Below, in pieces: positions 1 through 64,000 of a stretch of 64,000 nt of DNA. The first letter of the stretch is position 1. Every line of letters starts with the position of its first letter. The stretch covers positions 372,001-436,000 of the forward strand of contig NZ_JABBGB010000003.1 of assembly GCF_012927185.1 (NCBI RefSeq), given 5' to 3'. Both the position numbers and the translations under genes were made by a program. The notes beneath the pieces were generated by a model. That model was given only the letters and a program-made list of their open reading frames with translations. It had not been told where the DNA came from and made no database searches. This stretch comes from Pseudoflavitalea sp. G-6-1-2. GTDB taxonomy: Bacteria; Bacteroidota; Bacteroidia; Chitinophagales; Chitinophagaceae.

Positions 1-453
1 GTTCCGCTTGCCGGATGGAAAGCACCCAAAGGATATCAGGGACCGGTGAAAGGTATGCGTGTGGCAGAGCTCTATCTCAACAGGGCTGAAGCCAACATAA
101 TGCAGTACCTCAAAAACGGAGATGAGCAACTCCGGGTAAGTGCCTTGCGTGATCTCAATACCCTTCGTGAATCAAGATATGACACACGCAATACAGCGTA
201 TCAGCCTGTTGACAAAACCGGCGATGAACTGCTGCAGTTCTGCCGTGATGAACGCAGAAGGGAACTGTGCTTTGAAGATCACCGCTGGTTCGACCTCCGT
301 CGCTACGGCATGCCTGAGATCAGACACGTGTTTCAGGGTTCGGTGAATCAGGCGCCGGCAGAGCATGTGCTCACCAAAGGTGATAAACATTATGTGCTGC
401 CCATTCCGCGTAATGCGTTGCTCAAGAACCCTGCACTGGAGCAAAACCCGTAA
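1..453 (+). CDS. SusD/RagB-family outer-membrane lipoprotein, C-terminal part
   Basis: This reading frame is open from the left edge, so the N-terminus (signal peptide, lipobox, TPR helices) lies outside the window. About 150 residues remain. The stretch MRVAELYLNRAEA followed by RRRELCFEDHRWFDLRRYG is the typical C-terminal SusD signature: the last TPR-like helix, then the 'rxELafEghRwfDlrR' block. SusD proteins are surface lipoproteins that cap a SusC TonB-dependent channel and bind a polymeric substrate or peptide. The partner susC is expected upstream, outside the window. The next gene starts 30 bp downstream on the same strand and is a lipoprotein of a type often placed after susD, so the two are probably one operon. 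The substrate cannot be deduced. Confidence 0.9.
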   Translation, partial: VPLAGWKAPKGYQGPVKGMRVAELYLNRAEANIMQYLKNGDEQLRVSALRDLNTLRESRYDTRNTAYQPVDKTGDELLQFCRDERRRELCFEDHRWFDLRRYGMPEIRHVFQGSVNQAPAEHVLTKGDKHYVLPIPRNALLKNPALEQNP

Positions 454-483
454 ACATAACTGATATACTTAAACGTAATTCAT

Positions 484-1383
484 ATGAAACGTCTGATAAA
501 TTATACCGCTATACTTATACTGCTGCTGGCCACGGCCTGCAAAAAAGAAGCAGCACTCACGCCCACGGAAAAACCGGAAGATGTGTATGGCGATCATACG
601 CTTCCGCAGGGAAATCATCCCTATGATGCGGATATACTGGCCTTCTTCAAAAAGTACAATACCCTTGTTCTGTATAAATACAAACCCAATGATCTCTATC
701 ACAATCAGGCCGATTGGCTGGGTGGGGCCTATGATGCCACCACCAATAAAACAAGAGGAGGACTTTTTGATGTACCGCCAGACGAGGCTTATGTTGGGAA
801 GCAGCTGGATCTGATGAAAGAAGTGATGCTGAAGTTCTATCCTGATGACTTTCTGTTGAAGGGCCTGCCAAAGAAGGTTTTTCTTGTAGATAGCTTCTTC
901 CTTGCTGATAATGGAACGGGCACACCGCAATATAACCTGAGAGAGAATTTCTATGCGTATTCAGGAGGCGATTATTTACTCTTTACTTATGGGGGCAGCC
1001 GGGTAGAGACCATTACGCAGGATGAGAAGAATCTGCTGAAAGGAAAAGCGAATACAGTATGGCTGTCGACCCTTACCGAACGACAGATCGTAAAGAGGCA
1101 GTCGGCCTTTCATGCACTTACAGACTATAACAATATCGATTACTGGTATCCGCAGGAGCAGGGCATCATCGATTATTACAGAAGCACGCCGGAGAAAGAC
1201 TGGAACTGTTTTATTGAGACCATCGTTTCAAAACCTTACAGCGAGCTGATTGCGCCGGGCGGCGAGCTGCATCCATCCTTCGATACAAAAGGACTTATCA
1301 GAAAGAAATACGACATCCTTATCAATTATTTTCTGAACGCATTCGGTATAGACCTGCAGGCTATCGGAAATGCGGGACATTGA
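484..1383 (+). CDS. Putative zinc-metallohydrolase-like lipoprotein (Peptidase_Mx1 type) without a visible HExxH
   Basis: This is a 299-residue protein with a lipoprotein signal: a hydrophobic stretch ends in LLATAC, with Cys at about residue 19, followed by KKE. Its place right after susD and its overall layout resemble the lipoproteins that follow susCD operons and are called substrate-import-associated zinc metallohydrolases. Supporting features are an early 'YNTLVLYKYKPND' strand region and a C-terminal 'IRKKYDILINYFLNAFGIDL' helix. Members of that family normally carry HExxH. I find no such motif here; the equivalent region reads SAFHALTDYNN. It may be a catalytically dead member or a different family, so the assignment rests partly on context. 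Its end overlaps the extended frame of the next gene but not that gene's likely start. Confidence 0.6.
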   Translation: MKRLINYTAILILLLATACKKEAALTPTEKPEDVYGDHTLPQGNHPYDADILAFFKKYNTLVLYKYKPNDLYHNQADWLGGAYDATTNKTRGGLFDVPPDEAYVGKQLDLMKEVMLKFYPDDFLLKGLPKKVFLVDSFFLADNGTGTPQYNLRENFYAYSGGDYLLFTYGGSRVETITQDEKNLLKGKANTVWLSTLTERQIVKRQSAFHALTDYNNIDYWYPQEQGIIDYYRSTPEKDWNCFIETIVSKPYSELIAPGGELHPSFDTKGLIRKKYDILINYFLNAFGIDLQAIGNAGH

Positions 1384-1417
1384 TTACCCTAACAAACTAA
1401 AAGAGCAGCATAAGATT

Positions 1418-2338
1418 ATGGAAGGCCCGATAGTGAAAGTAGAAAAATTATCGCACCGCTACAGTGTACAGTGGGCGATACGCGATATCAACTTTGAGAT
1501 CAGCAAAAACGGCATCTATGGTCTGCTGGGATCAAACGGAGCAGGTAAATCCACCACCATGAATATCATGTGTGGCGTATTGAAACAAACCGAAGGTGAT
1601 GTTTTCATCAAGGGCATCAGCATGCGGAATAATCCGGTGGAAGCGAAGCGGCATATTGGTTTTCTTCCGCAGAAACCGCCGCTGCATGTGGATCTCACCG
1701 TGGAGGAGTACCTGAGGTATTGTGCCAGGCTTCGCTTCATTCCCGTGCCAGAGATTGCAAAGGCAGTGGATGCAGTGATGGATCGCTGTGCTATCTCACA
1801 CTTCAAAAAAAGACTGATCCGCAACTTGTCCGGTGGTTATCAGCAACGGGTGGGCATTGCACAGGCCATCATCCACAATCCTGAATTTGTGGTACTGGAT
1901 GAACCAACCAATGGCCTCGACCCCAATCAGATCATTGAGATCAGAAGACTGGTGAAAGAGATCGGGGAAGAACGTACCGTGATCCTTTCCACCCATATTC
2001 TCTCAGAGGTGCAGGCCACCTGCGATCATATCCGCATGATTGAACAGGGCCGCGTGGTATTTGCCGGTACTGTAGATGATTTTGACAATTACATTGTTCC
2101 CAATTCACTGATCGTATCATTAACAGCCATGCCTGCTGTGGAAGAGCTGCGTGCCATACCGGGAGTATCTGGTGTGGAATCGCTTGGCGGACCCCGGTAC
2201 AGGCTGAAGTTTTCCGATGCCATGGATGTGAAAGAAAGAATAGTGGAAACCAGCGTTGCAAGAGGCTGGAGGCTCACTGAAATATTCGCAGAAAAGAGCA
2301 GCCTCGATGAAATTTTCGCAGAGCTGAGTAAAAAATAG
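1418..2338 (+). CDS. ABC transporter ATP-binding protein (GldA-like)
   Basis: This is a cytoplasmic ATPase of about 306 residues for an ABC-2 type exporter. It shows Walker A GSNGAGKST, the signature LSGGYQQR, Walker B FVVLDEPTNGLD and a switch histidine in ILSTHI. The C-terminal extension of about 80 residues is typical of ABC-2 ATPases. The frame is open from 1370, but I chose ATG 1418 because the encoded MEGPIVKVEKL starts the first strand directly and the earlier start overlaps the upstream gene. The next gene, 29 bp downstream, encodes a permease fused to a GldG-like domain, so the two form one transporter. In gliding Bacteroidota the GldA-GldF-GldG transporter is needed for motility. 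Whether this copy serves gliding is inferred only from the similarity. Confidence 0.9.
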   Translation: MEGPIVKVEKLSHRYSVQWAIRDINFEISKNGIYGLLGSNGAGKSTTMNIMCGVLKQTEGDVFIKGISMRNNPVEAKRHIGFLPQKPPLHVDLTVEEYLRYCARLRFIPVPEIAKAVDAVMDRCAISHFKKRLIRNLSGGYQQRVGIAQAIIHNPEFVVLDEPTNGLDPNQIIEIRRLVKEIGEERTVILSTHILSEVQATCDHIRMIEQGRVVFAGTVDDFDNYIVPNSLIVSLTAMPAVEELRAIPGVSGVESLGGPRYRLKFSDAMDVKERIVETSVARGWRLTEIFAEKSSLDEIFAELSKK

Positions 2339-2367
2339 AACCTAAACCGGAATAAACTGGCATTACA

Positions 2368-4668
2368 ATGAAAACCATTCTCAATATAGCACGCGCTGAG
2401 CTGCAGACGCTTTTCTTTTCGCCTGTGGCCTGGCTGATCATCATCATTTTTACCTTCCAGTGCAGCATGGGATATACCGCACAACTGGAATCGTGGCAGC
2501 GGTATTTTGCACAGGGATACAAAACCGGCGGCCTCTCACTTGATCTGTTCGCCAATCAGATGAACGGCCTCTTCTTCAATGTACTCAACTATCTCTATCT
2601 CTATATTCCTTTGCTTACAATGGGGCTGATGAGCAGGGAGTTCAACAGCGGGTCCATTAAATTATTGTATTCATCTCCTATCAGCAATGCAAGTATCATT
2701 CTGGGCAAATTCCTTTCTATGGTAGTGTATGCATTACTGCTGATTGGCATATTGCTGGTGTATGTATTATTCAGTTGGAAGGTGGTACACAATTTTGAAA
2801 TAGGAGCTACGCTGATGGGCGTGCTGGGTATCTTTCTGCTCATCTGTGCCTATGCAGCGATCGGCCTGTTCATGAGCAGTCTTACTTCTTATCAGGTAGT
2901 GGCGGCTATCGGAACCCTGGCGGTACTGGCAGGACTGAACTATATCGGCGGATTGTGGCAGGATATCGAATTTGTAAGGGACATCACTTACTGGCTTACT
3001 ATCGGTGGTCGCGCGGGATGGTTCATACTTGGCATGTTCACCAGTGAAGACTTCTTCTATTTCATTATTGTGATGCTGCTGTTTCTTTCGCTCAGTATCA
3101 TCAGACTGAATGCAAATCGCCAGAAGAGCCGCTGGACGGCTTCTCTGGGAAAATATGCCGGTGTGATCAGCGCTGCATTGCTGGCGGGTTATATCACTTC
3201 ACGCCCTATGATGATGTTCTTCCATGATGCTACTGCCACCAAAATGAATACGCTTACTCCCAACAGTCAGGAAGTGATCAAAAAGCTGAAGGGAGATCTT
3301 ACCATCACTACCTACGTGAATGTGCTGGATGATTACAATCTCTATATCGCTTATCCGAAAGCAGTGATAGCTGATATGACCAGGTTCAGGCAATACACGC
3401 GTTTCAAGCCGGAGACCAAACTGAAATATGTTTACTACTACGATACGCTGAAGAATGCAAGTCTGGAGAAAAGATTTCCGGGACTAACCAGCAAAGAACG
3501 TGTGAAGAAGATACTGGAGCAATATGACATGAAGGAGAGTTTGGTGATTGGTCCGGATGAAGTGCGTAAGCAGATCGACCTTTCTCCCGAAGGCAACAAG
3601 TTCGTACGCTCCATCAAAAGGGGCAGTGGAGAGCAAACCTTCCTTCGCATCTTTGATGATCCGATGGTATTCCCCGCTGAATCTGAGATCACCGCTGCAT
3701 TGAAGCGCCTCACGATGGAAAAGCTGCCGAAAGTAGGTTTTCTGTTCGGGCACGGAGAGCGCAGCAATAAACTGGAGGGCGACCGCAATTACAATCGTTT
3801 TGCGCAGGACAAACCCTTCCGTTATTCACTGGTGAACCAGGGCTTCGATGCCACAGATGTGAGCCTCGATAAACCCGTACCTGCCGATGTGAACATACTG
3901 GTGGTGGCAGATATGAAAGTGGCACTCAGTGCAGCCGAGAAACAAAACCTGGATGAGTACATCAACCGTGGAGGTAACCTGATGATCGCCGGCGACACTC
4001 GCAGGCAGGCAGCCATGGATGAACTGATAGCGCCGTTAGGCGTTCGCTTTGTGCCGGGGCAGCTGGTGAATACCGGCAAGGCCAATTTACCTGACTTCAT
4101 TATTTCAAAGCCCACCAAAGCAGCCGGCGACCTGATGTATGTGATGAAAGAATTGTACAAACGTAAAACCGTAGTTACCATGCCAGGAGCTGTTGGCCTG
4201 GAATACAGTACAGACAAGGGATACGAAGTAACACCTCTTTTTACGTCGGACTCCCTGAGCTGGAATGAAATGGAGACTACAGACTTTGTAGACGACACCG
4301 TGAGGCTGAATACTGCCAAAGGAGAAGTGCAGCGCGCGTATCCCACCGTGCTTGCTTTGAGCAGAAAAGTAGGGAACAAAACACAGAAGATCGTTGTGAT
4401 GGGCGATGCGGATTGCATCAGCAACGGAGAGATCAGTATCAGCAGACAGAATATACCTGCCGCAAATTTTGCCCTGATCACCGGATCGTTCTACTGGATG
4501 TCCGACAACGAATTGCCGATCGATATTCGCAGGCCTGAATTTTCGGATGATGCAGTGAGTCTGGATAAAAGCAGTATGTCAACCACCAAAATTGTGCTGG
4601 TATGGGTAATGCCCGGCCTGATGGTACTGGCATGCCTGATACTCTGGATCAGAAGAAGAGGAAGATAA
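2368..4668 (+). CDS. Fused ABC-2 permease / GldG-type protein (GldF-GldG fusion)
   Basis: This 766-residue membrane protein has two parts. Residues 1-245 are an ABC-2 permease with about six membrane helices. Residues 245-766 resemble GldG (ABC-type uncharacterised transport): one membrane helix (ISAALLAGYITSRPMMMFF), a long periplasmic alpha/beta region, and a final helix IVLVWVMPGLMVLACLILWI followed by RRRGR. The periplasmic part contains the expected 'VGFLFGHGER' and 'NILVVADMK' strands. In Flavobacterium, GldF and GldG are separate proteins; here they form one polypeptide. It pairs with the ATPase gene immediately upstream. Twelve base pairs separate it from the following MutS-like gene, so these four genes may be cotranscribed. 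Confidence 0.88.
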   Translation: MKTILNIARAELQTLFFSPVAWLIIIIFTFQCSMGYTAQLESWQRYFAQGYKTGGLSLDLFANQMNGLFFNVLNYLYLYIPLLTMGLMSREFNSGSIKLLYSSPISNASIILGKFLSMVVYALLLIGILLVYVLFSWKVVHNFEIGATLMGVLGIFLLICAYAAIGLFMSSLTSYQVVAAIGTLAVLAGLNYIGGLWQDIEFVRDITYWLTIGGRAGWFILGMFTSEDFFYFIIVMLLFLSLSIIRLNANRQKSRWTASLGKYAGVISAALLAGYITSRPMMMFFHDATATKMNTLTPNSQEVIKKLKGDLTITTYVNVLDDYNLYIAYPKAVIADMTRFRQYTRFKPETKLKYVYYYDTLKNASLEKRFPGLTSKERVKKILEQYDMKESLVIGPDEVRKQIDLSPEGNKFVRSIKRGSGEQTFLRIFDDPMVFPAESEITAALKRLTMEKLPKVGFLFGHGERSNKLEGDRNYNRFAQDKPFRYSLVNQGFDATDVSLDKPVPADVNILVVADMKVALSAAEKQNLDEYINRGGNLMIAGDTRRQAAMDELIAPLGVRFVPGQLVNTGKANLPDFIISKPTKAAGDLMYVMKELYKRKTVVTMPGAVGLEYSTDKGYEVTPLFTSDSLSWNEMETTDFVDDTVRLNTAKGEVQRAYPTVLALSRKVGNKTQKIVVMGDADCISNGEISISRQNIPAANFALITGSFYWMSDNELPIDIRRPEFSDDAVSLDKSSMSTTKIVLVWVMPGLMVLACLILWIRRRGR

Positions 4669-4680
4669 ACAAGCATTGTT

Positions 4681-6021
4681 ATGAATTTCATACTTGATAA
4701 ACAAACACTGGATGATCTGAACATATTCGGAAAGCAGAAAGCTGCCGTATACAATCTGTTCAATGAAACGCAGACCCGTGGCGGCGCGCAGATACTGGAG
4801 GAGATGTTCAGATATCCTGTGTCCGATGTGCAGGTGATCAACCGAAGAAGCCGTACCATACAATATTTTCAGCAGCAACAGATAGTGTTCCCATTCAGAA
4901 ATGAATGTTTCGATACGCTGGAGCATTATCTGGAAAATACGGATGAGCGTTCAAAGCTGGCTACAGAAGAGGACAATCTTCAGCGCAGGTTAAAGAATAT
5001 GGTAGGTGCCGATACGGCTTTTGAGCAATTGCAGAAGGGCGTACTGGCGGGCATTGAAGTGTTCAGCAGGATGGCGGCATTCATGCAAAGTTCCGGTATA
5101 GCCAGCTCCGGCATCTGGGAGGAAGAGACCGCTGATATTCAGCAGGTGCTGACAGATCCGCAATTTGAATGGGTGCATGAAGAACAGGATGCGAAGAAGA
5201 TTGCCTTTGCGAAACTCGCATCGTATGACAGAATCTTTCGCTTTGCAGCCCGTGAGAAACTGAAGAAGCTGCTGCATCATATCTATCATCTTGATGTTTT
5301 CATTTCCATAGCCAGAGTGGCCACAGCAAAAGAATTTGCATTTGCAAAGGCAGTGGACACCGAAGAGAATTTCATCCGTATTGAAAAAATGTATCATCCG
5401 GCATTGGGTTCACCGGTGGCCAATTCCCTCACCATCGATGGCAGCAGCAATGTGATCTTTCTTACCGGCGCCAATATGGCCGGGAAAAGTACATTCATGA
5501 AAACCCTTGGCATCACCATATTTCTGGCACATATGGGGTTTCCTGTGCCGGCGGCTTCGATGGAGTTTGCTGTGCAGCAGGGATTGTTCACCACCATCAA
5601 TCTGGCAGATAACCTGAACATGGGGTACAGTCATTTCTATTCCGAAGTGCTGCGGCTGAAGAAGGTAGCGGAGCAGTCTGCGAGAACACCCAGACTGGTG
5701 ATCATCTTTGATGAGCTTTTCCGGGGCACCAATGTGAAGGATGCCTATGATGCCACCCTCGCGGTTACGGAAGCATTTGCGGAGAGAAAGGATTGCACAT
5801 TCATTCTTTCCACGCATATCATCGAAGCCGGCGAAGTGCTGAAAGGAAAATGCAGCAATATCCATTTCGTGTATTTTCCTACCGTAATGAAAGGAAGCAT
5901 GCCGGAATACACGTATCGCCTTACAGATGGCATTACCAACGACAGGCATGGTATGATGATCATCGGCAATGAAAACATTATCGGCATTCTCAGAAGCCGC
6001 AAACCCTTACAAACTTCCTGA
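4681..6021 (+). CDS. MutS-like ATPase, first of a tandem pair
   Basis: This 446-residue protein is built from the MutS core/lever region and the C-terminal ABC-type ATPase. It shows Walker A TGANMAGKST (about residues 262-271), the DNLNMGYSHFYSEV segment, Walker B LVIIFDELFRGTN and the ILSTHI switch. The N-terminal mismatch-recognition domain and the connector domain of MutS are absent; the protein starts directly with a 'DKQTLDDLNIFGK...LFNETQTRGGAQIL' lever start. Half-size MutS relatives of this type are common in Bacteroidota and their DNA substrate is unknown. The gene is followed after 1 bp by a close paralog, so the two are almost certainly translated together and may form a heterodimer. 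I would not call it a mismatch repair gene without experiments. Confidence 0.85.
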   Translation: MNFILDKQTLDDLNIFGKQKAAVYNLFNETQTRGGAQILEEMFRYPVSDVQVINRRSRTIQYFQQQQIVFPFRNECFDTLEHYLENTDERSKLATEEDNLQRRLKNMVGADTAFEQLQKGVLAGIEVFSRMAAFMQSSGIASSGIWEEETADIQQVLTDPQFEWVHEEQDAKKIAFAKLASYDRIFRFAAREKLKKLLHHIYHLDVFISIARVATAKEFAFAKAVDTEENFIRIEKMYHPALGSPVANSLTIDGSSNVIFLTGANMAGKSTFMKTLGITIFLAHMGFPVPAASMEFAVQQGLFTTINLADNLNMGYSHFYSEVLRLKKVAEQSARTPRLVIIFDELFRGTNVKDAYDATLAVTEAFAERKDCTFILSTHIIEAGEVLKGKCSNIHFVYFPTVMKGSMPEYTYRLTDGITNDRHGMMIIGNENIIGILRSRKPLQTS

Positions 6022-6022
6022 T

Positions 6023-7372
6023 ATGAGTTTTACAACAGATAAACAAACGCTGGACGATCTCGACCTGTTGGGCAAGTACAAAGGAAGTTCCATCTTAAAT
6101 CTGTTCGATAATACCCGTACGCGTGGCGGAGCGCAGGTGCTGAGTGGCATGTTTCAGCAACCGTTGCAGGATGCAGCGGCCATCAATGCCAGAGCTGCAA
6201 CGTTCAGTTGGTTTCAGCAACTGCGTGCAGAATTTCCCGTAACAAAAGAATTGTGTGAAGAAACAGAACAGTATCTGGGTATGGCCTCTGCCAACTCTTT
6301 ACCGGGTACAGCCATGAAACTGGTTCAGAAGAAACTGATGAAGCTGATTGCATCGGATCAGGAGTTTGAGCTGATCCGTACAGGCATGCTGTCTGTACAA
6401 CAATTGCTTCAAAAGGTGAATGCATTTTTTATTTCACTGAATAAACAACCGGAGCATTCTCCATGGCAGCCGGTGATCGGGGAAGTGATTGGATTGCTGA
6501 ACACCGAAGGTTTCAGCAGACTGATGGAGCAGGAGAGTGGAGCTTCTATGCCGCTCTCCTCTTTGATACGCTATGATCATCTTTTGCGGGTGAGTTGCAG
6601 ATCTGCATTGCAGCGCATACTTGAAATACTGTATGAAGCAGACGTGTACATAGCAGTGAGCCGCCTTGCTGCAAGCCGGAATTTTACTTATGCAAAGGCA
6701 TTGCCTTTTACGGAGGGAGCAAACAAAATCGACATTATTAAACTGGCGCATCCACAGGTGCCCGGAGCGGTGGCCAATAGTGTGCAGCTCCATCATCATC
6801 AGAATCTGGTGTTTCTGACGGGAGCGAATATGGCGGGTAAGTCCACTTTCATGAAATCAGTGGGGGTAGCTGTTTATCTGGCGCATATGGGATTTCCCGT
6901 GGCGGCCGAAAGAATGGAATTCTCTGTGCTGGATGGCATGTATACTTCTATCAATGTGAGTGATAACCTCGATATGGGATACAGTCATTTCTATGCAGAA
7001 GTGCTGCGGGTGAAACGAGTGGCGGAAGAGGTGAGCCTTGGAAAGAACCTGCTGATCATTTTTGATGAGCTGTTCAAGGGAACGAATGTGAAGGATGCCT
7101 ATGATGCCACGGTAGCGGTTACAGAAGCATTCGGAGAGAACCGCAACTGTTCGTTTATAGTGAGTACGCATATTGTTGAAGCCGGACATACATTGCAGGA
7201 GCGTTGTACCAATATGCAGTTCCTGTATTTCCCAACTATTATGGAAGGCCAGGTGCCGCGGTATACTTATCAGTTGCAGCAGGGCATTTCTGCAGACAAG
7301 CATGGCATGATGATCATCAGCAACGAACATATTATTGATATCATCAGACAAAAAAGAGCTGCGATTGTTTGA
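6023..7372 (+). CDS. MutS-like ATPase, second of a tandem pair
   Basis: This is a paralog of the preceding gene with the same architecture, about 449 residues long. Walker A is TGANMAGKST, the signature-like segment is DNLDMGYSHFYAEV, Walker B is LLIIFDELFKGTN, and the switch is IVSTHI. The start ATG 6023 lies 1 bp after the TGA of the upstream gene and gives MSFTTDKQTLDDLDLLGK, which aligns with the start of the first copy. The frame extends further upstream, but only inside the neighbour's coding sequence. Both copies keep all ATPase motifs, so neither looks degenerate. No mismatch-binding domain is present. The tight spacing implies coupled translation and a shared function. Confidence 0.85.
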   Translation: MSFTTDKQTLDDLDLLGKYKGSSILNLFDNTRTRGGAQVLSGMFQQPLQDAAAINARAATFSWFQQLRAEFPVTKELCEETEQYLGMASANSLPGTAMKLVQKKLMKLIASDQEFELIRTGMLSVQQLLQKVNAFFISLNKQPEHSPWQPVIGEVIGLLNTEGFSRLMEQESGASMPLSSLIRYDHLLRVSCRSALQRILEILYEADVYIAVSRLAASRNFTYAKALPFTEGANKIDIIKLAHPQVPGAVANSVQLHHHQNLVFLTGANMAGKSTFMKSVGVAVYLAHMGFPVAAERMEFSVLDGMYTSINVSDNLDMGYSHFYAEVLRVKRVAEEVSLGKNLLIIFDELFKGTNVKDAYDATVAVTEAFGENRNCSFIVSTHIVEAGHTLQERCTNMQFLYFPTIMEGQVPRYTYQLQQGISADKHGMMIISNEHIIDIIRQKRAAIV

Positions 7373-7602
7373 TATAACAACAAGTGATCCGGGTGATTCC
7401 CCGTTATCATCCGGAGAAAGAAAGCCGGATGGCGATCACTAAGGGGGCATGATGTTCTGATTCTGGGATAACTATGTGGCTCCCGACAAACGAAAAGAGA
7501 TCTATGCTTCTCCTTTGCAGGCAACGCACGAACAATTGAAAGATAAGTTGAACGTTATTGTATTCTCCGCAATCATTTTGTATCATTGCCGGCCGTTAGA
7601 AA

Positions 7603-8205
7603 ATGATACAATTACAATTCGATTTTATGAACCTCGATGCCTTGGAGAAATCTGGACAAATGATGGATGAGCAAATATACTGGCAGCTCATTCACGATTC
7701 GCTCAAAGAAACCTCCTCACAATCTGAACAGGAAGAGTATCTGATTGCCCGCCTTAAAGTATTGAACCCACAGGAGATCATAGGATTTCACCTGAGAACG
7801 GATTCGCTGATGGTTCGTTCATATTTGTCGGAATTGTGGTGCGCGGCGTATATCAACAGAGGTGGATGTCCTGACGATGAGTTCGAATATTTCAGATGCT
7901 GGCTGATCTCCCGCGGTAAGCTGGCTTTCTACACGGTTCTTGAAAAGCCTGACAGACTGGTTGATTATATCTCCGATGAGGCGGAGGAAGATGGATACGA
8001 ATTTGAGTCATTCGGATACGTAGGCGTATATGCGTTTGAGAGAAAAACCGGAAAGTCCATCTACTCGCATCTCGACGACCGGTTGAGAGATAAAACCGAA
8101 GGTTATGTTGATATCGATTTCAACTGGGAAGAAGATGATCCTGCTTCGATGAAAGCTATTTGTCCTGCCCTGTTTGCCGCCCGCGAACAATTTTTTGAGC
8201 ACTGA
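7603..8205 (+). CDS. DUF4240-like protein
   Basis: This is a cytoplasmic protein of about 200 residues without signal or membrane segments and rich in acidic residues. The segment DEQIYWQLIHDSL, the later 'FRCWLISRGKLAFYTVLEKPDRLVDY' and the 'YEFESFGYVGVYAFERKTG' block resemble DUF4240 proteins, whose function is unknown. The start is uncertain: ATG at 7603 is used, but ATGs at 7627, 7660 and 7663 are in frame and the conserved part begins near 7663. It stands alone on the plus strand behind about 230 bp with no recognisable gene, and converges with the AraC-type gene across a shared hairpin. Confidence 0.65.
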   Translation: MIQLQFDFMNLDALEKSGQMMDEQIYWQLIHDSLKETSSQSEQEEYLIARLKVLNPQEIIGFHLRTDSLMVRSYLSELWCAAYINRGGCPDDEFEYFRCWLISRGKLAFYTVLEKPDRLVDYISDEAEEDGYEFESFGYVGVYAFERKTGKSIYSHLDDRLRDKTEGYVDIDFNWEEDDPASMKAICPALFAAREQFFEH

Positions 8206-8213
8206 TCTAAACC

Positions 8214-8246
8214 GAAGCATCCGCTGAATTACTCAGCCGATGCTTC
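8214..8246. terminator. Bidirectional hairpin terminator between convergent genes
   Basis: An almost perfect inverted repeat (GAAGCATC C GCTGA, 5-nt loop, TCAGC C GATGCTTC) lies between the stop of the DUF4240-like gene and the stop of the AraC-type gene. It can fold on either strand. T-rich sequence follows on the plus side. Confidence 0.7.
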
Positions 8247-8247
8247 T

Positions 8248-9261
8248 CTACTTTTTTCGCTTTCCATATTCTGCGGGATTGATACCCGTCCATCTTTTGA
8301 ATGCCCTGGTAAATGCGCTCAGTTCATTGTAGCCGAGAATATGCGCTACTTCCTTTATCTGATACTGATGATCGCTGAGGTAACTGATGGCCAGCGTTTT
8401 TCTTACCTCTTCTACAATTTCCAGATAGGTAATGCCTTCTTCCTTTAATTTTCTTTGCAGGCTTCTGGTGCTGATATTGAAATTGGCCGCTACGGAGTCC
8501 TGCGAAACCAGTTGCAGATAAGAATTGGTGAGCAGGTAATTGTAAATGCGTGTATGCAGGCTGCTGTCCGAATCTGTTCCGCGGATGGTTACGCTGATCT
8601 GCTGCAGCAAATGCTGCTGCATGGCGTAATTGGCTGTGAGTATGGGTTCTGTAAGATATCGGTTGTGCAGCTCTACCGATATTTCACTCTTCGATTTACG
8701 GACAGGGCAGCGGAGTATGCGTTCGTATTCGGGAATACCTGCAGTGGAGTAGGGAAGATGTACGGATACGGGGGCGATGCGTTGCAGCAGCAATCCATCG
8801 AGTTCATGCACTACAATTACGGTGAGGTAGTCTGCCATTCCTCTGAACGAAAATGGAAATGCGGCTGCTTTTTGAGGATCGTACAGAAAGTGGAGAGAGA
8901 AATATGATTTGCCTCTTTCGAGTTTCATTTGAAAGATGTCTGTGATCAGCGGCGTCATGGCGCCGGCATTGTTGATTGCGTCTTCAACGGTGTTGCTGGT
9001 TTGCACGATCTGTCCGATGATGCCGAGTGCGGCGAGTTGCATGGATTCGCCGAAATGCAATCCGAACAAAGGATCGTTGGTGAGATGCATGGCATTTTTC
9101 CAAAGGCTGTTGATTACAGGAGCATCGTATCGGATGGCCTGATTTTGCTGCAACTCTCTGAGGTCGATGCCCGATAATTCGCAGAGCCTTTTACCGTCAA
9201 CTTCGCGCTGAACGGCGTAGCCTAGTAGAGCAAGCAGAAACCTTCGCTGAAAATTTTCCAT
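8248..9261 (-). CDS. AraC-family transcriptional regulator with arabinose-binding-like N-domain
   Basis: This 337-residue regulator has an N-terminal 'AraC_arabinos_N' type sensing domain at about residues 15-200 (WKNAMHLTNDPLFGLHFGESMQLAALGIIGQIV is its usual core). A C-terminal double helix-turn-helix covers about 235-335, with the AraC signature region ISTRSLQRKLKEEG and IKEVAHILGYNELSAFTRAFKRWTG. The ligand is unknown. It is divergent from the small membrane protein gene at 9397, with a 135-bp shared upstream region. A local control circuit is therefore plausible, though no operator is evident. Confidence 0.9.
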   Translation of the reverse strand: MENFQRRFLLALLGYAVQREVDGKRLCELSGIDLRELQQNQAIRYDAPVINSLWKNAMHLTNDPLFGLHFGESMQLAALGIIGQIVQTSNTVEDAINNAGAMTPLITDIFQMKLERGKSYFSLHFLYDPQKAAAFPFSFRGMADYLTVIVVHELDGLLLQRIAPVSVHLPYSTAGIPEYERILRCPVRKSKSEISVELHNRYLTEPILTANYAMQQHLLQQISVTIRGTDSDSSLHTRIYNYLLTNSYLQLVSQDSVAANFNISTRSLQRKLKEEGITYLEIVEEVRKTLAISYLSDHQYQIKEVAHILGYNELSAFTRAFKRWTGINPAEYGKRKK

Positions 9262-9396
9262 CGCTTTAATATTTATTCAAAGATAGAAAGGGGAAATATG
9301 TACGCCAACAGGATGGCGCAAATTGGCAAATCTCTGGCGTGTTATGGCTCCCTGCTGGCGCATCCGGCATAGTAGCTTTGTTGAAAATTAAAACAT

Positions 9397-9780
9397 ATGT
9401 TACCATTAAAAACAACCCTGTTAGTAAATGCAATCAGTTCCGGATTCACTGGTATTCTTCTGGCAGCAATGCCCGGAATGGTAGCCGGAATATTTGGTGT
9501 AAACAATACTGTCCCCTTCTTTGAAGTAGGTGTATTTCTAATACTCTTTGCCGCATTCGTATTAATAGTTGCAACGAGAAAACCCATCAGCATCAGGTCT
9601 GTAACGATTGTTACCACACTCGATATACTGTGGGTGATCGGAAGCATCATTGCCGCCATGCTGCTGGCCGGCGTAGTAAGCACTATCGGTATCGTTCTGA
9701 TCGTTGCAGTGGCAGCATGGGTTGCGCTGATGGCACTGCTTCAATTCAAAGGAAGCAAAACGGTAAATGCTGCTGTATAA
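9397..9780 (+). CDS. Small integral membrane protein, four predicted helices
   Basis: This 127-residue hydrophobic protein has about four membrane helices, at residues 5-30, 38-58, 68-92 and 96-118, and no recognised catalytic motif. It resembles the small unnamed membrane proteins often found next to AraC-type regulators. I cannot assign a family. It is divergent from the AraC-type gene upstream and is followed by a hairpin that separates it from the large FG-GAP gene on the other strand. Confidence 0.75.
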   Translation: MLPLKTTLLVNAISSGFTGILLAAMPGMVAGIFGVNNTVPFFEVGVFLILFAAFVLIVATRKPISIRSVTIVTTLDILWVIGSIIAAMLLAGVVSTIGIVLIVAVAAWVALMALLQFKGSKTVNAAV

Positions 9781-9850
9781 TTCAAAGCCCTGATACCCTC
9801 CTTAAAGAATTAATACTGGCTGCCTGTGTACAACAAGCAGCATAAATAAA

Positions 9851-9874
9851 AGGCCGCTCCAGATGGAACGGCCT
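9851..9874 (-). terminator. Hairpin terminator of the FG-GAP gene
   Basis: AGGCCG..TCC, an AGAT loop, then GGA..CGGCCT forms a hairpin. Read on the minus strand it is followed by CTTTTATTT, so it fits as the intrinsic terminator of the large gene ending at 9905. Confidence 0.65.
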
Positions 9875-9904
9875 CCGTTGTTTAAGGGCTGTTGGTTTAA
9901 GTTC

Positions 9905-12900
9905 TTATCTCTTTACAATAGTAATGCTTTGTGTGCCGGCTTTCAGCAAATAGATGCCGGGAGTAAGTCTGCTGATGTTGATGCTTGCCTGCTGTGCATT
10001 GATGATGCGGATGCTTACCTGTGATGTAATATTCAATCCGTTCTGTGAAAAGAGCTGCAGCTGATTTATTTCATCTTTACCTGCATTCACTTTCAGCTCA
10101 GTGGTAGCTGGGTTAGGGTAGCAGCTCAATGCTGTATGATCCTCATCGATATTCACAGACCTGATTACGCTTTGATTGGGCGTACCATCTTTATCGATCT
10201 GTTTGAGTCTGTAGTAAGAAACTCCATTCAGCGGATGCTGGTCGGTGAATTCATAAGAGGTGACCGAACTGGCGCTGCCAGCGGCTTTCACGGTGCCGAT
10301 GGATTCCCATACCGATCTGCTGGCCGATCTTTCAACTACATAATGATCGGAGTTGAGTTCGCCGGCTGTTTTCCATTGAAGCCATACTTTCTTCGCAGGT
10401 GTTACAGTGGCGGTGAAGGAGAGCCAGCTTACCGGCAGAGGGGCAGAGCCCATATCTCTTGCACCGATAGCATCCTGCGGATACACCCATGGACTGAAAC
10501 GTTGTCCGGTAATGGAACTTACAGGATCGTAGGCAATCCTTGCTCTCAGTTTTGTTCTGAATCCGGTTTTGGCGATCACCTGACGAAGCTCGGTTCCGTT
10601 AATGCCTAGGGTGGTGTATGCTGCCTGAATGCCGGTTGAATGCACACTGTTGGTGATATTGGTGCCTGAGCTGAAAGCAAGACCTTTGGCTCTGGTTTCC
10701 CATACCATTTTTCCTTTTGTATTTCCCTCAAAGCTTGCTGCGAAGAGGCCTGCGGAGAAATCAGATTGAATGATATTGGAACGTTGAATGGGCGTGGTAG
10801 TGCCGGTGTTGTACAACCGGATATTGTTTCTTTCGCCATCAATGGAGTTTCCGAAATAGACCTGTATGGCGCCATAATCTCCGCCGCCATACCTGGGCGA
10901 GCCGGCAACAAGATCGCTGATACCATCTCCGTTTACATCGCCTGCACTGCCTACACCCCATCCGAATCGCGCTTCATTATCATCGGCAATTAATCTGAGT
11001 GATGTGGCAGAAATGCCCGAAGGGGAACCACTGAAAATGTAAATGGCGCCATCTTCGTAATCGTTGTTTTCGTATTGCCATGCACCTGCTACGATATCTG
11101 CATATCCATCTCCATTCAGATCGCCTGCACCTGCAACAGAGCATCCGAGCATCGCGTCAATTGAATTGCTTTCGTAGGAGAAGCTGGGAGTAGTAGTGAT
11201 TCCGGAAGCAGCCCCGTGATGGATTTGTATTCTTCCTTCATATGTATTGCCATTATTGTATTGCTCGGCGCCAAGAATGAGATCGCTGAAACCATCTCCA
11301 TTTACATCCCCTGCTCCGGCAACGGCCGAACCGAGGTGTGAATTGTTTCTGTCTGAATATAACCGGGCAGTGGTTGAGCCGTTTATTCCAGCGGCTGCAC
11401 CATAATATACAAATGCTGCGCCGTTGGTATAGGTTGGGCCGTCGTAACTGGGGGCACCGATCACTATATCTGAATAACCGTCGCCATTGAGATCACCTGC
11501 TCCCGATACGGCATAACCGAATTCAGCGGCTGCCTGATTGGGTTGAAGGTGAGTAGTGGGAGTAGCGGTGAGGCCTGTTGCAGATCCATGATAGATGAAA
11601 ACAGAGCCTTCTGCTGCTTCGCCGTAGGATGCTGCAGGAGCTCCTGCAATAACATCGCTGTATCCATCCCCGTTTACATCGCCGGCTGATGATACACTGT
11701 GTCCCAGCTGAGCTCCGGCCTGTACGCCCTGGATGATTACCGCAGTAGTGGAAGAAAGCCCCCCGGTAGCACCGTACCACACATATATTGCGCCTCTGTC
11801 TGTGAGACCGCTGTTATCGTAACGGCTTGCACCCGCGATGATGTCGCTGAATCCATCTCCATTGATATCTCCTCCGGAAGCAACACTGATGCCAAGTCCT
11901 GTGTTGGCTTTGTTGGCTTCGAGAACGTAAGCGGAGGAATTTACCATGCCAGCTGCTGAGCCAAGGTACACGAATACTGCGCCTTCGTCGGTTTGTCCTG
12001 CACCAAAGTCATAGCCGGGAGCGCCTACAACCACATCGTTGTATCCATCTCCGTTAATGTCTCCAGCTGATGCAACCGAAACGCCGTACTCAGCATCGTT
12101 GTCTGAGCCGGTAGCGATGGTAGAGTAATTATTTGCAATGCTGGATGCAGACCCATGATAAATGAGTGCGATGCCTTCACCTGTTTGTCCTTTTGTGTAG
12201 GCGGAAGAACCGACCATAATATCGCTGTAACCGTCTCCATTTACATCACCGATGCCTTTAACAGCATTACCCAAACGGGAGTTGGCGAGATTGGATTCAA
12301 TGATTGCGTCTGGAGTTTCATCAAAACTGTTGCCTGCACCTCCGTGGTAGACCCAGCTTACGCCTTCTCTCGTTTGTCCATTGGTGTGGTTGGGAGCAGA
12401 GATAAGCACATCACTGAATCCATCTCCATTTACATCTCCTGCCGTGGCAACGCTGGCGCCCAGATTGGCTCCGTTGGAATTGAGTTCAATATTGCTGATC
12501 ATTGCGGGGGTACCTGTACCTCCAAAATAGATGTACACACGACCATCATTGACCTGGTAATAATCATACTGCGGAACACCAACTATGAAGTCGCTGTATC
12601 CGTCTCCATTGATATCACCTGCGCCGGCAACTGAGGCTCCCATCTGGGCATTGTTCTGATCACTTTCGCCTCTGAAGAATGATGCAGTTCCTATGCCTGT
12701 GGAAGAACCGCGGTAAATATAGAATGCACCTTCACCGGTTTCACCGTAGGAAGCTGTTGGGGCGCCAACAATGATATCGCTGTATCCGTCTCCATTAACA
12801 TCGCCTGCATTGGCAACGCTGGAACCGAATAAGGAATTGGTTCTGTTCAATTCGATGGTTGTGGTGGCTGCAGCTGGTATGCCCGTACTGCTTCCATGAT

Positions 12901-14191
12901 ATACCATTATGGCACCTTCGTTTACATGCCCGTTGTTGTAGTTGGGAGCACCCACGATCACATCGCTGAATCCGTCGCCGTTTACATCCCCCGCTCCGGA
13001 TACTGAGGTTCCGAATGTACATCCGCTGTATGGACCGGTAAGCGTTCTGGCAGGTGTTGTACTGATGCCTGTTGCGCTTCCGAGATAGATGAAGGCAGCA
13101 CCGGGATTTACGGCGGCACTTGTTGTCCAGTAATTGGGAGCGCCTACGATGATGTCTCCGAATCCATCTGCATTTACATCGCCTGCAAAGGCAACGCTGT
13201 GGCCGAATGATGCGCCAGTTTTGTTAACCTGAAGTATTGCGAGAGAGGCTGCATTGATGCCGTTGGCAGATCCGTAGTAGACGAATGCTGCGCCTTCGTC
13301 TGTTTCTACATCGTCGTAGTTTCTTACTCCGATCACCACATCGCCATAACCATCGCCATTGAGATCACCTGCTCCGGAAACACTGTATCCGAGCGAAGCA
13401 TTGTTCTGATTGGATTCGAGCAGTGTATTGGCATTGGTGGGGTTGCCGGCAGCAATGATGGGGTCGATGGTTACCGGGAACACCGCATTGCGCGTATCTG
13501 TTGTGAGTTCGATTGTATTGTTGATCAGCTTAAGGGACGATGTCAGTGCCTGACCGTTTGCATCCCATGCGCGAAGCCCTGAATAAGTAAACTGGTGTTG
13601 GTCTTGCGAGAAGATCAGCACACTGTCGTTCAGCTGACCGGCCTGCATGCCTTCCGTTTTCAGGCGGATGGCCACTGACCCTGTATTGTCGGGTGCTTCG
13701 TGTATGATAAAGTTCTGCCTTACGCCTTCATCATTGTTGATGTACTGAACAGTGTATCCGGCGAATGCGAAATCGAGCTGTTCTTTATCTGCAGTAACTT
13801 TTGGTTGCTGATCGGCAGTTACAATCGACTTATTGCCTGCCGTCACCGATTCGGTGGTGAGCTGCAAATGCCAGTCGTTTGTTTTGTCTCTGCTGCCAAG
13901 CCTGTATTTGTTTCCACTGAACTGTGTCCGGAAACGATTGGCTCTGTTGGAGGCCTGATACAACTGCTTTTTTTCATCTGACCTGATATGATATTCGCGC
14001 CTGCGTATATCATTTGTAACAGCTTCTATTACCGTAGTTGAAACTGTACTGTCAGTTGTTGCATTATTTCGCTGAAATGATGATGCACCGGACGAAACGG
14101 GTGCTGCAGCAGGGCCAGGGAAGTAGTGCCAGACACTTGCTACGGCTGCGCATAACAGTGCCATTTGGGTAAAGCGTAAAGTTTTACTCAT
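9905..14191 (-). CDS. Secreted FG-GAP (integrin alpha-like) repeat protein with type IX sorting domain
   Basis: This is a 1428-residue exported protein. Residues 1-30 are a signal peptide (MALLCAAVASVWHYFPG). Residues 40-245 form a beta-rich N-domain. From about residue 253 to 1120 there are 14 FG-GAP repeats of about 62 residues, each with a hydrophobic 'G.SV.gAGD', a calcium loop D-x-N-G-D-G-[FYI]-x-D and an 'xVGAPxY' strand. Fourteen equals two seven-bladed propellers of the integrin-alpha type. Residues about 1210-1340 resemble the 'LPVSWLSFTATV...WKTAGELNSDHYVVERS' fibronectin-like module common before sorting domains. The last 75 residues (SCYPNPATTELKV...GIYLLKAGT) are a type A T9SS C-terminal domain. 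The protein is probably anchored at, or released from, the cell surface. It is a single-gene unit with its own terminator. Confidence 0.93.
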   Translation of the reverse strand: MSKTLRFTQMALLCAAVASVWHYFPGPAAAPVSSGASSFQRNNATTDSTVSTTVIEAVTNDIRRREYHIRSDEKKQLYQASNRANRFRTQFSGNKYRLGSRDKTNDWHLQLTTESVTAGNKSIVTADQQPKVTADKEQLDFAFAGYTVQYINNDEGVRQNFIIHEAPDNTGSVAIRLKTEGMQAGQLNDSVLIFSQDQHQFTYSGLRAWDANGQALTSSLKLINNTIELTTDTRNAVFPVTIDPIIAAGNPTNANTLLESNQNNASLGYSVSGAGDLNGDGYGDVVIGVRNYDDVETDEGAAFVYYGSANGINAASLAILQVNKTGASFGHSVAFAGDVNADGFGDIIVGAPNYWTTSAAVNPGAAFIYLGSATGISTTPARTLTGPYSGCTFGTSVSGAGDVNGDGFSDVIVGAPNYNNGHVNEGAIMVYHGSSTGIPAAATTTIELNRTNSLFGSSVANAGDVNGDGYSDIIVGAPTASYGETGEGAFYIYRGSSTGIGTASFFRGESDQNNAQMGASVAGAGDINGDGYSDFIVGVPQYDYYQVNDGRVYIYFGGTGTPAMISNIELNSNGANLGASVATAGDVNGDGFSDVLISAPNHTNGQTREGVSWVYHGGAGNSFDETPDAIIESNLANSRLGNAVKGIGDVNGDGYSDIMVGSSAYTKGQTGEGIALIYHGSASSIANNYSTIATGSDNDAEYGVSVASAGDINGDGYNDVVVGAPGYDFGAGQTDEGAVFVYLGSAAGMVNSSAYVLEANKANTGLGISVASGGDINGDGFSDIIAGASRYDNSGLTDRGAIYVWYGATGGLSSTTAVIIQGVQAGAQLGHSVSSAGDVNGDGYSDVIAGAPAASYGEAAEGSVFIYHGSATGLTATPTTHLQPNQAAAEFGYAVSGAGDLNGDGYSDIVIGAPSYDGPTYTNGAAFVYYGAAAGINGSTTARLYSDRNNSHLGSAVAGAGDVNGDGFSDLILGAEQYNNGNTYEGRIQIHHGAASGITTTPSFSYESNSIDAMLGCSVAGAGDLNGDGYADIVAGAWQYENNDYEDGAIYIFSGSPSGISATSLRLIADDNEARFGWGVGSAGDVNGDGISDLVAGSPRYGGGDYGAIQVYFGNSIDGERNNIRLYNTGTTTPIQRSNIIQSDFSAGLFAASFEGNTKGKMVWETRAKGLAFSSGTNITNSVHSTGIQAAYTTLGINGTELRQVIAKTGFRTKLRARIAYDPVSSITGQRFSPWVYPQDAIGARDMGSAPLPVSWLSFTATVTPAKKVWLQWKTAGELNSDHYVVERSASRSVWESIGTVKAAGSASSVTSYEFTDQHPLNGVSYYRLKQIDKDGTPNQSVIRSVNIDEDHTALSCYPNPATTELKVNAGKDEINQLQLFSQNGLNITSQVSIRIINAQQASINISRLTPGIYLLKAGTQSITIVKR
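10840..13435 (-). repeat. Fourteen tandem FG-GAP coding repeats
   Basis: About 186-bp units inside the large gene are recognisable on the plus strand by recurrent 'ccatctccatttacatc(g/a)cctgc' blocks, which encode GDVNGDGF/Y. The units are diverged at DNA level (about 60-80% by eye), so they are old duplications rather than recent slippage. Positions of blade ends are approximate. Confidence 0.85.
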
Positions 14192-14280
14192 TGTCGGTTG
14201 GGGCTATATAGGGTTTAAAGGGTGTGCATGTTATTCATAGAACAGCATGCTGCGCACCGACAACGCGTAAGCACTTATAT

Positions 14281-14296
14281 GTAGTATCGGTACTAC
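14281..14296. other. Inverted repeat in the FG-GAP upstream region
   Basis: GTAGTA-TCGG-TACTAC is a perfect 6-bp dyad about 95 bp upstream of the FG-GAP start. A second, imperfect dyad with GGTG..GCATG and CATGC..GCACC spans 14220-14260. Either could be a regulator site or a leader hairpin. Nothing else was recognised in 14192-14360. Confidence 0.4.
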
Positions 14297-14361
14297 AGGG
14301 CGATTTTAAAAATCATGACATACATCAATATAACTCTCTTTGTTTCAACGCATAAACATTA

Positions 14362-14395
14362 AAAAGGATATACACTTTACAGCATATATCCTTTT
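14362..14395 (-). terminator. Hairpin terminator after the propeller lipoprotein gene
   Basis: AAAAGGATATA, a 12-nt loop, then TATATCCTTTT. On the minus strand it lies 31 bp after the stop of the lipoprotein gene and ends in a T run. Confidence 0.7.
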
Positions 14396-14425
14396 CGGAA
14401 AAACCAGAAAAAAGTATATCGGAAT

Positions 14426-15352
14426 CTAGTAATTATTATATGTCAATTGACGATTGTTGGTGCCGTCTGCATTCATGATCCAGAAAACACCGTTTTGTTT
14501 TTTCGAATCATCGATCATCATTTCAGATCTGGTATACACAATTTCTCCTTTTGAAGAGATGGCGAATTCTCCGGCATTGTTAGTCAGTTCTGCTCCGTTG
14601 AGGACTTTTATTTTGTACTCACTATGATAATACACTTTTCCATTGTAGAACTCCGGAAATATTCTCTGTACATTTTTTTCAGGCGTAAGAATTTCTTTAT
14701 TGGCGCCTGCCCTGTCTATTCTGCAGATCTGATAATCGCTGTTTATGAAGTAAATGAAATTATCTGATCCCAGAGATGGCTGCTCTCCACGTTCTGCCAG
14801 AACAATCGATTTGCCGGTTCCATCGATCTTAGCCTTAGCAATTACAGGATTGTACGATGTTGAACCCGAAGAAGAGTGGTAATAAATTGAATCGCTGTTG
14901 AGCGTCCAGGTAGGATGTCTGTCGTATACATTGGCAGTAACTCTTTTCTTTTGTGTTGTATCGAAGCCGGAGGCGCTATATGGGAAAAGGATGATGCCGG
15001 TGTGATCGGAGAATACGAGACTTTTTCCATCGGGCGACCAGGCCGGATCGAACAGGAAGTATTTGGTGATCCGTTTCAGACCCGATCCATCTTTATTGAT
15101 AGTGTAGAATCCCAGGGAATCTTCTTTGTAAGTGTAGTAGCGGCCTTTGCATTCTTCATTCTTTATGCCTGAAATAGGTGCATAATTGAATCCAATTACT
15201 TCTCCGTTTGGATGCCATACGGGAGCAAAATAGGCTGTAGTAAACGAGCGGTTGGGAGAAGTGTCATACAAAACAGGGCAGGGGTTTTTCCCATTCTTGC
15301 TGCATCCGGAAATGATGGTAAGTGCAAGTGCTGCAATCAACAATGATCTCAT
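14426..15352 (-). CDS. Lipoprotein with TolB/WD40-like propeller repeats
   Basis: This 308-residue protein begins with a lipoprotein signal (MRSLLIAALALTIISGC, Cys at residue 17). Several PD40-type blades follow, recognisable from 'FAPVWHPNGEVIGFNY', 'DPAWSPDGKSLVFSD' and the late 'IMNADGTNNRQLTYN'. Such propellers mediate protein contacts in the periplasm. No enzymatic residues are evident. It has its own terminator and no close same-strand partner within 90 bp, so it is probably monocistronic. Confidence 0.8.
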   Translation of the reverse strand: MRSLLIAALALTIISGCSKNGKNPCPVLYDTSPNRSFTTAYFAPVWHPNGEVIGFNYAPISGIKNEECKGRYYTYKEDSLGFYTINKDGSGLKRITKYFLFDPAWSPDGKSLVFSDHTGIILFPYSASGFDTTQKKRVTANVYDRHPTWTLNSDSIYYHSSSGSTSYNPVIAKAKIDGTGKSIVLAERGEQPSLGSDNFIYFINSDYQICRIDRAGANKEILTPEKNVQRIFPEFYNGKVYYHSEYKIKVLNGAELTNNAGEFAISSKGEIVYTRSEMMIDDSKKQNGVFWIMNADGTNNRQLTYNNY

Positions 15353-15442
15353 GATTAATGAACAGTTTTATGGCAAAATGTTTGAACCTTGATTTTGACA
15401 ATACAATTGTACCTGCCGTTGCATAACCGGCAAAATTGATTT

Positions 15443-16021
15443 TTACAGCAACTCTTTGCGGAGAAAGAAAAGCCGGTAACTCAGTTCTTCTTCGGCATAT
15501 ACTTCAAAGCCGAATTGTTCGTACCAGGGAACATTTACCGGAGTGGAGGTTTCGAGATAGACAGGGCGGTTCTGTGTGCGGCTGTATTCCATCAGCTCGT
15601 GCAGCAGTTTCTTGCCTACGCCCTGATGCTGGTTACCGGTATGCACACCAATGAACCAGAGGTAGAATATTCTTTCAGCGGAAGGATGATGTTTCTTCAC
15701 CAGCCCTTCTCGTCTCATTACTTTGGCTGTTCTTGAAATACCGAGTACGTTGAATGCAAGGTTCAGGTCCCATCCGATGCTGCGAAGTGTAGTGCGTTTT
15801 TTATCGGGATATAACACCAGTGCACAACCGCGGCCGCAGTCGCTCATGAAAACTTCTCCTGAAGCAAAACATACGTCGAAGGAATAGGCCATGAGATCGC
15901 GGATGCGTTCATTTTTCTTTGCATCCTGCTTCACTACATAATTTACACTGCGGTTATTGAGAAAGGAGCCAGTGAGAATATCCACCACTGCTGCTTTATG
16001 CTGCTTGCCGGCTTTTAACAT
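15443..16021 (-). CDS. GNAT-family N-acetyltransferase
   Basis: This 192-residue cytoplasmic enzyme has the acetyl-CoA-binding motif A at about residues 125-150 (LWFIGVHTGNQHQGVGKKLL, with Q-x-x-G-V-G-K). The C-terminal 'VYLETSTPVNVPWYEQFGFEVY' block is typical of GNAT acetyltransferases. The acceptor substrate cannot be predicted. It stands alone. Confidence 0.88.
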   Translation of the reverse strand: MLKAGKQHKAAVVDILTGSFLNNRSVNYVVKQDAKKNERIRDLMAYSFDVCFASGEVFMSDCGRGCALVLYPDKKRTTLRSIGWDLNLAFNVLGISRTAKVMRREGLVKKHHPSAERIFYLWFIGVHTGNQHQGVGKKLLHELMEYSRTQNRPVYLETSTPVNVPWYEQFGFEVYAEEELSYRLFFLRKELL

Positions 16022-16118
16022 GGATGTTGATTATGTAATGAAGTTATCGAATAGCCGCAAAAAGCCGAATGCCTTTCATCAATTCATGTGAATAACTGAC
16101 TAATATCATTAAATTGAT

Positions 16119-17030
16119 TCAGGCCTCATGCTTTGCAGAACTTAACCATACTCCGATGAGTACAAGTATGCCTCCTGCAAATTGCAGGGCGGTAAAGGGC
16201 TCATGGAGAAACAGAAGTGCGATCACTGATCCGATCACCGGGTCGAGGTTGAGAAAATTGCCTGCCTGCGCTGCTGTGAGCGATTTCAATGCATGGTTGT
16301 AGAGCAGGTAGCAGAGAGCGGAAGACATTACGCCGAGGTAAATGATGGCAGTCCATCCTTTCTCTGAAATCTGTGGCAGTGGCTTGTTCCAGCCTTCGTA
16401 GATCACTCCCGGAATAAGCAGAGCAGTTCCGAGCAACGTTACAAAAAATATTACCGGAACGGGATGGTATTGATTGATGCGTCTGCTAAGAAGCGTGTAG
16501 ATGGTCCAGCAGGCAACGGAACCTACCATGAGAAAATTTCCGAGCAGACTGCCCTTATCGTCTGTTTGACCAATGAAGCCAACCATTATCACTCCTGCAA
16601 CAGAGATGATGATGCCCGCAATCATTTTTGTAGTGAACTTTTCTTTCAGAATAAATGCTGCCGGCGCTGCAATGAGCAGGGGCATTACACCCTGTATCAA
16701 TGAGCCTGCTGCCGCTCCGGTATAGGTAAGTGAAATATTGAAGAAACTATAAAAGAATGTTACACCAGTGAGCGCCAGCAAAATCAATCTTCCCAATGGC
16801 AATGGCGCAGGATCCTGCGCTTTTGCTGTTTTTCTTGTTATGAGATAGAATGGCAATAAGACAATGCAGGCTACTGCATTTCTCGCAAATGCCAGAAATA
16901 ATGGCGGCAATTCTGTTACACCCACTTTGCTTACGGTGAAGGCGCTTCCCCAGATCAATACTACAATGAGGATGCTGATAATGGCGATGGTTCTCTGGCT
17001 GCGTTTGTTCGGGTTGTTTTGTAACGACAT
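16119..17030 (-). CDS. EamA/DMT-family transporter
   Basis: This is a 303-residue inner-membrane protein with ten predicted helices arranged as two EamA repeats. The first ends near residue 160 and the second starts with 'LLGNFLMVGSVACWTIYTLLSRR'. Members export amino acids, nucleotides or other metabolites; the substrate is not evident here. It starts 19 bp downstream of the sigma-factor gene stop on the same strand, so the two could share a transcript. Confidence 0.88.
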   Translation of the reverse strand: MSLQNNPNKRSQRTIAIISILIVVLIWGSAFTVSKVGVTELPPLFLAFARNAVACIVLLPFYLITRKTAKAQDPAPLPLGRLILLALTGVTFFYSFFNISLTYTGAAAGSLIQGVMPLLIAAPAAFILKEKFTTKMIAGIIISVAGVIMVGFIGQTDDKGSLLGNFLMVGSVACWTIYTLLSRRINQYHPVPVIFFVTLLGTALLIPGVIYEGWNKPLPQISEKGWTAIIYLGVMSSALCYLLYNHALKSLTAAQAGNFLNLDPVIGSVIALLFLHEPFTALQFAGGILVLIGVWLSSAKHEA

Positions 17031-17049
17031 AGGTTGTTACCAATATCGG

Positions 17050-17616
17050 TTATTTGCCCGATAAAACCAGCAGGATGGCTATTGCCAATTTATCAGCCTG
17101 CAACTGCGTTCTCAGAAAGGTTCTTGCCTGCATCAGCAGGTACTTGCTGGTACGCGAAGAAATATTGAGTTTGCCCGCAATCTCCACATGCGTCATGCCT
17201 TCTTCCAAACTGAGTTGCAACACTTGTTTTTGTTTCAGCGGAAGCTGATCGAGGGCCTGTTTGTATTGTTCCATAGCTTCTTTGAGATCGAAGGAAGCTT
17301 CGGTGGTGGTAAGCACTTCCTGCGAAGCGTAGAACATTTCTTCCCGCTTTTTTTCTCTTGCTTTTTTTCTGATGAGATTGATCATCAGATTGGTGGCATA
17401 GGTGCGAAGCAGGGGATAAACTTTGTTGTCGTCTTTGATGGAGGGCAGTTGCTCCCACAATGTGGTGTAAGTATCCTGCAGAATATCACGGGCTGCTTCT
17501 TTGTTGCGCATGAAGCGATGTACAAACAACGAAAGCCGTGGGAAGGATGCCAGATAGATCTCTTCAAACCTTTGGATGGTTTGCGCATCAGGCCTTTGCT
17601 GCAGAGTAGCTGGCAT
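17050..17616 (-). CDS. ECF RNA polymerase sigma factor (FecI-like)
   Basis: This 188-residue sigma factor has region 2 at about residues 20-85 (YLASFPRLSLFVHRFMRNKEAARDILQDTYTTLWE) and region 4 at about 120-170, with HTH 'MTHVEIAGKLNISSRTSKYLLMQAR'. It is divergent from the fecR-like gene at 17717, with a 100-bp gap. That gene is followed by a TonB-dependent receptor, which gives the usual Bacteroidota trans-envelope signalling set. The divergent rather than co-directional order means sigma and anti-sigma are made from separate promoters. Confidence 0.9.
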   Translation of the reverse strand: MPATLQQRPDAQTIQRFEEIYLASFPRLSLFVHRFMRNKEAARDILQDTYTTLWEQLPSIKDDNKVYPLLRTYATNLMINLIRKKAREKKREEMFYASQEVLTTTEASFDLKEAMEQYKQALDQLPLKQKQVLQLSLEEGMTHVEIAGKLNISSRTSKYLLMQARTFLRTQLQADKLAIAILLVLSGK

Positions 17617-17716
17617 AAATGTAATTGAGAAGCAAAAGTATCCTGCGAATGTTATCTAAAGATTAAGTCGCCTTTTTTACTGTCCCTTTTTTTCTCCGTG
17701 TTGTGTTATACTATGT

Positions 17717-18730
17717 ATGGTTACAAAAGAAATGCTGGAGAAATATTTTTCAGGCCTTGCTTCCGAAATGGAACTGAAGGCTGTAACTGAATTTCTGGCC
17801 GACGAGAATTCCGATACTGCTTTGCTGCAGGAAGTGATGGAAGAATTCGATGGTGATACATTGCATCCGATAGGCTTCCATCGCAACAGGGCATTGTTAC
17901 TCGAACAGCTTCGTGCAAAACTTTATCCGGCTGCTGTGCCGCATGATGCTGCAACAGAAAGCATTCCATTCAGGCGCATCGCGCTCGCCGCATCGGTATT
18001 GCTGGTAGTTGGCCTCTGCTGTTTTCTGCTGCTGAGAACCCGAAACGATCATTCCCAAACCAATGCTGCATTGCTGGCCTGGAACATTATCGAGAACAAT
18101 TCTGTGCAGGTGCAACATCATGTGTTGGACGATAGTTCTGAGATATGGCTGAAACCCAGATCTGTGCTGCGTTATCAGGCAGGTATTGCATCTCTTCCGC
18201 AACGAAGTGTTCAGCTGGAAGGAGAATGTTTTTTCGATGTAGTACATAAAGATGATGCTGCTTTTTTTGTACAGGCAGGCGGTACGGAAACCAAAGTATT
18301 GGGTACTGCTTTCAATATCGAGGCTTATGCCGCAGAGCCATTATTCCGGGTTTCACTGGTACGTGGTTCGGTGCAGGTGAAAGATTCCGTTCATAACAAT
18401 CAGCAGGGGCTTGTGTTAACTGCCAATCATCAGCTGCAATATCATTCAAAAGAACAGCTATGGAGAATAGATACACTGCAGGTACAGCATGCAGCTCAGT
18501 TCAGCGATGCAGGAATGGTGTTCAACAATATACCGCTTAAAGATGCGTTGCGCCGTGTTGCAGACAGATATGGATATACATTGAAACTGCACGCATCGGT
18601 AATGGCATCAGGCAAAAACATCAATGGTGTTTACAATGGAGAAACCCTCGAACAGTTATTGCAGCTGATACTCTTTATCCCAAAATACAGATACAGTATT
18701 CATCAAAACCTTATTGAGGTTTATCCGTAA
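17717..18730 (+). CDS. FecR-family anti-sigma factor
   Basis: This 337-residue single-pass protein has an N-terminal cytoplasmic sigma-binding part (1-85) and a membrane helix at about residues 90-108 (IALAASVLLVVGLCCFLLL). The periplasmic FecR domain follows (DDSSEIWLKPRSVLRYQ, VQLEGECFFDVVHKD, TKVLGTAFNIEAY). The C-terminal DUF4974 domain covers about 260-337 (VFNNIPLKDALRRVADRYGYTL). FecR proteins hold or activate their ECF sigma factor depending on contact with the STN domain of a TonB receptor, which here is encoded 31 bp downstream. Confidence 0.92.
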   Translation: MVTKEMLEKYFSGLASEMELKAVTEFLADENSDTALLQEVMEEFDGDTLHPIGFHRNRALLLEQLRAKLYPAAVPHDAATESIPFRRIALAASVLLVVGLCCFLLLRTRNDHSQTNAALLAWNIIENNSVQVQHHVLDDSSEIWLKPRSVLRYQAGIASLPQRSVQLEGECFFDVVHKDDAAFFVQAGGTETKVLGTAFNIEAYAAEPLFRVSLVRGSVQVKDSVHNNQQGLVLTANHQLQYHSKEQLWRIDTLQVQHAAQFSDAGMVFNNIPLKDALRRVADRYGYTLKLHASVMASGKNINGVYNGETLEQLLQLILFIPKYRYSIHQNLIEVYP

Positions 18731-18761
18731 TCACATATTCACTTAAACCCGTTTCATCAGT

Positions 18762-21700
18762 ATGTTTCAATCTTCTGATGCGGTTGCTCATGCAACTGCC
18801 ATTACCACTCTTTGCCTTCAGAAATGGCGGAGACTGATCTTAATCCTCCCGGTACTGATCTTTTCCAGCCTTGCATTGCAGGCACAGGAGGATATCACCA
18901 AACTCAGCAATCCGGTTAATCTCGAACAAAAGAAAATAACTGTTGCTTCGTTGCTGGATATGCTCGGACAGCAAACAGGCTATTCGTTTTTTTATGACAA
19001 AGATGAATTGAATGCATTCAAAAACCGGGACTGGAGTTTCAGAGAAACAACACTCGGCAAAGTATTGCATTCTCTGCAAAGCAGCCATAACATGGTTTTT
19101 AAATTGTCCGGGAAAAATATTGCAGTACGCGTAGAACGTCGTCTGGCGGCAGATTCCACGCTGCTGCCGGGAAGACTCGCAGGAACAATACTGGATGCTG
19201 AAACCGGCGAACCTGTAAATGGGGCCACCGTGCAGATAGGTACAAAAAACCTCATCAGCAATATTGATGGAGAGTTTCTCATCAATCTGCCTGCGGGCAA
19301 ACATTCGGTGCAGGTAAGCTTTGTAGGGTATGAAGCAAAAAAGATCGCTGAGATTCAAATTCATGGTGGGGCTACTTCTTCTGCAGAAATACTGCTAAAC
19401 AGATTGAAAGGAAACCTGTCTACCGTAACCGTTCGTACCAGCATCAAAAAAGATGGCGTCAATGCATTGCTGCTGAAACAGAAGAACAATGCAGCCATTT
19501 CCGATGGCATCAGCGCAGAACAGATCGGCCGTACACCGGATAAAAATATCGGAGAAGTGCTCAGGCGTGTGAGCGGCCTCTCTACCATGGACAATAAATA
19601 CGTGGTGGTGCGCGGACTGAGTGAGCGCTACAATGGTGCCATGCTCAACGGACAAACACTCCCGAGTACAGAGCTGAACAGAAAGAATTTCAATTACGAA
19701 ATGATCCCGGCCAATATGGTGGAGAATGTGATTGTAAACAAATCTATCACGCCAGACATGAGTGCCGAATTCGGTGGAGGACTGGTGCAGGTGAATACGA
19801 GATCTGTACCCACTTCGGATTTCTTTTCTGTAACAGGCGGCATGTCTGTGAATGAGAAAACCACCGGAAAAGTTTTTCTGTCTCAATTGCTCGATAATCG
19901 TTCTTATCTCGGTCTGATAACAGAAGACAGGAACCTGCTCGGAAAAGCAAAATGGAGTGGTTACAGAGCGCTGATCAAAGACGGAAGGCTGGAGCCTTTC
20001 GGCGATGAGGGAGCAAAATTCAAAAACAAAAATGACCTCACAAACAACTGGAGATTGTATAAGTATCGTCCGCTTCCATCAGTAAATATGCAGGTTTCCG
20101 GAGGGCGGGTGCTGGCGCTGGAAAAGAACCGGAGCCTTGGCCTGATGGCATCGGTGAGTTATCGCAACAACTGGCAGACGCAGGATGTACGCATGGGCAG
20201 AGACGGTTACGGGGGGAAGGATTCAACCGGTGACAATGCAGGTTTCGCGGGAACCCGTTACGGATTTACTTCCAATCTTTCAGGCATCGTACTCGCAGGA
20301 TACAGCTCACCCCACACCAAACTGAGCATTCAATCTCTGTATCTGGGTATGCTCGATCAACAGTTTACCTTGGGGCTTGGATTCAGAGATAATACAGGAA
20401 GATCAGTCGGATATTTCGATATTACCCAACAAACTTCCATGTGGCAGCATCAGCTGAAAGGCGAGCATCTGCTGAACAGAAAAGGGTTGAAACTAAGCTA
20501 TGCAGGCAGTTATCTTTTTCTCGACAAGGAGAAACCAGACAATCATATTTTCAACGCCAACTACATCGGAACCGGAAAAGATATTCCCGGAAAGGATGCC
20601 GATTTTACCATCAGTGCTCCCGAAGTTCGGGGAGGCAACGCCCTCCGCACCTGGAACAGAGCCTATGAAAAAAATCTTAGCTGGAATACCGATCTCACAG
20701 TACCATTCAATTTCAAATTGTTTTCGCTCCCTTTCGTCAATTCATTCAAAACAGGCTATGCCGGATGGCATAAAGACCGCCACTTTTTTATAGTGAATGT
20801 GAATTCCATCGGAGGAGGACCAAAAGGTGAAATGCCGTTGACTGAATATTTTGAGCCTCAGAACCTGACCGGGGCAGGTATCAGCAGATGGGGAGATGAG
20901 TTCCCCGGAAAAGGGCAACCTGGCAAAACCATACTGCATGCGGGCTACATGATGATAGATCAGAAGATCTCGAAAAAACTGAGACTGGTGTATGGCCTGC
21001 GTGGTGAATACCTGAACCTCAACTATGTGAATGTTGCCTTGCAAAAAAGATTTGAAAAAGAAAGCAAGGTGCTTGACTACTCTGAATTGTACAACAGAGA
21101 ACCTAACCTTAACTGGTTCCCTTCTTTGAATCTTACTTACTCTCTCACAAAGAGCATAAATCTGCGTTTTGCATATGCCAAAAGTATTGTGCGGCCCGAT
21201 GTAAGGGAAATGTCGTACTTCAAAGAATACGATTTTGAATTAGGAGGGTCCTATGGAGCCAATGATCAGGTTGTGTCTACTAAAATTCATCACTATGATC
21301 TCAGATTTGAATGGTATCCTTCAGCAGGCGAACTGATCTCCGTTTCTTACTTCTACAAAAAATTGCTGTACCCGATGGAGATCTTCGATCTGATAAACCA
21401 TGAATTTGAATTGAGGAACGATAAGGATGCCGTGAATCAGGGCATTGAAATCGAATTCAGAAAGTCATTTGCCTTCACAGGCGTAAAAGCATTGAAAGGG
21501 CTGACGCTTTTCGGCAACTTCACCAGGCTTTTTTCCAAAGTGAGACGGATGGGCAATGCATACGTCATAGGCGCTGATGGACGCATATCCCTTACAGAGG
21601 TAGTGGCCGAATCGGAGAACAGGCCACAGACGGGCGCTTCCAATTTCATTTATAATGCAGGCCTGTACTACGATATTTCTCCGCTTTCATTCTCCGCAAC

Positions 21701-22007
21701 CTGGAATTATATCACCAACCGTACATTCAGACCATCCAGCACCAATGCTTACTCATTGTTTGAACAGCCCGTTCAGTCGCTGGATGCACAGGTGAGTTGC
21801 AAGATGCTGAAAAAAAGAGGACTCCTGAAACTTAGTCTGAGCAACCTGCTCAACAGTTACTATATCGTTTACATGAATAATTATTTAGAGGATGGGTATA
21901 AAAATCCGTCTACCAAAGAATTGCTCTATCAGCGAGGCAGAGATCAGATCGATTATGAAGCAAAACCCGGCCGTTCTGCCAGCCTAACATTCACCTATAA
22001 CCTTTAA
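18762..22007 (+). CDS. TonB-dependent receptor with STN signalling domain
   Basis: This is a 1081-residue outer-membrane receptor. It has a signal peptide around residues 22-42 (RLILILPVLIFSSLALQAQ), an STN domain at about 50-125 (VASLLDMLGQQTGYSFFYDK) and a carboxypeptidase-like beta domain at about 135-215 (GTILDAETGEPVNGATV). The plug covers about 230-360 (DGISAEQIGRTPDKNIGEVL, VVVRGLSERYNGAMLNG), and a 22-strand barrel ends in SASLTFTYNL with the terminal aromatic residue near the end. The STN domain links it to the FecR and sigma factor upstream. No SusD gene follows; a small lipoprotein gene starts 8 bp downstream. The ligand is unknown. Confidence 0.92.
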   Translation: MFQSSDAVAHATAITTLCLQKWRRLILILPVLIFSSLALQAQEDITKLSNPVNLEQKKITVASLLDMLGQQTGYSFFYDKDELNAFKNRDWSFRETTLGKVLHSLQSSHNMVFKLSGKNIAVRVERRLAADSTLLPGRLAGTILDAETGEPVNGATVQIGTKNLISNIDGEFLINLPAGKHSVQVSFVGYEAKKIAEIQIHGGATSSAEILLNRLKGNLSTVTVRTSIKKDGVNALLLKQKNNAAISDGISAEQIGRTPDKNIGEVLRRVSGLSTMDNKYVVVRGLSERYNGAMLNGQTLPSTELNRKNFNYEMIPANMVENVIVNKSITPDMSAEFGGGLVQVNTRSVPTSDFFSVTGGMSVNEKTTGKVFLSQLLDNRSYLGLITEDRNLLGKAKWSGYRALIKDGRLEPFGDEGAKFKNKNDLTNNWRLYKYRPLPSVNMQVSGGRVLALEKNRSLGLMASVSYRNNWQTQDVRMGRDGYGGKDSTGDNAGFAGTRYGFTSNLSGIVLAGYSSPHTKLSIQSLYLGMLDQQFTLGLGFRDNTGRSVGYFDITQQTSMWQHQLKGEHLLNRKGLKLSYAGSYLFLDKEKPDNHIFNANYIGTGKDIPGKDADFTISAPEVRGGNALRTWNRAYEKNLSWNTDLTVPFNFKLFSLPFVNSFKTGYAGWHKDRHFFIVNVNSIGGGPKGEMPLTEYFEPQNLTGAGISRWGDEFPGKGQPGKTILHAGYMMIDQKISKKLRLVYGLRGEYLNLNYVNVALQKRFEKESKVLDYSELYNREPNLNWFPSLNLTYSLTKSINLRFAYAKSIVRPDVREMSYFKEYDFELGGSYGANDQVVSTKIHHYDLRFEWYPSAGELISVSYFYKKLLYPMEIFDLINHEFELRNDKDAVNQGIEIEFRKSFAFTGVKALKGLTLFGNFTRLFSKVRRMGNAYVIGADGRISLTEVVAESENRPQTGASNFIYNAGLYYDISPLSFSATWNYITNRTFRPSSTNAYSLFEQPVQSLDAQVSCKMLKKRGLLKLSLSNLLNSYYIVYMNNYLEDGYKNPSTKELLYQRGRDQIDYEAKPGRSASLTFTYNL

Positions 22008-22015
22008 TTGAGCAT

Positions 22016-22762
22016 ATGCGCAAAAACTATTTTGTAATGGCATCCTTGCTGATGCTGGTTGCCTGTTCTAAAAAAGAAGCTATCACTGAAAGAACTTATT
22101 ATGCGGAAGTATCTGTGGCAGTTTCCAATCTTCCCGGTACTCCAGAGACCGATATTTATCTCGATGGTGTGTTTGTAAAAACAGTGAAGCCGGGACAGGA
22201 TTACCCTTCCAACTCTGCTAAAGTTGTTGCGGGTTCAAAGAGCAAGCTGAGCCTGTACAGTGCAGGTACAAAGAACCTGATCGCAGATTCTGTGATCGAC
22301 ATATCAAAGAATACACTGGTAAAGGTAAACGCCGTAAACTGCGAACAGCTTGGATTTAAGGGATGGCTTACCACTACGAAAGTGCCTGATGATATCATGT
22401 CTATGCAGTTGTTTGACAATCTTCCTGAGAAATATCCGCCGGTATTGGAAATGCATATTTTTCTGGCTGACCCAATAACCATCGAAACAGCTGAAACAGG
22501 GATTGTTCTGCAGAATTTTACCCGCAACAAACTGCATCCAACCCGACTGGATCTTCCGGTGAAATATAATCCGGATGGAAAAACAATGCTTTATGTATGC
22601 AAATTAAAAGTTCCCGGCAGCAATGAATGGATTTTGAATGAAGGGCTTGGTTTGGACATCATTCCGCTTACATGGAGCGATGGCACCAATGAAGGGAAAT
22701 TCGGTATTTACTCTATAGTGGATGAACAAGATTATCTGCGTGCAGATCCTACCTATCTCTAA
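22016..22762 (+). CDS. Lipoprotein partner of the TonB receptor, unknown family
   Basis: This 248-residue lipoprotein has a signal (MASLLMLVACSKKE, Cys at residue 17). The first half has an Ig-like look resembling DUF4397 (VSNLPGTPETDIYLDGVFVKTV). The second half is unassigned. The gene starts 8 bp after the receptor gene, so it is cotranscribed and probably forms a surface or periplasmic accessory of the receptor, in the position where SusD would stand. Confidence 0.7.
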   Translation: MRKNYFVMASLLMLVACSKKEAITERTYYAEVSVAVSNLPGTPETDIYLDGVFVKTVKPGQDYPSNSAKVVAGSKSKLSLYSAGTKNLIADSVIDISKNTLVKVNAVNCEQLGFKGWLTTTKVPDDIMSMQLFDNLPEKYPPVLEMHIFLADPITIETAETGIVLQNFTRNKLHPTRLDLPVKYNPDGKTMLYVCKLKVPGSNEWILNEGLGLDIIPLTWSDGTNEGKFGIYSIVDEQDYLRADPTYL

Positions 22763-22794
22763 ACAAAAGAAGTAAAACACAACAGCAGAAAGTA

Positions 22795-22825
22795 AGAGCA
22801 GCATCCGGGCGTTGGATGTTGCTCT
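22795..22825. terminator. Hairpin terminator after the receptor operon
   Basis: AGAGCAGCATCC, a short loop, then GGATGTTGCTCT followed by TTCTT. It lies between the convergent ends of the lipoprotein gene and pncB and may serve both. Confidence 0.7.
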
Positions 22826-22828
22826 TTC

Positions 22829-24241
22829 TTATTGAGGTTTTTGTGCGTTGATCATCTGATCGCGCAGCTCCATCAGATTTTTACTGATACTCGTTTTGTA
22901 TACATGCGGATTTTCAAATCTTTTGTATTCTGCAGGAAGCAATGCCAGCCTCTCTTTGCAATACGCTGCGCTTTCTGCGATGGAAGATGATGGAATGAGT
23001 TGCTTCCCATACTCCATTACTTTCTTCAGCAATGGTTCCTGCCTGAGATCGGCTACCGGCAAAGATTTGCCGGGTTCGAACGGATGATAGATCATAGGCA
23101 CCTGCATTTCCCCATCGAGTACAATGGCGTCGGCTCCGAAGAAATGTCCCTGTTCATCGAGCACTCTGTTCACCTGTTTGATGCCGGGCAGCGTTGCTTT
23201 CTGCAATGTTTCGGAGATCTTCATTCGTGGTTTTCCTTCGGCCATGCTCAGTTTGAAAACGCCATCGAGTGCGGCATCGGGAGCGCCGGTAACCAGGCTG
23301 GTGCCAACACCAAAGACATCGATCGGGGCGCCTTGCTCCAGCAGGCTTTTGATTACGTACTCATCGAGTTGATTGCTGGCAACTATTTTCACATACTGTA
23401 ATCCTGCCTGATCGAGCATAGCTCTGGATTTGCGGGAGAGATAGGCAAGGTCTCCGCTGTCGAGCCGAACGCCGGAAAGCTTTTGCCCGCGTTGCTCCAT
23501 TTCTTTAGCAACAATGATGGCATTGGGAATGCCACTCTGCAAAGTATTGTAGGTGTCTGCGAGAAAAATGCATCCGGCGGGTCTCGATCTGGCGAATGCG
23601 CGGAATGCTTCCAGCTCGGAATCATATCCTGTTACAAAGGCATGGGCCATAGTTCCTGTGGCAGTCAGGTTGAATACCTGTGCTGCGTATACATTGCTGG
23701 TGCTGTCGAATCCGCCGATGGCGGCAGCTTTGCTGGCGAGTAGTCCACCAAGGCCCTGTGCGCGGCGCAAACCCAATTCGCTGAGAATGCGATTGCCTGC
23801 AACATAGCGCATACGCGAAGCTTTTGTGGCAATCAGCGATTCGAAGTTGAGCAGATTGAGCAACAGCGTTTCTGCCAGCTGTGCTTCGAACCAATTGCCT
23901 TCCACACGAATGATGGGGCAGTAAGGAAATACGATCTCACCTTCCTTTACCGAATAAATGGTTCCTGTAAACCGGAAATTTTCGAGATACTCAATAAAGG
24001 ATGCATTGAAGTTCTGGGAGCGGAGATAAGTGATGTCGTCTTTAGTGAAATGCAGTGTCTGCAATGCTTCCAGCAGATCCGACAATCCGGCGAATACCAC
24101 ATATCCACCTTTGGAAGGAACTTTTCTGAAGAAGTAATCGAAGGCTACTGGCATCTGGTGCCGCTTCTCCAGAAAATTCACTTCTCCCATGGTAAGCTGG
24201 TACAGATCTGTATAACTGCCGCTGATAGAAAATGAAAGCAT
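22829..24241 (-). CDS. pncB: Nicotinate phosphoribosyltransferase
   Basis: This 470-residue cytoplasmic enzyme of NAD salvage joins nicotinate and PRPP to give nicotinate mononucleotide, with ATP hydrolysis. The N-terminal 'LYQLTMGEVNFLEK' with 'AFDYFFRKVP', the central 'RRAQGLGG', 'GTMAHAFVTGYDSE' (the conserved histidine region) and 'VRLDSGDLAYLSRKSR' are family motifs. The length matches long-form PncB. It has its own terminator and no operon partner; ric lies 69 bp upstream on the same strand. Confidence 0.93.
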   Translation of the reverse strand: MLSFSISGSYTDLYQLTMGEVNFLEKRHQMPVAFDYFFRKVPSKGGYVVFAGLSDLLEALQTLHFTKDDITYLRSQNFNASFIEYLENFRFTGTIYSVKEGEIVFPYCPIIRVEGNWFEAQLAETLLLNLLNFESLIATKASRMRYVAGNRILSELGLRRAQGLGGLLASKAAAIGGFDSTSNVYAAQVFNLTATGTMAHAFVTGYDSELEAFRAFARSRPAGCIFLADTYNTLQSGIPNAIIVAKEMEQRGQKLSGVRLDSGDLAYLSRKSRAMLDQAGLQYVKIVASNQLDEYVIKSLLEQGAPIDVFGVGTSLVTGAPDAALDGVFKLSMAEGKPRMKISETLQKATLPGIKQVNRVLDEQGHFFGADAIVLDGEMQVPMIYHPFEPGKSLPVADLRQEPLLKKVMEYGKQLIPSSSIAESAAYCKERLALLPAEYKRFENPHVYKTSISKNLMELRDQMINAQKPQ

Positions 24242-24310
24242 GCCGGATGATTTAGTACAATAATTATGATGGCTATCAGGTCCGGGGCTATGCTACTAAA
24301 GTTACGGTTT

Positions 24311-25060
24311 TTATTTTCCCAGCAAGCTGTTCTCGATGGCAATGGCGCGTGGGAAAAGTATTTCATTTTCCAGACGCATATGTTGCACCAGATCCTGATC
24401 TAGCTCCTGCAATTTGAGCACGCTCACACGATGGCTTACACAGGCATCTTCAGGAGTGGTGTAATTGTTGGTGAGCCTTCGGAAGTTTAGCAATAATTGT
24501 TCTGTTTGCTGATGCTCTTCTTCCATCTTTGCAGCGATGGGCTTGCGCAGTGTGCGAACCAGCAGTTCCGCATAAGGCTCTTTCCCATTATGAGCACGGT
24601 TGAGCCGTTTGATGTAAGGGAAAATCACTTCTTCTTCCTGCTTCAGATGCTCCGGCATTTGTTTGTACAGTTTCATAAAATGCACCAGCAGCTCATCGAG
24701 TTCGGGATATTTTAGGCGGTGGCCTGCAACAAATTTAGTGAGATGATCGTGCAGAGAAGGCAGCGCCTGTTTCATGTAAGCATGATGAACATGCACGAGG
24801 TAATCGGCAAGGAAGTCGATCGGCCAATCATTAAAGTTTAGTGTGGGGGGCAGGAGAATGCGGCGGGTAGCGGTTTCCAGATCCTGCATCACCATTTCGG
24901 TGCTTACACCTCTGGCTTCGCAGGCCACCTGCAAGGGCCACCTCCCGCCACAGCAGAAATCGATATTATACTTCAGCAATACGTCTGCCGTGCGGTAATC
25001 TCCGTTCACAATTTCGGTAACGGGCATTTGCTCATTCAGCTTCAGGAACTGTTCTGTCAT
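24311..25060 (-). CDS. ric: Iron-sulfur cluster repair di-iron protein (ScdA/YtfE/RIC)
   Basis: This 249-residue protein has the ScdA_N domain at residues 10-65 with the hallmark DFCCGG. A hemerythrin-like four-helix domain covers about 85-245 and supplies the His/Glu di-iron ligands (HVHHAYMKQ, HFMKLYKQMPEHLKQEEEVIFPYI, MEEEHQQ, HMRLENEILFP). RIC proteins repair iron-sulfur clusters damaged by nitric oxide or oxidants and are commonly under FNR-type or NO-responsive control. A perfect CTGAT-N4-ATCAG palindrome lies 65-78 bp upstream of the start. It is shared with the divergent histidine kinase gene and identical to the one before the cbb3 operon. Confidence 0.93.
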   Translation of the reverse strand: MTEQFLKLNEQMPVTEIVNGDYRTADVLLKYNIDFCCGGRWPLQVACEARGVSTEMVMQDLETATRRILLPPTLNFNDWPIDFLADYLVHVHHAYMKQALPSLHDHLTKFVAGHRLKYPELDELLVHFMKLYKQMPEHLKQEEEVIFPYIKRLNRAHNGKEPYAELLVRTLRKPIAAKMEEEHQQTEQLLLNFRRLTNNYTTPEDACVSHRVSVLKLQELDQDLVQHMRLENEILFPRAIAIENSLLGK

Positions 25061-25124
25061 ACTTTATTTCGTTGAAACCACTTTGAATAGGCGGGCAAGT
25101 TAGATTGGCGCAGCAACAAAAAAA

Positions 25125-25138
25125 CTGATTAAAATCAG
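25125..25138. promoter_or_regulatory. FNR-like operator, CTGAT-TAAA-ATCAG
   Basis: A perfect 14-bp palindrome in the ric / histidine-kinase intergenic region. The same sequence in the other orientation is at 34062-34075. Its centre lies exactly 55 bp from a -7-like element for the kinase (25183-25190) and 33 bp from a TAACTTGC element on the ric side (25095-25102). Confidence 0.75.
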
Positions 25139-25182
25139 GTGATCGGCTTTATTTTTTCAGACGTTATACAACCGATACTTTG

Positions 25183-25190
25183 TAAATTTT
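25183..25190 (+). promoter_or_regulatory. -7-like promoter element of the histidine kinase gene
   Basis: TAAATTTT matches the Bacteroidota -7 consensus TAnnTTTG in all but the last base. It lies 17 bp before the start codon and 55 bp from the palindrome centre, the same spacing as at the two cco promoters. Confidence 0.5.
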
Positions 25191-25206
25191 ACTATAATTT
25201 GCCTGG

Positions 25207-26766
25207 ATGTTCAAAGAAAAAGCGCTCAATGTGCTGCTGTTCTGTTCGGTTCTGACGGTTTGTACGGCAGTGCTGCAGTTCATATATCCCGATGTGGGTT
25301 ATCTCTATGGAGGATTGGTGGCAGCAACACTGCTCACTGTTTTTCTGCAGAATGATAACCTCACCAAATTGTTTGGTGTGATCAGTCTGGCGCTGATCGG
25401 CCTGTCTGCTTTCTATCCGCACGAAGCAACTGGTGGACAACTGTTGCTGCTGCAACTGATCTTTCAGGCCATCATAATATTGCTTACCATGATTGCCGTG
25501 ATCTATATCAAAAAGATCTACGGATCATTGGAGAACGATCAGCAACAGGTGAAAGCGCTTTTCGATAATGCTACGGAAGGCATCATTCTCACCAATCAGA
25601 AAGGGGAGATTGTGCTGATCAATCCTGCTGCATTGCAATTGTTCGGGTACCAGCGCGAAGAGCTGCTGGGGCATTCCGTTGAAAAGCTGATCCCTGGCCG
25701 ATTCCATCATGTGCATACCGGTTATCGCGAAGGCTTTTACAAAAAGCCCGGCAACAGAAGAATGGGCCATGGCCGCGATCTCTTTGCGAAAACAAAAACC
25801 GGAGAGGAATTTCCTGTTGAAGTGAGTCTCAGTTTCTACAAACAGAAAAATGAATTCTTTGTAATTGCTTTTCTGGTAGACATCACGCAACGTAAAGAAG
25901 CCGAGCGCCACATGGTGGAGCAGAAAGAACAACTGGAGCGCGTAACAGAAGAGATCCGCCGCCTCAACGCAGATCTCGAAAACAAAGTGGAGGAAAGAAC
26001 AGTGATATTGAAAGATGCCTTACAGGAACTGGAACGCTCACAAAAGAATCTCCACGAAGCGCTCAATAAAGAAAAAGAACTGAATGAGATCAAGAGCCGG
26101 TTTGTGTCCATGGCTTCGCATGAGTTCCGCACGCCGCTCAGTACTGTACTCTCATCCGCCGCACTGATCGGAAAATACACGCATACCGAAGATCAGGAGA
26201 AACGGGATAAACATATCAAACGCATCCGCGACTCCGTAAAACATCTCAATGATCTGCTGGAAGATTTCCTCTCTCTGGGCAAACTCGAAGAAGGCAAAGT
26301 GCAAACAAGCATCAGCGTAGTAGATCTGAAGGATTTTCTCGAAGAAACGGTAGAAGAAATGAAACCAGTACTCAAACCAGGGCAGGAGATTGAAGTGAAA
26401 TGCACTGGTGATGATCTCTTCAACACAGATAAAAAACTGCTGAAAAATATTCTTATCAACCTGCTCAGCAATGCTGCGAAATTTTCTCCTGAAGACGGGC
26501 AGATACATATTGTTGCAAACAATAATCAGAACCAGCTTACGCTATCTGTACAGGATAAGGGGATAGGCATTGCAGAAGAAGATCAGCACCATATGTTCAC
26601 CAGTTTCTTCCGCGGCAGAAATGTGGTGAATATTCAGGGAACCGGACTGGGACTGCATATTGTAAAACGATATGTAGATCTGATCGATGGTAATATCAGT
26701 CTGCAAAGCAGGCTGGGAGAAGGAACCACCATTACTGTTGAATTACCCGATCTCAGAGATCGTTAG
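25207..26766 (+). CDS. Membrane-bound PAS sensor histidine kinase
   Basis: This 519-residue kinase has about four membrane helices at residues 5-100, a PAS domain at about 113-235 (LFDNATEGIILTNQKGEIVLIN) and a coiled coil at 236-295. The HisKA H-box is SMASHEFRTPLST with the phosphorylated His near residue 305. The HATPase domain has N-box ILINLLSNAAKF, G1 DKGIGIAEED and G2 GTGLGLHIVKR. No response regulator gene is adjacent. The nearest is the REC-CRP protein at 36607, which shares candidate operators with this gene. I infer, without proof, that the two form a pair. The stop overlaps the stop of the next, convergent gene. Confidence 0.92.
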   Translation: MFKEKALNVLLFCSVLTVCTAVLQFIYPDVGYLYGGLVAATLLTVFLQNDNLTKLFGVISLALIGLSAFYPHEATGGQLLLLQLIFQAIIILLTMIAVIYIKKIYGSLENDQQQVKALFDNATEGIILTNQKGEIVLINPAALQLFGYQREELLGHSVEKLIPGRFHHVHTGYREGFYKKPGNRRMGHGRDLFAKTKTGEEFPVEVSLSFYKQKNEFFVIAFLVDITQRKEAERHMVEQKEQLERVTEEIRRLNADLENKVEERTVILKDALQELERSQKNLHEALNKEKELNEIKSRFVSMASHEFRTPLSTVLSSAALIGKYTHTEDQEKRDKHIKRIRDSVKHLNDLLEDFLSLGKLEEGKVQTSISVVDLKDFLEETVEEMKPVLKPGQEIEVKCTGDDLFNTDKKLLKNILINLLSNAAKFSPEDGQIHIVANNNQNQLTLSVQDKGIGIAEEDQHHMFTSFFRGRNVVNIQGTGLGLHIVKRYVDLIDGNISLQSRLGEGTTITVELPDLRDR

Positions 26767-27068
26767 CCCTCTACAGCATCCACAAAAAGAATAATGAATA
26801 CGAGCAGGTTCAACGCTGCGAGTACATTGAAGACTTTCCATTTTTTGATTGCAGCGAAAAACAATGTCAGTACATTCAATGAAAGATAGCTGGCTGTGAA
26901 AATAATATAGGTTCTCCAGCTGCTGTAAATGAAGTTGGGACCGGAAGCCTCTGCCTCGAAAGGAAATGCGGCGGGATCATCGATGCTCTCTAACAGTTCA
27001 TATACATTGAGCAATAAGATAACACTGATGAAGGCTATTATTGTGATCTGCAGCCACTGAGGAAGCAT
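26763..27068 (-). CDS. Small membrane protein, unknown
   Basis: This 101-residue protein has three predicted helices (residues 8-26, 50-72, 78-98) and no recognised family. The final codons overlap those of the histidine kinase gene on the other strand (TAG and TAA share bases 26764-26765). Spacing and composition look like a real gene, but nothing indicates its role. Confidence 0.6.
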   Translation of the reverse strand: MLPQWLQITIIAFISVILLLNVYELLESIDDPAAFPFEAEASGPNFIYSSWRTYIIFTASYLSLNVLTLFFAAIKKWKVFNVLAALNLLVFIILFVDAVEG

Positions 27069-27242
27069 AGGTAAAGTTTAATCGATAAATAGGTGTTTTT
27101 CGGGTTATAGTTGATCAAATATGAATGTAGGAAGGAAGTAATTGGCAGCCAATTAACCAGCGATACTTTAACAAAATGTGAACAGCAGTAATAGCTGATA
27201 TTGAAATTTGAAGAGCTGTTCAACTATTTGTAGATTTATGAT

Positions 27243-27683
27243 ATGGCCCATCCTGTAAGGGTTGATAAAATTCATCCTACAATAATTGCTTCGATCATCG
27301 TAGTGGTAATGATCTTTATTGTGTATGCTGTATTGAGTGTCGACTCCAGCGGGTTCCCGGGAAAAATAACTCATATCAGTAATATCAGAGAACTGAGTTC
27401 CGATCGGCGTTCTGATATGCGCATCACCGACTCTGCAGCTATTAAGAGGTTTATGACTGTTTTGCTGAACTCGAAAACAAAACGGATAAATTCAAGATAT
27501 TTTCCGGAAAGCACCCTGAGTTTCATCATGAAGTCAGGAGATACTGTATATGTAAGTGTAGGGAAGGATTTTAACAACCGGAGATTGATCAGTTCAGGAG
27601 GCAGATACTATGCGAGCGATTCTTTTTTTCTGTTATATGACAGCTTCATGAAAAATTCAGCAGATACCACAACACTCAATTGA
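27243..27683 (+). CDS. Single-pass membrane-anchored protein, unknown
   Basis: This 146-residue protein has one N-terminal membrane helix (about residues 13-35, IIASIIVVVMIFIVYAVLSV) and a soluble, probably periplasmic, part. No family was recognised. Its TGA stop and the stop of the convergent SafE-like gene share the palindrome TGATCA at 27681-27686 with no spacer. Confidence 0.6.
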   Translation: MAHPVRVDKIHPTIIASIIVVVMIFIVYAVLSVDSSGFPGKITHISNIRELSSDRRSDMRITDSAAIKRFMTVLLNSKTKRINSRYFPESTLSFIMKSGDTVYVSVGKDFNNRRLISSGGRYYASDSFFLLYDSFMKNSADTTTLN

Positions 27684-28388
27684 TCAGTGGCATGAAACAG
27701 CTGTCCCCGGCGCATCTGCGAGCACCGGACTGATAAACGGAATTCCTAAATTCATTCCTCTAAGGATAAGTATCACACCCATCGCAGCCACTACAAAAGG
27801 CACCAGCTTTCTGAATTGTGTTCTCAGATCCATACTGATACGAATGCCAAACCAGCTGAGTAAGAACATAGCTGGAAAAGTTCCTATACCGAACATAGTC
27901 ATAAACATAACACTATGCGCTGTATCGGTTGTACTCAGCGCTCCGATCACGGCGAGGTAAACCATGCCACAGGGAAGCAATCCATTCAACATGCCGAGGA
28001 GCAAATATGAAAATGTATTTGTTTGACGAAGCACCCGGCCCATCAGCTGCTGCAACGGACTGAACCAGGCCTGCACCCATGCTGGGTATCCCTTGCTGCG
28101 TCCCATAAAAAAATACACAGCAATAACCAGCATGATGCTGCCGGTGATGATGGAGAACCATTGCTGCAACCCGGCGAGATGCAATGTTCTGCCTGCAATC
28201 CCAAACAATAAACCCAGCAAAGCATAAGTGAGAATCCTTCCGGAATGATACAACAATATCGATAACAGCTGAAGCGGTTTACTGAGATGATGTATAGGCA
28301 ATGCCATAGCAAGCGGGCCACACATGCCTACGCAATGCGCACTGCTCATTAATCCCAGTAAACCACCTGCTGTTATCAGTTGCCACAT
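27684..28388 (-). CDS. Sulfite exporter TauE/SafE-family protein of the cbb3 cluster
   Basis: This 234-residue inner-membrane protein has six helices. The N-terminal 'GLMSSAHCVGMCGPLAMALP' and central 'GLLPCGMVYLAVIGAL' are the two Cys/Pro-containing signatures of the cytochrome-biogenesis/SafE (DsbD-like) family found at the end of many Bacteroidota cco operons. There it is thought to help copper or thiol delivery for oxidase maturation. It is the last gene of the minus-strand operon, 27 bp after fixH. Confidence 0.85.
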   Translation of the reverse strand: MWQLITAGGLLGLMSSAHCVGMCGPLAMALPIHHLSKPLQLLSILLYHSGRILTYALLGLLFGIAGRTLHLAGLQQWFSIITGSIMLVIAVYFFMGRSKGYPAWVQAWFSPLQQLMGRVLRQTNTFSYLLLGMLNGLLPCGMVYLAVIGALSTTDTAHSVMFMTMFGIGTFPAMFLLSWFGIRISMDLRTQFRKLVPFVVAAMGVILILRGMNLGIPFISPVLADAPGTAVSCH

Positions 28389-28415
28389 AATGGGTGAGAT
28401 TTGCGTAAGGGGGTA

Positions 28416-28856
28416 TTATAATTCGATACTGCTTTCTGAGTAATATTGTTTGCCATCCGCATTCCAGCTGAGTTTTACGGTGTACCGGCCGGGAAGGAAC
28501 TGCTGTTTACTGAGTTGCTGCAATGCATCTTCATTTACAGATAGTGTAATTTTTTTATCGCGGCGTGCATCGGCAGGGCAGTAGAACCAGGCTGTACCAG
28601 ATAATGATTTGCCCTTCATTTCCTGCGGGAATTGTATGGTGATATTTGAATCATCCTGCGATACGGTTGCTTTGGATGAAAGTCTGTTAGCGAGATTGGT
28701 TCCATCGATCACCTGTTGATACACCAGTTCGTCTTTGTAATATTCTTTGGTTACCAGATCGAAATTGGTCTGGGTGCATTTGTACACCAGCAGCAGGATC
28801 ATGCCTGCGAAGGCGCAGATGAAGATGGTTAGTTTATGTCCCCAGTTGAACGTCAT
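28416..28856 (-). CDS. ccoH: FixH/CcoH-like cbb3 oxidase assembly protein
   Basis: This protein of about 146 residues has one membrane helix near its start (KLTIFICAFAGMILLLVYKCT) and a periplasmic beta domain (TKEYYKDELVYQQVIDGTNLANRL). I chose ATG 28856 (MTFNWGHKL) because FixH proteins start just before the helix; the frame is open to 28892 and would overlap ccoG. FixH/CcoH stabilises assembly of cbb3 oxidase. It lies between ccoG and the SafE-like gene, as usual in this phylum. Confidence 0.85.
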   Translation of the reverse strand: MTFNWGHKLTIFICAFAGMILLLVYKCTQTNFDLVTKEYYKDELVYQQVIDGTNLANRLSSKATVSQDDSNITIQFPQEMKGKSLSGTAWFYCPADARRDKKITLSVNEDALQQLSKQQFLPGRYTVKLSWNADGKQYYSESSIEL

Positions 28857-28881
28857 AAAAAAATGTTTTAGTTCGTGAATA

Positions 28882-30297
28882 TTAGTCCGCAACCGGTCCG
28901 AGAAAATTGGTAGAGATCACATCCAGTTTCTCGTTGTTATGCCATATACCGATCTTCAGCGGTGTTTTTCTTTCATGGATCATTTTCCTTGGGAGGATGA
29001 TGAAGAATGAACCGCTTCCTTCACCCTGTTCTTTCACCTGAACATAGGAATGCCCGATAATTTCTATGCTTCCGGAACCATTATCCAGTCTGAGTTCCAG
29101 CGGAATGCTCTTGTTCGTTTTATTGGCTACTTTGATATTGTAGAGATTGGAAACGCTGTCTGTTCCACGCTCCTGATACAGCATGCCGGGTGTTCTCATG
29201 ATGGTGGTATCCACATCTTTGCGGGTCACCAGAAGAAAGGCGAGTACGGTCACCAGCACACCCAGCAGTACCGTATACAGTTTCATTCTTCCTGTGTATT
29301 GAAGCTTTTCTCTTTTTTCGATGCCATTCTCGGAAGCGTAGCGGATCAGTCCGAGTGGTTTGTTGATCTTTTCCATGATGGCATCGCAGGCATCGATGCA
29401 GGCTGTGCATCCAACGCATTCCATCTGTGTGCCGTTACGGATATCGATTCCGGTAGGACAAACTTTTACGCACTGGAAACAATCGATACAATCTCCTGTC
29501 TCAGGCGCTGCTATCTTTTTGAATTTGCCGCGTGGTTCACCGCGTTGATGATCGTAGGCTACGATCATAGAATTTCTGTCGAGCAATACACTTTGCAATC
29601 TGCCATAGGGGCAAACTACGGTACAGGCCTGCTCGCGGAAGAAAGCATACACTGCATAAAAAACACCGGAGAAAACTATGAGGGAGATAAGTCCGCCGAT
29701 ATGCTGGGATACTGGCTCCGTCATTATCTTCCAGAGATCTTTTACTCCGATGATGTATGCCAGAAAGAAGTTCGCGATTATAAAAGAACACAGGTAGAAG
29801 ATGATATGCTTGGCTGATTTCTTAAAGATCTTCTCTCCTGTCCAGGGGGCTTTGGCCAGCATCTTTTGCTGTGCTGCATCTCCTTCGATGAAGTATTCGA
29901 TCTTACGGAAGAACATTTCCATGAAGATGGTCTGGGGGCAGACCCATCCGCAAAACAACCTTCCGAATGCTGCCGTGAACAGCACAATGAATACAACAAA
30001 TGTCAGCATCCCCAGACCAAAAATGAAGAAGTCCTGTGGCCAGAAAACTTTGCCGAATAGAATGAATCTTGCCTGCGTTACATTGAAGAGGAACAGTGGC
30101 TGATCGTTCACTTCAATGAAGGGTAACGTAAAGAACAGGATGAAGAAAGCCCAGCTCACATAAGTACGGATCCTGTAAAGTTTTCCTTTGGGCTTCTGCG
30201 CGAATACCCATTTCCTTTTACCGGATTCGTCTACTGTAGCGATCCGGTCGCGGAAGGATGGATTTTCTTTTTTCGATATATCTTCTTTGCTGTTCAC
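28882..30297 (-). CDS. ccoG: Cytochrome c oxidase accessory protein CcoG (RdxA/FixG)
   Basis: This 471-residue inner-membrane ferredoxin-like protein has about five helices. Two 4Fe-4S cluster motifs are CIDCFQCVKVCPTG and CVGCTACIDACD, at about residues 265-310, and a periplasmic immunoglobulin-like tail covers about 365-471. The W-V-C-P 'GRLFCGWVCPQT' and 'CTVVCPYGRLQS' segments belong to the polyferredoxin core. CcoG is a cupric reductase needed for copper insertion into cbb3 oxidase. It is 25 bp downstream of ccoP. Confidence 0.94.
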   Translation of the reverse strand: MNSKEDISKKENPSFRDRIATVDESGKRKWVFAQKPKGKLYRIRTYVSWAFFILFFTLPFIEVNDQPLFLFNVTQARFILFGKVFWPQDFFIFGLGMLTFVVFIVLFTAAFGRLFCGWVCPQTIFMEMFFRKIEYFIEGDAAQQKMLAKAPWTGEKIFKKSAKHIIFYLCSFIIANFFLAYIIGVKDLWKIMTEPVSQHIGGLISLIVFSGVFYAVYAFFREQACTVVCPYGRLQSVLLDRNSMIVAYDHQRGEPRGKFKKIAAPETGDCIDCFQCVKVCPTGIDIRNGTQMECVGCTACIDACDAIMEKINKPLGLIRYASENGIEKREKLQYTGRMKLYTVLLGVLVTVLAFLLVTRKDVDTTIMRTPGMLYQERGTDSVSNLYNIKVANKTNKSIPLELRLDNGSGSIEIIGHSYVQVKEQGEGSGSFFIILPRKMIHERKTPLKIGIWHNNEKLDVISTNFLGPVAD

Positions 30298-30322
30298 TTC
30301 TTCCTGTGTTTATGAATGAAGA

Positions 30323-31471
30323 CTATTTGGCTGAAAGGCTTGCACTGTCTGGTTTTGCAGCGGAAGTGCTGTCGGTTGCTGCACCTCCTTCTTTGTACAA
30401 TTCACCCTGCTTTTCTTTTGCATTTGGAGGATTGCTTCCATGGATGGATTTGATAAAGCTGGTAACCTGTGCGATCTGCATGGGGCTGAGGTCTTCTTTC
30501 CAGCTGCGCATACCTTTTTCCGGCCATCCGTATTTCACCGATTTGAAAACCTCCGCGAGACTGCCGCCATGCAACCAGTAATCGTCGGTGAGGTTCGGAC
30601 CAACAGTGCCTTCGCCGGATTTACCATGGCAGGGAGCGCAGTTCTGCTGGAATACCATTTTACCTGCATCTATTGCACCGGCATCGGTGAGCAGTTTCAC
30701 ATTATTCTCGTCTACGTTGTTAGCTGATTTTTTCAGGTAAGCTGCTTTCTGTGCTTCTGCTTTTTCCATGGCGATAGCAAACTCCTGTTGACTTAACGGA
30801 GCAGTTTCTGAAACGTGGTAACGCCAGATGTACACGCATGCGAAGATGATGGTGCCATAGAAACCGTAGAGCCACCAGGGCGGGAGACGATTGTCGAGTT
30901 CGCGGATGCCATCGTATTCGTGATCGAGCTCAAGCGCTTTTTCCTGCTCGATGGGTTTGAAGCTGTTGAGTTTGATCCAGATGGATTTCCATTTCGGTGT
31001 TTTGCGTGCAATACCTTTCTGGGCTTTCACTCTGTTGAGGAATACACGCAGCTGCCAGAGCAGTGCGGCGATCACCAGCAGTTCTACTCCAATCACTCCC
31101 GTGATCAATCCGAATGCTGTGGACGAAAGGGCCGGAGCCTGCGACAGTACTGAAGTTGCTGCCGGTGCATCCTGCGCAAAAAGCGGAGCTCCGAAGAGCA
31201 GCGCTGCAACAGAGAGTACAGCAGCGGCCATATTTTCGTTTTTCTTTTTTGCTTCTTTTTCTTTCTCCTGCTCGTAGAAATATGCTGCTGTTCCGGTGAG
31301 TACGTTTGCCAGGAAAATGATGATCAGCATCAGTATGAACATAATCACTATCAGCATCACCACCATGGGGTCCATGATGGAGTGAGGCTTTGGCGGATCG
31401 CCCACTTCCCGTGCAAAGGTGAAGCAAGAGGCTGCGAGTAAAGGCAGGAGCAGTGCTATTCTTTTGGTCAT
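30323..31471 (-). CDS. ccoP: cbb3-type cytochrome c oxidase subunit CcoP (monoheme form)
   Basis: This 382-residue protein has an N-terminal signal, a membrane helix near residues 35-60, another two at about 85-150, and a helix near 205-225. A periplasmic cytochrome c domain carries a single CxxCH (NCAPCHG, about residue 283). The linker contains the CcoP 'DGIRELDNRLPPWWLYGFYGTII' motif. Proteobacterial CcoP carries two hemes; only one is visible here, as usual in Bacteroidota. The first 150 residues include extra hydrophobic segments before the CcoP core, which may represent a CcoQ-like addition. Confidence 0.93.
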   Translation of the reverse strand: MTKRIALLLPLLAASCFTFAREVGDPPKPHSIMDPMVVMLIVIMFILMLIIIFLANVLTGTAAYFYEQEKEKEAKKKNENMAAAVLSVAALLFGAPLFAQDAPAATSVLSQAPALSSTAFGLITGVIGVELLVIAALLWQLRVFLNRVKAQKGIARKTPKWKSIWIKLNSFKPIEQEKALELDHEYDGIRELDNRLPPWWLYGFYGTIIFACVYIWRYHVSETAPLSQQEFAIAMEKAEAQKAAYLKKSANNVDENNVKLLTDAGAIDAGKMVFQQNCAPCHGKSGEGTVGPNLTDDYWLHGGSLAEVFKSVKYGWPEKGMRSWKEDLSPMQIAQVTSFIKSIHGSNPPNAKEKQGELYKEGGAATDSTSAAKPDSASLSAK

Positions 31472-31493
31472 TGTATTTCTCTTTTTGAATTGT

Positions 31494-31652
31494 TTAGTCC
31501 AGCGGAATTCTGCTGATATCCTTCAATCTGTTTTTATCTGTTTTCAATACCCATAGGAGCATGCCCAGGAAGAATAATCCGAATATGATGAAGCTGAGCA
31601 ATGGGTAGATGCTTACGCCGGTGATCTTTTCGAGATAGTGTACAAACTTCAT
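31494..31652 (-). CDS. ccoQ: CcoQ/FixQ-like small oxidase subunit
   Basis: This 52-residue protein starts MKFVHYLEKITGVSIYP, has one membrane helix (LLSFIIFGLFFLGMLLWVL), then a short charged tail ending KDISRIPLD. Position between ccoNO (5 bp) and ccoP (22 bp), size and topology fit CcoQ, the small single-helix subunit of cbb3 oxidase. Confidence 0.88.
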   Translation of the reverse strand: MKFVHYLEKITGVSIYPLLSFIIFGLFFLGMLLWVLKTDKNRLKDISRIPLD

Positions 31653-31657
31653 GATGC

Positions 31658-33784
31658 TTAATTTTGAGTAACTTCTTTAGGTACTGCTTTGATGTCTTTT
31701 CCCATGCGTTGCAGATAGGCGATCAGCGCCACGATCTCCGCATTGCTGGCGGTTTCTATCTTATCGGTTTTAAGGCTTTTTTTGATGCTTTCGGCCTGTT
31801 CCATCAAGGCTTTGTTGGCCTGCTGATCGAATCCTTCGGGATAGGGAACGCCCATTTTCTGCATGGCCCTGATCTTGGCGGGGGTGGATGCTGTATCGAT
31901 CTTATCGTCTAGCAGCCATGGATAAGCGGGCATGATAGATCCGGGGCTCATGATCCTTGGATCGAGCATGTGGTTGTAGTGCCAGCTGTCAGGATACTTG
32001 CCGCCTTCGCGCGCGAGGTCCGGGCCTGTTCTCTTCGATCCCCACTGGAAGGGGTGATCGTATACGAACTCACCTGCTTTGGAGTACTCACCATATCTCG
32101 CTACTTCATCTCTGAATGGACGGATCATTTGCGAGTGACAGGTATAGCAACCTTCTCTCACATAGATGTCACGGCCCTGTAACTCAAGCGGGGTGTAAGG
32201 TTGAACGCTGCTGATAGTTGGCACGTTCGATTTCACCAGAAAAGTGGGAATAATTTCAAGCGCACCGCCAATACCCACTACTATGAGGCTCATCACCAGC
32301 ATGGTCATTGGTTTCTTCTCGATCCAGCGGTGCCAGTATTCGCGAACCGGTGAATGTTCTTTAACGATGGGAGCTGCTTCTGCTGCTTCGTTTGCAATGA
32401 ACTTACCCTGCTTCACAGTTTTGTAGAGGTTGTAAACCATCATCACAGCACCAATAATGTAAAGGGTACCACCAATACTGCGGGTTACATACATTGGAAT
32501 GATATGCGTAACGGTTTCGAGAAACTGGAATTTCAGTTGTCCTTCTTCTGTGAAGGTTTTCCACATCTGCGCCTGCGCAAATCCAGCCCAGTAGAGAGGA
32601 ATGGCGTATACGAGTATGCCGATGGTGCCGAGCCAGAAATGGTTGTTGGCGAGTTTCTTAGAATAGAGCTGCGTGCCGTACATTTTCGGAATAAGGTAGT
32701 AGAGCATACCAAATGCCATGAAACCATTCCATCCGAGACCGCCGATATGCACGTGTGCAATGGTCCAGTCGGTGAAGTGAGAAATGGCGTTCACACTTTT
32801 GAGACTCATCATCGGCCCTTCGAAAGTGGCCATGCCATAACAGGTAACTGCCACCACAAAGAATTTGAGTACGGGTTCTTCGCGCACTTTGTCCCATGCG
32901 CCGCGGAGCGTGAACAATCCATTCAGCATACCACCCCATGATGGAGCGATGAGCATGATGGAGAATACCACACCAAGGCTCTGAGCCCAGTCTGGAAGCG
33001 CGGTGTAGAGCAGGTGGTGCGGACCAGCCCAGATGTAAATGAAGATGAGCGCCCAGAAGTGAATGATAGATAAACGATATGAATACACCGGTCTGTTAGC
33101 GGCTTTCGGCAGAAAATAATACATCAGGCCGAGAATAGGCGTAGTGAGAAAGAATGCCACGGCATTGTGGCCGTACCACCATTGCACCAATGCATCCTGC
33201 ACGCCTGCATACCAGCTGTAGCTTTTCATAAAACTTACCGGCAATTCGAATGAGTTCACAATATGCAGCATGGCAACGGTAACCCAGGTGGCGATATAAA
33301 ACCAGATGGCAACGTATAAATGCTTCTCTCTTCTTTTGATGATGGTACCAAACATATTGATACCGAAAACAATCCAGATGAGCGTGATGGCAATATCGAT
33401 GGGCCATTCCAGTTCTGCATATTCTTTACCGGTGGTATAACCGGCCAGCAGTGTAATGGCTGCCGCAACGATAATGCCCTGCCATCCCCAGAAGTGAAGC
33501 CAGCTGAGTCTGTCGCTGTACATGCGGCTTTTGCAGAGACGCTGCAACGAATAATACACACCGGTGAAAATACAGTTGCCCACAAATGCGAAGATCACTG
33601 CATTGGTGTGCAGTGGACGAACCCTACCGAAAGTGGTGGGAGCGAGGTTGAGTGAAGTGCCGGGAGCATAGAGCTGGATGGCTGCATACAGCCCGCCGAG
33701 CATTCCTACGATACCCCAGAACAGGGTTGCATAACCGAACCATTTGACGATCTTGTTGTCGTAATAAAATTTCTCTAACTGCAT
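31658..33784 (-). CDS. ccoN: Fused cbb3 oxidase subunits I and II (CcoN-CcoO)
   Basis: This 708-residue protein combines two subunits. Residues 1-470 are the heme-copper catalytic subunit with about twelve helices, conserved histidines in 'LHTNAVIFAFVGN' and 'WWYGHNAVAFFLTTPIL', and further ones in 'DWTIAHVHIGGLGWNGF'. Residues about 480-708 are CcoO, with one helix and a heme c site EGCYTCHSQMIRPFRDE. Fusion of CcoN and CcoO is the norm in Bacteroidota. The enzyme reduces oxygen with high affinity and pumps protons under low oxygen. Confidence 0.96.
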   Translation of the reverse strand: MQLEKFYYDNKIVKWFGYATLFWGIVGMLGGLYAAIQLYAPGTSLNLAPTTFGRVRPLHTNAVIFAFVGNCIFTGVYYSLQRLCKSRMYSDRLSWLHFWGWQGIIVAAAITLLAGYTTGKEYAELEWPIDIAITLIWIVFGINMFGTIIKRREKHLYVAIWFYIATWVTVAMLHIVNSFELPVSFMKSYSWYAGVQDALVQWWYGHNAVAFFLTTPILGLMYYFLPKAANRPVYSYRLSIIHFWALIFIYIWAGPHHLLYTALPDWAQSLGVVFSIMLIAPSWGGMLNGLFTLRGAWDKVREEPVLKFFVVAVTCYGMATFEGPMMSLKSVNAISHFTDWTIAHVHIGGLGWNGFMAFGMLYYLIPKMYGTQLYSKKLANNHFWLGTIGILVYAIPLYWAGFAQAQMWKTFTEEGQLKFQFLETVTHIIPMYVTRSIGGTLYIIGAVMMVYNLYKTVKQGKFIANEAAEAAPIVKEHSPVREYWHRWIEKKPMTMLVMSLIVVGIGGALEIIPTFLVKSNVPTISSVQPYTPLELQGRDIYVREGCYTCHSQMIRPFRDEVARYGEYSKAGEFVYDHPFQWGSKRTGPDLAREGGKYPDSWHYNHMLDPRIMSPGSIMPAYPWLLDDKIDTASTPAKIRAMQKMGVPYPEGFDQQANKALMEQAESIKKSLKTDKIETASNAEIVALIAYLQRMGKDIKAVPKEVTQN

Positions 33785-33821
33785 AACGTTTTGTTTCAGG
33801 AGTCAGTGAGGCTGTTAAGAA

Positions 33822-33992
33822 TTATTGGTTGTCTGAATCTGTTGCGGATGCTGGTTTATCGTCGAAGAGGATGCGCAGCGGCGGCGAATATTCATCATCG
33901 TACTGTTTGTCTTTGATGCTCCAGCAGAAGGCTGCGAGGAAGATGCCTGCAATGCTTACACTGGCGATGATCAGGAGGATTATTACACTCAT
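33822..33992 (-). CDS. ccoS: cbb3 oxidase assembly protein CcoS
   Basis: This 56-residue protein starts MSVIILLIIASVSIAGIFLA, a single helix, followed by AFCWSIKDKQYDDEYSPPLRIL. This 'F.W..k.gQydD...P..riL.dD' pattern is diagnostic for CcoS. It is the first gene after the operator-promoter region at 34010-34075, 37 bp before ccoN, so it heads the oxidase operon. Confidence 0.93.
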   Translation of the reverse strand: MSVIILLIIASVSIAGIFLAAFCWSIKDKQYDDEYSPPLRILFDDKPASATDSDNQ

Positions 33993-34009
33993 ACCTTCGG
34001 ATTGATGCT

Positions 34010-34017
34010 CAAAAGTA
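34010..34017 (-). promoter_or_regulatory. -7 promoter element of the cco operon
   Basis: TACTTTTG on the minus strand is a perfect TAnnTTTG match 18 bp before the ccoS start. No TTG is seen at the -33 position, consistent with an activator-dependent promoter. Its centre is exactly 55 bp from the centre of the palindrome at 34062-34075. Confidence 0.65.
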
Positions 34018-34061
34018 GAATGCGGGCTATGCCTGTGAAATGATTACACTTATATGACAAA

Positions 34062-34075
34062 CTGATTTTAATCAG
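34062..34075. promoter_or_regulatory. FNR-like operator, CTGAT-TTTA-ATCAG
   Basis: A perfect palindrome and the reverse complement of the one at 25125-25138. It is located upstream of ccoS and just past the ccoI stop. The position fits class I activation of the oxidase operon by a CRP/FNR protein. Confidence 0.75.
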
Positions 34076-34088
34076 GTATCTGATCGGC

Positions 34089-36482
34089 TCAGAGTTTCCA
34101 TCGCGATGCAATGAAATTGCTGCATCCGAAAGTGAGCAGTACAATGCTGAGGCTGCTTGCAGGCATGAGTATTGCCGCGATCAATGGAGATAAGATGCCC
34201 TGTACTGCAAAGCAGATGCCGACAATATTGTAGAGGATGCTCATTATAAAGCTGGCCAGCACGATGTTTCTGTTGGCTTTGCAAAGTTGGATGAAGAGCG
34301 GGAGTTTATGCAGTTGCGATGCTTCGAGAATGGCATCGCTGGCAGGAGTGAAGTTGTTGCTGTCTTCTGTTATGGCGATACCTATATTGCTTTGTTTGAG
34401 AGCCCCGGCATCGTTGAGGCCGTCGCCGATCATCATCACCACTTGTTTCTTTTGTTGCAGTTGCTGAATGCAATGCAATTTGTCTTCGGGTTTCTGATCG
34501 AAGAGCAACAGCGCCTCATCGCCCATCAGATGCTGCAAATACTGGCGTTCAGCGCTGTTGTCTCCGGAGAGTACAGAGAGCTTCTTATGCTTGCCTAACT
34601 GGTTTACAAGATCGGGAATGCAGGGGCGGTAACGGTTCCGCACACGGAAGAAACCGGTTAATTGCCCGTCTATGGCGAGATACACCGATGTGCCTGCATT
34701 GTTTGCGGAGGTAACACCCACATGCGCGGATGAACCCAATGTAATCTGATGACCCAGCACAAAACCTTCGATGCCATATCCGGGTACTTCGCGGTACTGA
34801 TGAACCGGCAGATTATTTTCTGCATTGAAATATTGTGCAATGACCTTGCTCAGCGGATGTGTTGATTGTGCAGCCAATGCTGTAACGGCTTGTTGCAGAT
34901 CGAGGGGTAACAGACTTCCCTCAAATACAACATCCTGTTCTTTGGTAGTGGTGAGAGTACCGGTCTTATCGAAAACAATATGATTGGCATTGGCGATATC
35001 TTCGATGGCCTGTGCGCCACGGAGATAGAAGCGGTTGCGACCGAGAATGCGGAGCACATTGCCATTGGTGAAGCTGTTGCTCAGCAGCAATGCACAGGGG
35101 CATGCAACGATGAGCACTGCAGTGATTACATTCCAGACTTTGCTGCTGTCGGTGAAACCCCAGTAGATGGCTGCGATGGCAGTGATGCTGAAAACGATCA
35201 CGGTAAACCATTTACTGAGCAGGTGTACGAAAGAGATATTTTTTTCCTGCGGTTCTTTTTTGAATTCGTCGCGGAGCCAGAGTTTGGTGAGGTATCCCTG
35301 CGCCACTTCTTTGATCACTAATAATTCAATGGCATTGCCGGTTTGCTTACCGCCGGCATAGAGCAGTTCTCCCATTTCTTTCTGCACTGGAATCGATTCT
35401 CCCGTTACGAAGCTGTAATCCACGGCTGCATTGCCTTTGGTGAGAATGCCATCGGCGGGGATGAGCTCCTGATTATGGATCAGTAAAGTATCGCCGGGTT
35501 TGATGTCGGGGAGAGCAGTAGGAATTTTCTTGCCATCTTTCAGAACAGTGACGGCAATGGGGAAGTAGGATGTGTAATCGCGGTCGAAGGAAAGTTGCTG
35601 GTAGGTTCTATCCTGCAACACACGGCCGAGCAGCATAAAGAAAACGATGCCACTCATGGAGTCGAAGTAGCCGGCGCCGGTTCCTGAGAAAACTTCGTAC
35701 AAACTTCTGGAGAATGTAACCAGGATGGCGAGTGCGATCGGGGCATCGATATTGAGAAAGCGGTTTTTCAGTCCGTTCCATGCTGCGGAGAAAAACGGCT
35801 GCGCACTAAAGAAAAATACCGGCAGCGCCAGCAAAACGTTGATTGTCCGGAATGCAGACTGCAGGCTTATTTCAGCGTTCTCCAGACCAAGGTATTCCGG
35901 GAAGCTGAGCAGCATGATGTTGGCGAAAGAAAATCCAGCCACGCCCAGTTGATAGATCATGCGTTTTTTTATCCGGGGTGGCTGGTGTTGCAGATCGTGT
36001 AAAGAGATGTATGGTTCGTATCCGATTGAGTTCAATAGTTCGGCGCATTCGCGCAGTGTGATCATCCGGTGATCAAATACGATGCTCACTTCTTTGCGGG
36101 TGAAATGCACACGGGCACTGATAACACCTGGATTGAGCTTGTGCAGATTTTCGAGCAGATACAGGCAGCTGCTGCAATGGATGGAAGGAAGATAGAAAGT
36201 TACATGCGTCTGGCGATCGTCTTCAAAACTGATCAGCCGTTGCCGGATGCCGGCTTCTTCGAGGAAAGCAAATTTATCTTTTCTTATTTCGATCCGTTGG
36301 TTGATGCCCGGTTGCTGATTGAGATCGTAGTATTCGCAAAGACCATTATCATTGAGCAGACGATACACCATTTTGCATCCTTCGCAGCAGAATGTCTTCT
36401 GCTGGAATGTGATCTTTTCAGATTTGCATGCTTCGCCGCAATGAAAACAGATTATTTTGCTGGTGGTGATTGTTGCGCCCAT
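34089..36482 (-). CDS. ccoI: Heavy-metal (copper) translocating P1B-type ATPase, CcoI-like
   Basis: This 797-residue inner-membrane pump has an N-terminal cysteine-rich metal domain (ICFHCGEACKS, FCCEGCKMVYRLL), an HMA-like domain with SIHCSSCLYLLENL, and eight helices. Other motifs are the ion site ACPCALLLS, the TGES-type actuator (FVTGESIPVQ), the phosphorylation site FDKTGTLT and the hinge MIGDGLNDAGAL. The double N-terminal metal domain is typical of CcoI/FixI, which exports copper for cbb3 assembly. It is upstream of ccoS in the same orientation but has its own candidate promoter and FNR-like site. Confidence 0.93.
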   Translation of the reverse strand: MGATITTSKIICFHCGEACKSEKITFQQKTFCCEGCKMVYRLLNDNGLCEYYDLNQQPGINQRIEIRKDKFAFLEEAGIRQRLISFEDDRQTHVTFYLPSIHCSSCLYLLENLHKLNPGVISARVHFTRKEVSIVFDHRMITLRECAELLNSIGYEPYISLHDLQHQPPRIKKRMIYQLGVAGFSFANIMLLSFPEYLGLENAEISLQSAFRTINVLLALPVFFFSAQPFFSAAWNGLKNRFLNIDAPIALAILVTFSRSLYEVFSGTGAGYFDSMSGIVFFMLLGRVLQDRTYQQLSFDRDYTSYFPIAVTVLKDGKKIPTALPDIKPGDTLLIHNQELIPADGILTKGNAAVDYSFVTGESIPVQKEMGELLYAGGKQTGNAIELLVIKEVAQGYLTKLWLRDEFKKEPQEKNISFVHLLSKWFTVIVFSITAIAAIYWGFTDSSKVWNVITAVLIVACPCALLLSNSFTNGNVLRILGRNRFYLRGAQAIEDIANANHIVFDKTGTLTTTKEQDVVFEGSLLPLDLQQAVTALAAQSTHPLSKVIAQYFNAENNLPVHQYREVPGYGIEGFVLGHQITLGSSAHVGVTSANNAGTSVYLAIDGQLTGFFRVRNRYRPCIPDLVNQLGKHKKLSVLSGDNSAERQYLQHLMGDEALLLFDQKPEDKLHCIQQLQQKKQVVMMIGDGLNDAGALKQSNIGIAITEDSNNFTPASDAILEASQLHKLPLFIQLCKANRNIVLASFIMSILYNIVGICFAVQGILSPLIAAILMPASSLSIVLLTFGCSNFIASRWKL

Positions 36483-36499
36483 ACCGGAGATTTACGCTG

Positions 36500-36507
36500 C
36501 GAATGTA
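36500..36507 (-). promoter_or_regulatory. -7-like promoter element of ccoI
   Basis: TACATTCG on the minus strand, 17 bp before the ccoI start. It differs from TAnnTTTG at one base. Its centre is 55 bp from the centre of the imperfect palindrome at 36552-36565, the same spacing as at the cco operon promoter. Confidence 0.5.
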
Positions 36508-36551
36508 GCAACACAGTGGTTCTGAGGGTTTGACACCACTCACATGGTTTC

Positions 36552-36565
36552 CTGATTTTCGTCAT
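36552..36565. promoter_or_regulatory. Imperfect FNR-like operator, CTGAT-TTTC-GTCAT
   Basis: This site keeps the TGA-N6-TCA core of the two perfect palindromes. It sits between the divergent ccoI and REC-CRP genes, so it may control ccoI and autoregulate the regulator gene. Confidence 0.5.
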
Positions 36566-36606
36566 ATTTACCATATGATGCCGGTTAAATCTGTAATTTT
36601 AGCGCC

Positions 36607-37665
36607 ATGAAAACGATACTGGTGATCGATGATAACAACGATATCCGCGAGAACACTGCGGAGATCCTTAGCCTGGCAGGTTATCGGACATTTACGGCGG
36701 AGAATGGCAAGAAAGGAGTGGAGCTGGCAAGCCGTGAAAAACCTGACCTAATCGTATGCGACATCATGATGCCCGAACTGGATGGATACGGCGTGCTGCA
36801 TCTGCTGAAGAACAGACCGGGCACCGGGAATATTCCGTTCATCTTTCTCACAGCAAAAACGGAGCGGGGCGATTTCCGGAAAGGCATGGAAATGGGCGCC
36901 GACGATTATATCACTAAACCCTTCGATGATATCGAACTGCTGAAAGCCATCGAGACACGCCTCAAAAAAATGAGTGTGATAGAAGCGCAGTATTCGCAGG
37001 GAGAACAGGGGGCGAATGAGTTGCTGAAAGAATTGAAAACTTCCGGACTCATCACCCTCGATCCAACCGAATACGGCAGCGAACGCATCCCTAAAAAAAG
37101 TATCGTTTACAACGAAGGCAAACGCCCGAAGTTCTTATACCATCTGAAGAGTGGAAAGATCAAAACATTCCGGCTGCACGAAGATGGGAAGGAATACATC
37201 ACCAATCTTTACAGTGCCGGTGACTATCTCGGCCATGTGGCGCTGCTGGAGAACAACTCCTACGATGATACCGCCGAAGTACTCGAAGAAGCGGAAGTGG
37301 TAATGATCCCCAAGGATGATTTCCTCACCGCCGTGTACAACGATATGGGCATCGCTACGCGCTTCATCAAACTGATCTCCCGCGACGTGAAGGAGAAGGA
37401 AGAAAGACTGCTGCGCCTGGCCTACGATTCGCTCCGGAAGCGGGTTGCGAGGGCATTGATTGATATTCATCAGAAGTTCAATGGTAACCAGCCGGCCCAA
37501 CAGGCCATCGATATACCCCGTGAAGATATTGCCCAGTATGTGGGCACGGCAACGGAAAGCCTGATCCGCACCCTGAGCGATTTCAAATCGGAAAAACTGA
37601 TCGAGATCCGGGAGGGAAAAATACGCATACTTCAGGCGGAAAAACTCAGCAACCTCTTGTTCTAA
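36607..37665 (+). CDS. Response regulator fused to a CRP/FNR-type DNA-binding domain
   Basis: This 352-residue regulator has a REC domain at residues 1-122 (acidic pocket VIDDNND, phospho-acceptor Asp in IVCDIMMPELDG, FLTAKTE, TKPFD). A cyclic-nucleotide-binding-like beta domain covers about 150-270 and a CRP-type winged HTH about 275-345 (IPREDIAQYVGTATESLIRTL). There are no cysteines placed like the FNR cluster ligands, so sensing probably comes through phosphorylation. In the recognition helix E-S-L-I-R, the serine that FNR uses is isoleucine. Its neighbour ccoI and nearby candidate sites suggest control of cbb3 respiration and ric. The kinase at 25207 is a candidate partner. Confidence 0.92.
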   Translation: MKTILVIDDNNDIRENTAEILSLAGYRTFTAENGKKGVELASREKPDLIVCDIMMPELDGYGVLHLLKNRPGTGNIPFIFLTAKTERGDFRKGMEMGADDYITKPFDDIELLKAIETRLKKMSVIEAQYSQGEQGANELLKELKTSGLITLDPTEYGSERIPKKSIVYNEGKRPKFLYHLKSGKIKTFRLHEDGKEYITNLYSAGDYLGHVALLENNSYDDTAEVLEEAEVVMIPKDDFLTAVYNDMGIATRFIKLISRDVKEKEERLLRLAYDSLRKRVARALIDIHQKFNGNQPAQQAIDIPREDIAQYVGTATESLIRTLSDFKSEKLIEIREGKIRILQAEKLSNLLF

Positions 37666-37682
37666 AAGTATATTTTTGCCGC

Positions 37683-38621
37683 ATGGTTTTACTTCAGGTT
37701 TCCGGCATTCAAAAGAAGAACGAACGCGGCTTCGAATTAAAGGACGTTAGTTTCAGCCAGCAGTGGTATCAGCAGATAGCCATTGCGGGTGAAACGGGTT
37801 CAGGCAAGAGTACCCTGCTGAAAATTATTGCAGGTCTCGCGCAGCCCGATGCCGGAGAAGTGATCTACGATGGCAAAAAAGTAATTGGACCGAATGATCA
37901 GCTGATTCCCGGTCACCCAAAAATTGCCTATCTCTCACAGAATTTTGAACTGCCGCATTACCTGCGCGTGGAGCAGGTGCTTGAATACGCCAATAAACTC
38001 ACTCCCAAATCTGCAGAACAATTATTTGAGATCTGCCGCATCAGCCATCTGATGAAACGCAGAACAGATCAGCTTTCCGGCGGGGAGCAGCAGCGGATTG
38101 CAGTTGCGAGGCTCCTGATCGGATCGCCCGGATTGTTGTTGCTGGATGAGCCGTATTCGAATACGGATATGATCCATAAGCAGTTGCTGAAAGCCATTAT
38201 CGGAGATATTGCGGAGCAGCTGAAGATCTCGATAATGATGGTGTCGCACGATCCGGTGGACAGTCTTTCGTGGGCAGATGAAATTCTGCTGATGCGCGAT
38301 GGAAGGATCATTCAGCATGGAATGCCGAAGGAAGTGTACCGGCATCCTGTAGACAATTATGCTGCAGGATTATTAGGCAAATACAATGTATGGGAGGATA
38401 AGAATGGCATGCAACGGATAGTTCGTCCGGAAGACCTGCATCTTTCCCGCAAGCATATCAGTGATGTGAAAGGAACAGTGCAGCATATAGTTTTCTGCGG
38501 AAGTTATTATGATGTGGAAGTGTATACGGAGACGAGGATGTTTACGGCGAGGATGATGAATCCGAATATCGAGGAGGGGGATATTGTGACGATCAGTCCG
38601 GCGCAGATGCTGAACCAGTAA
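37683..38621 (+). CDS. ABC transporter ATP-binding protein (PotA/MalK-like), orphan
   Basis: This 312-residue ATPase has Walker A GETGSGKST, signature LSGGEQQR, Walker B GLLLLDEPYSN and switch VSHDP. A C-terminal domain of about 80 residues after residue 235 resembles the TOBE regulatory region of importers (IVRPEDLHLS). No permease or binding protein is nearby. It begins 17 bp after the REC-CRP gene, so they are probably cotranscribed. The transported substrate is unknown. Confidence 0.88.
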   Translation: MVLLQVSGIQKKNERGFELKDVSFSQQWYQQIAIAGETGSGKSTLLKIIAGLAQPDAGEVIYDGKKVIGPNDQLIPGHPKIAYLSQNFELPHYLRVEQVLEYANKLTPKSAEQLFEICRISHLMKRRTDQLSGGEQQRIAVARLLIGSPGLLLLDEPYSNTDMIHKQLLKAIIGDIAEQLKISIMMVSHDPVDSLSWADEILLMRDGRIIQHGMPKEVYRHPVDNYAAGLLGKYNVWEDKNGMQRIVRPEDLHLSRKHISDVKGTVQHIVFCGSYYDVEVYTETRMFTARMMNPNIEEGDIVTISPAQMLNQ

Positions 38622-38647
38622 GGGGTTCAGGTTTCATTCAAAATATT

Positions 38648-38671
38648 GGCTTCGCGTGCGAAGCCTTTTTT
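38648..38671 (+). terminator. Intrinsic terminator after the ABC ATPase gene
   Basis: GGCTTCG-CGTG-CGAAGCC followed by TTTTTT, 26 bp after the stop. A strong plus-strand terminator. Confidence 0.85.
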
Positions 38672-38687
38672 ATTGCTGGTAAAAAAG

Positions 38688-38723
38688 AAAACCCGCCACT
38701 GACTTTCGTCTGCAGCGGGTTTT
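38688..38723 (-). terminator. Intrinsic terminator of nrdA
   Basis: AAAACCCGC, an 18-nt spacer, then GCGGGTTTT. On the minus strand it follows the nrdA stop by 23 bp and ends in a T run. Confidence 0.75.
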
Positions 38724-38746
38724 ATTGCGATGATAATTATTCAGTT

Positions 38747-41128
38747 TTATGCACTGCAGGTTACGCAACCTTCTTCCATAGTGCAGGTTGGTCCCTGTAC
38801 ATCTTCACTTCCTTCGATCACTTTCAGTGAATGGCTGTCTGTAAGCGGCTCAACCATTTTACCACCTTGTTTTTCTACAGTGAACTGAACGGCTTGTGTA
38901 GCTGCTTTTGTACGCAGGTAGTACATACCGGTTTTCAGTCCGCGTTTCCATCCGTAGAAGTGCATGGAGGTGAGTTTGGCTGCAGTTGGCGTATCAACAA
39001 ACAGGTTGAGAGACTGGCTCTGGCAGATATAAGCGCCGCGGTCGGCAGCCATATCGATCAGGTTACGTTGTTTGATCTCCCAAACAGTTTTGTAGATCTC
39101 CTTGATGTTATCAGGAATGCCATCGATCTTCTGAATTGAACCGTTGAGTGTGATGATCTTGTTTTTCATATCATCATTCCAGAGATTCAGTTCGATCAGA
39201 TCTTTCAGCAGGTGCTTGTTCACTACTACGAACTCTCCGCTCAGTACGCGGCGAACGTAGATGTTGGAAGTGTATGGTTCGAAGCACTCGTTGTTACCGA
39301 GGATCTGAGAAGTAGAGGCTGTAGGCATCGGAGCAACCAGCAGAGAGTTGCGAACGCCGTGTTTCATCACTTCGGCTTTCAGCGTGTACCAATCCCAGCG
39401 CAGCGAAGGTTCAACGCCCCAGAGATCGAACTGGAACTGTCCTTTTGAAGCAGGAGAGCCCGCGAATGTTTCGTAAGCGCCTTCTTTGATGGCGAGGTCT
39501 TTCGATGCAGTCATTGCAGCGAAATAGATGGTCTCGAAAATATCCTTGTTGAGTTGTTTCGCTTCGTCGCTTTCGAATGGAAGGCGAAGGAGGATGAACA
39601 CATCAGCAAGCCCCTGCACACCGAGACCGATTGGACGGTGACGGAGGTTGGAAGTTTCAGCTTCTTTAACAGGGTAGTAGTTATAATCGATGATCTTGTT
39701 CAGGTTCTTGGTTGCTTCGTACGTAACCTCGTAAAGTTTATCGTGGTCGAATTTGTTATCGATCACAAATCTTGGCAGTGCCAGAGAAGCGAGATTACAA
39801 ACAGCAACTTCATCAGGAGAAGTGTATTCCAGGATCTCTGTGCAGAGGTTGGAACTGCGGATGGTACCGAGGTTCTGCTGATTGGATTTGCGGTTTGCAG
39901 CGTCTTTGTAAAGCAGGTAAGGTGTACCGGTTTCGATCTGTGCATCGAGGATGGCAAACCAGAGGTCCTGCGCTTTTACAACACGTCTTTGTTTGTTCTC
40001 GCTTTCGTATTTAGCGTAGAGTTTTTCAAATTCTTCGCCCCAGCATTCGTGGAGGCCTGGTGCTTCGTGCGGGCAGAACAGGCTCCAGTCGCCGTTCTCT
40101 TCCACACGTTTCATGAAGAGGTCGGGGATCCAGAGGGCGTAGAAAAGATCGCGTGCGCGGAGCTCTTCTTTACCGTGGTTCTTGCGGAGATCGAGGAATT
40201 CGAAAACATCGGCATGCCATGGTTCGAGGTAGATGGCGAAAGCGCCTTTGCGTTTGCCACCGCCCTGATCGACATAACGTGCAGTATCGTTGAATACGCG
40301 GAGCATTGGGATGATACCATTGCTGGTACCGTTGGTGCCGCCGATATAGCTGCCTGTAGAGCGGATGCCGTGGATAGACAATCCGATACCACCAGCGCTC
40401 TGAGAGATCTTGGCGGTTTGTTTGAGCGTATCGTAGATACCATCGATGCTGTCTTCTTTCATGGTGAGGAGGAAGCAGCTGCTCATCTGCGGCTTTGGAG
40501 TGCCGGCATTGAAGAGTGTGGGCGTAGCGTGTGTAAACCAGCGCTCGCTCATCAAATGGTATGTTTTGATAGCGCTATCGATATCTTCTTTGTGAATGCC
40601 GATGGCTACGCGCATGTACATATGCTGCGGGCGTTCCACCACTTTGCCATCTACTTTGAGGAGGTACGATTTTTCGAGTGTTTTGAAACCGAAGTAGTCG
40701 AAGCTGTAATCGCGATCGTAGATGATGGTAGAGTCCAGCAGTTCGTGGTGTTGCTGAATAACATCCCAGACATCGTCTGCGATGAGCGGAGCAGCTTTGC
40801 CTGCTTTGATGTCTGTGCACTCGTAGAGGAGTTTCATGGTTTCGGAGAAACTCTTTACGGTGTTCTTATGCAGGTTGCTGATGGCGATACGGCTGGCGAG
40901 CAGTGCATAATCAGGATGCTTCACGGTGAGTGAGGCAGCTGTTTCTGCAGCGAGATTATCGAGCTCGGTAGTGGTAACACCATCATAAAGGCCTTCAATC
41001 ACTTTCTTCGCTACGTCGATGGAGTTTACAAAGCGTCTGTCGAGGCCGTAGCAAAGCTTCTCAACGCGAGCGGTAATCTTGTCGAATTTGACAGATTCCT
41101 TTTTTCCGTTTCTTTTAACTACAAACAT
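38747..41128 (-). CDS. nrdA: Ribonucleoside-diphosphate reductase alpha subunit (class I)
   Basis: This 793-residue large subunit has an N-terminal ATP-cone at residues 1-95 ([23 protein letters not shown]) and active-site segments [17 protein letters not shown] and the [15 protein letters not shown] loop. A C-terminal CVTC pair re-reduces the active site. It makes dNDPs from NDPs aerobically with the NrdB radical. It lies 57 bp after nrdB, and the pair is preceded by a cobalamin riboswitch, so expression should fall when B12 is available. Confidence 0.95.
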
Positions 41129-41185
41129 GAGCTGAGGTATTAATGGTTGTAAGTAAGTATTTCCCTGTGATCCTATATGGTATGG

Positions 41186-42160
41186 TTAGAAGTCTTCTTC
41201 GAGAGAGAAAGTGTTTGCGTCCTTTCCTCCACCCATCACACCTGATTTCTGGTAGTCTCCCACGCGTTTTTCGAAGAAGTTTGTTTTTCCTTCGAGTGAG
41301 ATCATTTCCATGAAGTCGAACGGATTGGTGGCATTGTACATTTTTTCACATCCCAGTTCCACGAGCCAGCGGTCTGCAACGAACTCGATGTATTGCTGCA
41401 TGAGGCGGGCATTCATTCCGATGAGGTCTACGGGGAGTGATTCCGATACGAACTCTTTTTCGATGCGCACGGCATCTCCGATGATCTTGTACACCTGGTC
41501 TTTAGGCAGCTGGTTGTTGAGCATGCTGTAGAGCAGACAGGCGAACTCGCAGTGGAGGCCTTCGTCGCGGCTGATGAGCTCGTTGGAGAAGGTGAGGCCT
41601 GGCATGAGGCCGCGTTTCTTCATCCAGAAGATAGAGCAGAAGCTGCCGGAGAAGAAGATACCTTCAACAGCGGCGAATGCTACGAGACGTTCAGCGAAAG
41701 ATCCGTTTTCGATCCAGCGCAGCGCCCATTCCGCTTTCTTTTTCACGGCTGGTACGGTATCGATGGCATGGAAGAGGTGGTATTTCTCCTGCGGATCTTT
41801 GATGTATGTATCGATGAGGAGTGCATAGGTTTCGGAGTGGATATTCTCCATCATGATCTGGAAGCCGTAGAAGCAGCGTGCTTCGGGCAGTTGCACTTCG
41901 CTCATGAAGTTAACGGCGAGGTTCTCATTCACGATACCGTCACTGGCTGCGAAAAATGCCAATACGTGTGAAATAAAGTGACGCTCTCCATCGTTCAGGG
42001 AAGCCCAGTCTTTCAGGTCTCCGCTCAGGTCAATCTCTTCGGCTGTCCAGAAACTGGCTTCGTGCTTCTTGTACATTTCCCATACACGTGGGTAGTTGAT
42101 GGGAAGAATCACAAACCTGTCTTTGTTTTCCTGTAGAAGAATTTCGTTTTCGTATTGCAT
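41186..42160 (-). CDS. nrdB: Ribonucleoside-diphosphate reductase beta subunit (class I)
   Basis: This 324-residue di-iron radical subunit has metal-ligand blocks in [32 protein letters not shown] (including the radical tyrosine in CFYGFQ) and [25 protein letters not shown] supplies the last ligands, and the extreme C-terminus SLEEDF binds NrdA. It is first in the nrdB-nrdA operon. Its start codon lies directly after one arm of a stem (42161-42168) that could hide it from ribosomes. Confidence 0.95.
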
Positions 42161-42216
42161 ACTATCGCTTTTTAATTCACATTTAATTCGCGTTGGAGGT
42201 AAGTGACAGCGATAGT
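42161..42216 (-). promoter_or_regulatory. Possible start-codon-occluding stem (riboswitch expression platform)
   Basis: On the minus strand ACTATCGC (42209-42216) can pair perfectly with GCGATAGT (42161-42168), which ends at the nrdB ATG, with a 40-nt loop. A smaller hairpin TACTTCAT/ATGAAGTA sits just upstream. Pairing would reduce translation of nrdB. The link to the aptamer is inference. Confidence 0.45.
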
Positions 42217-42304
42217 AATCCTATTACTTCATTTTTGGGATGAAGTACAGGTTTCTATCATAGTTATGCATTTACCTTTAATGCGAAGGATTCAGCACAG
42301 ATCA

Positions 42305-42477
42305 TACCGGCAGGTATCCTGACTTGTTATAGTCCGTTCTTAGCGGATCCACCGTTGGAGCCGGTTCTCACATGAGTGAGGCGGCCGGTGAACTTACAGT
42401 TGCGCAACAGTCCATGATTTTCACATGGTTCCCCTGAAACTGCCCAGGCTGATGAAAAGAAGCCCGGCAAACCGGTA
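42305..42477 (-). promoter_or_regulatory. Cobalamin riboswitch upstream of nrdB-nrdA
   Basis: Read on the minus strand this leader has the conserved cobalamin aptamer parts in order: P1 arm TACCGG, GGGGAACCATGTGAAAATC, GGACTGTTGCGCAACTGTAA (the B12 box GCCACTG appears as GCAACTG), and GTCAGGATACCTGCC next to the closing P1 arm CCGGTA. The order and sequences match adenosyl/hydroxocobalamin riboswitches. It lies 145 bp before nrdB and just after a Bacteroidota promoter. Known cases place such switches before class I reductases when the genome also has a B12-dependent class II enzyme. Confidence 0.93.
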
Positions 42478-42500
42478 CAATTGCGTTAATGAGCCGACTG

Positions 42501-42531
42501 CAAACGTAGCATCCGGGGTGGCGAAAGTCAA
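42501..42531 (-). promoter_or_regulatory. Promoter of the nrdB-nrdA transcript
   Basis: On the minus strand TTG (42529-42531), a 20-bp spacer and TACGTTTG (42501-42508) match the Bacteroidota -33/-7 promoter consensus. It lies about 24 bp before the riboswitch P1 arm. Confidence 0.75.
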
Positions 42532-42949
42532 ATTAACTTAATCACATGGTGTGTATAATTATTGGGGGTAATCCGGAAGCTCAGGAATGATGCGGATTAC
42601 GACTGGTGTGGGTTTGCGCGATGCATGGTGGGGGCGGTTTTGGGGGTGTGGATAAGCTGTAACGTGCATGGCTGCTGACTGATAACCGGATAGTGGTAAA
42701 TAGAAACCCTTATGTCAATGTTAAGTTTTTGGTACTTTGCGGAAAATAAAGAATATACTCCCGAATTCATAACAACCTGCCTTGGAAAGAGAGGAAATTT
42801 ATAGAAGATATTCTATCACTCATTTCAGCAATTCCTCCAAGTTTCTCCCCCTCTGCAATACATGCTGCTGTTTACACAGCAACAGGTTTTTTATTCAATA
42901 ACTGTATCCTTTGTCTAGCGACAGGATCAACATTCTGAAATTATTTGCT
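42532..42949. other. Intergenic stretch without recognised gene
   Basis: This 418-bp region between the nrd promoter and the MauE-like gene has no supported reading frame or RNA. A small dyad TGCTG-TTTACA-CAGCA occurs near 42871-42886 and may be part of the promoter region of the MauE-like gene. Confidence 0.5.
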
Positions 42950-43381
42950 ATGATCAAGAAAGCCTTTGTAAGAGGTACAAGCCTCTTATTGGTGGTGCTA
43001 TTCCTATATGCATCGCTGTCTAAACTCAGTGATTACGGTAAGTTCAGAACCAATATTGCTGAGTCGCCATTCATTGGGCGATTTGCAGGCGTATTAGCCT
43101 GGTTTATTCCTGCTGCGGAGATTTACATATCCATCATGTTACTGTTTGCTGTAACGAGGCTGAATGGCCTGTACGCATCGTTTGTGCTGATGCTGGCATT
43201 CTCGGTATACATCGCATTGCTGCTGGGCTCCGGATCAGAAGTTCCCTGCGAATGCGGTGGCATACTCAATGAGATGAGCTGGGAAACGCATCTCGTATTC
43301 AATTGCGTGTTTACTGCATTAAGCGGATCTGCTGCTTTGCTGGAGCGGAGACGTTTACGACAGGTGCGGCCTGCCGCGTAA
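42950..43381 (+). CDS. MauE/DoxX-family redox-associated membrane protein
   Basis: This 143-residue inner-membrane protein has four helices. It shows the typical 'FLYASLSKLSDYGKFRTNIAESPFI' first-loop region and a cysteine pair in VPCECGGILNEMSW, like the CGCFG of MauE proteins. MauE relatives are linked to disulfide or thiol transfer for exported proteins. Start ATG 42950 was chosen over an upstream TTG because it begins directly before the first helix. In Bacteroidota such genes often accompany small exported Cys-containing proteins and TlpA-like thioredoxins, both present in this neighbourhood. Confidence 0.85.
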   Translation: MIKKAFVRGTSLLLVVLFLYASLSKLSDYGKFRTNIAESPFIGRFAGVLAWFIPAAEIYISIMLLFAVTRLNGLYASFVLMLAFSVYIALLLGSGSEVPCECGGILNEMSWETHLVFNCVFTALSGSAALLERRRLRQVRPAA

Positions 43382-43423
43382 AAAAAGAACCAACCCATAC
43401 CGAATTCCAAAAAGCCTTGTCTT

Positions 43424-43675
43424 ATGCAAAAAGAGATTTTTTATCGCCTGGTTCGGATAGACCAGCTGATACGCATCAAAGCCACGGGTACGCCCGTAGA
43501 GCTTGCTGATAAACTGGGAATCTCCGAACGAAGCGTATATGAATACCTCAATCTTATGAAAGAATTAGGAGCGCCGATCAAATTCAGCAGCTACCGCCAA
43601 ACTTATTATTATGATGAAGAAGGAACATTCAATATTTCCTTTCTTCCAAAGGATTACAATTCCAAAGCAGGATGA
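43424..43675 (+). CDS. Small helix-turn-helix DNA-binding protein
   Basis: This 83-residue protein has an HTH_11/DeoR-like motif at about residues 8-50 (IDQLIRIKATGTPVELADKLGISERSVYEYLNLMKELG). A short beta-rich tail (PIKFSSYRQTYYYDEEG) looks like a winged helix without an effector domain. It lies 42 bp after the MauE-like gene and 95 bp before the kinase-cyclase gene. It is a candidate binder of the TGCA-N7-TGCAGT element that recurs in this cluster, but that is only inference. Confidence 0.8.
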   Translation: MQKEIFYRLVRIDQLIRIKATGTPVELADKLGISERSVYEYLNLMKELGAPIKFSSYRQTYYYDEEGTFNISFLPKDYNSKAG

Positions 43676-43688
43676 TTGTTAACCTTCC

Positions 43689-43724
43689 ACTGCTGTATAA
43701 CTGCGGTGGTGGAAAGTAAATTAG
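43689..43724 (+). promoter_or_regulatory. Candidate regulated promoter of the kinase-cyclase gene
   Basis: ACTGCTGTATAACTGCGGT (43689-43707), 9 bp, then TAAATTAG (43717-43724). It has the same 19 + 9 + 8 layout as the promoters of the small exported proteins and the lipoprotein operon, but is the most diverged copy: ACTGC-N8-TGC is kept and the last A of each TGCA is lost. Confidence 0.5.
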
Positions 43725-43770
43725 TAGCGGAGGAATTGCTGGTTATTAACTGAACTAAAATTTGCTGGCT

Positions 43771-45969
43771 ATGAAAGCTGAAACAAAAACCGGGGTTAAT
43801 GAATTGCCATTGGAAGAAGGCGAGAAGAAAGGGAAGGCTGAGAAGAAGGCGGGGAAAAGGATTGGGTATAATTATATAATTGTGAAGAGCCTGAAGGAAC
43901 ATAAGAAGAATGATGTGGTGAAGTGTTTGTATATAAAGGGCCTTACCAGGTTTGGCTTCTGTGTAATTAAAGAAGGAACGTTTGGTGATTCTAAGGATAA
44001 GCATGGCCGTGATATTAAAGATCGGCTGCTATGGCAGAAAGAGCTGCATGAAAGTCTGCATGGCAAACTTAGGTTACCGAAATATCTGGGCAGCTTTGAA
44101 GAGAATGGGAATTATTATCTGGTGATTGAGTTGATTAAGGGAAAGTCGATCGGGACACTTGTTCGAAAAGCTGGGCCTGATTTACGGAATTCACTGATTA
44201 ATGGTGATAAAGACGGTCATTTGTATATAGGTTATCTGATTCAGATAGCTGCGTTGCTTGAAAAGCTTCACCGTGAAGAAATCGTTCACAGGGATGCTAC
44301 CTGCGGAAATTTTATTATTTCAGGTTCGGGAAGGGTTTCAATGATCGATATGGAATTAAGTTACTCACTGCTTCGTGGTTTTCCTGATCCTCCTTTTGAG
44401 CTGGGTACGCCAGGATTTATGTCACCTCAGCAAATGGAAAATCAGGTGCTTCCCTGCAAGTCCGATGATGTTTTTGCATTCGGAGCAATGTTCCTTCAGG
44501 TATGGACGGGTATTTCTCCGTCAAAGTTAACGCGCCCACCAGCGGAAGAACTGGAAGGTAGGGTGAAGTTTTTAATACCGGATCCCGGGCTTGCAGAGCT
44601 TGTGATTAAATGTCTGCAATATGATCCATTGCAACGGCCATCGATTTCAGAAGTCAAAAAGAATCTAACAGCTTATAAAAAGTCATACTCAAAAACGAGC
44701 GCTTCATCTAATTCAGGAGCTGGGCTTCCTGCGATCGGGAAGGTGCATGAAGTTGTTCAGCAGGGAATTCACACCATGAACAGTGCATTGCTGGCAGACA
44801 AAGAGAAAGGATGGTTTGCACAAAATCAGCAAACTGTCAAAGACGATCGCAGCAAAATTGATAAAGAGTATTTTGTAAGCTTTCAGTTTGGTGTATCGGG
44901 GCCACTTTATTTTCTAGCCAAAGCAATGGTTAGTGGATTTGATGTCAGCGGTTCAATGTCGAACGTAGAAAAGGCATTGAAACTAATTGAAAAAAAATAT
45001 ATCAGAAGGGAAGAAGTAGCTCCTGGTTTATATTATGGAGCAGGTGGTGTTGCCATTGCATTGCAGACAGCTATTCATCATGGCCTTATTGGCGGAAGTT
45101 ATGATGAGTGGATTGGTCAATTGCTGAATAATACTTCCAATGATCCTGGACTGATCAACGGAAGAGCAGGGCAGGGCCTAGCTTTATTGGGCTGCTTAAC
45201 TGACAATAGAATGGAGGTCGCTTCTAAGAGATTGTCTCAGGATGCCTCTTTTCTTACTGAAGTAATTAAACCGCATGGCTATTGGTCCATTATTTATGAA
45301 AAGAAACTAAAAGCTTATCCCGGACTTCTTTTTGGGAATGCAGGTACTCTCTATTTCTTACTTGAGTATGCTAAATTTTCACAAGATGCAGCAACATTGG
45401 AGCTCGCAGAAAATGGATTAACGTGGCTGATCAAAAAAGCAGTCGCAGAGAAAGGCAAAGTTAAGTGGAAGTCACCATCTGGCCATGGTATCGGGTATGG
45501 ACTTGCCGAGGGGGCGGGTGGAATAGCAATGGTGTTTTTGAAAGCCTATGAGGTAACGGGGAAACAGGTGTATCGAAACTATGCTGAAAACGCTTTATTG
45601 TCAATTCCTGCTGAATTAACTGATAACTGTCTTACACAAGATACCGGGCTCTCTGGTATTGGAGAAGTTTACCTTGAAGCATTCAAGGTGTTGAAAGATG
45701 AACAATGGAAAAACAGAGCTGGATGGATAGTACAGCTAATATTGAATACAAGCATTTCCCATGACAAATACGGCAGGTATTGGTTGGCCGATCAGGAGAG
45801 GCATCCTATAGCTGGTTTTATGATTGGTAATAGCGGCATTTTGCATTTTCTGATGAGGTATTGTTATCCGGAAAACAATGCGTTTCCCTTGCTTGATCCA
45901 TCTTCTGTTAAATTATCAGTTGCAAAACCTGAAAAATTTTTACAACAACTACATCCTACATCAATATGA
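43771..45969 (+). CDS. Kinase-LanC fusion, class III lanthipeptide-synthetase-like without lyase domain
   Basis: This is a cytoplasmic protein of about 732 residues. Residues 1-30 are Lys/Glu-rich. Residues about 32-310 are a Ser/Thr-kinase-like domain with beta-3 Lys67 (CVIKEG), catalytic H173-R174-D175 with N180, a DME (D193) in place of DFG, and an SPQ in place of APE. Residues about 385-715 are LanC-like, with repeated alpha-toroid motifs (GLYYGAGGVAIAL, INGRAGQGLALL, LLFGNAGTLYFL, GHGIGYGLAEGAGGIA, SGIGEVYLE, GFMIGNSGILHFL). The zinc-binding WCYG and CHG motifs of classical LanC are absent. Class III LanKC enzymes add an N-terminal lyase, which is missing here. Start ATG 43771 was preferred to TTG 43762. 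It overlaps the next gene by ATGA. Confidence 0.82.
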   Translation: MKAETKTGVNELPLEEGEKKGKAEKKAGKRIGYNYIIVKSLKEHKKNDVVKCLYIKGLTRFGFCVIKEGTFGDSKDKHGRDIKDRLLWQKELHESLHGKLRLPKYLGSFEENGNYYLVIELIKGKSIGTLVRKAGPDLRNSLINGDKDGHLYIGYLIQIAALLEKLHREEIVHRDATCGNFIISGSGRVSMIDMELSYSLLRGFPDPPFELGTPGFMSPQQMENQVLPCKSDDVFAFGAMFLQVWTGISPSKLTRPPAEELEGRVKFLIPDPGLAELVIKCLQYDPLQRPSISEVKKNLTAYKKSYSKTSASSNSGAGLPAIGKVHEVVQQGIHTMNSALLADKEKGWFAQNQQTVKDDRSKIDKEYFVSFQFGVSGPLYFLAKAMVSGFDVSGSMSNVEKALKLIEKKYIRREEVAPGLYYGAGGVAIALQTAIHHGLIGGSYDEWIGQLLNNTSNDPGLINGRAGQGLALLGCLTDNRMEVASKRLSQDASFLTEVIKPHGYWSIIYEKKLKAYPGLLFGNAGTLYFLLEYAKFSQDAATLELAENGLTWLIKKAVAEKGKVKWKSPSGHGIGYGLAEGAGGIAMVFLKAYEVTGKQVYRNYAENALLSIPAELTDNCLTQDTGLSGIGEVYLEAFKVLKDEQWKNRAGWIVQLILNTSISHDKYGRYWLADQERHPIAGFMIGNSGILHFLMRYCYPENNAFPLLDPSSVKLSVAKPEKFLQQLHPTSI

Positions 45970-46781
45970 ACTTTCTCAAACTGGCAGATGGAGTATCTGG
46001 TTTGTTTCCCAGAAAAATAAAGATCGATCTGATCAGATCTAGCACCGGACAGAAAGAGGATAGCCTGGTAATACGGGAAGATTTGATTCCTGAGACATTC
46101 AATAAGCCCACTTTGCTGGAAATAAAAAAGCATATATGGAGAGTAGTGGATGCTAAAGTTACCCGTGATGGTAGCTATTTTTTTTCAAAGCGACTTCAAT
46201 TGTATGTTGAAGATCCGGATCAGTTTCAAATTGGAGATAGATTTATGGTGCCATCCCGTCCGGCAATTTTCCCATTTATGCAGGAAACTAATGTTACCGA
46301 TGAACAAACAATGCTGCATATTGACGAATGGAGGGAATTTGAGTTCCTTCCAGTTAAGATGGCTTCTGCAATTCATGAAGAAATTCTTAGTATCGAAGCG
46401 ATATTGAATGCAGAAACAAATGCAAACACTTTACTGGGTTATGATCGCTTTCTCAACAGGAATGCTCTTTTTGATAATGCCCTGCAGATTTCTGTTGATG
46501 ATTTTATAGAAGTCACAGAGGGATTTATGAAGGGAAAAGTTTGTGTCAAAAGTAGGGGTGTCGTAGAAAATAGTTTTGTTATAGAATCAAGTTCAGCTAC
46601 ATATTACGGCCTCTGCACAGAAGGTATGATAACTGAATTGTCGATGTTGTATTTCGACAGCGTAGATGATGAATTAATAACCTTGCTTACTACATTTAAC
46701 CTGGTGGCAATCGATTGGAGTGGGGCAAAAATTTATATGGAACCTACCAACGACAGGGAAGAAACTGCGATCAAAATTTAA
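45966..46781 (+). CDS. Unknown protein translationally coupled to the kinase-cyclase
   Basis: This 271-residue acidic, soluble protein has no signal peptide and no family I recognise. Its ATG overlaps the stop of the kinase-cyclase gene (ATGA), which implies coupled translation and a joint function. Visible traits are a basic first third (LFPRKIKIDLIRSS, KPTLLEIKKHIWRV), aromatic/acidic patches (HIDEWREFEFLPVKM) and an end beginning VAIDWSGAKIYMEPTNDR. It could be a substrate-recognition partner or supply the elimination step missing from the kinase-cyclase; neither is supported by a motif. It converges with the metallophosphoesterase gene with a 3-bp gap. Confidence 0.7.
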   Translation: MNFLKLADGVSGLFPRKIKIDLIRSSTGQKEDSLVIREDLIPETFNKPTLLEIKKHIWRVVDAKVTRDGSYFFSKRLQLYVEDPDQFQIGDRFMVPSRPAIFPFMQETNVTDEQTMLHIDEWREFEFLPVKMASAIHEEILSIEAILNAETNANTLLGYDRFLNRNALFDNALQISVDDFIEVTEGFMKGKVCVKSRGVVENSFVIESSSATYYGLCTEGMITELSMLYFDSVDDELITLLTTFNLVAIDWSGAKIYMEPTNDREETAIKI

Positions 46782-46784
46782 GCA

Positions 46785-47702
46785 TTATCCAATCTTGTGA
46801 TACTCGCCATTAGTAAAAACTCTGTAGAATTTATTCTTCATTACCATCAAGCCCTCTGAAAAATTGTTTGCGTGATCTGTATTGACATTTATTACTTTTC
46901 CATCAAAGAAAAAGGTAATGGTTTCAAGCATGGTGTGGCCTGTAATTATATGCTTCGAGTTATAGAATTTCAGTGTGTTTTTAACTAGAGACTTGTCTGC
47001 AACTCCATTGTAATACCCGCGATACCAAAATGGTGATATGTCTGCGGAAAATAAAGTGTGCAATGTGTTATCAGAAAGGAATTCAGGGAATTTGTGGGAG
47101 TAATATGGTCTGGCCAGGGCGTTTATTTCAGATAGCGACAATCTGAGATCAAGTAATTCTCTTGATACTCCTCCGTGAACAAACAGGTAGTTGCCAATCC
47201 GTTCAATCACATTTTTTGATTGCAGCCAGCGCCAGAGTTCATCATTGGCATAGTACAGAGCGGCTGGTGGATCAGTAAGCGAAACTGTTCCGACAGCATA
47301 TCGGGGGTGAACATAACGCCAATCGCCATTCATATTCATGATCTCGTGATTGCCGAGAATATAATGAACATGCCCGCCGTGCCTTTTCGCTTTTTCTTCA
47401 AGCCCGTAAATCAGCCAGAGGCATTCAGTTACTTCTTCGCCACGATCGAAGCAGTCTCCCAATATAACTACGTGTCCACTACCGTAAAGCCATTCCATTT
47501 TTTGAGAGATCACTCCTCCGGCTACCAGTAATTTAAACAAAGGAGCGAAATTGCCTTCAATGTCTGAGACTACAAACAATTGCGAAGGCGTTGAATACTC
47601 GCATGCTTCGTTTTTGGGAATTTCATGCATTCTGAAAGTAAAGTAATGCAGATCATCTTTATAGTTCGGAACCTGAATGGATATTTTGAATGGCGATACC
47701 AT
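46785..47702 (-). CDS. Calcineurin-like metallophosphoesterase
   Basis: This 305-residue protein has the phosphoesterase motifs VVSDIEGN (in place of the usual D-x-H), GDCFDRGEEVTECLW, LGNHEIMN, FVHGG and ITGHT, at about residues 46-270. The first-motif His is replaced by Glu in the D-x-E form, shared by Bacteroidota relatives. No signal peptide is evident, so it may be cytoplasmic. It is closely similar to the C-terminal half of the 855-residue fusion at 50845. It is third in the operon lipoprotein - thioredoxin-like - phosphoesterase, with a 21-bp gap. A cytoplasmic phosphatase beside a kinase could reset phosphorylated substrate. Confidence 0.88.
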   Translation of the reverse strand: MVSPFKISIQVPNYKDDLHYFTFRMHEIPKNEACEYSTPSQLFVVSDIEGNFAPLFKLLVAGGVISQKMEWLYGSGHVVILGDCFDRGEEVTECLWLIYGLEEKAKRHGGHVHYILGNHEIMNMNGDWRYVHPRYAVGTVSLTDPPAALYYANDELWRWLQSKNVIERIGNYLFVHGGVSRELLDLRLSLSEINALARPYYSHKFPEFLSDNTLHTLFSADISPFWYRGYYNGVADKSLVKNTLKFYNSKHIITGHTMLETITFFFDGKVINVNTDHANNFSEGLMVMKNKFYRVFTNGEYHKIG

Positions 47703-47723
47703 GGGATAAAGTTAGTTTCTGGT

Positions 47724-48239
47724 TTATGATCCGGAGAAGAACTCTTTCAGATCGGATTTAATAGTCTCAGGAATGGAGCTGACCCTTTTGAAAGCCTTCT
47801 CTCCTGAAGTGTAGTAAATGGTAGGCTTGTTGTTAACCAACCTTAACACTCTTGCGTGATTTATAGAATCTAAAAACAAGCGGTTTGTTATGGGAGGGAT
47901 ATTTCCTTTTCTGTCTTTAAAGAACTTATTCATGGAATCATATCCTTCAGTGGCTGATAAAATTATGTAATGCCGGTAAGGCAGATTGATGCCATGACTG
48001 ATTATGCTGTCGATAGTTTTTTTTCTGCAGCTTGGGCAGCTTACTTCCAGGGGCAGAAGCAGAATTGCAAGAGAATCTTTTCTAACATTTTCCGGAATGA
48101 TATTGTTGGTTACGGCCATAAGACCTTTGAAGATCTGTTCCTGTTTTGTTTGTTCTGTGATCAACTCAATACTGGTATGCTTTGGAGATTCTTTGCAGCA
48201 TACGATGAAGAGTGTAATAGAAAAGATGAAAAGTTTCAT
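47724..48239 (-). CDS. Thioredoxin-like lipoprotein
   Basis: This 171-residue lipoprotein has the signal MKLFIFSITLFIVCC and KESPKH after the Cys. A CPSC redox motif sits in LEVSCPSCRKKTIDSI, and a late cis-Pro-like segment is KPTIYYTSGEKAF. The whole is a reduced thioredoxin-like fold. The ATG at 48239 was chosen because it starts the lipoprotein signal; the frame extends to 48311. It is second of three in the operon with the DUF4221-like lipoprotein and the phosphoesterase. A role in thiol exchange on exported Cys proteins is inferred from context. Confidence 0.7.
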   Translation of the reverse strand: MKLFIFSITLFIVCCKESPKHTSIELITEQTKQEQIFKGLMAVTNNIIPENVRKDSLAILLLPLEVSCPSCRKKTIDSIISHGINLPYRHYIILSATEGYDSMNKFFKDRKGNIPPITNRLFLDSINHARVLRLVNNKPTIYYTSGEKAFKRVSSIPETIKSDLKEFFSGS

Positions 48240-48258
48240 AAAGTAACTTTTTAAGGGT

Positions 48259-49422
48259 TTATTTTTTGAGAGAAGCCATCCCACTACTGTCAATGTACTC
48301 TGCATATTCAACTCTAACTAAACTCACATATGGTTTTCTGTTATTGTCCACGCGCGCAAAAAGTTGTCCATCTCTCGTAAAGAACAGTGAAAATAAATCG
48401 ATATGATCAGGTGCGGGTGCTTCGCTAATGATTTTGAAGTTCTGGTCGAGAATGATCATGCTTCGGGATCTGCTTCGGTTCTTTGCATATACAGACGAGT
48501 CTGAAAGTTTTTGTTTGGCCATTCTCAGGTACCATTTTTTTGCGGGGTCATAGAACACCGGTCCATACGAATAGCGAATGGAATATTCATAATAACTTTG
48601 TCCATCTTCAATATCTTTTTTGGATACAGGCTTGATGTCTTCGGTCTGGAACTTGCTTCTGGCATTATAAGATTTATGATATTCAGCAAGATTGGTTTCA
48701 TAAAGGCTAGTATCAGCAGGGAAGCTGAAAACGAAGTTTCCTTTTTCATTCAGACAATAGCCATAGCGTAGAAAAGAGTACCCGTAATAATCAGAAGTAT
48801 ATACTTTGGGAAGGTTATAATATGATTTCTGATCGTTTAGGGAAAGATCAAATCCCTCTATCAGTTTATACCGCTTCAAAGCTGGCAATGAGTTTTCAGC
48901 CACAGCCTTGATATTATTGGTGTAAAGTATATGCCCTTTGATTATTAAAGGGGTTTCGTTTGAGAATGCCAATGATTGTCCTTTTGGTATTTCGATCTTA
49001 TTCTTAATTCTGCTACTTGTATCAAAAAGAACAATATGTGTTCTTGTACATATGATAATGCTGTCGAAGTTTCTTACACAAACCGATGTTTTTTCGAGTT
49101 TAATTCCTGTAAGCCATTTTTTCAAAGGAATTGCTTTGATAATGTTACCTGAAGGAAAAGTATACAGTGTCAGGGTGAAAGTTGCCTTATCAAAGGTTGC
49201 AACATAAGAACTGTCGTTCATTGTAAAATAGCTGATCGATCCCAGCCCCGTAGTTGTTCCCTCCGCTAAAGGCAGGTTAATGGTGTCTGTGGTAGAATGT
49301 AAAGACATATTTCCATATGTTGGTACCTGATATATGGGTTGGGGTTGCAGCGCATCGGAACTACAACTATGGAGAGAATAAAACAGGGTCAAAAATATTG
49401 GCGCCAGAAATATCTTTTTCAT
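48259..49422 (-). CDS. DUF4221-like lipoprotein
   Basis: This 387-residue lipoprotein (signal MKKIFLAPIFLTLFYSLHSC) is rich in beta strands, probably a propeller, and resembles DUF4221 proteins of Bacteroidota. No catalytic motif is seen. It heads the operon with the thioredoxin-like and phosphoesterase genes (19-bp and 21-bp gaps). Its upstream region carries the 19-bp element and a TAACTTTA -7-like box in the spacing shared with the small-protein genes. Confidence 0.7.
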   Translation of the reverse strand: MKKIFLAPIFLTLFYSLHSCSSDALQPQPIYQVPTYGNMSLHSTTDTINLPLAEGTTTGLGSISYFTMNDSSYVATFDKATFTLTLYTFPSGNIIKAIPLKKWLTGIKLEKTSVCVRNFDSIIICTRTHIVLFDTSSRIKNKIEIPKGQSLAFSNETPLIIKGHILYTNNIKAVAENSLPALKRYKLIEGFDLSLNDQKSYYNLPKVYTSDYYGYSFLRYGYCLNEKGNFVFSFPADTSLYETNLAEYHKSYNARSKFQTEDIKPVSKKDIEDGQSYYEYSIRYSYGPVFYDPAKKWYLRMAKQKLSDSSVYAKNRSRSRSMIILDQNFKIISEAPAPDHIDLFSLFFTRDGQLFARVDNNRKPYVSLVRVEYAEYIDSSGMASLKK

Positions 49423-49453
49423 AAAGCTGAATTTATTCTATTGTGATCTTTAA

Positions 49454-49489
49454 TAAAGTTAAAGAGGGCTGGTGCAGTTTTAATGCAGT
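49454..49489 (-). promoter_or_regulatory. Candidate regulated promoter of the DUF4221-like operon
   Basis: On the plus strand GGTGCAGTTTTAATGCAGT (49471-49489) carries TGCA-N7-TGCAGT. Nine base pairs away, on the minus strand, is TAACTTTA (49454-49461), 31 bp before the start codon. The layout is identical to the promoters at 50177-50212 and 50802-50837. Confidence 0.65.
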
Positions 49490-49495
49490 TGAATG

Positions 49496-49642
49496 TTACC
49501 TGTTATTGCAACTTGCAGGGTTCAATTCAAGTGAAAAACCTCCGGGATCTTTTTTAGTAGGAACAATCGCGGCAGTAATAGCGGACGTACTTAAGAGTTC
49601 TAAACCTAAAACCAGGAATTTGGGAATTTGCACTTTTTTCAT
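49496..49642 (-). CDS. Truncated paralog of the small exported proteins
   Basis: This 48-residue frame aligns in register with the next small gene over the hydrophobic signal region. Residues 12-14 (LGL) and AITAAIVPTK at 21-30 match ALTAAIVPSK at the same positions. After about residue 33 the similarity ends; the tail is GGFSLELNPASCNNR with a single Cys. No copy of the shared promoter element lies upstream; instead a terminator hairpin stands there. I regard it as a shortened, perhaps inactive, relic, though the frame itself is intact. Confidence 0.55.
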   Translation of the reverse strand: MKKVQIPKFLVLGLELLSTSAITAAIVPTKKDPGGFSLELNPASCNNR

Positions 49643-49660
49643 AAGACTTTTTATAGAGCA

Positions 49661-49729
49661 TTGGATAATTTAAAAAGGCAACTGATTGCATAGAATACAA
49701 TCAGTTGCCTTTTTAAAGAAATTATCCAA
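49661..49729. terminator. Long hairpin terminator after the second small-protein gene
   Basis: A 20-bp perfect stem (49669-49688 with 49698-49717, core GGCAACTGATTG) with A/T runs at both ends, flanked by a further outer pair TTGGATAATT / AATTATCCAA. It can stop transcripts on either strand. Confidence 0.85.
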
Positions 49730-49739
49730 TCTTATGATA
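49721..49739 (-). pseudogene. Remnant of a metallophosphoesterase gene 3' end
   Basis: On the minus strand TATCATAAGATTGGATAAT encodes YHKIG-stop. It matches the last codons of the metallophosphoesterase at 46785 (TATCACAAGATTGGATAAT) in 18 of 19 bases. It stands 7 bp after the stop of the second small-protein gene, where no such gene is present. Confidence 0.6.
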
Positions 49740-49745
49740 ATCAGA

Positions 49746-50114
49746 TTAGATTCTTACCAGGATGCTGGTAGTATCAACAGCACCAACTGTAACACTGAGA
49801 GACGTATTGCCTCTGGTTGTAACTTGTTGACCCAAACCATTAATTGCAACAGTAGTAATAGCACCACCAGTAGTACCGGTTACATTGGCAGCAGTAACAG
49901 TCTTATGGCAATGTGCAGCAACAATAAGCGTAACACAAGAGAATACATTAGCAATAGCACCGTCACCACCACTGAATTGACGCAGAGTACCATTGTTCAG
50001 TGAGTTGGCTTGCTCAGGAGCTGGTTTAGAAGGTACAATAGCAGCAGTGAGAGCAGAAGCGCCTAATAGTACGAGGCCCAGCGCAGAAAAACGACGAACT
50101 GATTTCTTTTCCAT
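49746..50114 (-). CDS. Small exported protein with Cys-x8-Cys-His, copy A
   Basis: This 122-residue protein has a basic N-terminus (MEKKSVRRF), a hydrophobic stretch SALGLVLLGASALTAAIV, then a mature part of about 95 residues rich in Thr, Ser, Gly, Val and Asn. Cys60, Cys69 and His70 lie in FSCVTLIVAAHCHKT. It shares NSLNNGTLRQ and SGGDG with copy B at identical residue numbers, and ends DTTSILVRI. The N-terminus could be a signal peptide or a hydrophobic leader. Ser/Thr near paired Cys would be compatible with lanthionine formation, and equally with one disulfide. The promoter shares its layout with the kinase-cyclase gene. Confidence 0.85.
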   Translation of the reverse strand: MEKKSVRRFSALGLVLLGASALTAAIVPSKPAPEQANSLNNGTLRQFSGGDGAIANVFSCVTLIVAAHCHKTVTAANVTGTTGGAITTVAINGLGQQVTTRGNTSLSVTVGAVDTTSILVRI

Positions 50115-50176
50115 AAAATAGTTTTTTAATAATTCGGTAATTACGTTCTGTAATCAATGGCCATTAGACTACAACA

Positions 50177-50212
50177 CGAAATTATTGTTCCTTACTGCAA
50201 TTAGCTTGCAGT
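50177..50212 (-). promoter_or_regulatory. Candidate regulated promoter of small-protein gene A
   Basis: Plus-strand ACTGCAATTAGCTTGCAGT (50194-50212), 9 bp, then minus-strand TAATTTCG (50177-50184). The -7-like box is 62 bp before the start codon. Confidence 0.7.
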
Positions 50213-50220
50213 ACAAGATT

Positions 50221-50244
50221 ACGTTTTATGAAATTGTTACTTTC
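50221..50244 (-). pseudogene. Remnant of the thioredoxin-phosphoesterase gene 3' end
   Basis: On the minus strand AGTAACAATTTCATAAAACG closely matches the last codons of the 855-residue gene, AATAACAATTTCGTAAAACA. In that frame it reads SNNFIKR against NNNFVKQ-stop. It lies upstream of small-protein gene A just as the real gene end lies upstream of gene B. Confidence 0.55.
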
Positions 50245-50252
50245 TTATTCAG

Positions 50253-50271
50253 GCTGCACTTAACCTGCAGT
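50253..50271. promoter_or_regulatory. Extra copy of the 19-bp element without promoter box
   Basis: GCTGCACTTAACCTGCAGT carries TGCA-N7-TGCAGT, but no -7-like box is found at the 9-bp position. Probably a relic of an earlier promoter copy or an auxiliary operator. Confidence 0.5.
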
Positions 50272-50290
50272 GTAATATTAAGAGAGTCAA

Positions 50291-50338
50291 TAAAAGAAAC
50301 ACCCTGATACAAAAGTTTGTATCAGGGTGTTTCTTTTA
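50291..50338 (-). terminator. Terminator of small-protein gene B
   Basis: A perfect 23-bp inverted repeat (core GAAACACCCTGATACAAA, 2-nt centre, and its complement) ends in CTTTTA on the minus strand, 32 bp after the stop of gene B. Confidence 0.88.
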
Positions 50339-50369
50339 TGCATGCATTTTTTTTCAGAATATAGCCTGA

Positions 50370-50741
50370 TCAGAGTTGAATGAGCATGCTGGTTGTGTCT
50401 TTCCCGTTGCCCAGAATACTCAATGATGTATTCCTGGCGGTGGTATACATACGGCCGTGAACCGTTATCATAATAGTATCATTGTTGGCATCCCAACTGG
50501 TGCCAGACACATTGTTGAGTGTTTTCGTTGCATGGCAGTTGGCAAATGCTACCAGTGTTACGCAGGAGTAAATTTGTAGGTATGGACCATCTCCTCCACT
50601 GTATTGCCGAAGGGTTCCGTTATTCAGGGAATTCAACTGATTGGCTGTGGATTCTGACCTGGCAAAATTTGTAATTATTGCTGATGCTGTCAAAAGTGCA
50701 AGTCCTAATAGTGAATAATGTTTTCCTGCTTTTTTTTTCAT
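50370..50741 (-). CDS. Small exported protein with Cys-x8-Cys-His, copy B
   Basis: This 123-residue paralog of copy A has a basic start MKKKAGKHY, a hydrophobic stretch SLLGLALLTASAIITNFA, then NSLNNGTLRQ, SGGDG and YSCVTLVAFANCHATK, with Cys60, Cys69 and His70 at the same positions. It ends DTTSMLIQL. ATG 50741 was chosen because it starts the signal-like region and aligns with copy A; the frame extends to 50825 through the promoter. It lies directly downstream of the thioredoxin-phosphoesterase fusion gene but has its own promoter and terminator. Confidence 0.85.
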   Translation of the reverse strand: MKKKAGKHYSLLGLALLTASAIITNFARSESTANQLNSLNNGTLRQYSGGDGPYLQIYSCVTLVAFANCHATKTLNNVSGTSWDANNDTIMITVHGRMYTTARNTSLSILGNGKDTTSMLIQL

Positions 50742-50801
50742 ATGATTGCTTTTAGCTGATTCGTCAATTTCGAATGTGTAATAGAAGTTGTGCCGCACTT
50801 G

Positions 50802-50837
50802 CGAAATTATCCATACCCACTGCAATCAAAATGCAGT
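50802..50837 (-). promoter_or_regulatory. Candidate regulated promoter of small-protein gene B
   Basis: Plus-strand ACTGCAATCAAAATGCAGT (50819-50837), 9 bp, then minus-strand TAATTTCG (50802-50809). The -7-like box is identical to that of gene A and lies 61 bp before the start codon. Confidence 0.7.
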
Positions 50838-50844
50838 TTAATAA

Positions 50845-53412
50845 TCACTGTTTTACGAAATTGTTATTTTTGTTTGCATCATAGATCAGGGTTAGTTTTC
50901 CTTCCTGATTGGTTCTGTAAAAACGTTTTCCGTTTATCAACAAGGCTTCAGAATTACCTGCTGCGTGATGAGTATCAGTATTGAACAATTTGCCATTGAA
51001 TAAAGAAGATATTGTGTCTGAAATAATAGTATGCCCTGTAATGATATGATCAGCTTTATAGAATTTTAACGTGCTGTCTAACTGTTGTTCAGTATGATCC
51101 TTGTAATAGTAGCCTCTGTACCATGTTGGACCAACACCTTTTACAATAAGCAGGGTGTCTTCAGTTTTTCCCACATAGTTGATGTCGTAATATGGCCTGG
51201 CTATGTTGTTTATTTTTTCTACGGAATAATTCAATCGTGTTACAGCGGCCGAAACACCACCATGTACAAAAATGATATTGCCAATCTTCTCCATTATATT
51301 TTTTGATCTGAGCCATCTGCCGAGTTCGCTCTTGCTACTGTACATATCTTTCAATGTCTGTTTGGCTGCAATTGCATTGTCTAAGTATTTTTTTTGTGTG
51401 TATTTATGTTCCCCCTGAAGGTTCATTATTTCATGATTGCCAAGAATGAAATGAATATATCCACCTGCGGCTTTTGCTTTTTCTTCAAGAGCATAAATTA
51501 ACCAGAGACATTCGGTTACTTGTGTACCCCGGTCAAACATATCTCCTGCAAACACCAGGTGCCCATTGCCGAAGGTCCAGTTTTGTTGATCGTCAATCAC
51601 GCCATTTCCTCTCAGGAGAGCTGTGAGTACGGGAAGATTTCCTTCGATATCTGACAGTGCCAGCAACTTTTCTGGCTGAGCATATACAGATGGTTGCAAT
51701 ACTACTGATTGTTGAAGGGGGATGTTATAAGTCTGATTCAGGTAATTGATGGTAGAAATGCTTGTTGTTTTTTCGGCAGATAATATTTTTTTGTCTGCCT
51801 GGTTGTTTAGAAAAGACCAACTGATAATACTGTCCTTTCCTTCATGCAGAATGTAGGGGCCATCTTTCATATCAGAGAGGAGCTGATTGATCAGCGTGGT
51901 CATTCCTTTTCCCTGATCTTTTCTTGGATCCATTTGATTGACATCATAAGGAACGATTCTGCCTTGAGGATTAATCAACAGTAAGGAAGGATAGCCCTCT
52001 ATTGTCAATCCTTTAATAAGGTCGTGTGTCGAACCTTTACCTTCTGTATATAGGTGAATCCCTTTGCCTGAAACATATTCTCCTTCTTCAATGCTTTTGG
52101 TCCATTGTGAAAAATTCTTATCAATGGAGATACTTACAAATACCACGTTGGTATCTTTGCTGAATTTTTCTTCAATGTTTTTCAATGCGGGTGCCATTTG
52201 TACACAACCTGTACAACCTGTGAACCAGAAATCAATTAGCGCTACTTTATTGTTGAGTTGATAATTAGAGAATTTGTTTCCGTCTTTGTCTGTCAGTGAA
52301 AATGATGGGATGTATCGGCTGCCGCTTCTTTTTCTGTATTTGACCTCTGCTTTTTTAACAGCTTCCTTGTAAGCATCATATTGTGATGTGTTATAGTAAT
52401 CCTGAAGCAGTGAATCAATCCGGCTATTAAAACCCACTTCGCCAAGCAGTCCATCTTTATCCCAAAATGTAAAAGCCATCATTCTTTCTTTCATCAACCC
52501 CTGAAAGTTTTTCTTGATGTCGTTATAAATTGCAAAATAATATTCCTCCTGACTGGAGCAAGGCATTTGATCGTCTGGGCTTGTTTTGAAGAACTTATGA
52601 TACTTTCGATAAACATTCAGTTTCATGATATACCAATGATAGTAGAGGTCTACCTGATTATAAGGAGTTTTCATCAACCATTGTGAGGAAGGATTGATCA
52701 TAACGGAATCGTAAATATTACACAGATCTTTATTGGTCAATCCATATTTGTTGACCGCTGTATTTCCCAGTCTGATGAAGTTGAATTTCCAAAGCCTTCT
52801 TTTTTCTTCTTCCAATAAGAAAAGTCGTTTGATTTCATTGTAGGCCAATGATGTGATTTCCGGGCGATATACCTCCATAATGGAAAGTATGAGTGAGATC
52901 CTTTTATTCAGGTATTGATTCCATTTGAAAAAGTCTTCTAACGAGGTGGGGGGGTGTTTATGGCTGCTCAAGGTTCTTCGTTCTGGTAAATTTTCCAGGC
53001 TGTCCAGTACCTCCCTGAGTCTGAAGGTTAGTTCCCAGTTTGCAGCTCCCTTGCCAGTGAAACGGAGTTTATTGTTAACATGCCTGATTGAAATGCTATC
53101 GCCCGATTCAGAAATTACTCCATAAAATTTATAGTCGGCAATGAAAGGCCCTTTGATAGTTGTTGGTTTATTGGTAGGGATATTCCATTTGATTTTTCCT
53201 TCAGCGAGATTGCCTGTGACAGTATCCAAGTCATAATCTTTACTTGTTATTACATCTGAAACAAATGTATACAGTTGTTTCATTTCGGGGTTAAAACCCG
53301 ATGGAAGATCTCCTTCAATGATCACCCTGTTCATTCTGGCATTGGGGAACTGAGCCGTTGTTGTGGCTGATAAAAGAATCATTGGTAGTATCAGATAGAA
53401 AAATATTCTCAT
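50845..53412 (-). CDS. TlpA-like thioredoxin fused to metallophosphoesterase
   Basis: This 855-residue exported protein starts with the signal MRIFFYLILPMILLSATTTAQ. Residues 25-355 are an unassigned helical region with a DUF4369-like start. Residues about 360-510 are a TlpA/AhpC-type thioredoxin domain with a GCTGCVQ redox motif near residue 400 and PSLLLINPQG. Residues about 585-845 are a calcineurin-like phosphoesterase with SDIEGN, GDMFDRGTQVTECLW, LGNHEIMN, FVHGG and ITGHT, very similar to the separate protein at 46785. It is third in the operon susC-susD-fusion (15-bp gap). Redox and phosphatase domains in one periplasmic chain suggest they act on the same exported substrate. Confidence 0.87.
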   Translation of the reverse strand: MRIFFYLILPMILLSATTTAQFPNARMNRVIIEGDLPSGFNPEMKQLYTFVSDVITSKDYDLDTVTGNLAEGKIKWNIPTNKPTTIKGPFIADYKFYGVISESGDSISIRHVNNKLRFTGKGAANWELTFRLREVLDSLENLPERRTLSSHKHPPTSLEDFFKWNQYLNKRISLILSIMEVYRPEITSLAYNEIKRLFLLEEEKRRLWKFNFIRLGNTAVNKYGLTNKDLCNIYDSVMINPSSQWLMKTPYNQVDLYYHWYIMKLNVYRKYHKFFKTSPDDQMPCSSQEEYYFAIYNDIKKNFQGLMKERMMAFTFWDKDGLLGEVGFNSRIDSLLQDYYNTSQYDAYKEAVKKAEVKYRKRSGSRYIPSFSLTDKDGNKFSNYQLNNKVALIDFWFTGCTGCVQMAPALKNIEEKFSKDTNVVFVSISIDKNFSQWTKSIEEGEYVSGKGIHLYTEGKGSTHDLIKGLTIEGYPSLLLINPQGRIVPYDVNQMDPRKDQGKGMTTLINQLLSDMKDGPYILHEGKDSIISWSFLNNQADKKILSAEKTTSISTINYLNQTYNIPLQQSVVLQPSVYAQPEKLLALSDIEGNLPVLTALLRGNGVIDDQQNWTFGNGHLVFAGDMFDRGTQVTECLWLIYALEEKAKAAGGYIHFILGNHEIMNLQGEHKYTQKKYLDNAIAAKQTLKDMYSSKSELGRWLRSKNIMEKIGNIIFVHGGVSAAVTRLNYSVEKINNIARPYYDINYVGKTEDTLLIVKGVGPTWYRGYYYKDHTEQQLDSTLKFYKADHIITGHTIISDTISSLFNGKLFNTDTHHAAGNSEALLINGKRFYRTNQEGKLTLIYDANKNNNFVKQ

Positions 53413-53427
53413 GACCTGTATGGTTGA

Positions 53428-54861
53428 TTAATAATCTTTGTTTTGCTGAAGGTTAGCATATCGAACATCCTGCAGTGGTAATGGAGATATTGCTTTATTA
53501 CTTGGGTATTCAAGATTAGCGGCGCCTGAAATAAAAGCATCTTTTCTATGAACTCCCTGTTGCAATCTTTGAAGATCAAACATTCTTAAGCCTTCAAATG
53601 AGAGCTCTTTTCTTCTTTCTTTATAAATTGAATCAAGAAGAGCAGTACCAGTTGTTTCCAGAGGTACCCCCAGGGGATTGGCTCTTACTCTTATTGAGTT
53701 AAGTAATTCGCGGGAAGTTACCTCGTCTCCGGTTTTTGCTGCGGCTTCGGCAATTGTGAGAGCTACTTCGGAAGATCGGACTATGGTTTGATAATAGTCG
53801 CAAAATGGAGCAGGGTGTAGCTTGGCTACGCCAACCGGGTACTTGGTGACCACCCACATTCCATCTATTGACGTAACCCAGTTCAAACGGATGTCGTCTG
53901 GGTTTTCTGTAAGTATTTCTGTTATATCATTGGTTGCTGCGAATTGTCCGAACCTTAGATAAGCGCCCATAAAGGTTGCCCCTATTCCGGCACTGCCTTT
54001 GATGAAAACGGGCGATAATTGAAATAGAACCTCCGATTTGCCGGGAGCCTGAAGGGTAAACATTTTTTCAGGGTAACCGGCAGCAATTGACATCAGCGGA
54101 ACCTTCTGATATACATCTTTTGCAAGTTTGAGGGCCATTGCATAATCTTGTTTGAACAGATATACTCTTGCGAGCAGGGCTTTGGCAGCAAGGTGATTCA
54201 TCAATCTGGCGTCTGTAAATTGTTCGGGCATTAGCCTGATAGCTTCCTGCAGATCTGCAATTACACTGTTATAATTTTCTGCTACAGTGGCCCGTTGCAT
54301 GGGTTTTGTAATATCTGAATTGGTAATGTATGGTATGCCAATATGAGTTGCATTTTCAGAATATGAGTAAGGTTGGGCAAAAATATTCATCAGTTTGAAA
54401 TGAATCATTGCGCGCAATGCGTATACCTGGCCTTTCAGATTGTCAGATTTTTCAGAACCTTCATTTCTATATTTATTGATGTCTTCAATAACAAAATCGC
54501 AGGATCGAATGATCTGATAGCTTGATTGCCATTCACCATTCATTGCAGTAGAATTTGAGCTGACTGCATTTTCCGGATTGAGTTCTGCTTTTTGTGACCA
54601 GGAATAATGCGCCAGAAGATCGGGGTTTTCAAGGGAAACAGGCTTCACGTTGTCAGATACTATATCAGCATATAAGCTACCCAGGTTGCCCAAAAAATCT
54701 CTGTCGAGCATCAAATACACACCATTGACGAAATGCTCCATGGTATTAAGGTCTTTCACATAAGTTTGTCTGTTTAGGGAACTTGTATCTTCGAGTTCAA
54801 CAAAGCTTTTGCTGCAAGACAAAAGACTCAGAATAAAGAAAAATAATATAAGCTGTTTCAT
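53428..54861 (-). CDS. SusD/RagB-family lipoprotein
   Basis: This 477-residue surface lipoprotein has the signal MKQLILFFFILSLLSC and TPR-like helices with YALRAMIHFKLMNIFAQPY. The SusD C-terminal blocks are 'ALTIAEAAAKTG' and 'KERRKELSFEGLRMFDLQR'. It pairs with the SusC gene 35 bp upstream to form a capped TonB-dependent channel. In this setting the ligand may be a peptide or protein rather than a glycan, since no carbohydrate-active enzyme is nearby; that is inference. Confidence 0.93.
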   Translation of the reverse strand: MKQLILFFFILSLLSCSKSFVELEDTSSLNRQTYVKDLNTMEHFVNGVYLMLDRDFLGNLGSLYADIVSDNVKPVSLENPDLLAHYSWSQKAELNPENAVSSNSTAMNGEWQSSYQIIRSCDFVIEDINKYRNEGSEKSDNLKGQVYALRAMIHFKLMNIFAQPYSYSENATHIGIPYITNSDITKPMQRATVAENYNSVIADLQEAIRLMPEQFTDARLMNHLAAKALLARVYLFKQDYAMALKLAKDVYQKVPLMSIAAGYPEKMFTLQAPGKSEVLFQLSPVFIKGSAGIGATFMGAYLRFGQFAATNDITEILTENPDDIRLNWVTSIDGMWVVTKYPVGVAKLHPAPFCDYYQTIVRSSEVALTIAEAAAKTGDEVTSRELLNSIRVRANPLGVPLETTGTALLDSIYKERRKELSFEGLRMFDLQRLQQGVHRKDAFISGAANLEYPSNKAISPLPLQDVRYANLQQNKDY

Positions 54862-54896
54862 TTTATTACTTTAGATCCAGAAAGATTGATTTGTAA

Positions 54897-57800
54897 CTAA
54901 AAACCGACCATTGCTCCTATGCTGAATGAGCGTGCGAGCGGGTAAAGCAAAACGCTAGAGCCGAATGCGTTGATATTCTCGGGATCTCCGTTTGAGTATT
55001 TTGTCCATACAGCGAGGTTATTTCCCTGCACATACAATCTCAAAGAACTCATGTGAAGTTTGCTGATCATTTTTACCGGGAAAGTATAAGCTATATTAAC
55101 ATTCGACAATCTCAGAAAATCTCCATTATACAGGTATCTTGTTGAAGGCTCTCCGCCGTAATCAAATTCGAGACCAGGATAAGTGGGAATCTGCTTAACT
55201 CCATTCAGAAGCCGTCTGGGGTTGGGCGAGTTAGCACCGGTTTTTTTCCAGCGATTCTGTGCAGAGCTGATCTGATTCATATATGGCAAGGCTCCATCAT
55301 TGATCAGTGTTCTGCCTGCTTCAAAATAAATTTCAGATCCATACTGATAATACAAGTTAAAAGAGAGTTCAAAACCTTTGTAGGTTAGTGTGTTGATCAG
55401 TGATCCAACTCCATCAGGTTGCGCATTTCCAACTATTTCTTTTTTAGCTGCCTTATAATCTTCGGTGGGTTTGCCACTGGAAGAATCTATCCATTGAGGT
55501 CTTCCGTTGCTGGGATTCACACCTGCCCATATAGGTAGATAGAAACTATTGTATTCTTTACCTACTTCGTTTACAAGATTACCATTGCCGAAAACTGTAA
55601 GGGAAGGGTAGAACGATTTGGTGAGTCTGTTTGTATTTTTACTCCAGTTTCCGGTAAGAGTCCAGCTGAAATCTCTTGTTCTAACCGGGGTAACGGAGAA
55701 ACTCAGTTCAATGCCTTTATTTGAGATATCTCCAATATTGTCTGTGAATGTACTATATCCTGTTGCGCCTGGAATCAAAATATCATAGGCAATCAGGTTA
55801 TTTGTTTTCCTGTTATAGAAATCAGCCTTAAGCATAACTCTATTGTCGAGCATACCTAATTCAACTCCAATGTTCATTGTTTTGGTAGATTCCCATTGAA
55901 TACCAGGATTGGACGGGGAAGCACTTCCCTGAGTCCAGACCGCGGTAGATCCGAGATAATTGTAGATAACAAGGGGATCAAACCTGATTCCATCCGTGAT
56001 TGCGGAAGAGTTGCCGGATGAACCGTAACTTCCACGGATCTTGAACAGATTCAACCACGGCAATGCTTTTTTTATGATTGGTTCTTCACTTACCAACCAG
56101 CCGGCTCCGACAGACCAGAATGTGCCGAATTTTGCATTCTTTCCGAATTTAGAAGCACCATCTGCGCGGATGCTTCCACTTAGAAAATATTTTTCTTTGT
56201 AACCATAAGAAAATTGTCCAAAATAAGAGAGGAGGGTTTGTCTGAATTTTTTACCAAAGGTCTGAATATTAGTACCTCCTTGTATTTCTTCAAGAGAAGG
56301 GTTAGACCCAAAGCCCTTGATATTAGAATTCAGATAGCGGTCAGTTTTAATTTGTGCTTCCTGACCGGCAAGAAGTTGAAGCTGGTGATTGGGGGCAATC
56401 TCTTGAGAAAAGAGCAAAGTGTTGGAATTGATCAGGCTTATTGATCTGTAGTTTTCATCAGTAATACGACCCAATCCTGCTGCTGTATCACCTTGAATAA
56501 TAAAATCGGGATGGATCTTTTGCTTAGCCTCATTCAGGATAAAATTAAAGCCAACTTTAGAGTTGAAGGTAAGTGATTTGAAAGGAGTAATGCTTGCTGT
56601 TAACGCAGAAATACCTCCATAAGAAGTGTTTCTATTGATATTCTTTTCAGCGGCCGCTACAGGGTTGGGAAGCGAATTTCTTACACCCCCAATTCCATAT
56701 CCCCAGATAAAGTTATTAATGTAGTTGCCATTCATATTTTTGATGGGGAGCAAAGGAGAAATGTACATTTCGGAACCAGTATTGTTACTGTAGTTCTGAA
56801 CAGAATAAGCGAAGGAGGTATTCAATCCTAATTTGAACCAGGAGGCAAGCCTGTTTTCCACATTGAATCTCATTGATTTTCTGTCGAAATCAGTTTTGCT
56901 TACAATGCCGTTTTGTTTTGTGTATTCGAAGTTCAGATAGAAAGTAGTCTTTGCTGTACCTCCTGATATGTTGAGTTCATTCGATGTGGTGATCGCGCGA
57001 TTATCATAGATTGCATCGATCCAATTGGATGCCGGATAAAAACTTGTGTCGCCAGGTGATTTTACAATGGTTGGAAATTTCTTATATAGGTCTGTTCTGA
57101 TACTGTCATCAGAAGCAGTAGGGAAGGAGTTCCGGTAAGTTTCCATTATCATGTCGAGATACTGTTGCTGATTTAAGACCGAAGTGTTTTTTTCTATTCT
57201 GGTGGAAATATCAGTCTGATGTCTAAAGTTGTAATTGGTTTTACCTGCTTTACCTTTCTTGGTGGTCACAATTATTACACCATTACTTGCTTTAGAGCCA
57301 TATAGTGATGCGGCAGCGGCATCTTTCAATACAGATATGCTTTCAATATCCGATGGATTAATCAATGACATCGGATTTGTTACTGAAGGGCGTCCCTGGT
57401 TTTGCATCGAACTCGAACCCATAGGGTCCTGGGTTACGGGCACTCCATCAATAACTATAAGTGGATTTCTGAACGTTTCACCAAAAAGAGGATTTCCACC
57501 CGTAGCTACTCCTCTCAGAACAAAATTAGCCGGAGCTCCACCGGGCTGGCCTGATCCGTTCGTAACTACCAACCCCGGTACTAAACCTTGTAAGCTTTTA
57601 TCAAAACTTCTGTTAGGTAATGTTTGTATTTGCTCGCCCTTTACAACTGAAACTGCTCCGGTATTGGCTCTCTGGGTGGTGCTGTTGTATGCTACCACAA
57701 TTGTCTCGTTCAGATTGTTTGGTGCAACTTTTAGATTCACCCTGATTTCTTCATTCTTTTTTACCGCTACTACAGCTGGTTCATAACCGATGCAGGATAT

Positions 57801-58409
57801 CAGCAATGTAGTATTTAACGGTACATTTGTTAGAATGAAATCTCCTTTGTTATCAGTTGATGTTGCTGCTTTTTTGTTTTTTGCAACTACGGAAGCCTTG
57901 GCAATTGGTATTGACTGATCATCCGTAATAGTACCTCTGATTGTCATCAATGCAGCTTCACTTTTATTTCTCGCCGTATCCGAATATGTTTCCTTTTCTT
58001 CCCCCTTCTTCCTCACCACCACAATCTTATCCACTATACTATACGTCACCGGCTGATCCTTAAAACAAATATTCAACACATGCTCCAGACTCGCATCCTT
58101 CACATCGATACTGAGCTTCTTCGTCTCACGCATCATTTCATTATTATACACAAACGCATACTGCGTCTGCTTCTGTATCTCTTTAAAAAGCTCCTGAAGT
58201 GTAGTGTTCTTTTTCGATATGGTAATTTTGGGTGCCGGTTCCCCTGCAGATAATTTCATGCTGAGCAGCATGCTGCAGCTAACTGCCAGCAACAGTTTTA
58301 AAACCGGAATAATCAATTGAGAATTGCTACGAGCTGAACCTGGTGGAGAGGCACTAGCCTCCATTGCCGGACAGGTGATGCGGCCCATCACGAACTTGTT
58401 GAGTTGCAT
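54897..58409 (-). CDS. SusC/RagA-family TonB-dependent receptor with STN domain
   Basis: From the likely start ATG 58409 (MQLNKFVMGRITC) the protein has 1170 residues; the frame is open to 58571 without a plausible signal. It has a signal helix (VLKLLLAVSCSMLLSMKLSAG), an STN domain (TTLQELFKEIQKQTQYAFVYNN), a carboxypeptidase-like beta domain (GTITDDQSIPIAKASVV), and a plug with the SusC signature (VLKDAAAASLYGSKASNGVIIVTTKKG written in parts). The barrel ends SFSIGAMVGF. The STN domain connects it to the FecR-like anti-sigma factor encoded upstream. It is first in the operon with susD and the thioredoxin-phosphoesterase fusion. Confidence 0.93.
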   Translation of the reverse strand: MQLNKFVMGRITCPAMEASASPPGSARSNSQLIIPVLKLLLAVSCSMLLSMKLSAGEPAPKITISKKNTTLQELFKEIQKQTQYAFVYNNEMMRETKKLSIDVKDASLEHVLNICFKDQPVTYSIVDKIVVVRKKGEEKETYSDTARNKSEAALMTIRGTITDDQSIPIAKASVVAKNKKAATSTDNKGDFILTNVPLNTTLLISCIGYEPAVVAVKKNEEIRVNLKVAPNNLNETIVVAYNSTTQRANTGAVSVVKGEQIQTLPNRSFDKSLQGLVPGLVVTNGSGQPGGAPANFVLRGVATGGNPLFGETFRNPLIVIDGVPVTQDPMGSSSMQNQGRPSVTNPMSLINPSDIESISVLKDAAAASLYGSKASNGVIIVTTKKGKAGKTNYNFRHQTDISTRIEKNTSVLNQQQYLDMIMETYRNSFPTASDDSIRTDLYKKFPTIVKSPGDTSFYPASNWIDAIYDNRAITTSNELNISGGTAKTTFYLNFEYTKQNGIVSKTDFDRKSMRFNVENRLASWFKLGLNTSFAYSVQNYSNNTGSEMYISPLLPIKNMNGNYINNFIWGYGIGGVRNSLPNPVAAAEKNINRNTSYGGISALTASITPFKSLTFNSKVGFNFILNEAKQKIHPDFIIQGDTAAGLGRITDENYRSISLINSNTLLFSQEIAPNHQLQLLAGQEAQIKTDRYLNSNIKGFGSNPSLEEIQGGTNIQTFGKKFRQTLLSYFGQFSYGYKEKYFLSGSIRADGASKFGKNAKFGTFWSVGAGWLVSEEPIIKKALPWLNLFKIRGSYGSSGNSSAITDGIRFDPLVIYNYLGSTAVWTQGSASPSNPGIQWESTKTMNIGVELGMLDNRVMLKADFYNRKTNNLIAYDILIPGATGYSTFTDNIGDISNKGIELSFSVTPVRTRDFSWTLTGNWSKNTNRLTKSFYPSLTVFGNGNLVNEVGKEYNSFYLPIWAGVNPSNGRPQWIDSSSGKPTEDYKAAKKEIVGNAQPDGVGSLINTLTYKGFELSFNLYYQYGSEIYFEAGRTLINDGALPYMNQISSAQNRWKKTGANSPNPRRLLNGVKQIPTYPGLEFDYGGEPSTRYLYNGDFLRLSNVNIAYTFPVKMISKLHMSSLRLYVQGNNLAVWTKYSNGDPENINAFGSSVLLYPLARSFSIGAMVGF

Positions 58410-58682
58410 GTAAAGGAATGTTAACCGGAATAACCTCTTTAGTCTCTTCCGGGTGGTTAAGAAAATAGTATGTAACGTCAATAAAAAAACGAAGAAGTCA
58501 TTCCCAATTGAGTGTTGGATAAGTGTTGGGCGATATAATAATCTCCCCTGTGGATGCTCACGCGAATACATGAAGGTGGTTTAATGGTTGATGGCGGCAA
58601 GAATCGCGAGCTGATCCTAACTTCTTCTTAATGTTGCATCGGTATTGATGTTCTATACCTCTGTTCTCAGGTGCTGAGACCT

Positions 58683-59915
58683 TTACTGCTGAACTGTTAT
58701 ACTGTTACTGGATTTGTCGATAATGAATTTCACCGATCCCGTCATTTCCATTACCTCTAAGAGGCGGCTGACCGGAATATCGCGGGACAGGTTCAATGAA
58801 AAGTGGCTTCCCTTATCTGTTCCTCTGTAGATCACTTTCAGTGAATACCAGCGGCTCACTTCTTCCATGATCTCTTTCAGGCCGGCATTATTGAAATTGA
58901 ACATGCCATTCACCCAGGCCACTGATTCTTCCGTGTCGATACTGTTTACACTGAGCGCCGTACTTCCTTCCTGAATGGCCTGCTGGCCGGGAGAGAGCAG
59001 GGCTGTGGCTCCTGAGAGACTCACTACTTTCACTTTTCCTTCTGTAAGAGTAGTTCGTAATACAGTGTCATACGCACGTATATTGAAATGTGTTCCTTTT
59101 ACTTCGATGGTGGATACCGGTAAACCTTCCGCCGATTGAACGTTTACATTGAATGGCACTCTCGTTTTGCTGTCCTTCGCATACATGGGCGCGATCTCGA
59201 AATATCCTTCGCCTTTCAATGTTACATTTCTCACTGTTCCGTCGAATGCGATGGGATAGCGAAGGCTCGATTGTGCATTCAGCCACACCTGGCTTCCATC
59301 GGGGAGCATTACACGGTACCTGCCGCCGGTGGGCGTGCTGATGGTATTGTACATCGATGTTTCGTTCTGCACATTGTCTGCCGTGTAATGATATTCCAGT
59401 TTGCCATCGGCGGTTTTGGTGATGGATACAGATTGCTGCATCATCAACTGACCATTGGTGGTAGTATCCAGAATAACTTTTTGTCCATCTGCCAGTGTGA
59501 GTACAGCCTTGTCTGTGCCGGGCTGTACATCTGTGGGTTGAACTTTGGCAGCGATGGTGGAATGATCGGTGCGGGGTTTGAAAACAAAATACAAAGTGGT
59601 ACAGGCTACAAGGGTAATCACTGCAGCAACTGCTGCGTATTTTCTGAAACGATTAGGGGAGTGTTCAACAACGGGGGCTGGCTGAAGTTCGGGTATCTGT
59701 GCCGAGATCATCTGCCAGATCTTTTGTTCATCTGCTTCACGATACAAACTGCTCAATTCTCCAGAACGTATTTGTTCTACTACAGATAAGAAGTAGGCCT
59801 CATTGCCGGGCGAAGCCTGCAGCCATTGCTGCAGCTCAGCTTCCTGTTCTTCAGTAAGCTTATTGCTGATATAGGCATAGATAAGGTTGGCAATGTTGCC
59901 TGCTTGATTGCTCAT
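58683..59915 (-). CDS. FecR-family anti-sigma factor
   Basis: This 410-residue protein has a cytoplasmic N-domain (1-88), a membrane helix near residues 90-110 (YAAVAAVITLVACTTLYFVF), a FecR domain (TPTGGRYRVMLPDGSQVWLNA, VTLKGEGYFEIAP, IEVKGTHFNIRAY) and a C-terminal DUF4974 (MFNFNNAGLKEIMEEVSRWYSL). It lies between the sigma-factor gene and the STN-containing SusC gene on the same strand, completing a trans-envelope signalling path for the cluster. Confidence 0.93.
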   Translation of the reverse strand: MSNQAGNIANLIYAYISNKLTEEQEAELQQWLQASPGNEAYFLSVVEQIRSGELSSLYREADEQKIWQMISAQIPELQPAPVVEHSPNRFRKYAAVAAVITLVACTTLYFVFKPRTDHSTIAAKVQPTDVQPGTDKAVLTLADGQKVILDTTTNGQLMMQQSVSITKTADGKLEYHYTADNVQNETSMYNTISTPTGGRYRVMLPDGSQVWLNAQSSLRYPIAFDGTVRNVTLKGEGYFEIAPMYAKDSKTRVPFNVNVQSAEGLPVSTIEVKGTHFNIRAYDTVLRTTLTEGKVKVVSLSGATALLSPGQQAIQEGSTALSVNSIDTEESVAWVNGMFNFNNAGLKEIMEEVSRWYSLKVIYRGTDKGSHFSLNLSRDIPVSRLLEVMEMTGSVKFIIDKSSNSITVQQ

Positions 59916-60129
59916 GCTGCTGATCCGTTTTTTGTTCTGAGATATTTACGCCAGGCTTTCATGTGTTCTGCTACTATATAAAACCCAAACCTGTAAGTTT
60001 TGCCCACTGGGCTGGAGGATATTTTAGAAGAAAATTCAGAGATATTTTTCGGGTAATGATTTCGTAACCTTCCCGTAATAATTGAGGATTTTTTTAATGC
60101 GAACTTGATCAGCATCATCTTTTATGATA

Positions 60130-60720
60130 CTATCTGCTCCATAGTTGTAATAAAAAAACTACAGCGCCTGTAAGGATGTAAGAAACCTTATTCACCATTC
60201 TGTTGCGGAGTATCTGAATGGCGTTCGCTTTCTGATTGCGCACTGTTTTGGCAGTGATCTGCAATTGCCCTGCTATCTCTTTTTCTGTGAGTCCCTGTAA
60301 GAACATCTGCAATATTCTTTTTCGTTGCGGAGCCAGTTCTTCAATATCCGAATGCATCAGCTGCAACAATTCTGTGGTGATCTCATGATGAAAAACTTCC
60401 ACCGAATCTTCCTGCAGATAATGCAGTTCTTTTTGCGAATTGGATAACTGTTGACTGGTACGAAGGCTATTGAAACATGCATTTCTTGTAGCAATAAATA
60501 GAAATGCTTTTACATTGGACATGGTATTGAAGTCTGCACGCTTATTCCAGAGTTTTACAAAACAGATGGAAATGATATCCTCTGCTTCCTGCTGTGGAAC
60601 GAGCTTGCGGGCGAAATAATATAACCCGCGGTAATATTCTTTATAGAGAGTATTGAATGCGCTGGTATCGCCATTATTGAAGGCACGCATCAGTTGATCG
60701 TTGCTACTTGCATTTTCCAT
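60130..60720 (-). CDS. ECF RNA polymerase sigma factor
   Basis: This 196-residue sigma-70 family factor has region 2 (FNTLYKEYYRGLYYFARKLVPQQEAEDIISICFVKLW) and region 4 (LTEKEIAGQLQITAKTVRNQKANAIQIL). A hydrophobic C-terminal tail (VSYILTGAVVFLLQLWSR) is usual in Bacteroidota FecI-like factors. It is upstream of the FecR gene with a 214-bp gap that holds no recognised gene. Likely targets are the susC operon and perhaps its own promoter. Confidence 0.92.
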   Translation of the reverse strand: MENASSNDQLMRAFNNGDTSAFNTLYKEYYRGLYYFARKLVPQQEAEDIISICFVKLWNKRADFNTMSNVKAFLFIATRNACFNSLRTSQQLSNSQKELHYLQEDSVEVFHHEITTELLQLMHSDIEELAPQRKRILQMFLQGLTEKEIAGQLQITAKTVRNQKANAIQILRNRMVNKVSYILTGAVVFLLQLWSR

Positions 60721-61048
60721 CAGGCCGTTCTTTAGGGAAAAAATATGTTGGAATCAAAACCTTAGTAAACCGGGCGTAAAGGGCAGAGTATTGAATATAA
60801 CGAAAAACAATATATCAGAACTTACCGATGTGAAATTAGAAACAGAATGCCTTTCTTCCAAAATTGCTGTATTGTTTTATTGCTAACAAACCTTTGCGCT
60901 TTTGCACAGGTTATGCACGGCTACTTTCGTGTGAACTGAACACATTATAAAAATTTATTGACTGATTTCACCGCATTGCTAACGTACGTTAATTACTTTT
61001 GGGCCGCCAAACAGATCCTGCCACCAGACAATCAATTTTATTCAGCAA
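60721..61048. other. Intergenic region between the sigma-factor and ppsA genes
   Basis: 328 bp without a supported gene. It holds a perfect 12-bp palindrome TAACGTACGTTA (60980-60991) two bases before TACTTTTG (60994-61001), a perfect -7 element for ppsA. The rest is A/T-rich with no further structure I can support. Confidence 0.6.
60980..61001 (+). promoter_or_regulatory. ppsA promoter -7 element with adjacent palindrome
   Basis: TAACGTACGTTA followed by AT and TACTTTTG, 48 bp before the ppsA start. No TTG at the usual -33 distance was found. The palindrome overlaps the promoter spacer, a position suited to a repressor. Confidence 0.55.
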
Positions 61049-63484
61049 ATGAAACCAACCAGCAGTATTCTCCTATTGCATGAAGTGGGCATTAACGACA
61101 TTGAACTTGTCGGAGGAAAAAATGCTTCACTGGGCGAGATGCTTCAAAACCTCACCAAACTTGGTGTTAACATCCCCGGAGGTTTTGTAATCACCGTGAA
61201 CGCCTACAACGAGTTTATCAAATTCAACAATCTCGATTCAACCATCCGGGCTCTGGTGAAAGAGATCGATTACAACAATGTAGAATCGCTTCGCCGTGCA
61301 GGTTTGCAGGTGCGCAATCTTGTGCGCAACTCCAAGTTCCCTCCGGAACTTGGTCAGCAGATCATCGAAGCGTATTACACGCTCTCTGCAAAGTACGATC
61401 AGCAGAGTACCGATGTAGCCGTTCGTTCTTCTGCCACTGCAGAAGATCTGCCGGATGCTTCCTTTGCCGGTCAGCAGGAGACTTACCTCAATGTGCGTGG
61501 ACCTGCCGCACTGATCGATGCCGTTCGCAACTGCTTCGCATCGCTCTTCACAGACCGCGCCATCAGCTATCGCGAGACTTTCAACTACGATCATTTCCAG
61601 GTTGGCCTTTCTGTATGCGTACAGAAAATGGTTCGCTCCGACCTCGGCAGCTCCGGCGTAGCTTTCTCGCTCGATACCGAAAGCGGTTTCAAAGATGTGA
61701 TTGTGATCAACGGCTCTTACGGCCTCGGTGAAATGGTTGTACAGGGTAGCGTTTCTCCCGACGAATTCATCGTGTACAAACCAACTCTCAAGAAAGGATT
61801 CAAATCCATCATCGAAAAGAAACTGGGCGTAAAAGACCAGAAGATGGTGTATGGCGATGATCCTGACGAACGCGTTCGCATCATCCCAACAGAACGCTCT
61901 GCACAGTACCGTTTCTGTCTCACCGATGAAAACATTCTCAAGCTCTCCAGCTGGGTAGCCATCATCGAAGATTATTACACCAGCATCAAAAAACATTGGT
62001 GCCCTATGGACGTGGAATGGGCGCTGGACGGCCTTTCACAGGAGCTCTTCATTGTACAGGCACGCCCCGAAACCATCCACAGCCGCAAAAAGCACAACAC
62101 CATCACCGAGTATGTGATGAAGAACAAACCTGAAGATGCCAAACCCATCGTTAAAGGTATTGCCGTTGGTGATAAGATCGGCGCCGGCAAAGTGTGCATC
62201 ATGTACTCTCTCGACAAACGCGTTGAAGAAGGGCATGAGTTCAAAGAAGGCGATGTGCTTGTTACCGACATGACGGATCCCGACTGGGAACCGATCATGA
62301 AGAAAGCATCGGCCATCGTAACCAACAAAGGAGGAAGAACCTGTCACGCTGCGATTGTTGCACGCGAAATGGGTGTGCCTGCCATCGTTGGTTGCGGCAA
62401 CGCTACTGAAGTTCTGCAGGAAGGACAGGATATCACCGTTTCCTGTGCAGAAGGGGACGAAGGTTTGGTGTACAACGGAAAAATCGACTTCGAAGTAACC
62501 GAAACATCCCTCGAAGATCTTCCGCAAACGGAAACGGCCCTGATGCTGAACGTGGCATCTCCGTCACTGGCTTTCCGTTTCTCGCATATCCCGAACCGTG
62601 GGGTAGGGCTTGCGCGCGAAGAGTTCATCATCAACAACTACATCGGCGTTCACCCGCTGGCGCTGCTGAAGCACCGCGAACTGAACGATCCCGAACTCAC
62701 CCGCACCATCGAAAAGGTTACCAAAGGATATCAGAACGAAGAAGAGTTCTTCATTAATAAACTCTCTTACGGCATCGCAAAAATTGCGTCTGCCTTCTAT
62801 CCCAACAAAGTGATCGTTCGTTTCTCCGACTTCAAGAGCAATGAGTATTTCAATCTGCTCGGTGGTAAATATTTTGAACCGCACGAAGAGAATCCGATGA
62901 TCGGATGGCGCGGTGCATCACGCTACTACTCCGAAAGCTACAAACCCGCATTCGGACTGGAATGCAGAGCCATCAGCCGCGTTCGCGAAGAGATGGGCCT
63001 TACCAATGTAGTGGTGATGATCCCGTTCTGCCGCACAGTACCCGAACTGATCAAAGTGAAAGCCACCATGAAAGAGTTCGGACTGGAACAAGGCAAAGAC
63101 GGACTGGAGATCTACCTCATGGCAGAGCTTCCTTCGAACATCCTCATGGCAAAAGAATTTGCTGAGCATATCGATGGTTTCTCCATCGGATCGAATGATC
63201 TTACACAGCTCACACTTGGTCTCGACCGCGATTCTGCACTCGTTGCACATCTCTACGACGAACGCAATGATGCAGTGAAACGCATGATCAGCATGCTCAT
63301 CGATACCGCCAAAGCCTGCAAGGTGAAAGTTGGTATCTGTGGACAGGGACCTTCCGACTTCCCCGACTTTGCACAGTTTCTCGTAGAACGCGGCATCGAC
63401 AGTATCTCTGTTACGCCCGATTCTGTGATCAAAACTATCAAAGCTATCAGCGCCATCGAATCGAAAGCTGTACCTGCGCGCTAA
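61049..63484 (+). CDS. ppsA: Phosphoenolpyruvate synthase
   Basis: This 811-residue cytoplasmic enzyme converts pyruvate, ATP and water to phosphoenolpyruvate, AMP and phosphate for gluconeogenesis. It has an N-terminal ATP-grasp-type domain (VGGKNASLGEM, VAVRSSATAEDLPDASFAGQ), a central phosphohistidine domain with GGRTCHAAIVAREMGVP (catalytic His), and a C-terminal TIM barrel ending in VGICGQGPSD with the catalytic Cys. The length is typical. It is monocistronic, with its own promoter element and terminator. Confidence 0.95.
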   Translation: MKPTSSILLLHEVGINDIELVGGKNASLGEMLQNLTKLGVNIPGGFVITVNAYNEFIKFNNLDSTIRALVKEIDYNNVESLRRAGLQVRNLVRNSKFPPELGQQIIEAYYTLSAKYDQQSTDVAVRSSATAEDLPDASFAGQQETYLNVRGPAALIDAVRNCFASLFTDRAISYRETFNYDHFQVGLSVCVQKMVRSDLGSSGVAFSLDTESGFKDVIVINGSYGLGEMVVQGSVSPDEFIVYKPTLKKGFKSIIEKKLGVKDQKMVYGDDPDERVRIIPTERSAQYRFCLTDENILKLSSWVAIIEDYYTSIKKHWCPMDVEWALDGLSQELFIVQARPETIHSRKKHNTITEYVMKNKPEDAKPIVKGIAVGDKIGAGKVCIMYSLDKRVEEGHEFKEGDVLVTDMTDPDWEPIMKKASAIVTNKGGRTCHAAIVAREMGVPAIVGCGNATEVLQEGQDITVSCAEGDEGLVYNGKIDFEVTETSLEDLPQTETALMLNVASPSLAFRFSHIPNRGVGLAREEFIINNYIGVHPLALLKHRELNDPELTRTIEKVTKGYQNEEEFFINKLSYGIAKIASAFYPNKVIVRFSDFKSNEYFNLLGGKYFEPHEENPMIGWRGASRYYSESYKPAFGLECRAISRVREEMGLTNVVVMIPFCRTVPELIKVKATMKEFGLEQGKDGLEIYLMAELPSNILMAKEFAEHIDGFSIGSNDLTQLTLGLDRDSALVAHLYDERNDAVKRMISMLIDTAKACKVKVGICGQGPSDFPDFAQFLVERGIDSISVTPDSVIKTIKAISAIESKAVPAR

Positions 63485-63512
63485 GCACGGTATGCTGCCT
63501 GATAAAAAAAAT

Positions 63513-63546
63513 GAACCCCGCAGCTGTGAAAACAGCGCGGGGTTTC
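63513..63546 (+). terminator. Intrinsic terminator after ppsA
   Basis: AACCCCGC, GCTGT-GAAA-ACAGC, GCGGGGTT followed by TCTTAATT. The stem is strong and GC-rich with a GAAA tetraloop. It also works towards the convergent partial gene. Confidence 0.85.
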
Positions 63547-63630
63547 TTAATTCCAAACTGCTGCAAGTGGTCGCACGAACATTCATCTGCATTGAATGAT
63601 CAGTTGCCTCCGGCGGATATGAGAAAATGC

Positions 63631-64000
63631 TTAATCGTACTTTCTTCCTTTGCTGTATATGAACTCCCTGAAAGAAAACCTGAAGCTCAGCTGCACATAA
63701 TTCTCGCGCACCAGATTTTTAACAGTGGTTCCGCGTTTGCCTACTTCGAGTGCAAGGCCGTAACTCATTTTGCCTGCCAGATAGCTGCCATAGCCAATAC
63801 TCACGCCAAATTCATCGATGGGTGTGTTGTTTACCTGCAAATAACTTTTGTTGAAGAATGCTCCGGTTTGGACATAACTTTTTTCCCATTGCATATCCCA
63901 GCGTTCTACCATATTGGAGAACTGTATGCCTGCAGCAAAACGATGGCTGTTGATGGTGCTCCAGTTGCGGCCCTTCATCGGATCTGTTCCCCATCCCTGA
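63631..64000 (-). CDS. Outer-membrane barrel protein, C-terminal part (FadL/OMPP1-like)
   Basis: The frame runs off the right edge; about 122 residues are present, without the N-terminus. The alternating strand pattern, 'GLALEVGKRGTTVKNLVRENYVQLSFRFSF' and the ending FREFIYSKGRKYD resemble the C-termini of FadL-like outer-membrane proteins of Bacteroidota. The family call is tentative because most of the protein lies outside. Confidence 0.65.
   Translation of the reverse strand, partial: QGWGTDPMKGRNWSTINSHRFAAGIQFSNMVERWDMQWEKSYVQTGAFFNKSYLQVNNTPIDEFGVSIGYGSYLAGKMSYGLALEVGKRGTTVKNLVRENYVQLSFRFSFREFIYSKGRKYD

What the first reader, a model, noticed from the sequence alone, without database searches (positions are those of the whole stretch)
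42950..53412. Possible new system: kinase-LanC enzyme linked to exported Cys-x8-Cys-His small proteins, thioredoxins and phosphoesterases
One neighbourhood combines a MauE-like membrane protein, a small HTH protein, a kinase-LanC fusion, a coupled unknown protein, two metallophosphoesterases (one fused to a TlpA domain), a thioredoxin-like lipoprotein, and two small paralogous exported proteins with paired cysteines. It also carries a SusCD pair with its own FecR and sigma factor. The kinase-cyclase and the small proteins share a promoter layout. A reading that fits all parts: the kinase-cyclase phosphorylates or cyclises Ser/Thr-rich small proteins, redox partners control their thiols, phosphoesterases remove phosphate, and SusCD handles the product at the outer membrane. 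The parts are seen; the pathway is inference.
Basis: partly seen in the sequence, partly recalled or inferred. Interest (0 to 1): 0.85.

Follow-up and report, generated by a model that had tools for sequence, protein, structure and literature searches.

The report
Kinase-phosphatase locus for exported peptides
A family of soil bacteria carries a conserved gene cluster in which an enzyme related to antibiotic-peptide makers, but missing the part that removes phosphate, travels with small exported proteins, a secreted phosphatase and an outer-membrane transporter, which suggests that the bacteria make, send out and perhaps take back phosphate-tagged peptides.

Summary
The parts at 42950-53412, with SusCD, FecR and sigma up to 60720, form one locus that recurs in 25 distinct Chitinophagaceae loci, window included. 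Among 294 sampled family genomes, the lyase-less kinase-LanC enzyme and the small exported proteins occur together in 13; one genome has the enzyme alone, in two frames, and one a small-protein match with five stops. A palindromic operator, exact only twice in the 6.1 Mb genome, precedes both small genes; a one-mismatch form precedes the enzyme gene, and exact copies precede the enzyme or its HTH gene in nine other loci. The small proteins look like RiPP precursors: conserved leader (54% identity), variable rest (23%).

Thioether formation is unlikely here: RamC_N, the LanKC lyase domain, is absent from the genome and the zinc ligands are missing. Kinase residues are kept in 26 of 26 enzymes; the TlpA-phosphatase fusion keeps at least four of five phosphatase motifs in 25 of 25 loci, though one metal ligand is changed. 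Best reading: a leader-guided peptide kinase makes exported phosphopeptides that are dephosphorylated in the periplasm. The chemistry is untested.

The parts
42950..43381 (+). MauE/DoxX-like inner-membrane protein; present in 10 of 25 loci, accessory
   Evidence: PF07291 E 3.9e-31; tally
43424..43675 (+). small HTH protein before the kinase-LanC gene; present in 25 of 25 loci; candidate regulator
   Evidence: PF08279 E 2e-6
43689..43707 (+). operator-like palindrome (one mismatch to ACTGC-N9-GCAGT) before the kinase-LanC gene
43771..45969 (+). KLanC: protein kinase fused to a LanC-like domain, no lyase domain; ATG start chosen (mechanical ORF starts at 43762 TTG)
   Evidence: LanL model matched from position 168 of 851, so the N-terminal lyase is missing; best PDB match 8car, 865 residues, E 2.4e-18; kinase residues kept in 26 of 26
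45966..46781 (+). P4: unknown protein, start overlaps the KLanC stop; present in 15 of 25 loci
   Evidence: no Pfam family above cut-off; AlphaFold2 model pLDDT 80.7, no PDB fold at E <= 0.001
46785..47702 (-). MPE1: phosphatase without a visible signal peptide, five of five motifs here; at least four of five motifs in only 8 of 24 MPE1 proteins, this one included
   Evidence: PF00149 E 2.1e-14; best PDB match 2z72 protein-tyrosine-phosphatase E 4.9e-55
47724..48242 (-). Trx: thioredoxin-like lipoprotein with CxxC; present in 23 of 25 loci, a C-x-x-C in 23 of 23
   Evidence: no Pfam match
48259..49422 (-). DUF4221 lipoprotein
   Evidence: PF13970 E 6.9e-13; 23 of 25 loci
49471..49489 (-). degenerate operator (2 mismatches) before the DUF4221 gene; many two-mismatch sites occur in the window, so weak alone
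49496..49642 (-). 48-codon ORF with the same leader and one Cys; truncated or decayed precursor
   Evidence: found by the small-protein profile, 28.9 bits
49746..50114 (-). S1: small exported protein, 122 aa, leader plus Ser/Thr-rich core, Cys-x8-Cys
50194..50212 (-). exact operator before S1
50253..50271 (-). operator-like site, one mismatch, between S1 and S2
50370..50741 (-). S2: small exported protein, 123 aa, paralogue of S1 (48% identical)
50819..50837 (-). exact operator before S2
50845..53412 (-). TlpA-type thioredoxin fused to a PPP-type phosphatase, signal-peptide-like start
   Evidence: PF13905 and PF00149; at least 4 of 5 phosphatase motifs in 25 of 25 loci
53428..54861 (-). SusD
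   Evidence: PF14322, PF07980
54897..58571 (-). SusC with STN signalling domain
   Evidence: PF07715, PF00593, PF07660
58683..59915 (-). FecR-type anti-sigma
   Evidence: PF04773, PF16344
60130..60720 (-). ECF-type sigma factor
   Evidence: PF04542, PF08281

Best explanation
The locus makes and handles phosphorylated exported peptides. KLanC is a class III/IV lanthipeptide-synthetase relative without the lyase domain. It binds the conserved hydrophobic leader of S1/S2 in the cytosol and phosphorylates Ser/Thr of the core; the LanC domain serves to hold the peptide rather than to close thioether rings. The leader also works as an export signal. In the periplasm the two cysteines form a disulfide, kept in order by the Trx lipoprotein, the TlpA domain where its CxxC is kept and, where present, MauE. 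The phosphopeptide acts at or outside the outer membrane, is bound or taken back by SusCD, which signals through FecR and sigma, and the TlpA-phosphatase removes the phosphate. Shown: the genes, their conserved association, the shared operator, the leader/core pattern, kept kinase and phosphatase motifs, no RamC_N lyase in the genome, missing zinc ligands. Inferred: that S1/S2 are the substrate, that phosphate stays on, secretion, the disulfide, and the SusCD cycle.
For: Co-occurrence in 294 genomes: both 13, enzyme alone 1 (G195, two frames on one contig), small alone 1 (G193, match with five stops), neither 279; 0 of 10 genomes with only longer or partial relatives of the enzyme have this small family. 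HTH, KLanC, small protein and TlpA-phosphatase in 25 of 25 loci. Operator exact only twice in the genome, both before small genes, and exact before the enzyme or its HTH gene in 9 other distinct loci. Leader 54% versus rest 23% identity in small proteins; in four other exported proteins of the same loci the start is the less conserved part. Kinase residues 26 of 26. RamC_N and HopA1 lyase families not found in the genome. MPE1's nearest solved relatives are protein phosphatases, E 5e-55. At least four of five PPP motifs in the TlpA fusion in 25 of 25 loci, in MPE1 in 8 of 24. The VenL kinase domain alone gives phosphopeptides (PMC2843593, passages).
Against: No phosphopeptide has been seen. 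The first phosphatase motif reads DxE where the Shewanella enzyme has DxH, a changed metal ligand whose effect on activity is unknown. Three of 25 loci (L040, L044, L045) carry a separate RamC_N-kinase protein, so dehydration may occur there; in L053 the zinc triad is complete and in L047 two of three ligands are present. In ThurKC the kinase domain does not phosphorylate its precursor even with the cyclase domain added (PMC10604976, passages), so a lyase-less enzyme may not work alone. Loss of the Cys pair and Trx is one event in two sister rows, and one of L049's two small proteins has two Cys elsewhere. The TlpA fusion lacks any C-x-x-C in 8 of 25, most of them beside small proteins that have the Cys pair. 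The phosphatase might act on an imported nutrient. No VRP3-type lyase was found either, but that search's controls were silent.
Confidence: 0.48

Rival explanations
1. A true lanthipeptide-like pathway: KLanC phosphorylates, an unrecognised lyase (P4, or another protein in trans) eliminates phosphate, and the LanC domain adds Cys to the dehydro-residue, giving thioether rings in S1/S2.
For: Homology to LanL and LanKC; longer relatives in the same family also sit with SusC-type proteins and small exported proteins; a RamC_N-kinase protein in 3 of 25 loci; full zinc triad in L053; a Cys pair preceded by Ser/Thr in 28 of 31 small proteins; class III cyclases work without zinc (PMC10604976, passages).
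Against: RamC_N absent from the window genome; HopA1-type not found; P4 has no fold match at E <= 0.001 and is present in only 15 of 25 loci; complete zinc triad missing in 19 of 20; enzyme kept where the small proteins lost the central Cys pair (L047, L049).
Confidence: 0.22
2. KLanC is a regulatory kinase whose target is another protein of the locus (P4, the HTH protein, MPE1 or the export step); S1/S2 are exported unmodified and only co-regulated.
For: Kinase kept, cyclase site degenerate; HTH gene in 25 of 25 loci; MPE1 has lost most motifs in 16 of 24, as a pseudophosphatase partner might.
Against: The leader is more conserved than the starts of four other exported proteins of the locus; the phosphatase kept throughout is the one with a signal-peptide-like start; P4 is missing in 10 of 25 loci.
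Confidence: 0.2
3. An ordinary SusCD uptake locus: SusCD imports a phosphorylated or disulfide-bearing nutrient, the TlpA-phosphatase degrades it, and the small proteins are accessory surface proteins; KLanC is a neighbour.
For: SusCD with FecR/sigma and a TlpA neighbour is common in the phylum (recalled, not tested).
Against: Co-occurrence of KLanC and the small family in 13 of 294 genomes with one weak exception each way, the shared operator and the recurring gene set in 25 loci.
Confidence: 0.07

Closest known systems
Class III lanthipeptide synthetases (LanKC, e.g. ThurKC, RamC)
   Same: Kinase plus LanC-like domain without zinc ligands, several candidate precursors per locus. Best PDB match 8car, an 865-residue kinase entry; that it is ThurKC is my inference from its length and the paper.
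   Different: No lyase domain in the enzyme and no RamC_N in the genome; precursors with export-signal-like leaders; phosphatases, redox proteins and SusCD around it. I did not test for an ABC exporter elsewhere.
Class IV lanthipeptide synthetases (LanL, e.g. VenL)
   Same: Best NCBIfam match of KLanC is LanL (237.5 bits); the zinc triad survives in one of 20 family members (L053).
   Different: Far below the family cut-off (650 bits); model positions 1-167 unmatched; zinc triad incomplete in 19 of 20.
Class V lanthipeptides (kinase and HopA1-type lyase as separate proteins)
   Same: Functions not all in one chain; a separate RamC_N-kinase protein in 3 of 25 loci.
   Different: Kinase and LanC-like domain are fused; no HopA1-type match in the window genome.
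Longer LanKC-type loci of Chitinophagaceae with other small exported proteins (L114-L123, this work)
   Same: SusC-type protein in 9 of 10 stretches, SusD in 7, MauE in 4; small exported proteins, judged by eye, in 9 of 10.
   Different: Enzyme has an N-terminal part that aligns with the lyase domain; the small proteins belong to other families (best match to the window's profile E 0.0088, L122; DUF6520 in L117).
Shewanella protein phosphatase (2z72, 2zbm, 1v73)
   Same: MPE1 aligns over 269 residues, E 4.9e-55 to 6.9e-55; GDxxDRG, GNHE, HGG and GHT present in both window phosphatases.
   Different: First motif DxE where the Shewanella enzyme has DxH: of 49 locus phosphatases 34 have DxE and 0 DxH; one paralogue is fused to a TlpA domain.

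Membership tests
[quoted passage not shown]
   best stretch of the LanL model starts at position 168, of the LanKC model at 248; PF25816 absent from the genome
Class III lanthipeptide synthetase (LanKC) | Ser/Thr kinase domain with catalytic residues | tested here: met
   PF00069; Lys, HRDxxxxN and Asp kept in 26 of 26
Class III lanthipeptide synthetase (LanKC) | LanC-like domain without zinc ligands | tested here: met
   PF05147; alignment with two zinc-bearing LanC proteins: none of the three ligands in the window enzyme, triad incomplete in 19 of 20
Class III lanthipeptide synthetase (LanKC) | score over the curated family cut-off | tested here: not met
   148.3 bits against 575
Class IV lanthipeptide synthetase (LanL) | lyase, kinase and zinc-dependent cyclase in one chain | tested here: not met
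   237.5 bits against 650, lyase part unmatched; zinc ligands missing in the window enzyme
Lanthipeptide | (methyl)lanthionine or labionin in the product | not testable with these tools
   needs mass spectrometry
RiPP precursor | conserved leader and variable core beside the modifying enzyme | tested here: met
   54% versus 23% identity, 19 rows, one per locus; within 8 kb of the enzyme on one contig in 12 of 13 genomes
RiPP precursor | core post-translationally modified | not testable with these tools
   needs mass spectrometry
PPP protein phosphatase (Shewanella type) | sequence relation to solved members | tested here: met
   E 4.9e-55 to 2z72
PPP protein phosphatase (Shewanella type) | full set of metal and phosphate motifs, DxH first | tested here: inconclusive
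   four motifs present in both window phosphatases, the first reads DxE
SusCD system with trans-envelope signalling | SusC with STN domain, SusD, FecR and ECF sigma | tested here: met
DUF6520 (PF20130) | match to the Pfam model | tested here: not met
   S1 and S2 show no DUF6520 match at E <= 0.1

The most novel reading that the evidence does not exclude
A kind of ribosomal peptide whose end modification is Ser/Thr phosphate: a lyase-less lanthipeptide-synthetase relative makes leader-guided phosphopeptides that are exported, folded by a disulfide, recovered through SusCD and reset by a dedicated periplasmic phosphatase, forming a closed export-uptake-signalling cycle like that of a siderophore.
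Probability: 0.23. Interest if true: 0.9.

Novelty: new variant of a known kind. Interest (0 to 1): 0.72.

Why it matters
It shows a stable lineage of lanthipeptide-synthetase relatives without the lyase step, with matched small exported proteins and matched phosphatases. If the phosphate stays on, ribosomal peptide chemistry gains a reversible end product, and SusCD and TlpA proteins that accompany small exported proteins gain a testable function. Even if it turns out to be a lanthipeptide variant, it would be a class III/IV-like pathway in a phylum from which a 2020 survey names only the class I pinensins as isolated (PMC7268733, passages).

Tried and rejected
P4 as a missing lyase: the AlphaFold2 model from 12 sequences (pLDDT 80.7) gave no PDB match at E <= 0.001, and P4 is absent from 10 of 25 loci. 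A lyase elsewhere in the genome: RamC_N, HopA1 and VRP3 gave nothing; for VRP3 no control genome rang either, so its absence is not shown. Folded small proteins: the S1 model has mean pLDDT 50 with one helix at 11-26, which fits a leader helix with an unordered core but is weak evidence from a shallow alignment. Cys-dependence of the enzyme through L047/L049: suggestive only, because the tree makes them sisters, one event. MPE1 as the essential phosphatase: dropped. A genome search with operator plus a -7 box found nothing, probably because I gave the spacer one base too long; it was not repeated in that form, the operator alone was searched.

Literature: searches listed no title that describes this locus or a lyase-less LanKC in Bacteroidota, and no paper naming DUF6520. 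The library holds open-licence papers only, so this does not show that none exists. Seen: PMC10604976, PMC2843593, PMC7268733 and PMC7794033 as passages; PMC10206099 abstract and outline; all others as listings. Roles of single residues beyond those passages, and family names of named genera, are recalled.

Changed after re-checking: the DxE change in the phosphatases is now counted as evidence against, and the odds of the best and the most novel reading were lowered slightly for it (0.50 to 0.48, 0.25 to 0.23; the thioether rival from 0.20 to 0.22).
Full report
The observation. On the plus strand lie MauE, a small HTH protein, a kinase-LanC protein (here KLanC) and an unknown protein P4. On the minus strand, in order of transcription, lie an ECF sigma factor, FecR, SusC with STN domain, SusD, a TlpA-phosphoesterase fusion, small exported proteins S2 and S1, a 48-codon leader-bearing ORF, a DUF4221 lipoprotein, a thioredoxin-like lipoprotein (Trx) and a metallophosphoesterase (MPE1). 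The window genome is probably of the genus that holds Pseudobacter: G005, listed as same genus, has a contig of the same length and match position as the Pseudobacter sp. record of L043 (inference).

It is one conserved locus. A look at 99 genomes (the window's and its relatives) found full-length KLanC orthologues at 48-49% identity in two congeners only, and in both the small proteins lie close by. A scan of one genome per species, by short peptide patterns, gave 21 loci: L057 and L059 are more distant enzymes, L039 and L058 are cut by contig ends (L058 also frame-broken), L043 equals L036. Twenty more stretches were fetched; of those with the lyase-less enzyme, L124, L125 and L132 are the same contigs as L056, L046 and L041 and were not counted again, six are new. 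The tally over 25 distinct loci including the window: HTH 25, KLanC 25, small protein 25, TlpA-phosphatase 25, SusD 24, MPE1 23, Trx 23, DUF4221 23, SusC 22, P4 15, MauE 10. The missing SusC and SusD cases are where the fetched flank ends (L040, L042, L054). The loci come from Chitinophagaceae, by the tool's kinship for G handles and by recalled family of the named genera. In 395 genomes of the class only the window genome and a broken enzyme in G033, same family, matched at E <= 1e-60; few genomes of the family were in that sample.

In 294 genomes of the family (drawn from a larger group), 24 match the enzyme profile at E <= 1e-60. Thirteen have the lyase-less form (957 bits or more, open frames of 708 to 777 codons); a fourteenth, G195, has it in two frames on one contig. 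The other ten have only longer or partial relatives (best match 223 to 580 bits): seven of these were aligned over the lyase part (G010, G103, G108, G156, G218, G226, G309); G019 and G187 are judged by frame length alone, and G033 is broken. The small-protein profile matches the same 13 genomes plus G193, with 23.8 bits and five stops inside; none of the ten has it. Neither family: 279. In 12 of the 13 the two lie on one contig within 8 kb; in G114 they lie on two contigs, the enzyme near a contig end.

Shared control. ACTGC-N9-GCAGT occurs exactly before S1 and S2 and with one mismatch before KLanC (other one-mismatch sites in the window, at 228, 28341 and 35349, have no link to the locus). 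With six-base arms it is exact only twice in the 6.1 Mb genome, both times here; with one mismatch there are 40 further places, one of them in the locus. In 32 fetched stretches (659,955 bases, four repeats and the distant L057 included) there were 50 sites with at most one mismatch against about 19.5 expected for even base use; 17 were exact against 0.6 expected, 14 after leaving out repeats (the expectation ignores base composition). Exact sites lie within 150 bases before the mechanical start of KLanC or its HTH gene in nine distinct loci: L036/L043, L039, L040, L046, L051, L056, L128, L130, L131. Against this, L041, L042, L045, L054, L055 and L127 have no site with up to one mismatch, and in L044, L048, L050, L052 and L053 none precedes these genes.

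The small proteins look like RiPP precursors. With one protein per locus (19 rows) the first 28 residues are 54% identical on average and the rest 23%. For four exported proteins of the same loci the start is the less conserved part: TlpA-phosphatase 19 and 35%, SusD 34 and 44%, Trx 28 and 46%, DUF4221 17 and 36%. Starts are mechanical, which can lower these values; of the other proteins compared, HTH (58 and 52%) and P4 (46 and 38%) also have a slightly better conserved start. The part after the leader is rich in Thr (14.4%), Gly, Ser (10.0%), Ala and Asn. [ST]-C-x7-11-C is found in 28 of 31 (first match taken, which in two L037 proteins is not the aligned pair). N-T-[ST] occurs in the mature part of 19 of 31 against a mean of 6.3 and a maximum of 13 in 500 shuffles. 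Loci carry up to six matching ORFs (L054, one of only 39 codons). The S1 model is low in confidence (mean pLDDT 50.1) with one helix over the leader.

The enzyme. KLanC's best NCBIfam model is LanL (237.5 bits, cut-off 650), matched from position 168 of 851 on. RamC_N (PF25816) is absent from the genome; the only match there to a RamC_N-kinase protein of L040 is KLanC's kinase. The 20 lyase-less enzymes form one side of a branch with 100/100 support against 11 longer ones (the latter carry a long-branch warning, and loss against original absence of the lyase is not decided by it). Kinase Lys, HRDxxxxN and Asp are kept in 26 of 26 (broken L058 left out). Aligned with two zinc-bearing LanC proteins, the zinc triad is incomplete in 19 of 20; L053 keeps all three, L047 two. 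The residues in place of the Cys-His pair vary, whereas PMC10604976 reports an Asp and a Phe/Tyr/Met there in 87.5% of eight LanKC models (passages). The VenL kinase domain alone phosphorylates its precursor two to four times (PMC2843593, passages), which is the model for KLanC; the ThurKC kinase domain does not, even with the cyclase domain added (PMC10604976, passages), which is the counter-model.

The phosphatases. MPE1's nearest solved relatives are three Shewanella phosphatase entries (E 4.9e-55 to 6.9e-55; the organism is recalled, the listing names the molecules), then plant and animal PPP phosphatases. Of five PPP motifs, at least four are kept in the TlpA fusion in 25 of 25 loci (window included), but in MPE1 in only 8 of 24. 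The first motif is DxE where the best PDB match has DxH: 34 of 49 with DxE, none with DxH. The fusion's N-terminus looks like a signal peptide in most rows by eye (the L038 and L040 rows are cut by the stretch). So the phosphatase kept throughout is probably outside the cytosol while the kinase is inside; this is the main reason for proposing that phosphate leaves the cytosol on the peptide. The changed ligand leaves the activity to be shown.

Redox part. Trx has a C-x-x-C in 23 of 23 (the pattern was sought anywhere in the protein). L047 and L049, sisters in the tree, lack Trx, DUF4221, MPE1, P4 and MauE, and their small proteins have no central Cys pair, though one of L049's two has two Cys near its end. 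The TlpA fusion has no C-x-x-C in 8 of 25: L047, L048, L049, L050, L052, L053, L127, L130, so the redox function of the fusion is less strictly kept than its phosphatase motifs.

Lyase in trans. L040, L044 and L045 have a separate protein with RamC_N (E 4.1e-12, 8.1e-16, 1.5e-8) and kinase domains between MPE1 and Trx. The Lys of a G-K motif kept in most longer enzymes is Lys, Arg and His in the three; I did not map it to the catalytic Lys of a solved structure. Dehydration may thus occur in a minority of loci.

A wider kind. Of ten stretches around longer LanKC genes of the family (L114-L123), nine hold a SusC-type protein, seven a SusD match and four MauE, and nine hold small exported proteins near the enzyme, judged by eye (none obvious in L115). 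One of the ten such proteins scanned (L117) passes the DUF6520 cut-off and one (L120) misses it by 0.1 bit. The window's locus is thus best filed as a lyase-less variant of LanKC-type loci with its own precursor family, phosphatases and operator. Failing the LanKC and LanL tests (lyase, cut-off score) means it should not be called a lanthipeptide synthetase on present evidence, though it may work like the kinase part of one.

Noticed in passing
window 42292-42491 (-): Cobalamin riboswitch (RF00174, 54.7 bits) upstream of two minus-strand genes at 38747-42160 that look like ribonucleotide reductase subunits (judged by eye).
   Followed up: partly
L133 (G000:C1:1946000-1965000), 3547-10202 (-): Elsewhere in the window genome: a LanC protein with full zinc ligands beside a 1031-aa protein and a 731-aa protein that looks like a peptidase-containing ABC transporter, a possible class I lanthipeptide cluster (the last two judged by eye).
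   Followed up: no
L114-L123: Longer LanKC loci of Chitinophagaceae hold small exported proteins near the enzyme in 9 of 10 stretches, some in tandem copies (six in L120, five in L122), a few DUF6520-like, with SusC-type proteins nearby.
   Followed up: partly
L040:16236-17609, L044:13855-15204, L045:13900-15252 (all -): Separate RamC_N-kinase protein without LanC domain inside three of the 25 loci; the Lys of its G-K motif is changed in two.
   Followed up: partly
L042:8289-9641 (+), L044:8280-9635 (+): A 450-aa protein upstream of HTH-KLanC that resembles the back part of KLanC, with the kinase mostly lost; a possible decayed second copy.
   Followed up: no
MPE1 of relatives, e.g. L044:12899-13846 (-): 16 of 24 MPE1 proteins have lost most PPP phosphatase motifs while the gene is kept, likely pseudophosphatases.
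   Followed up: partly
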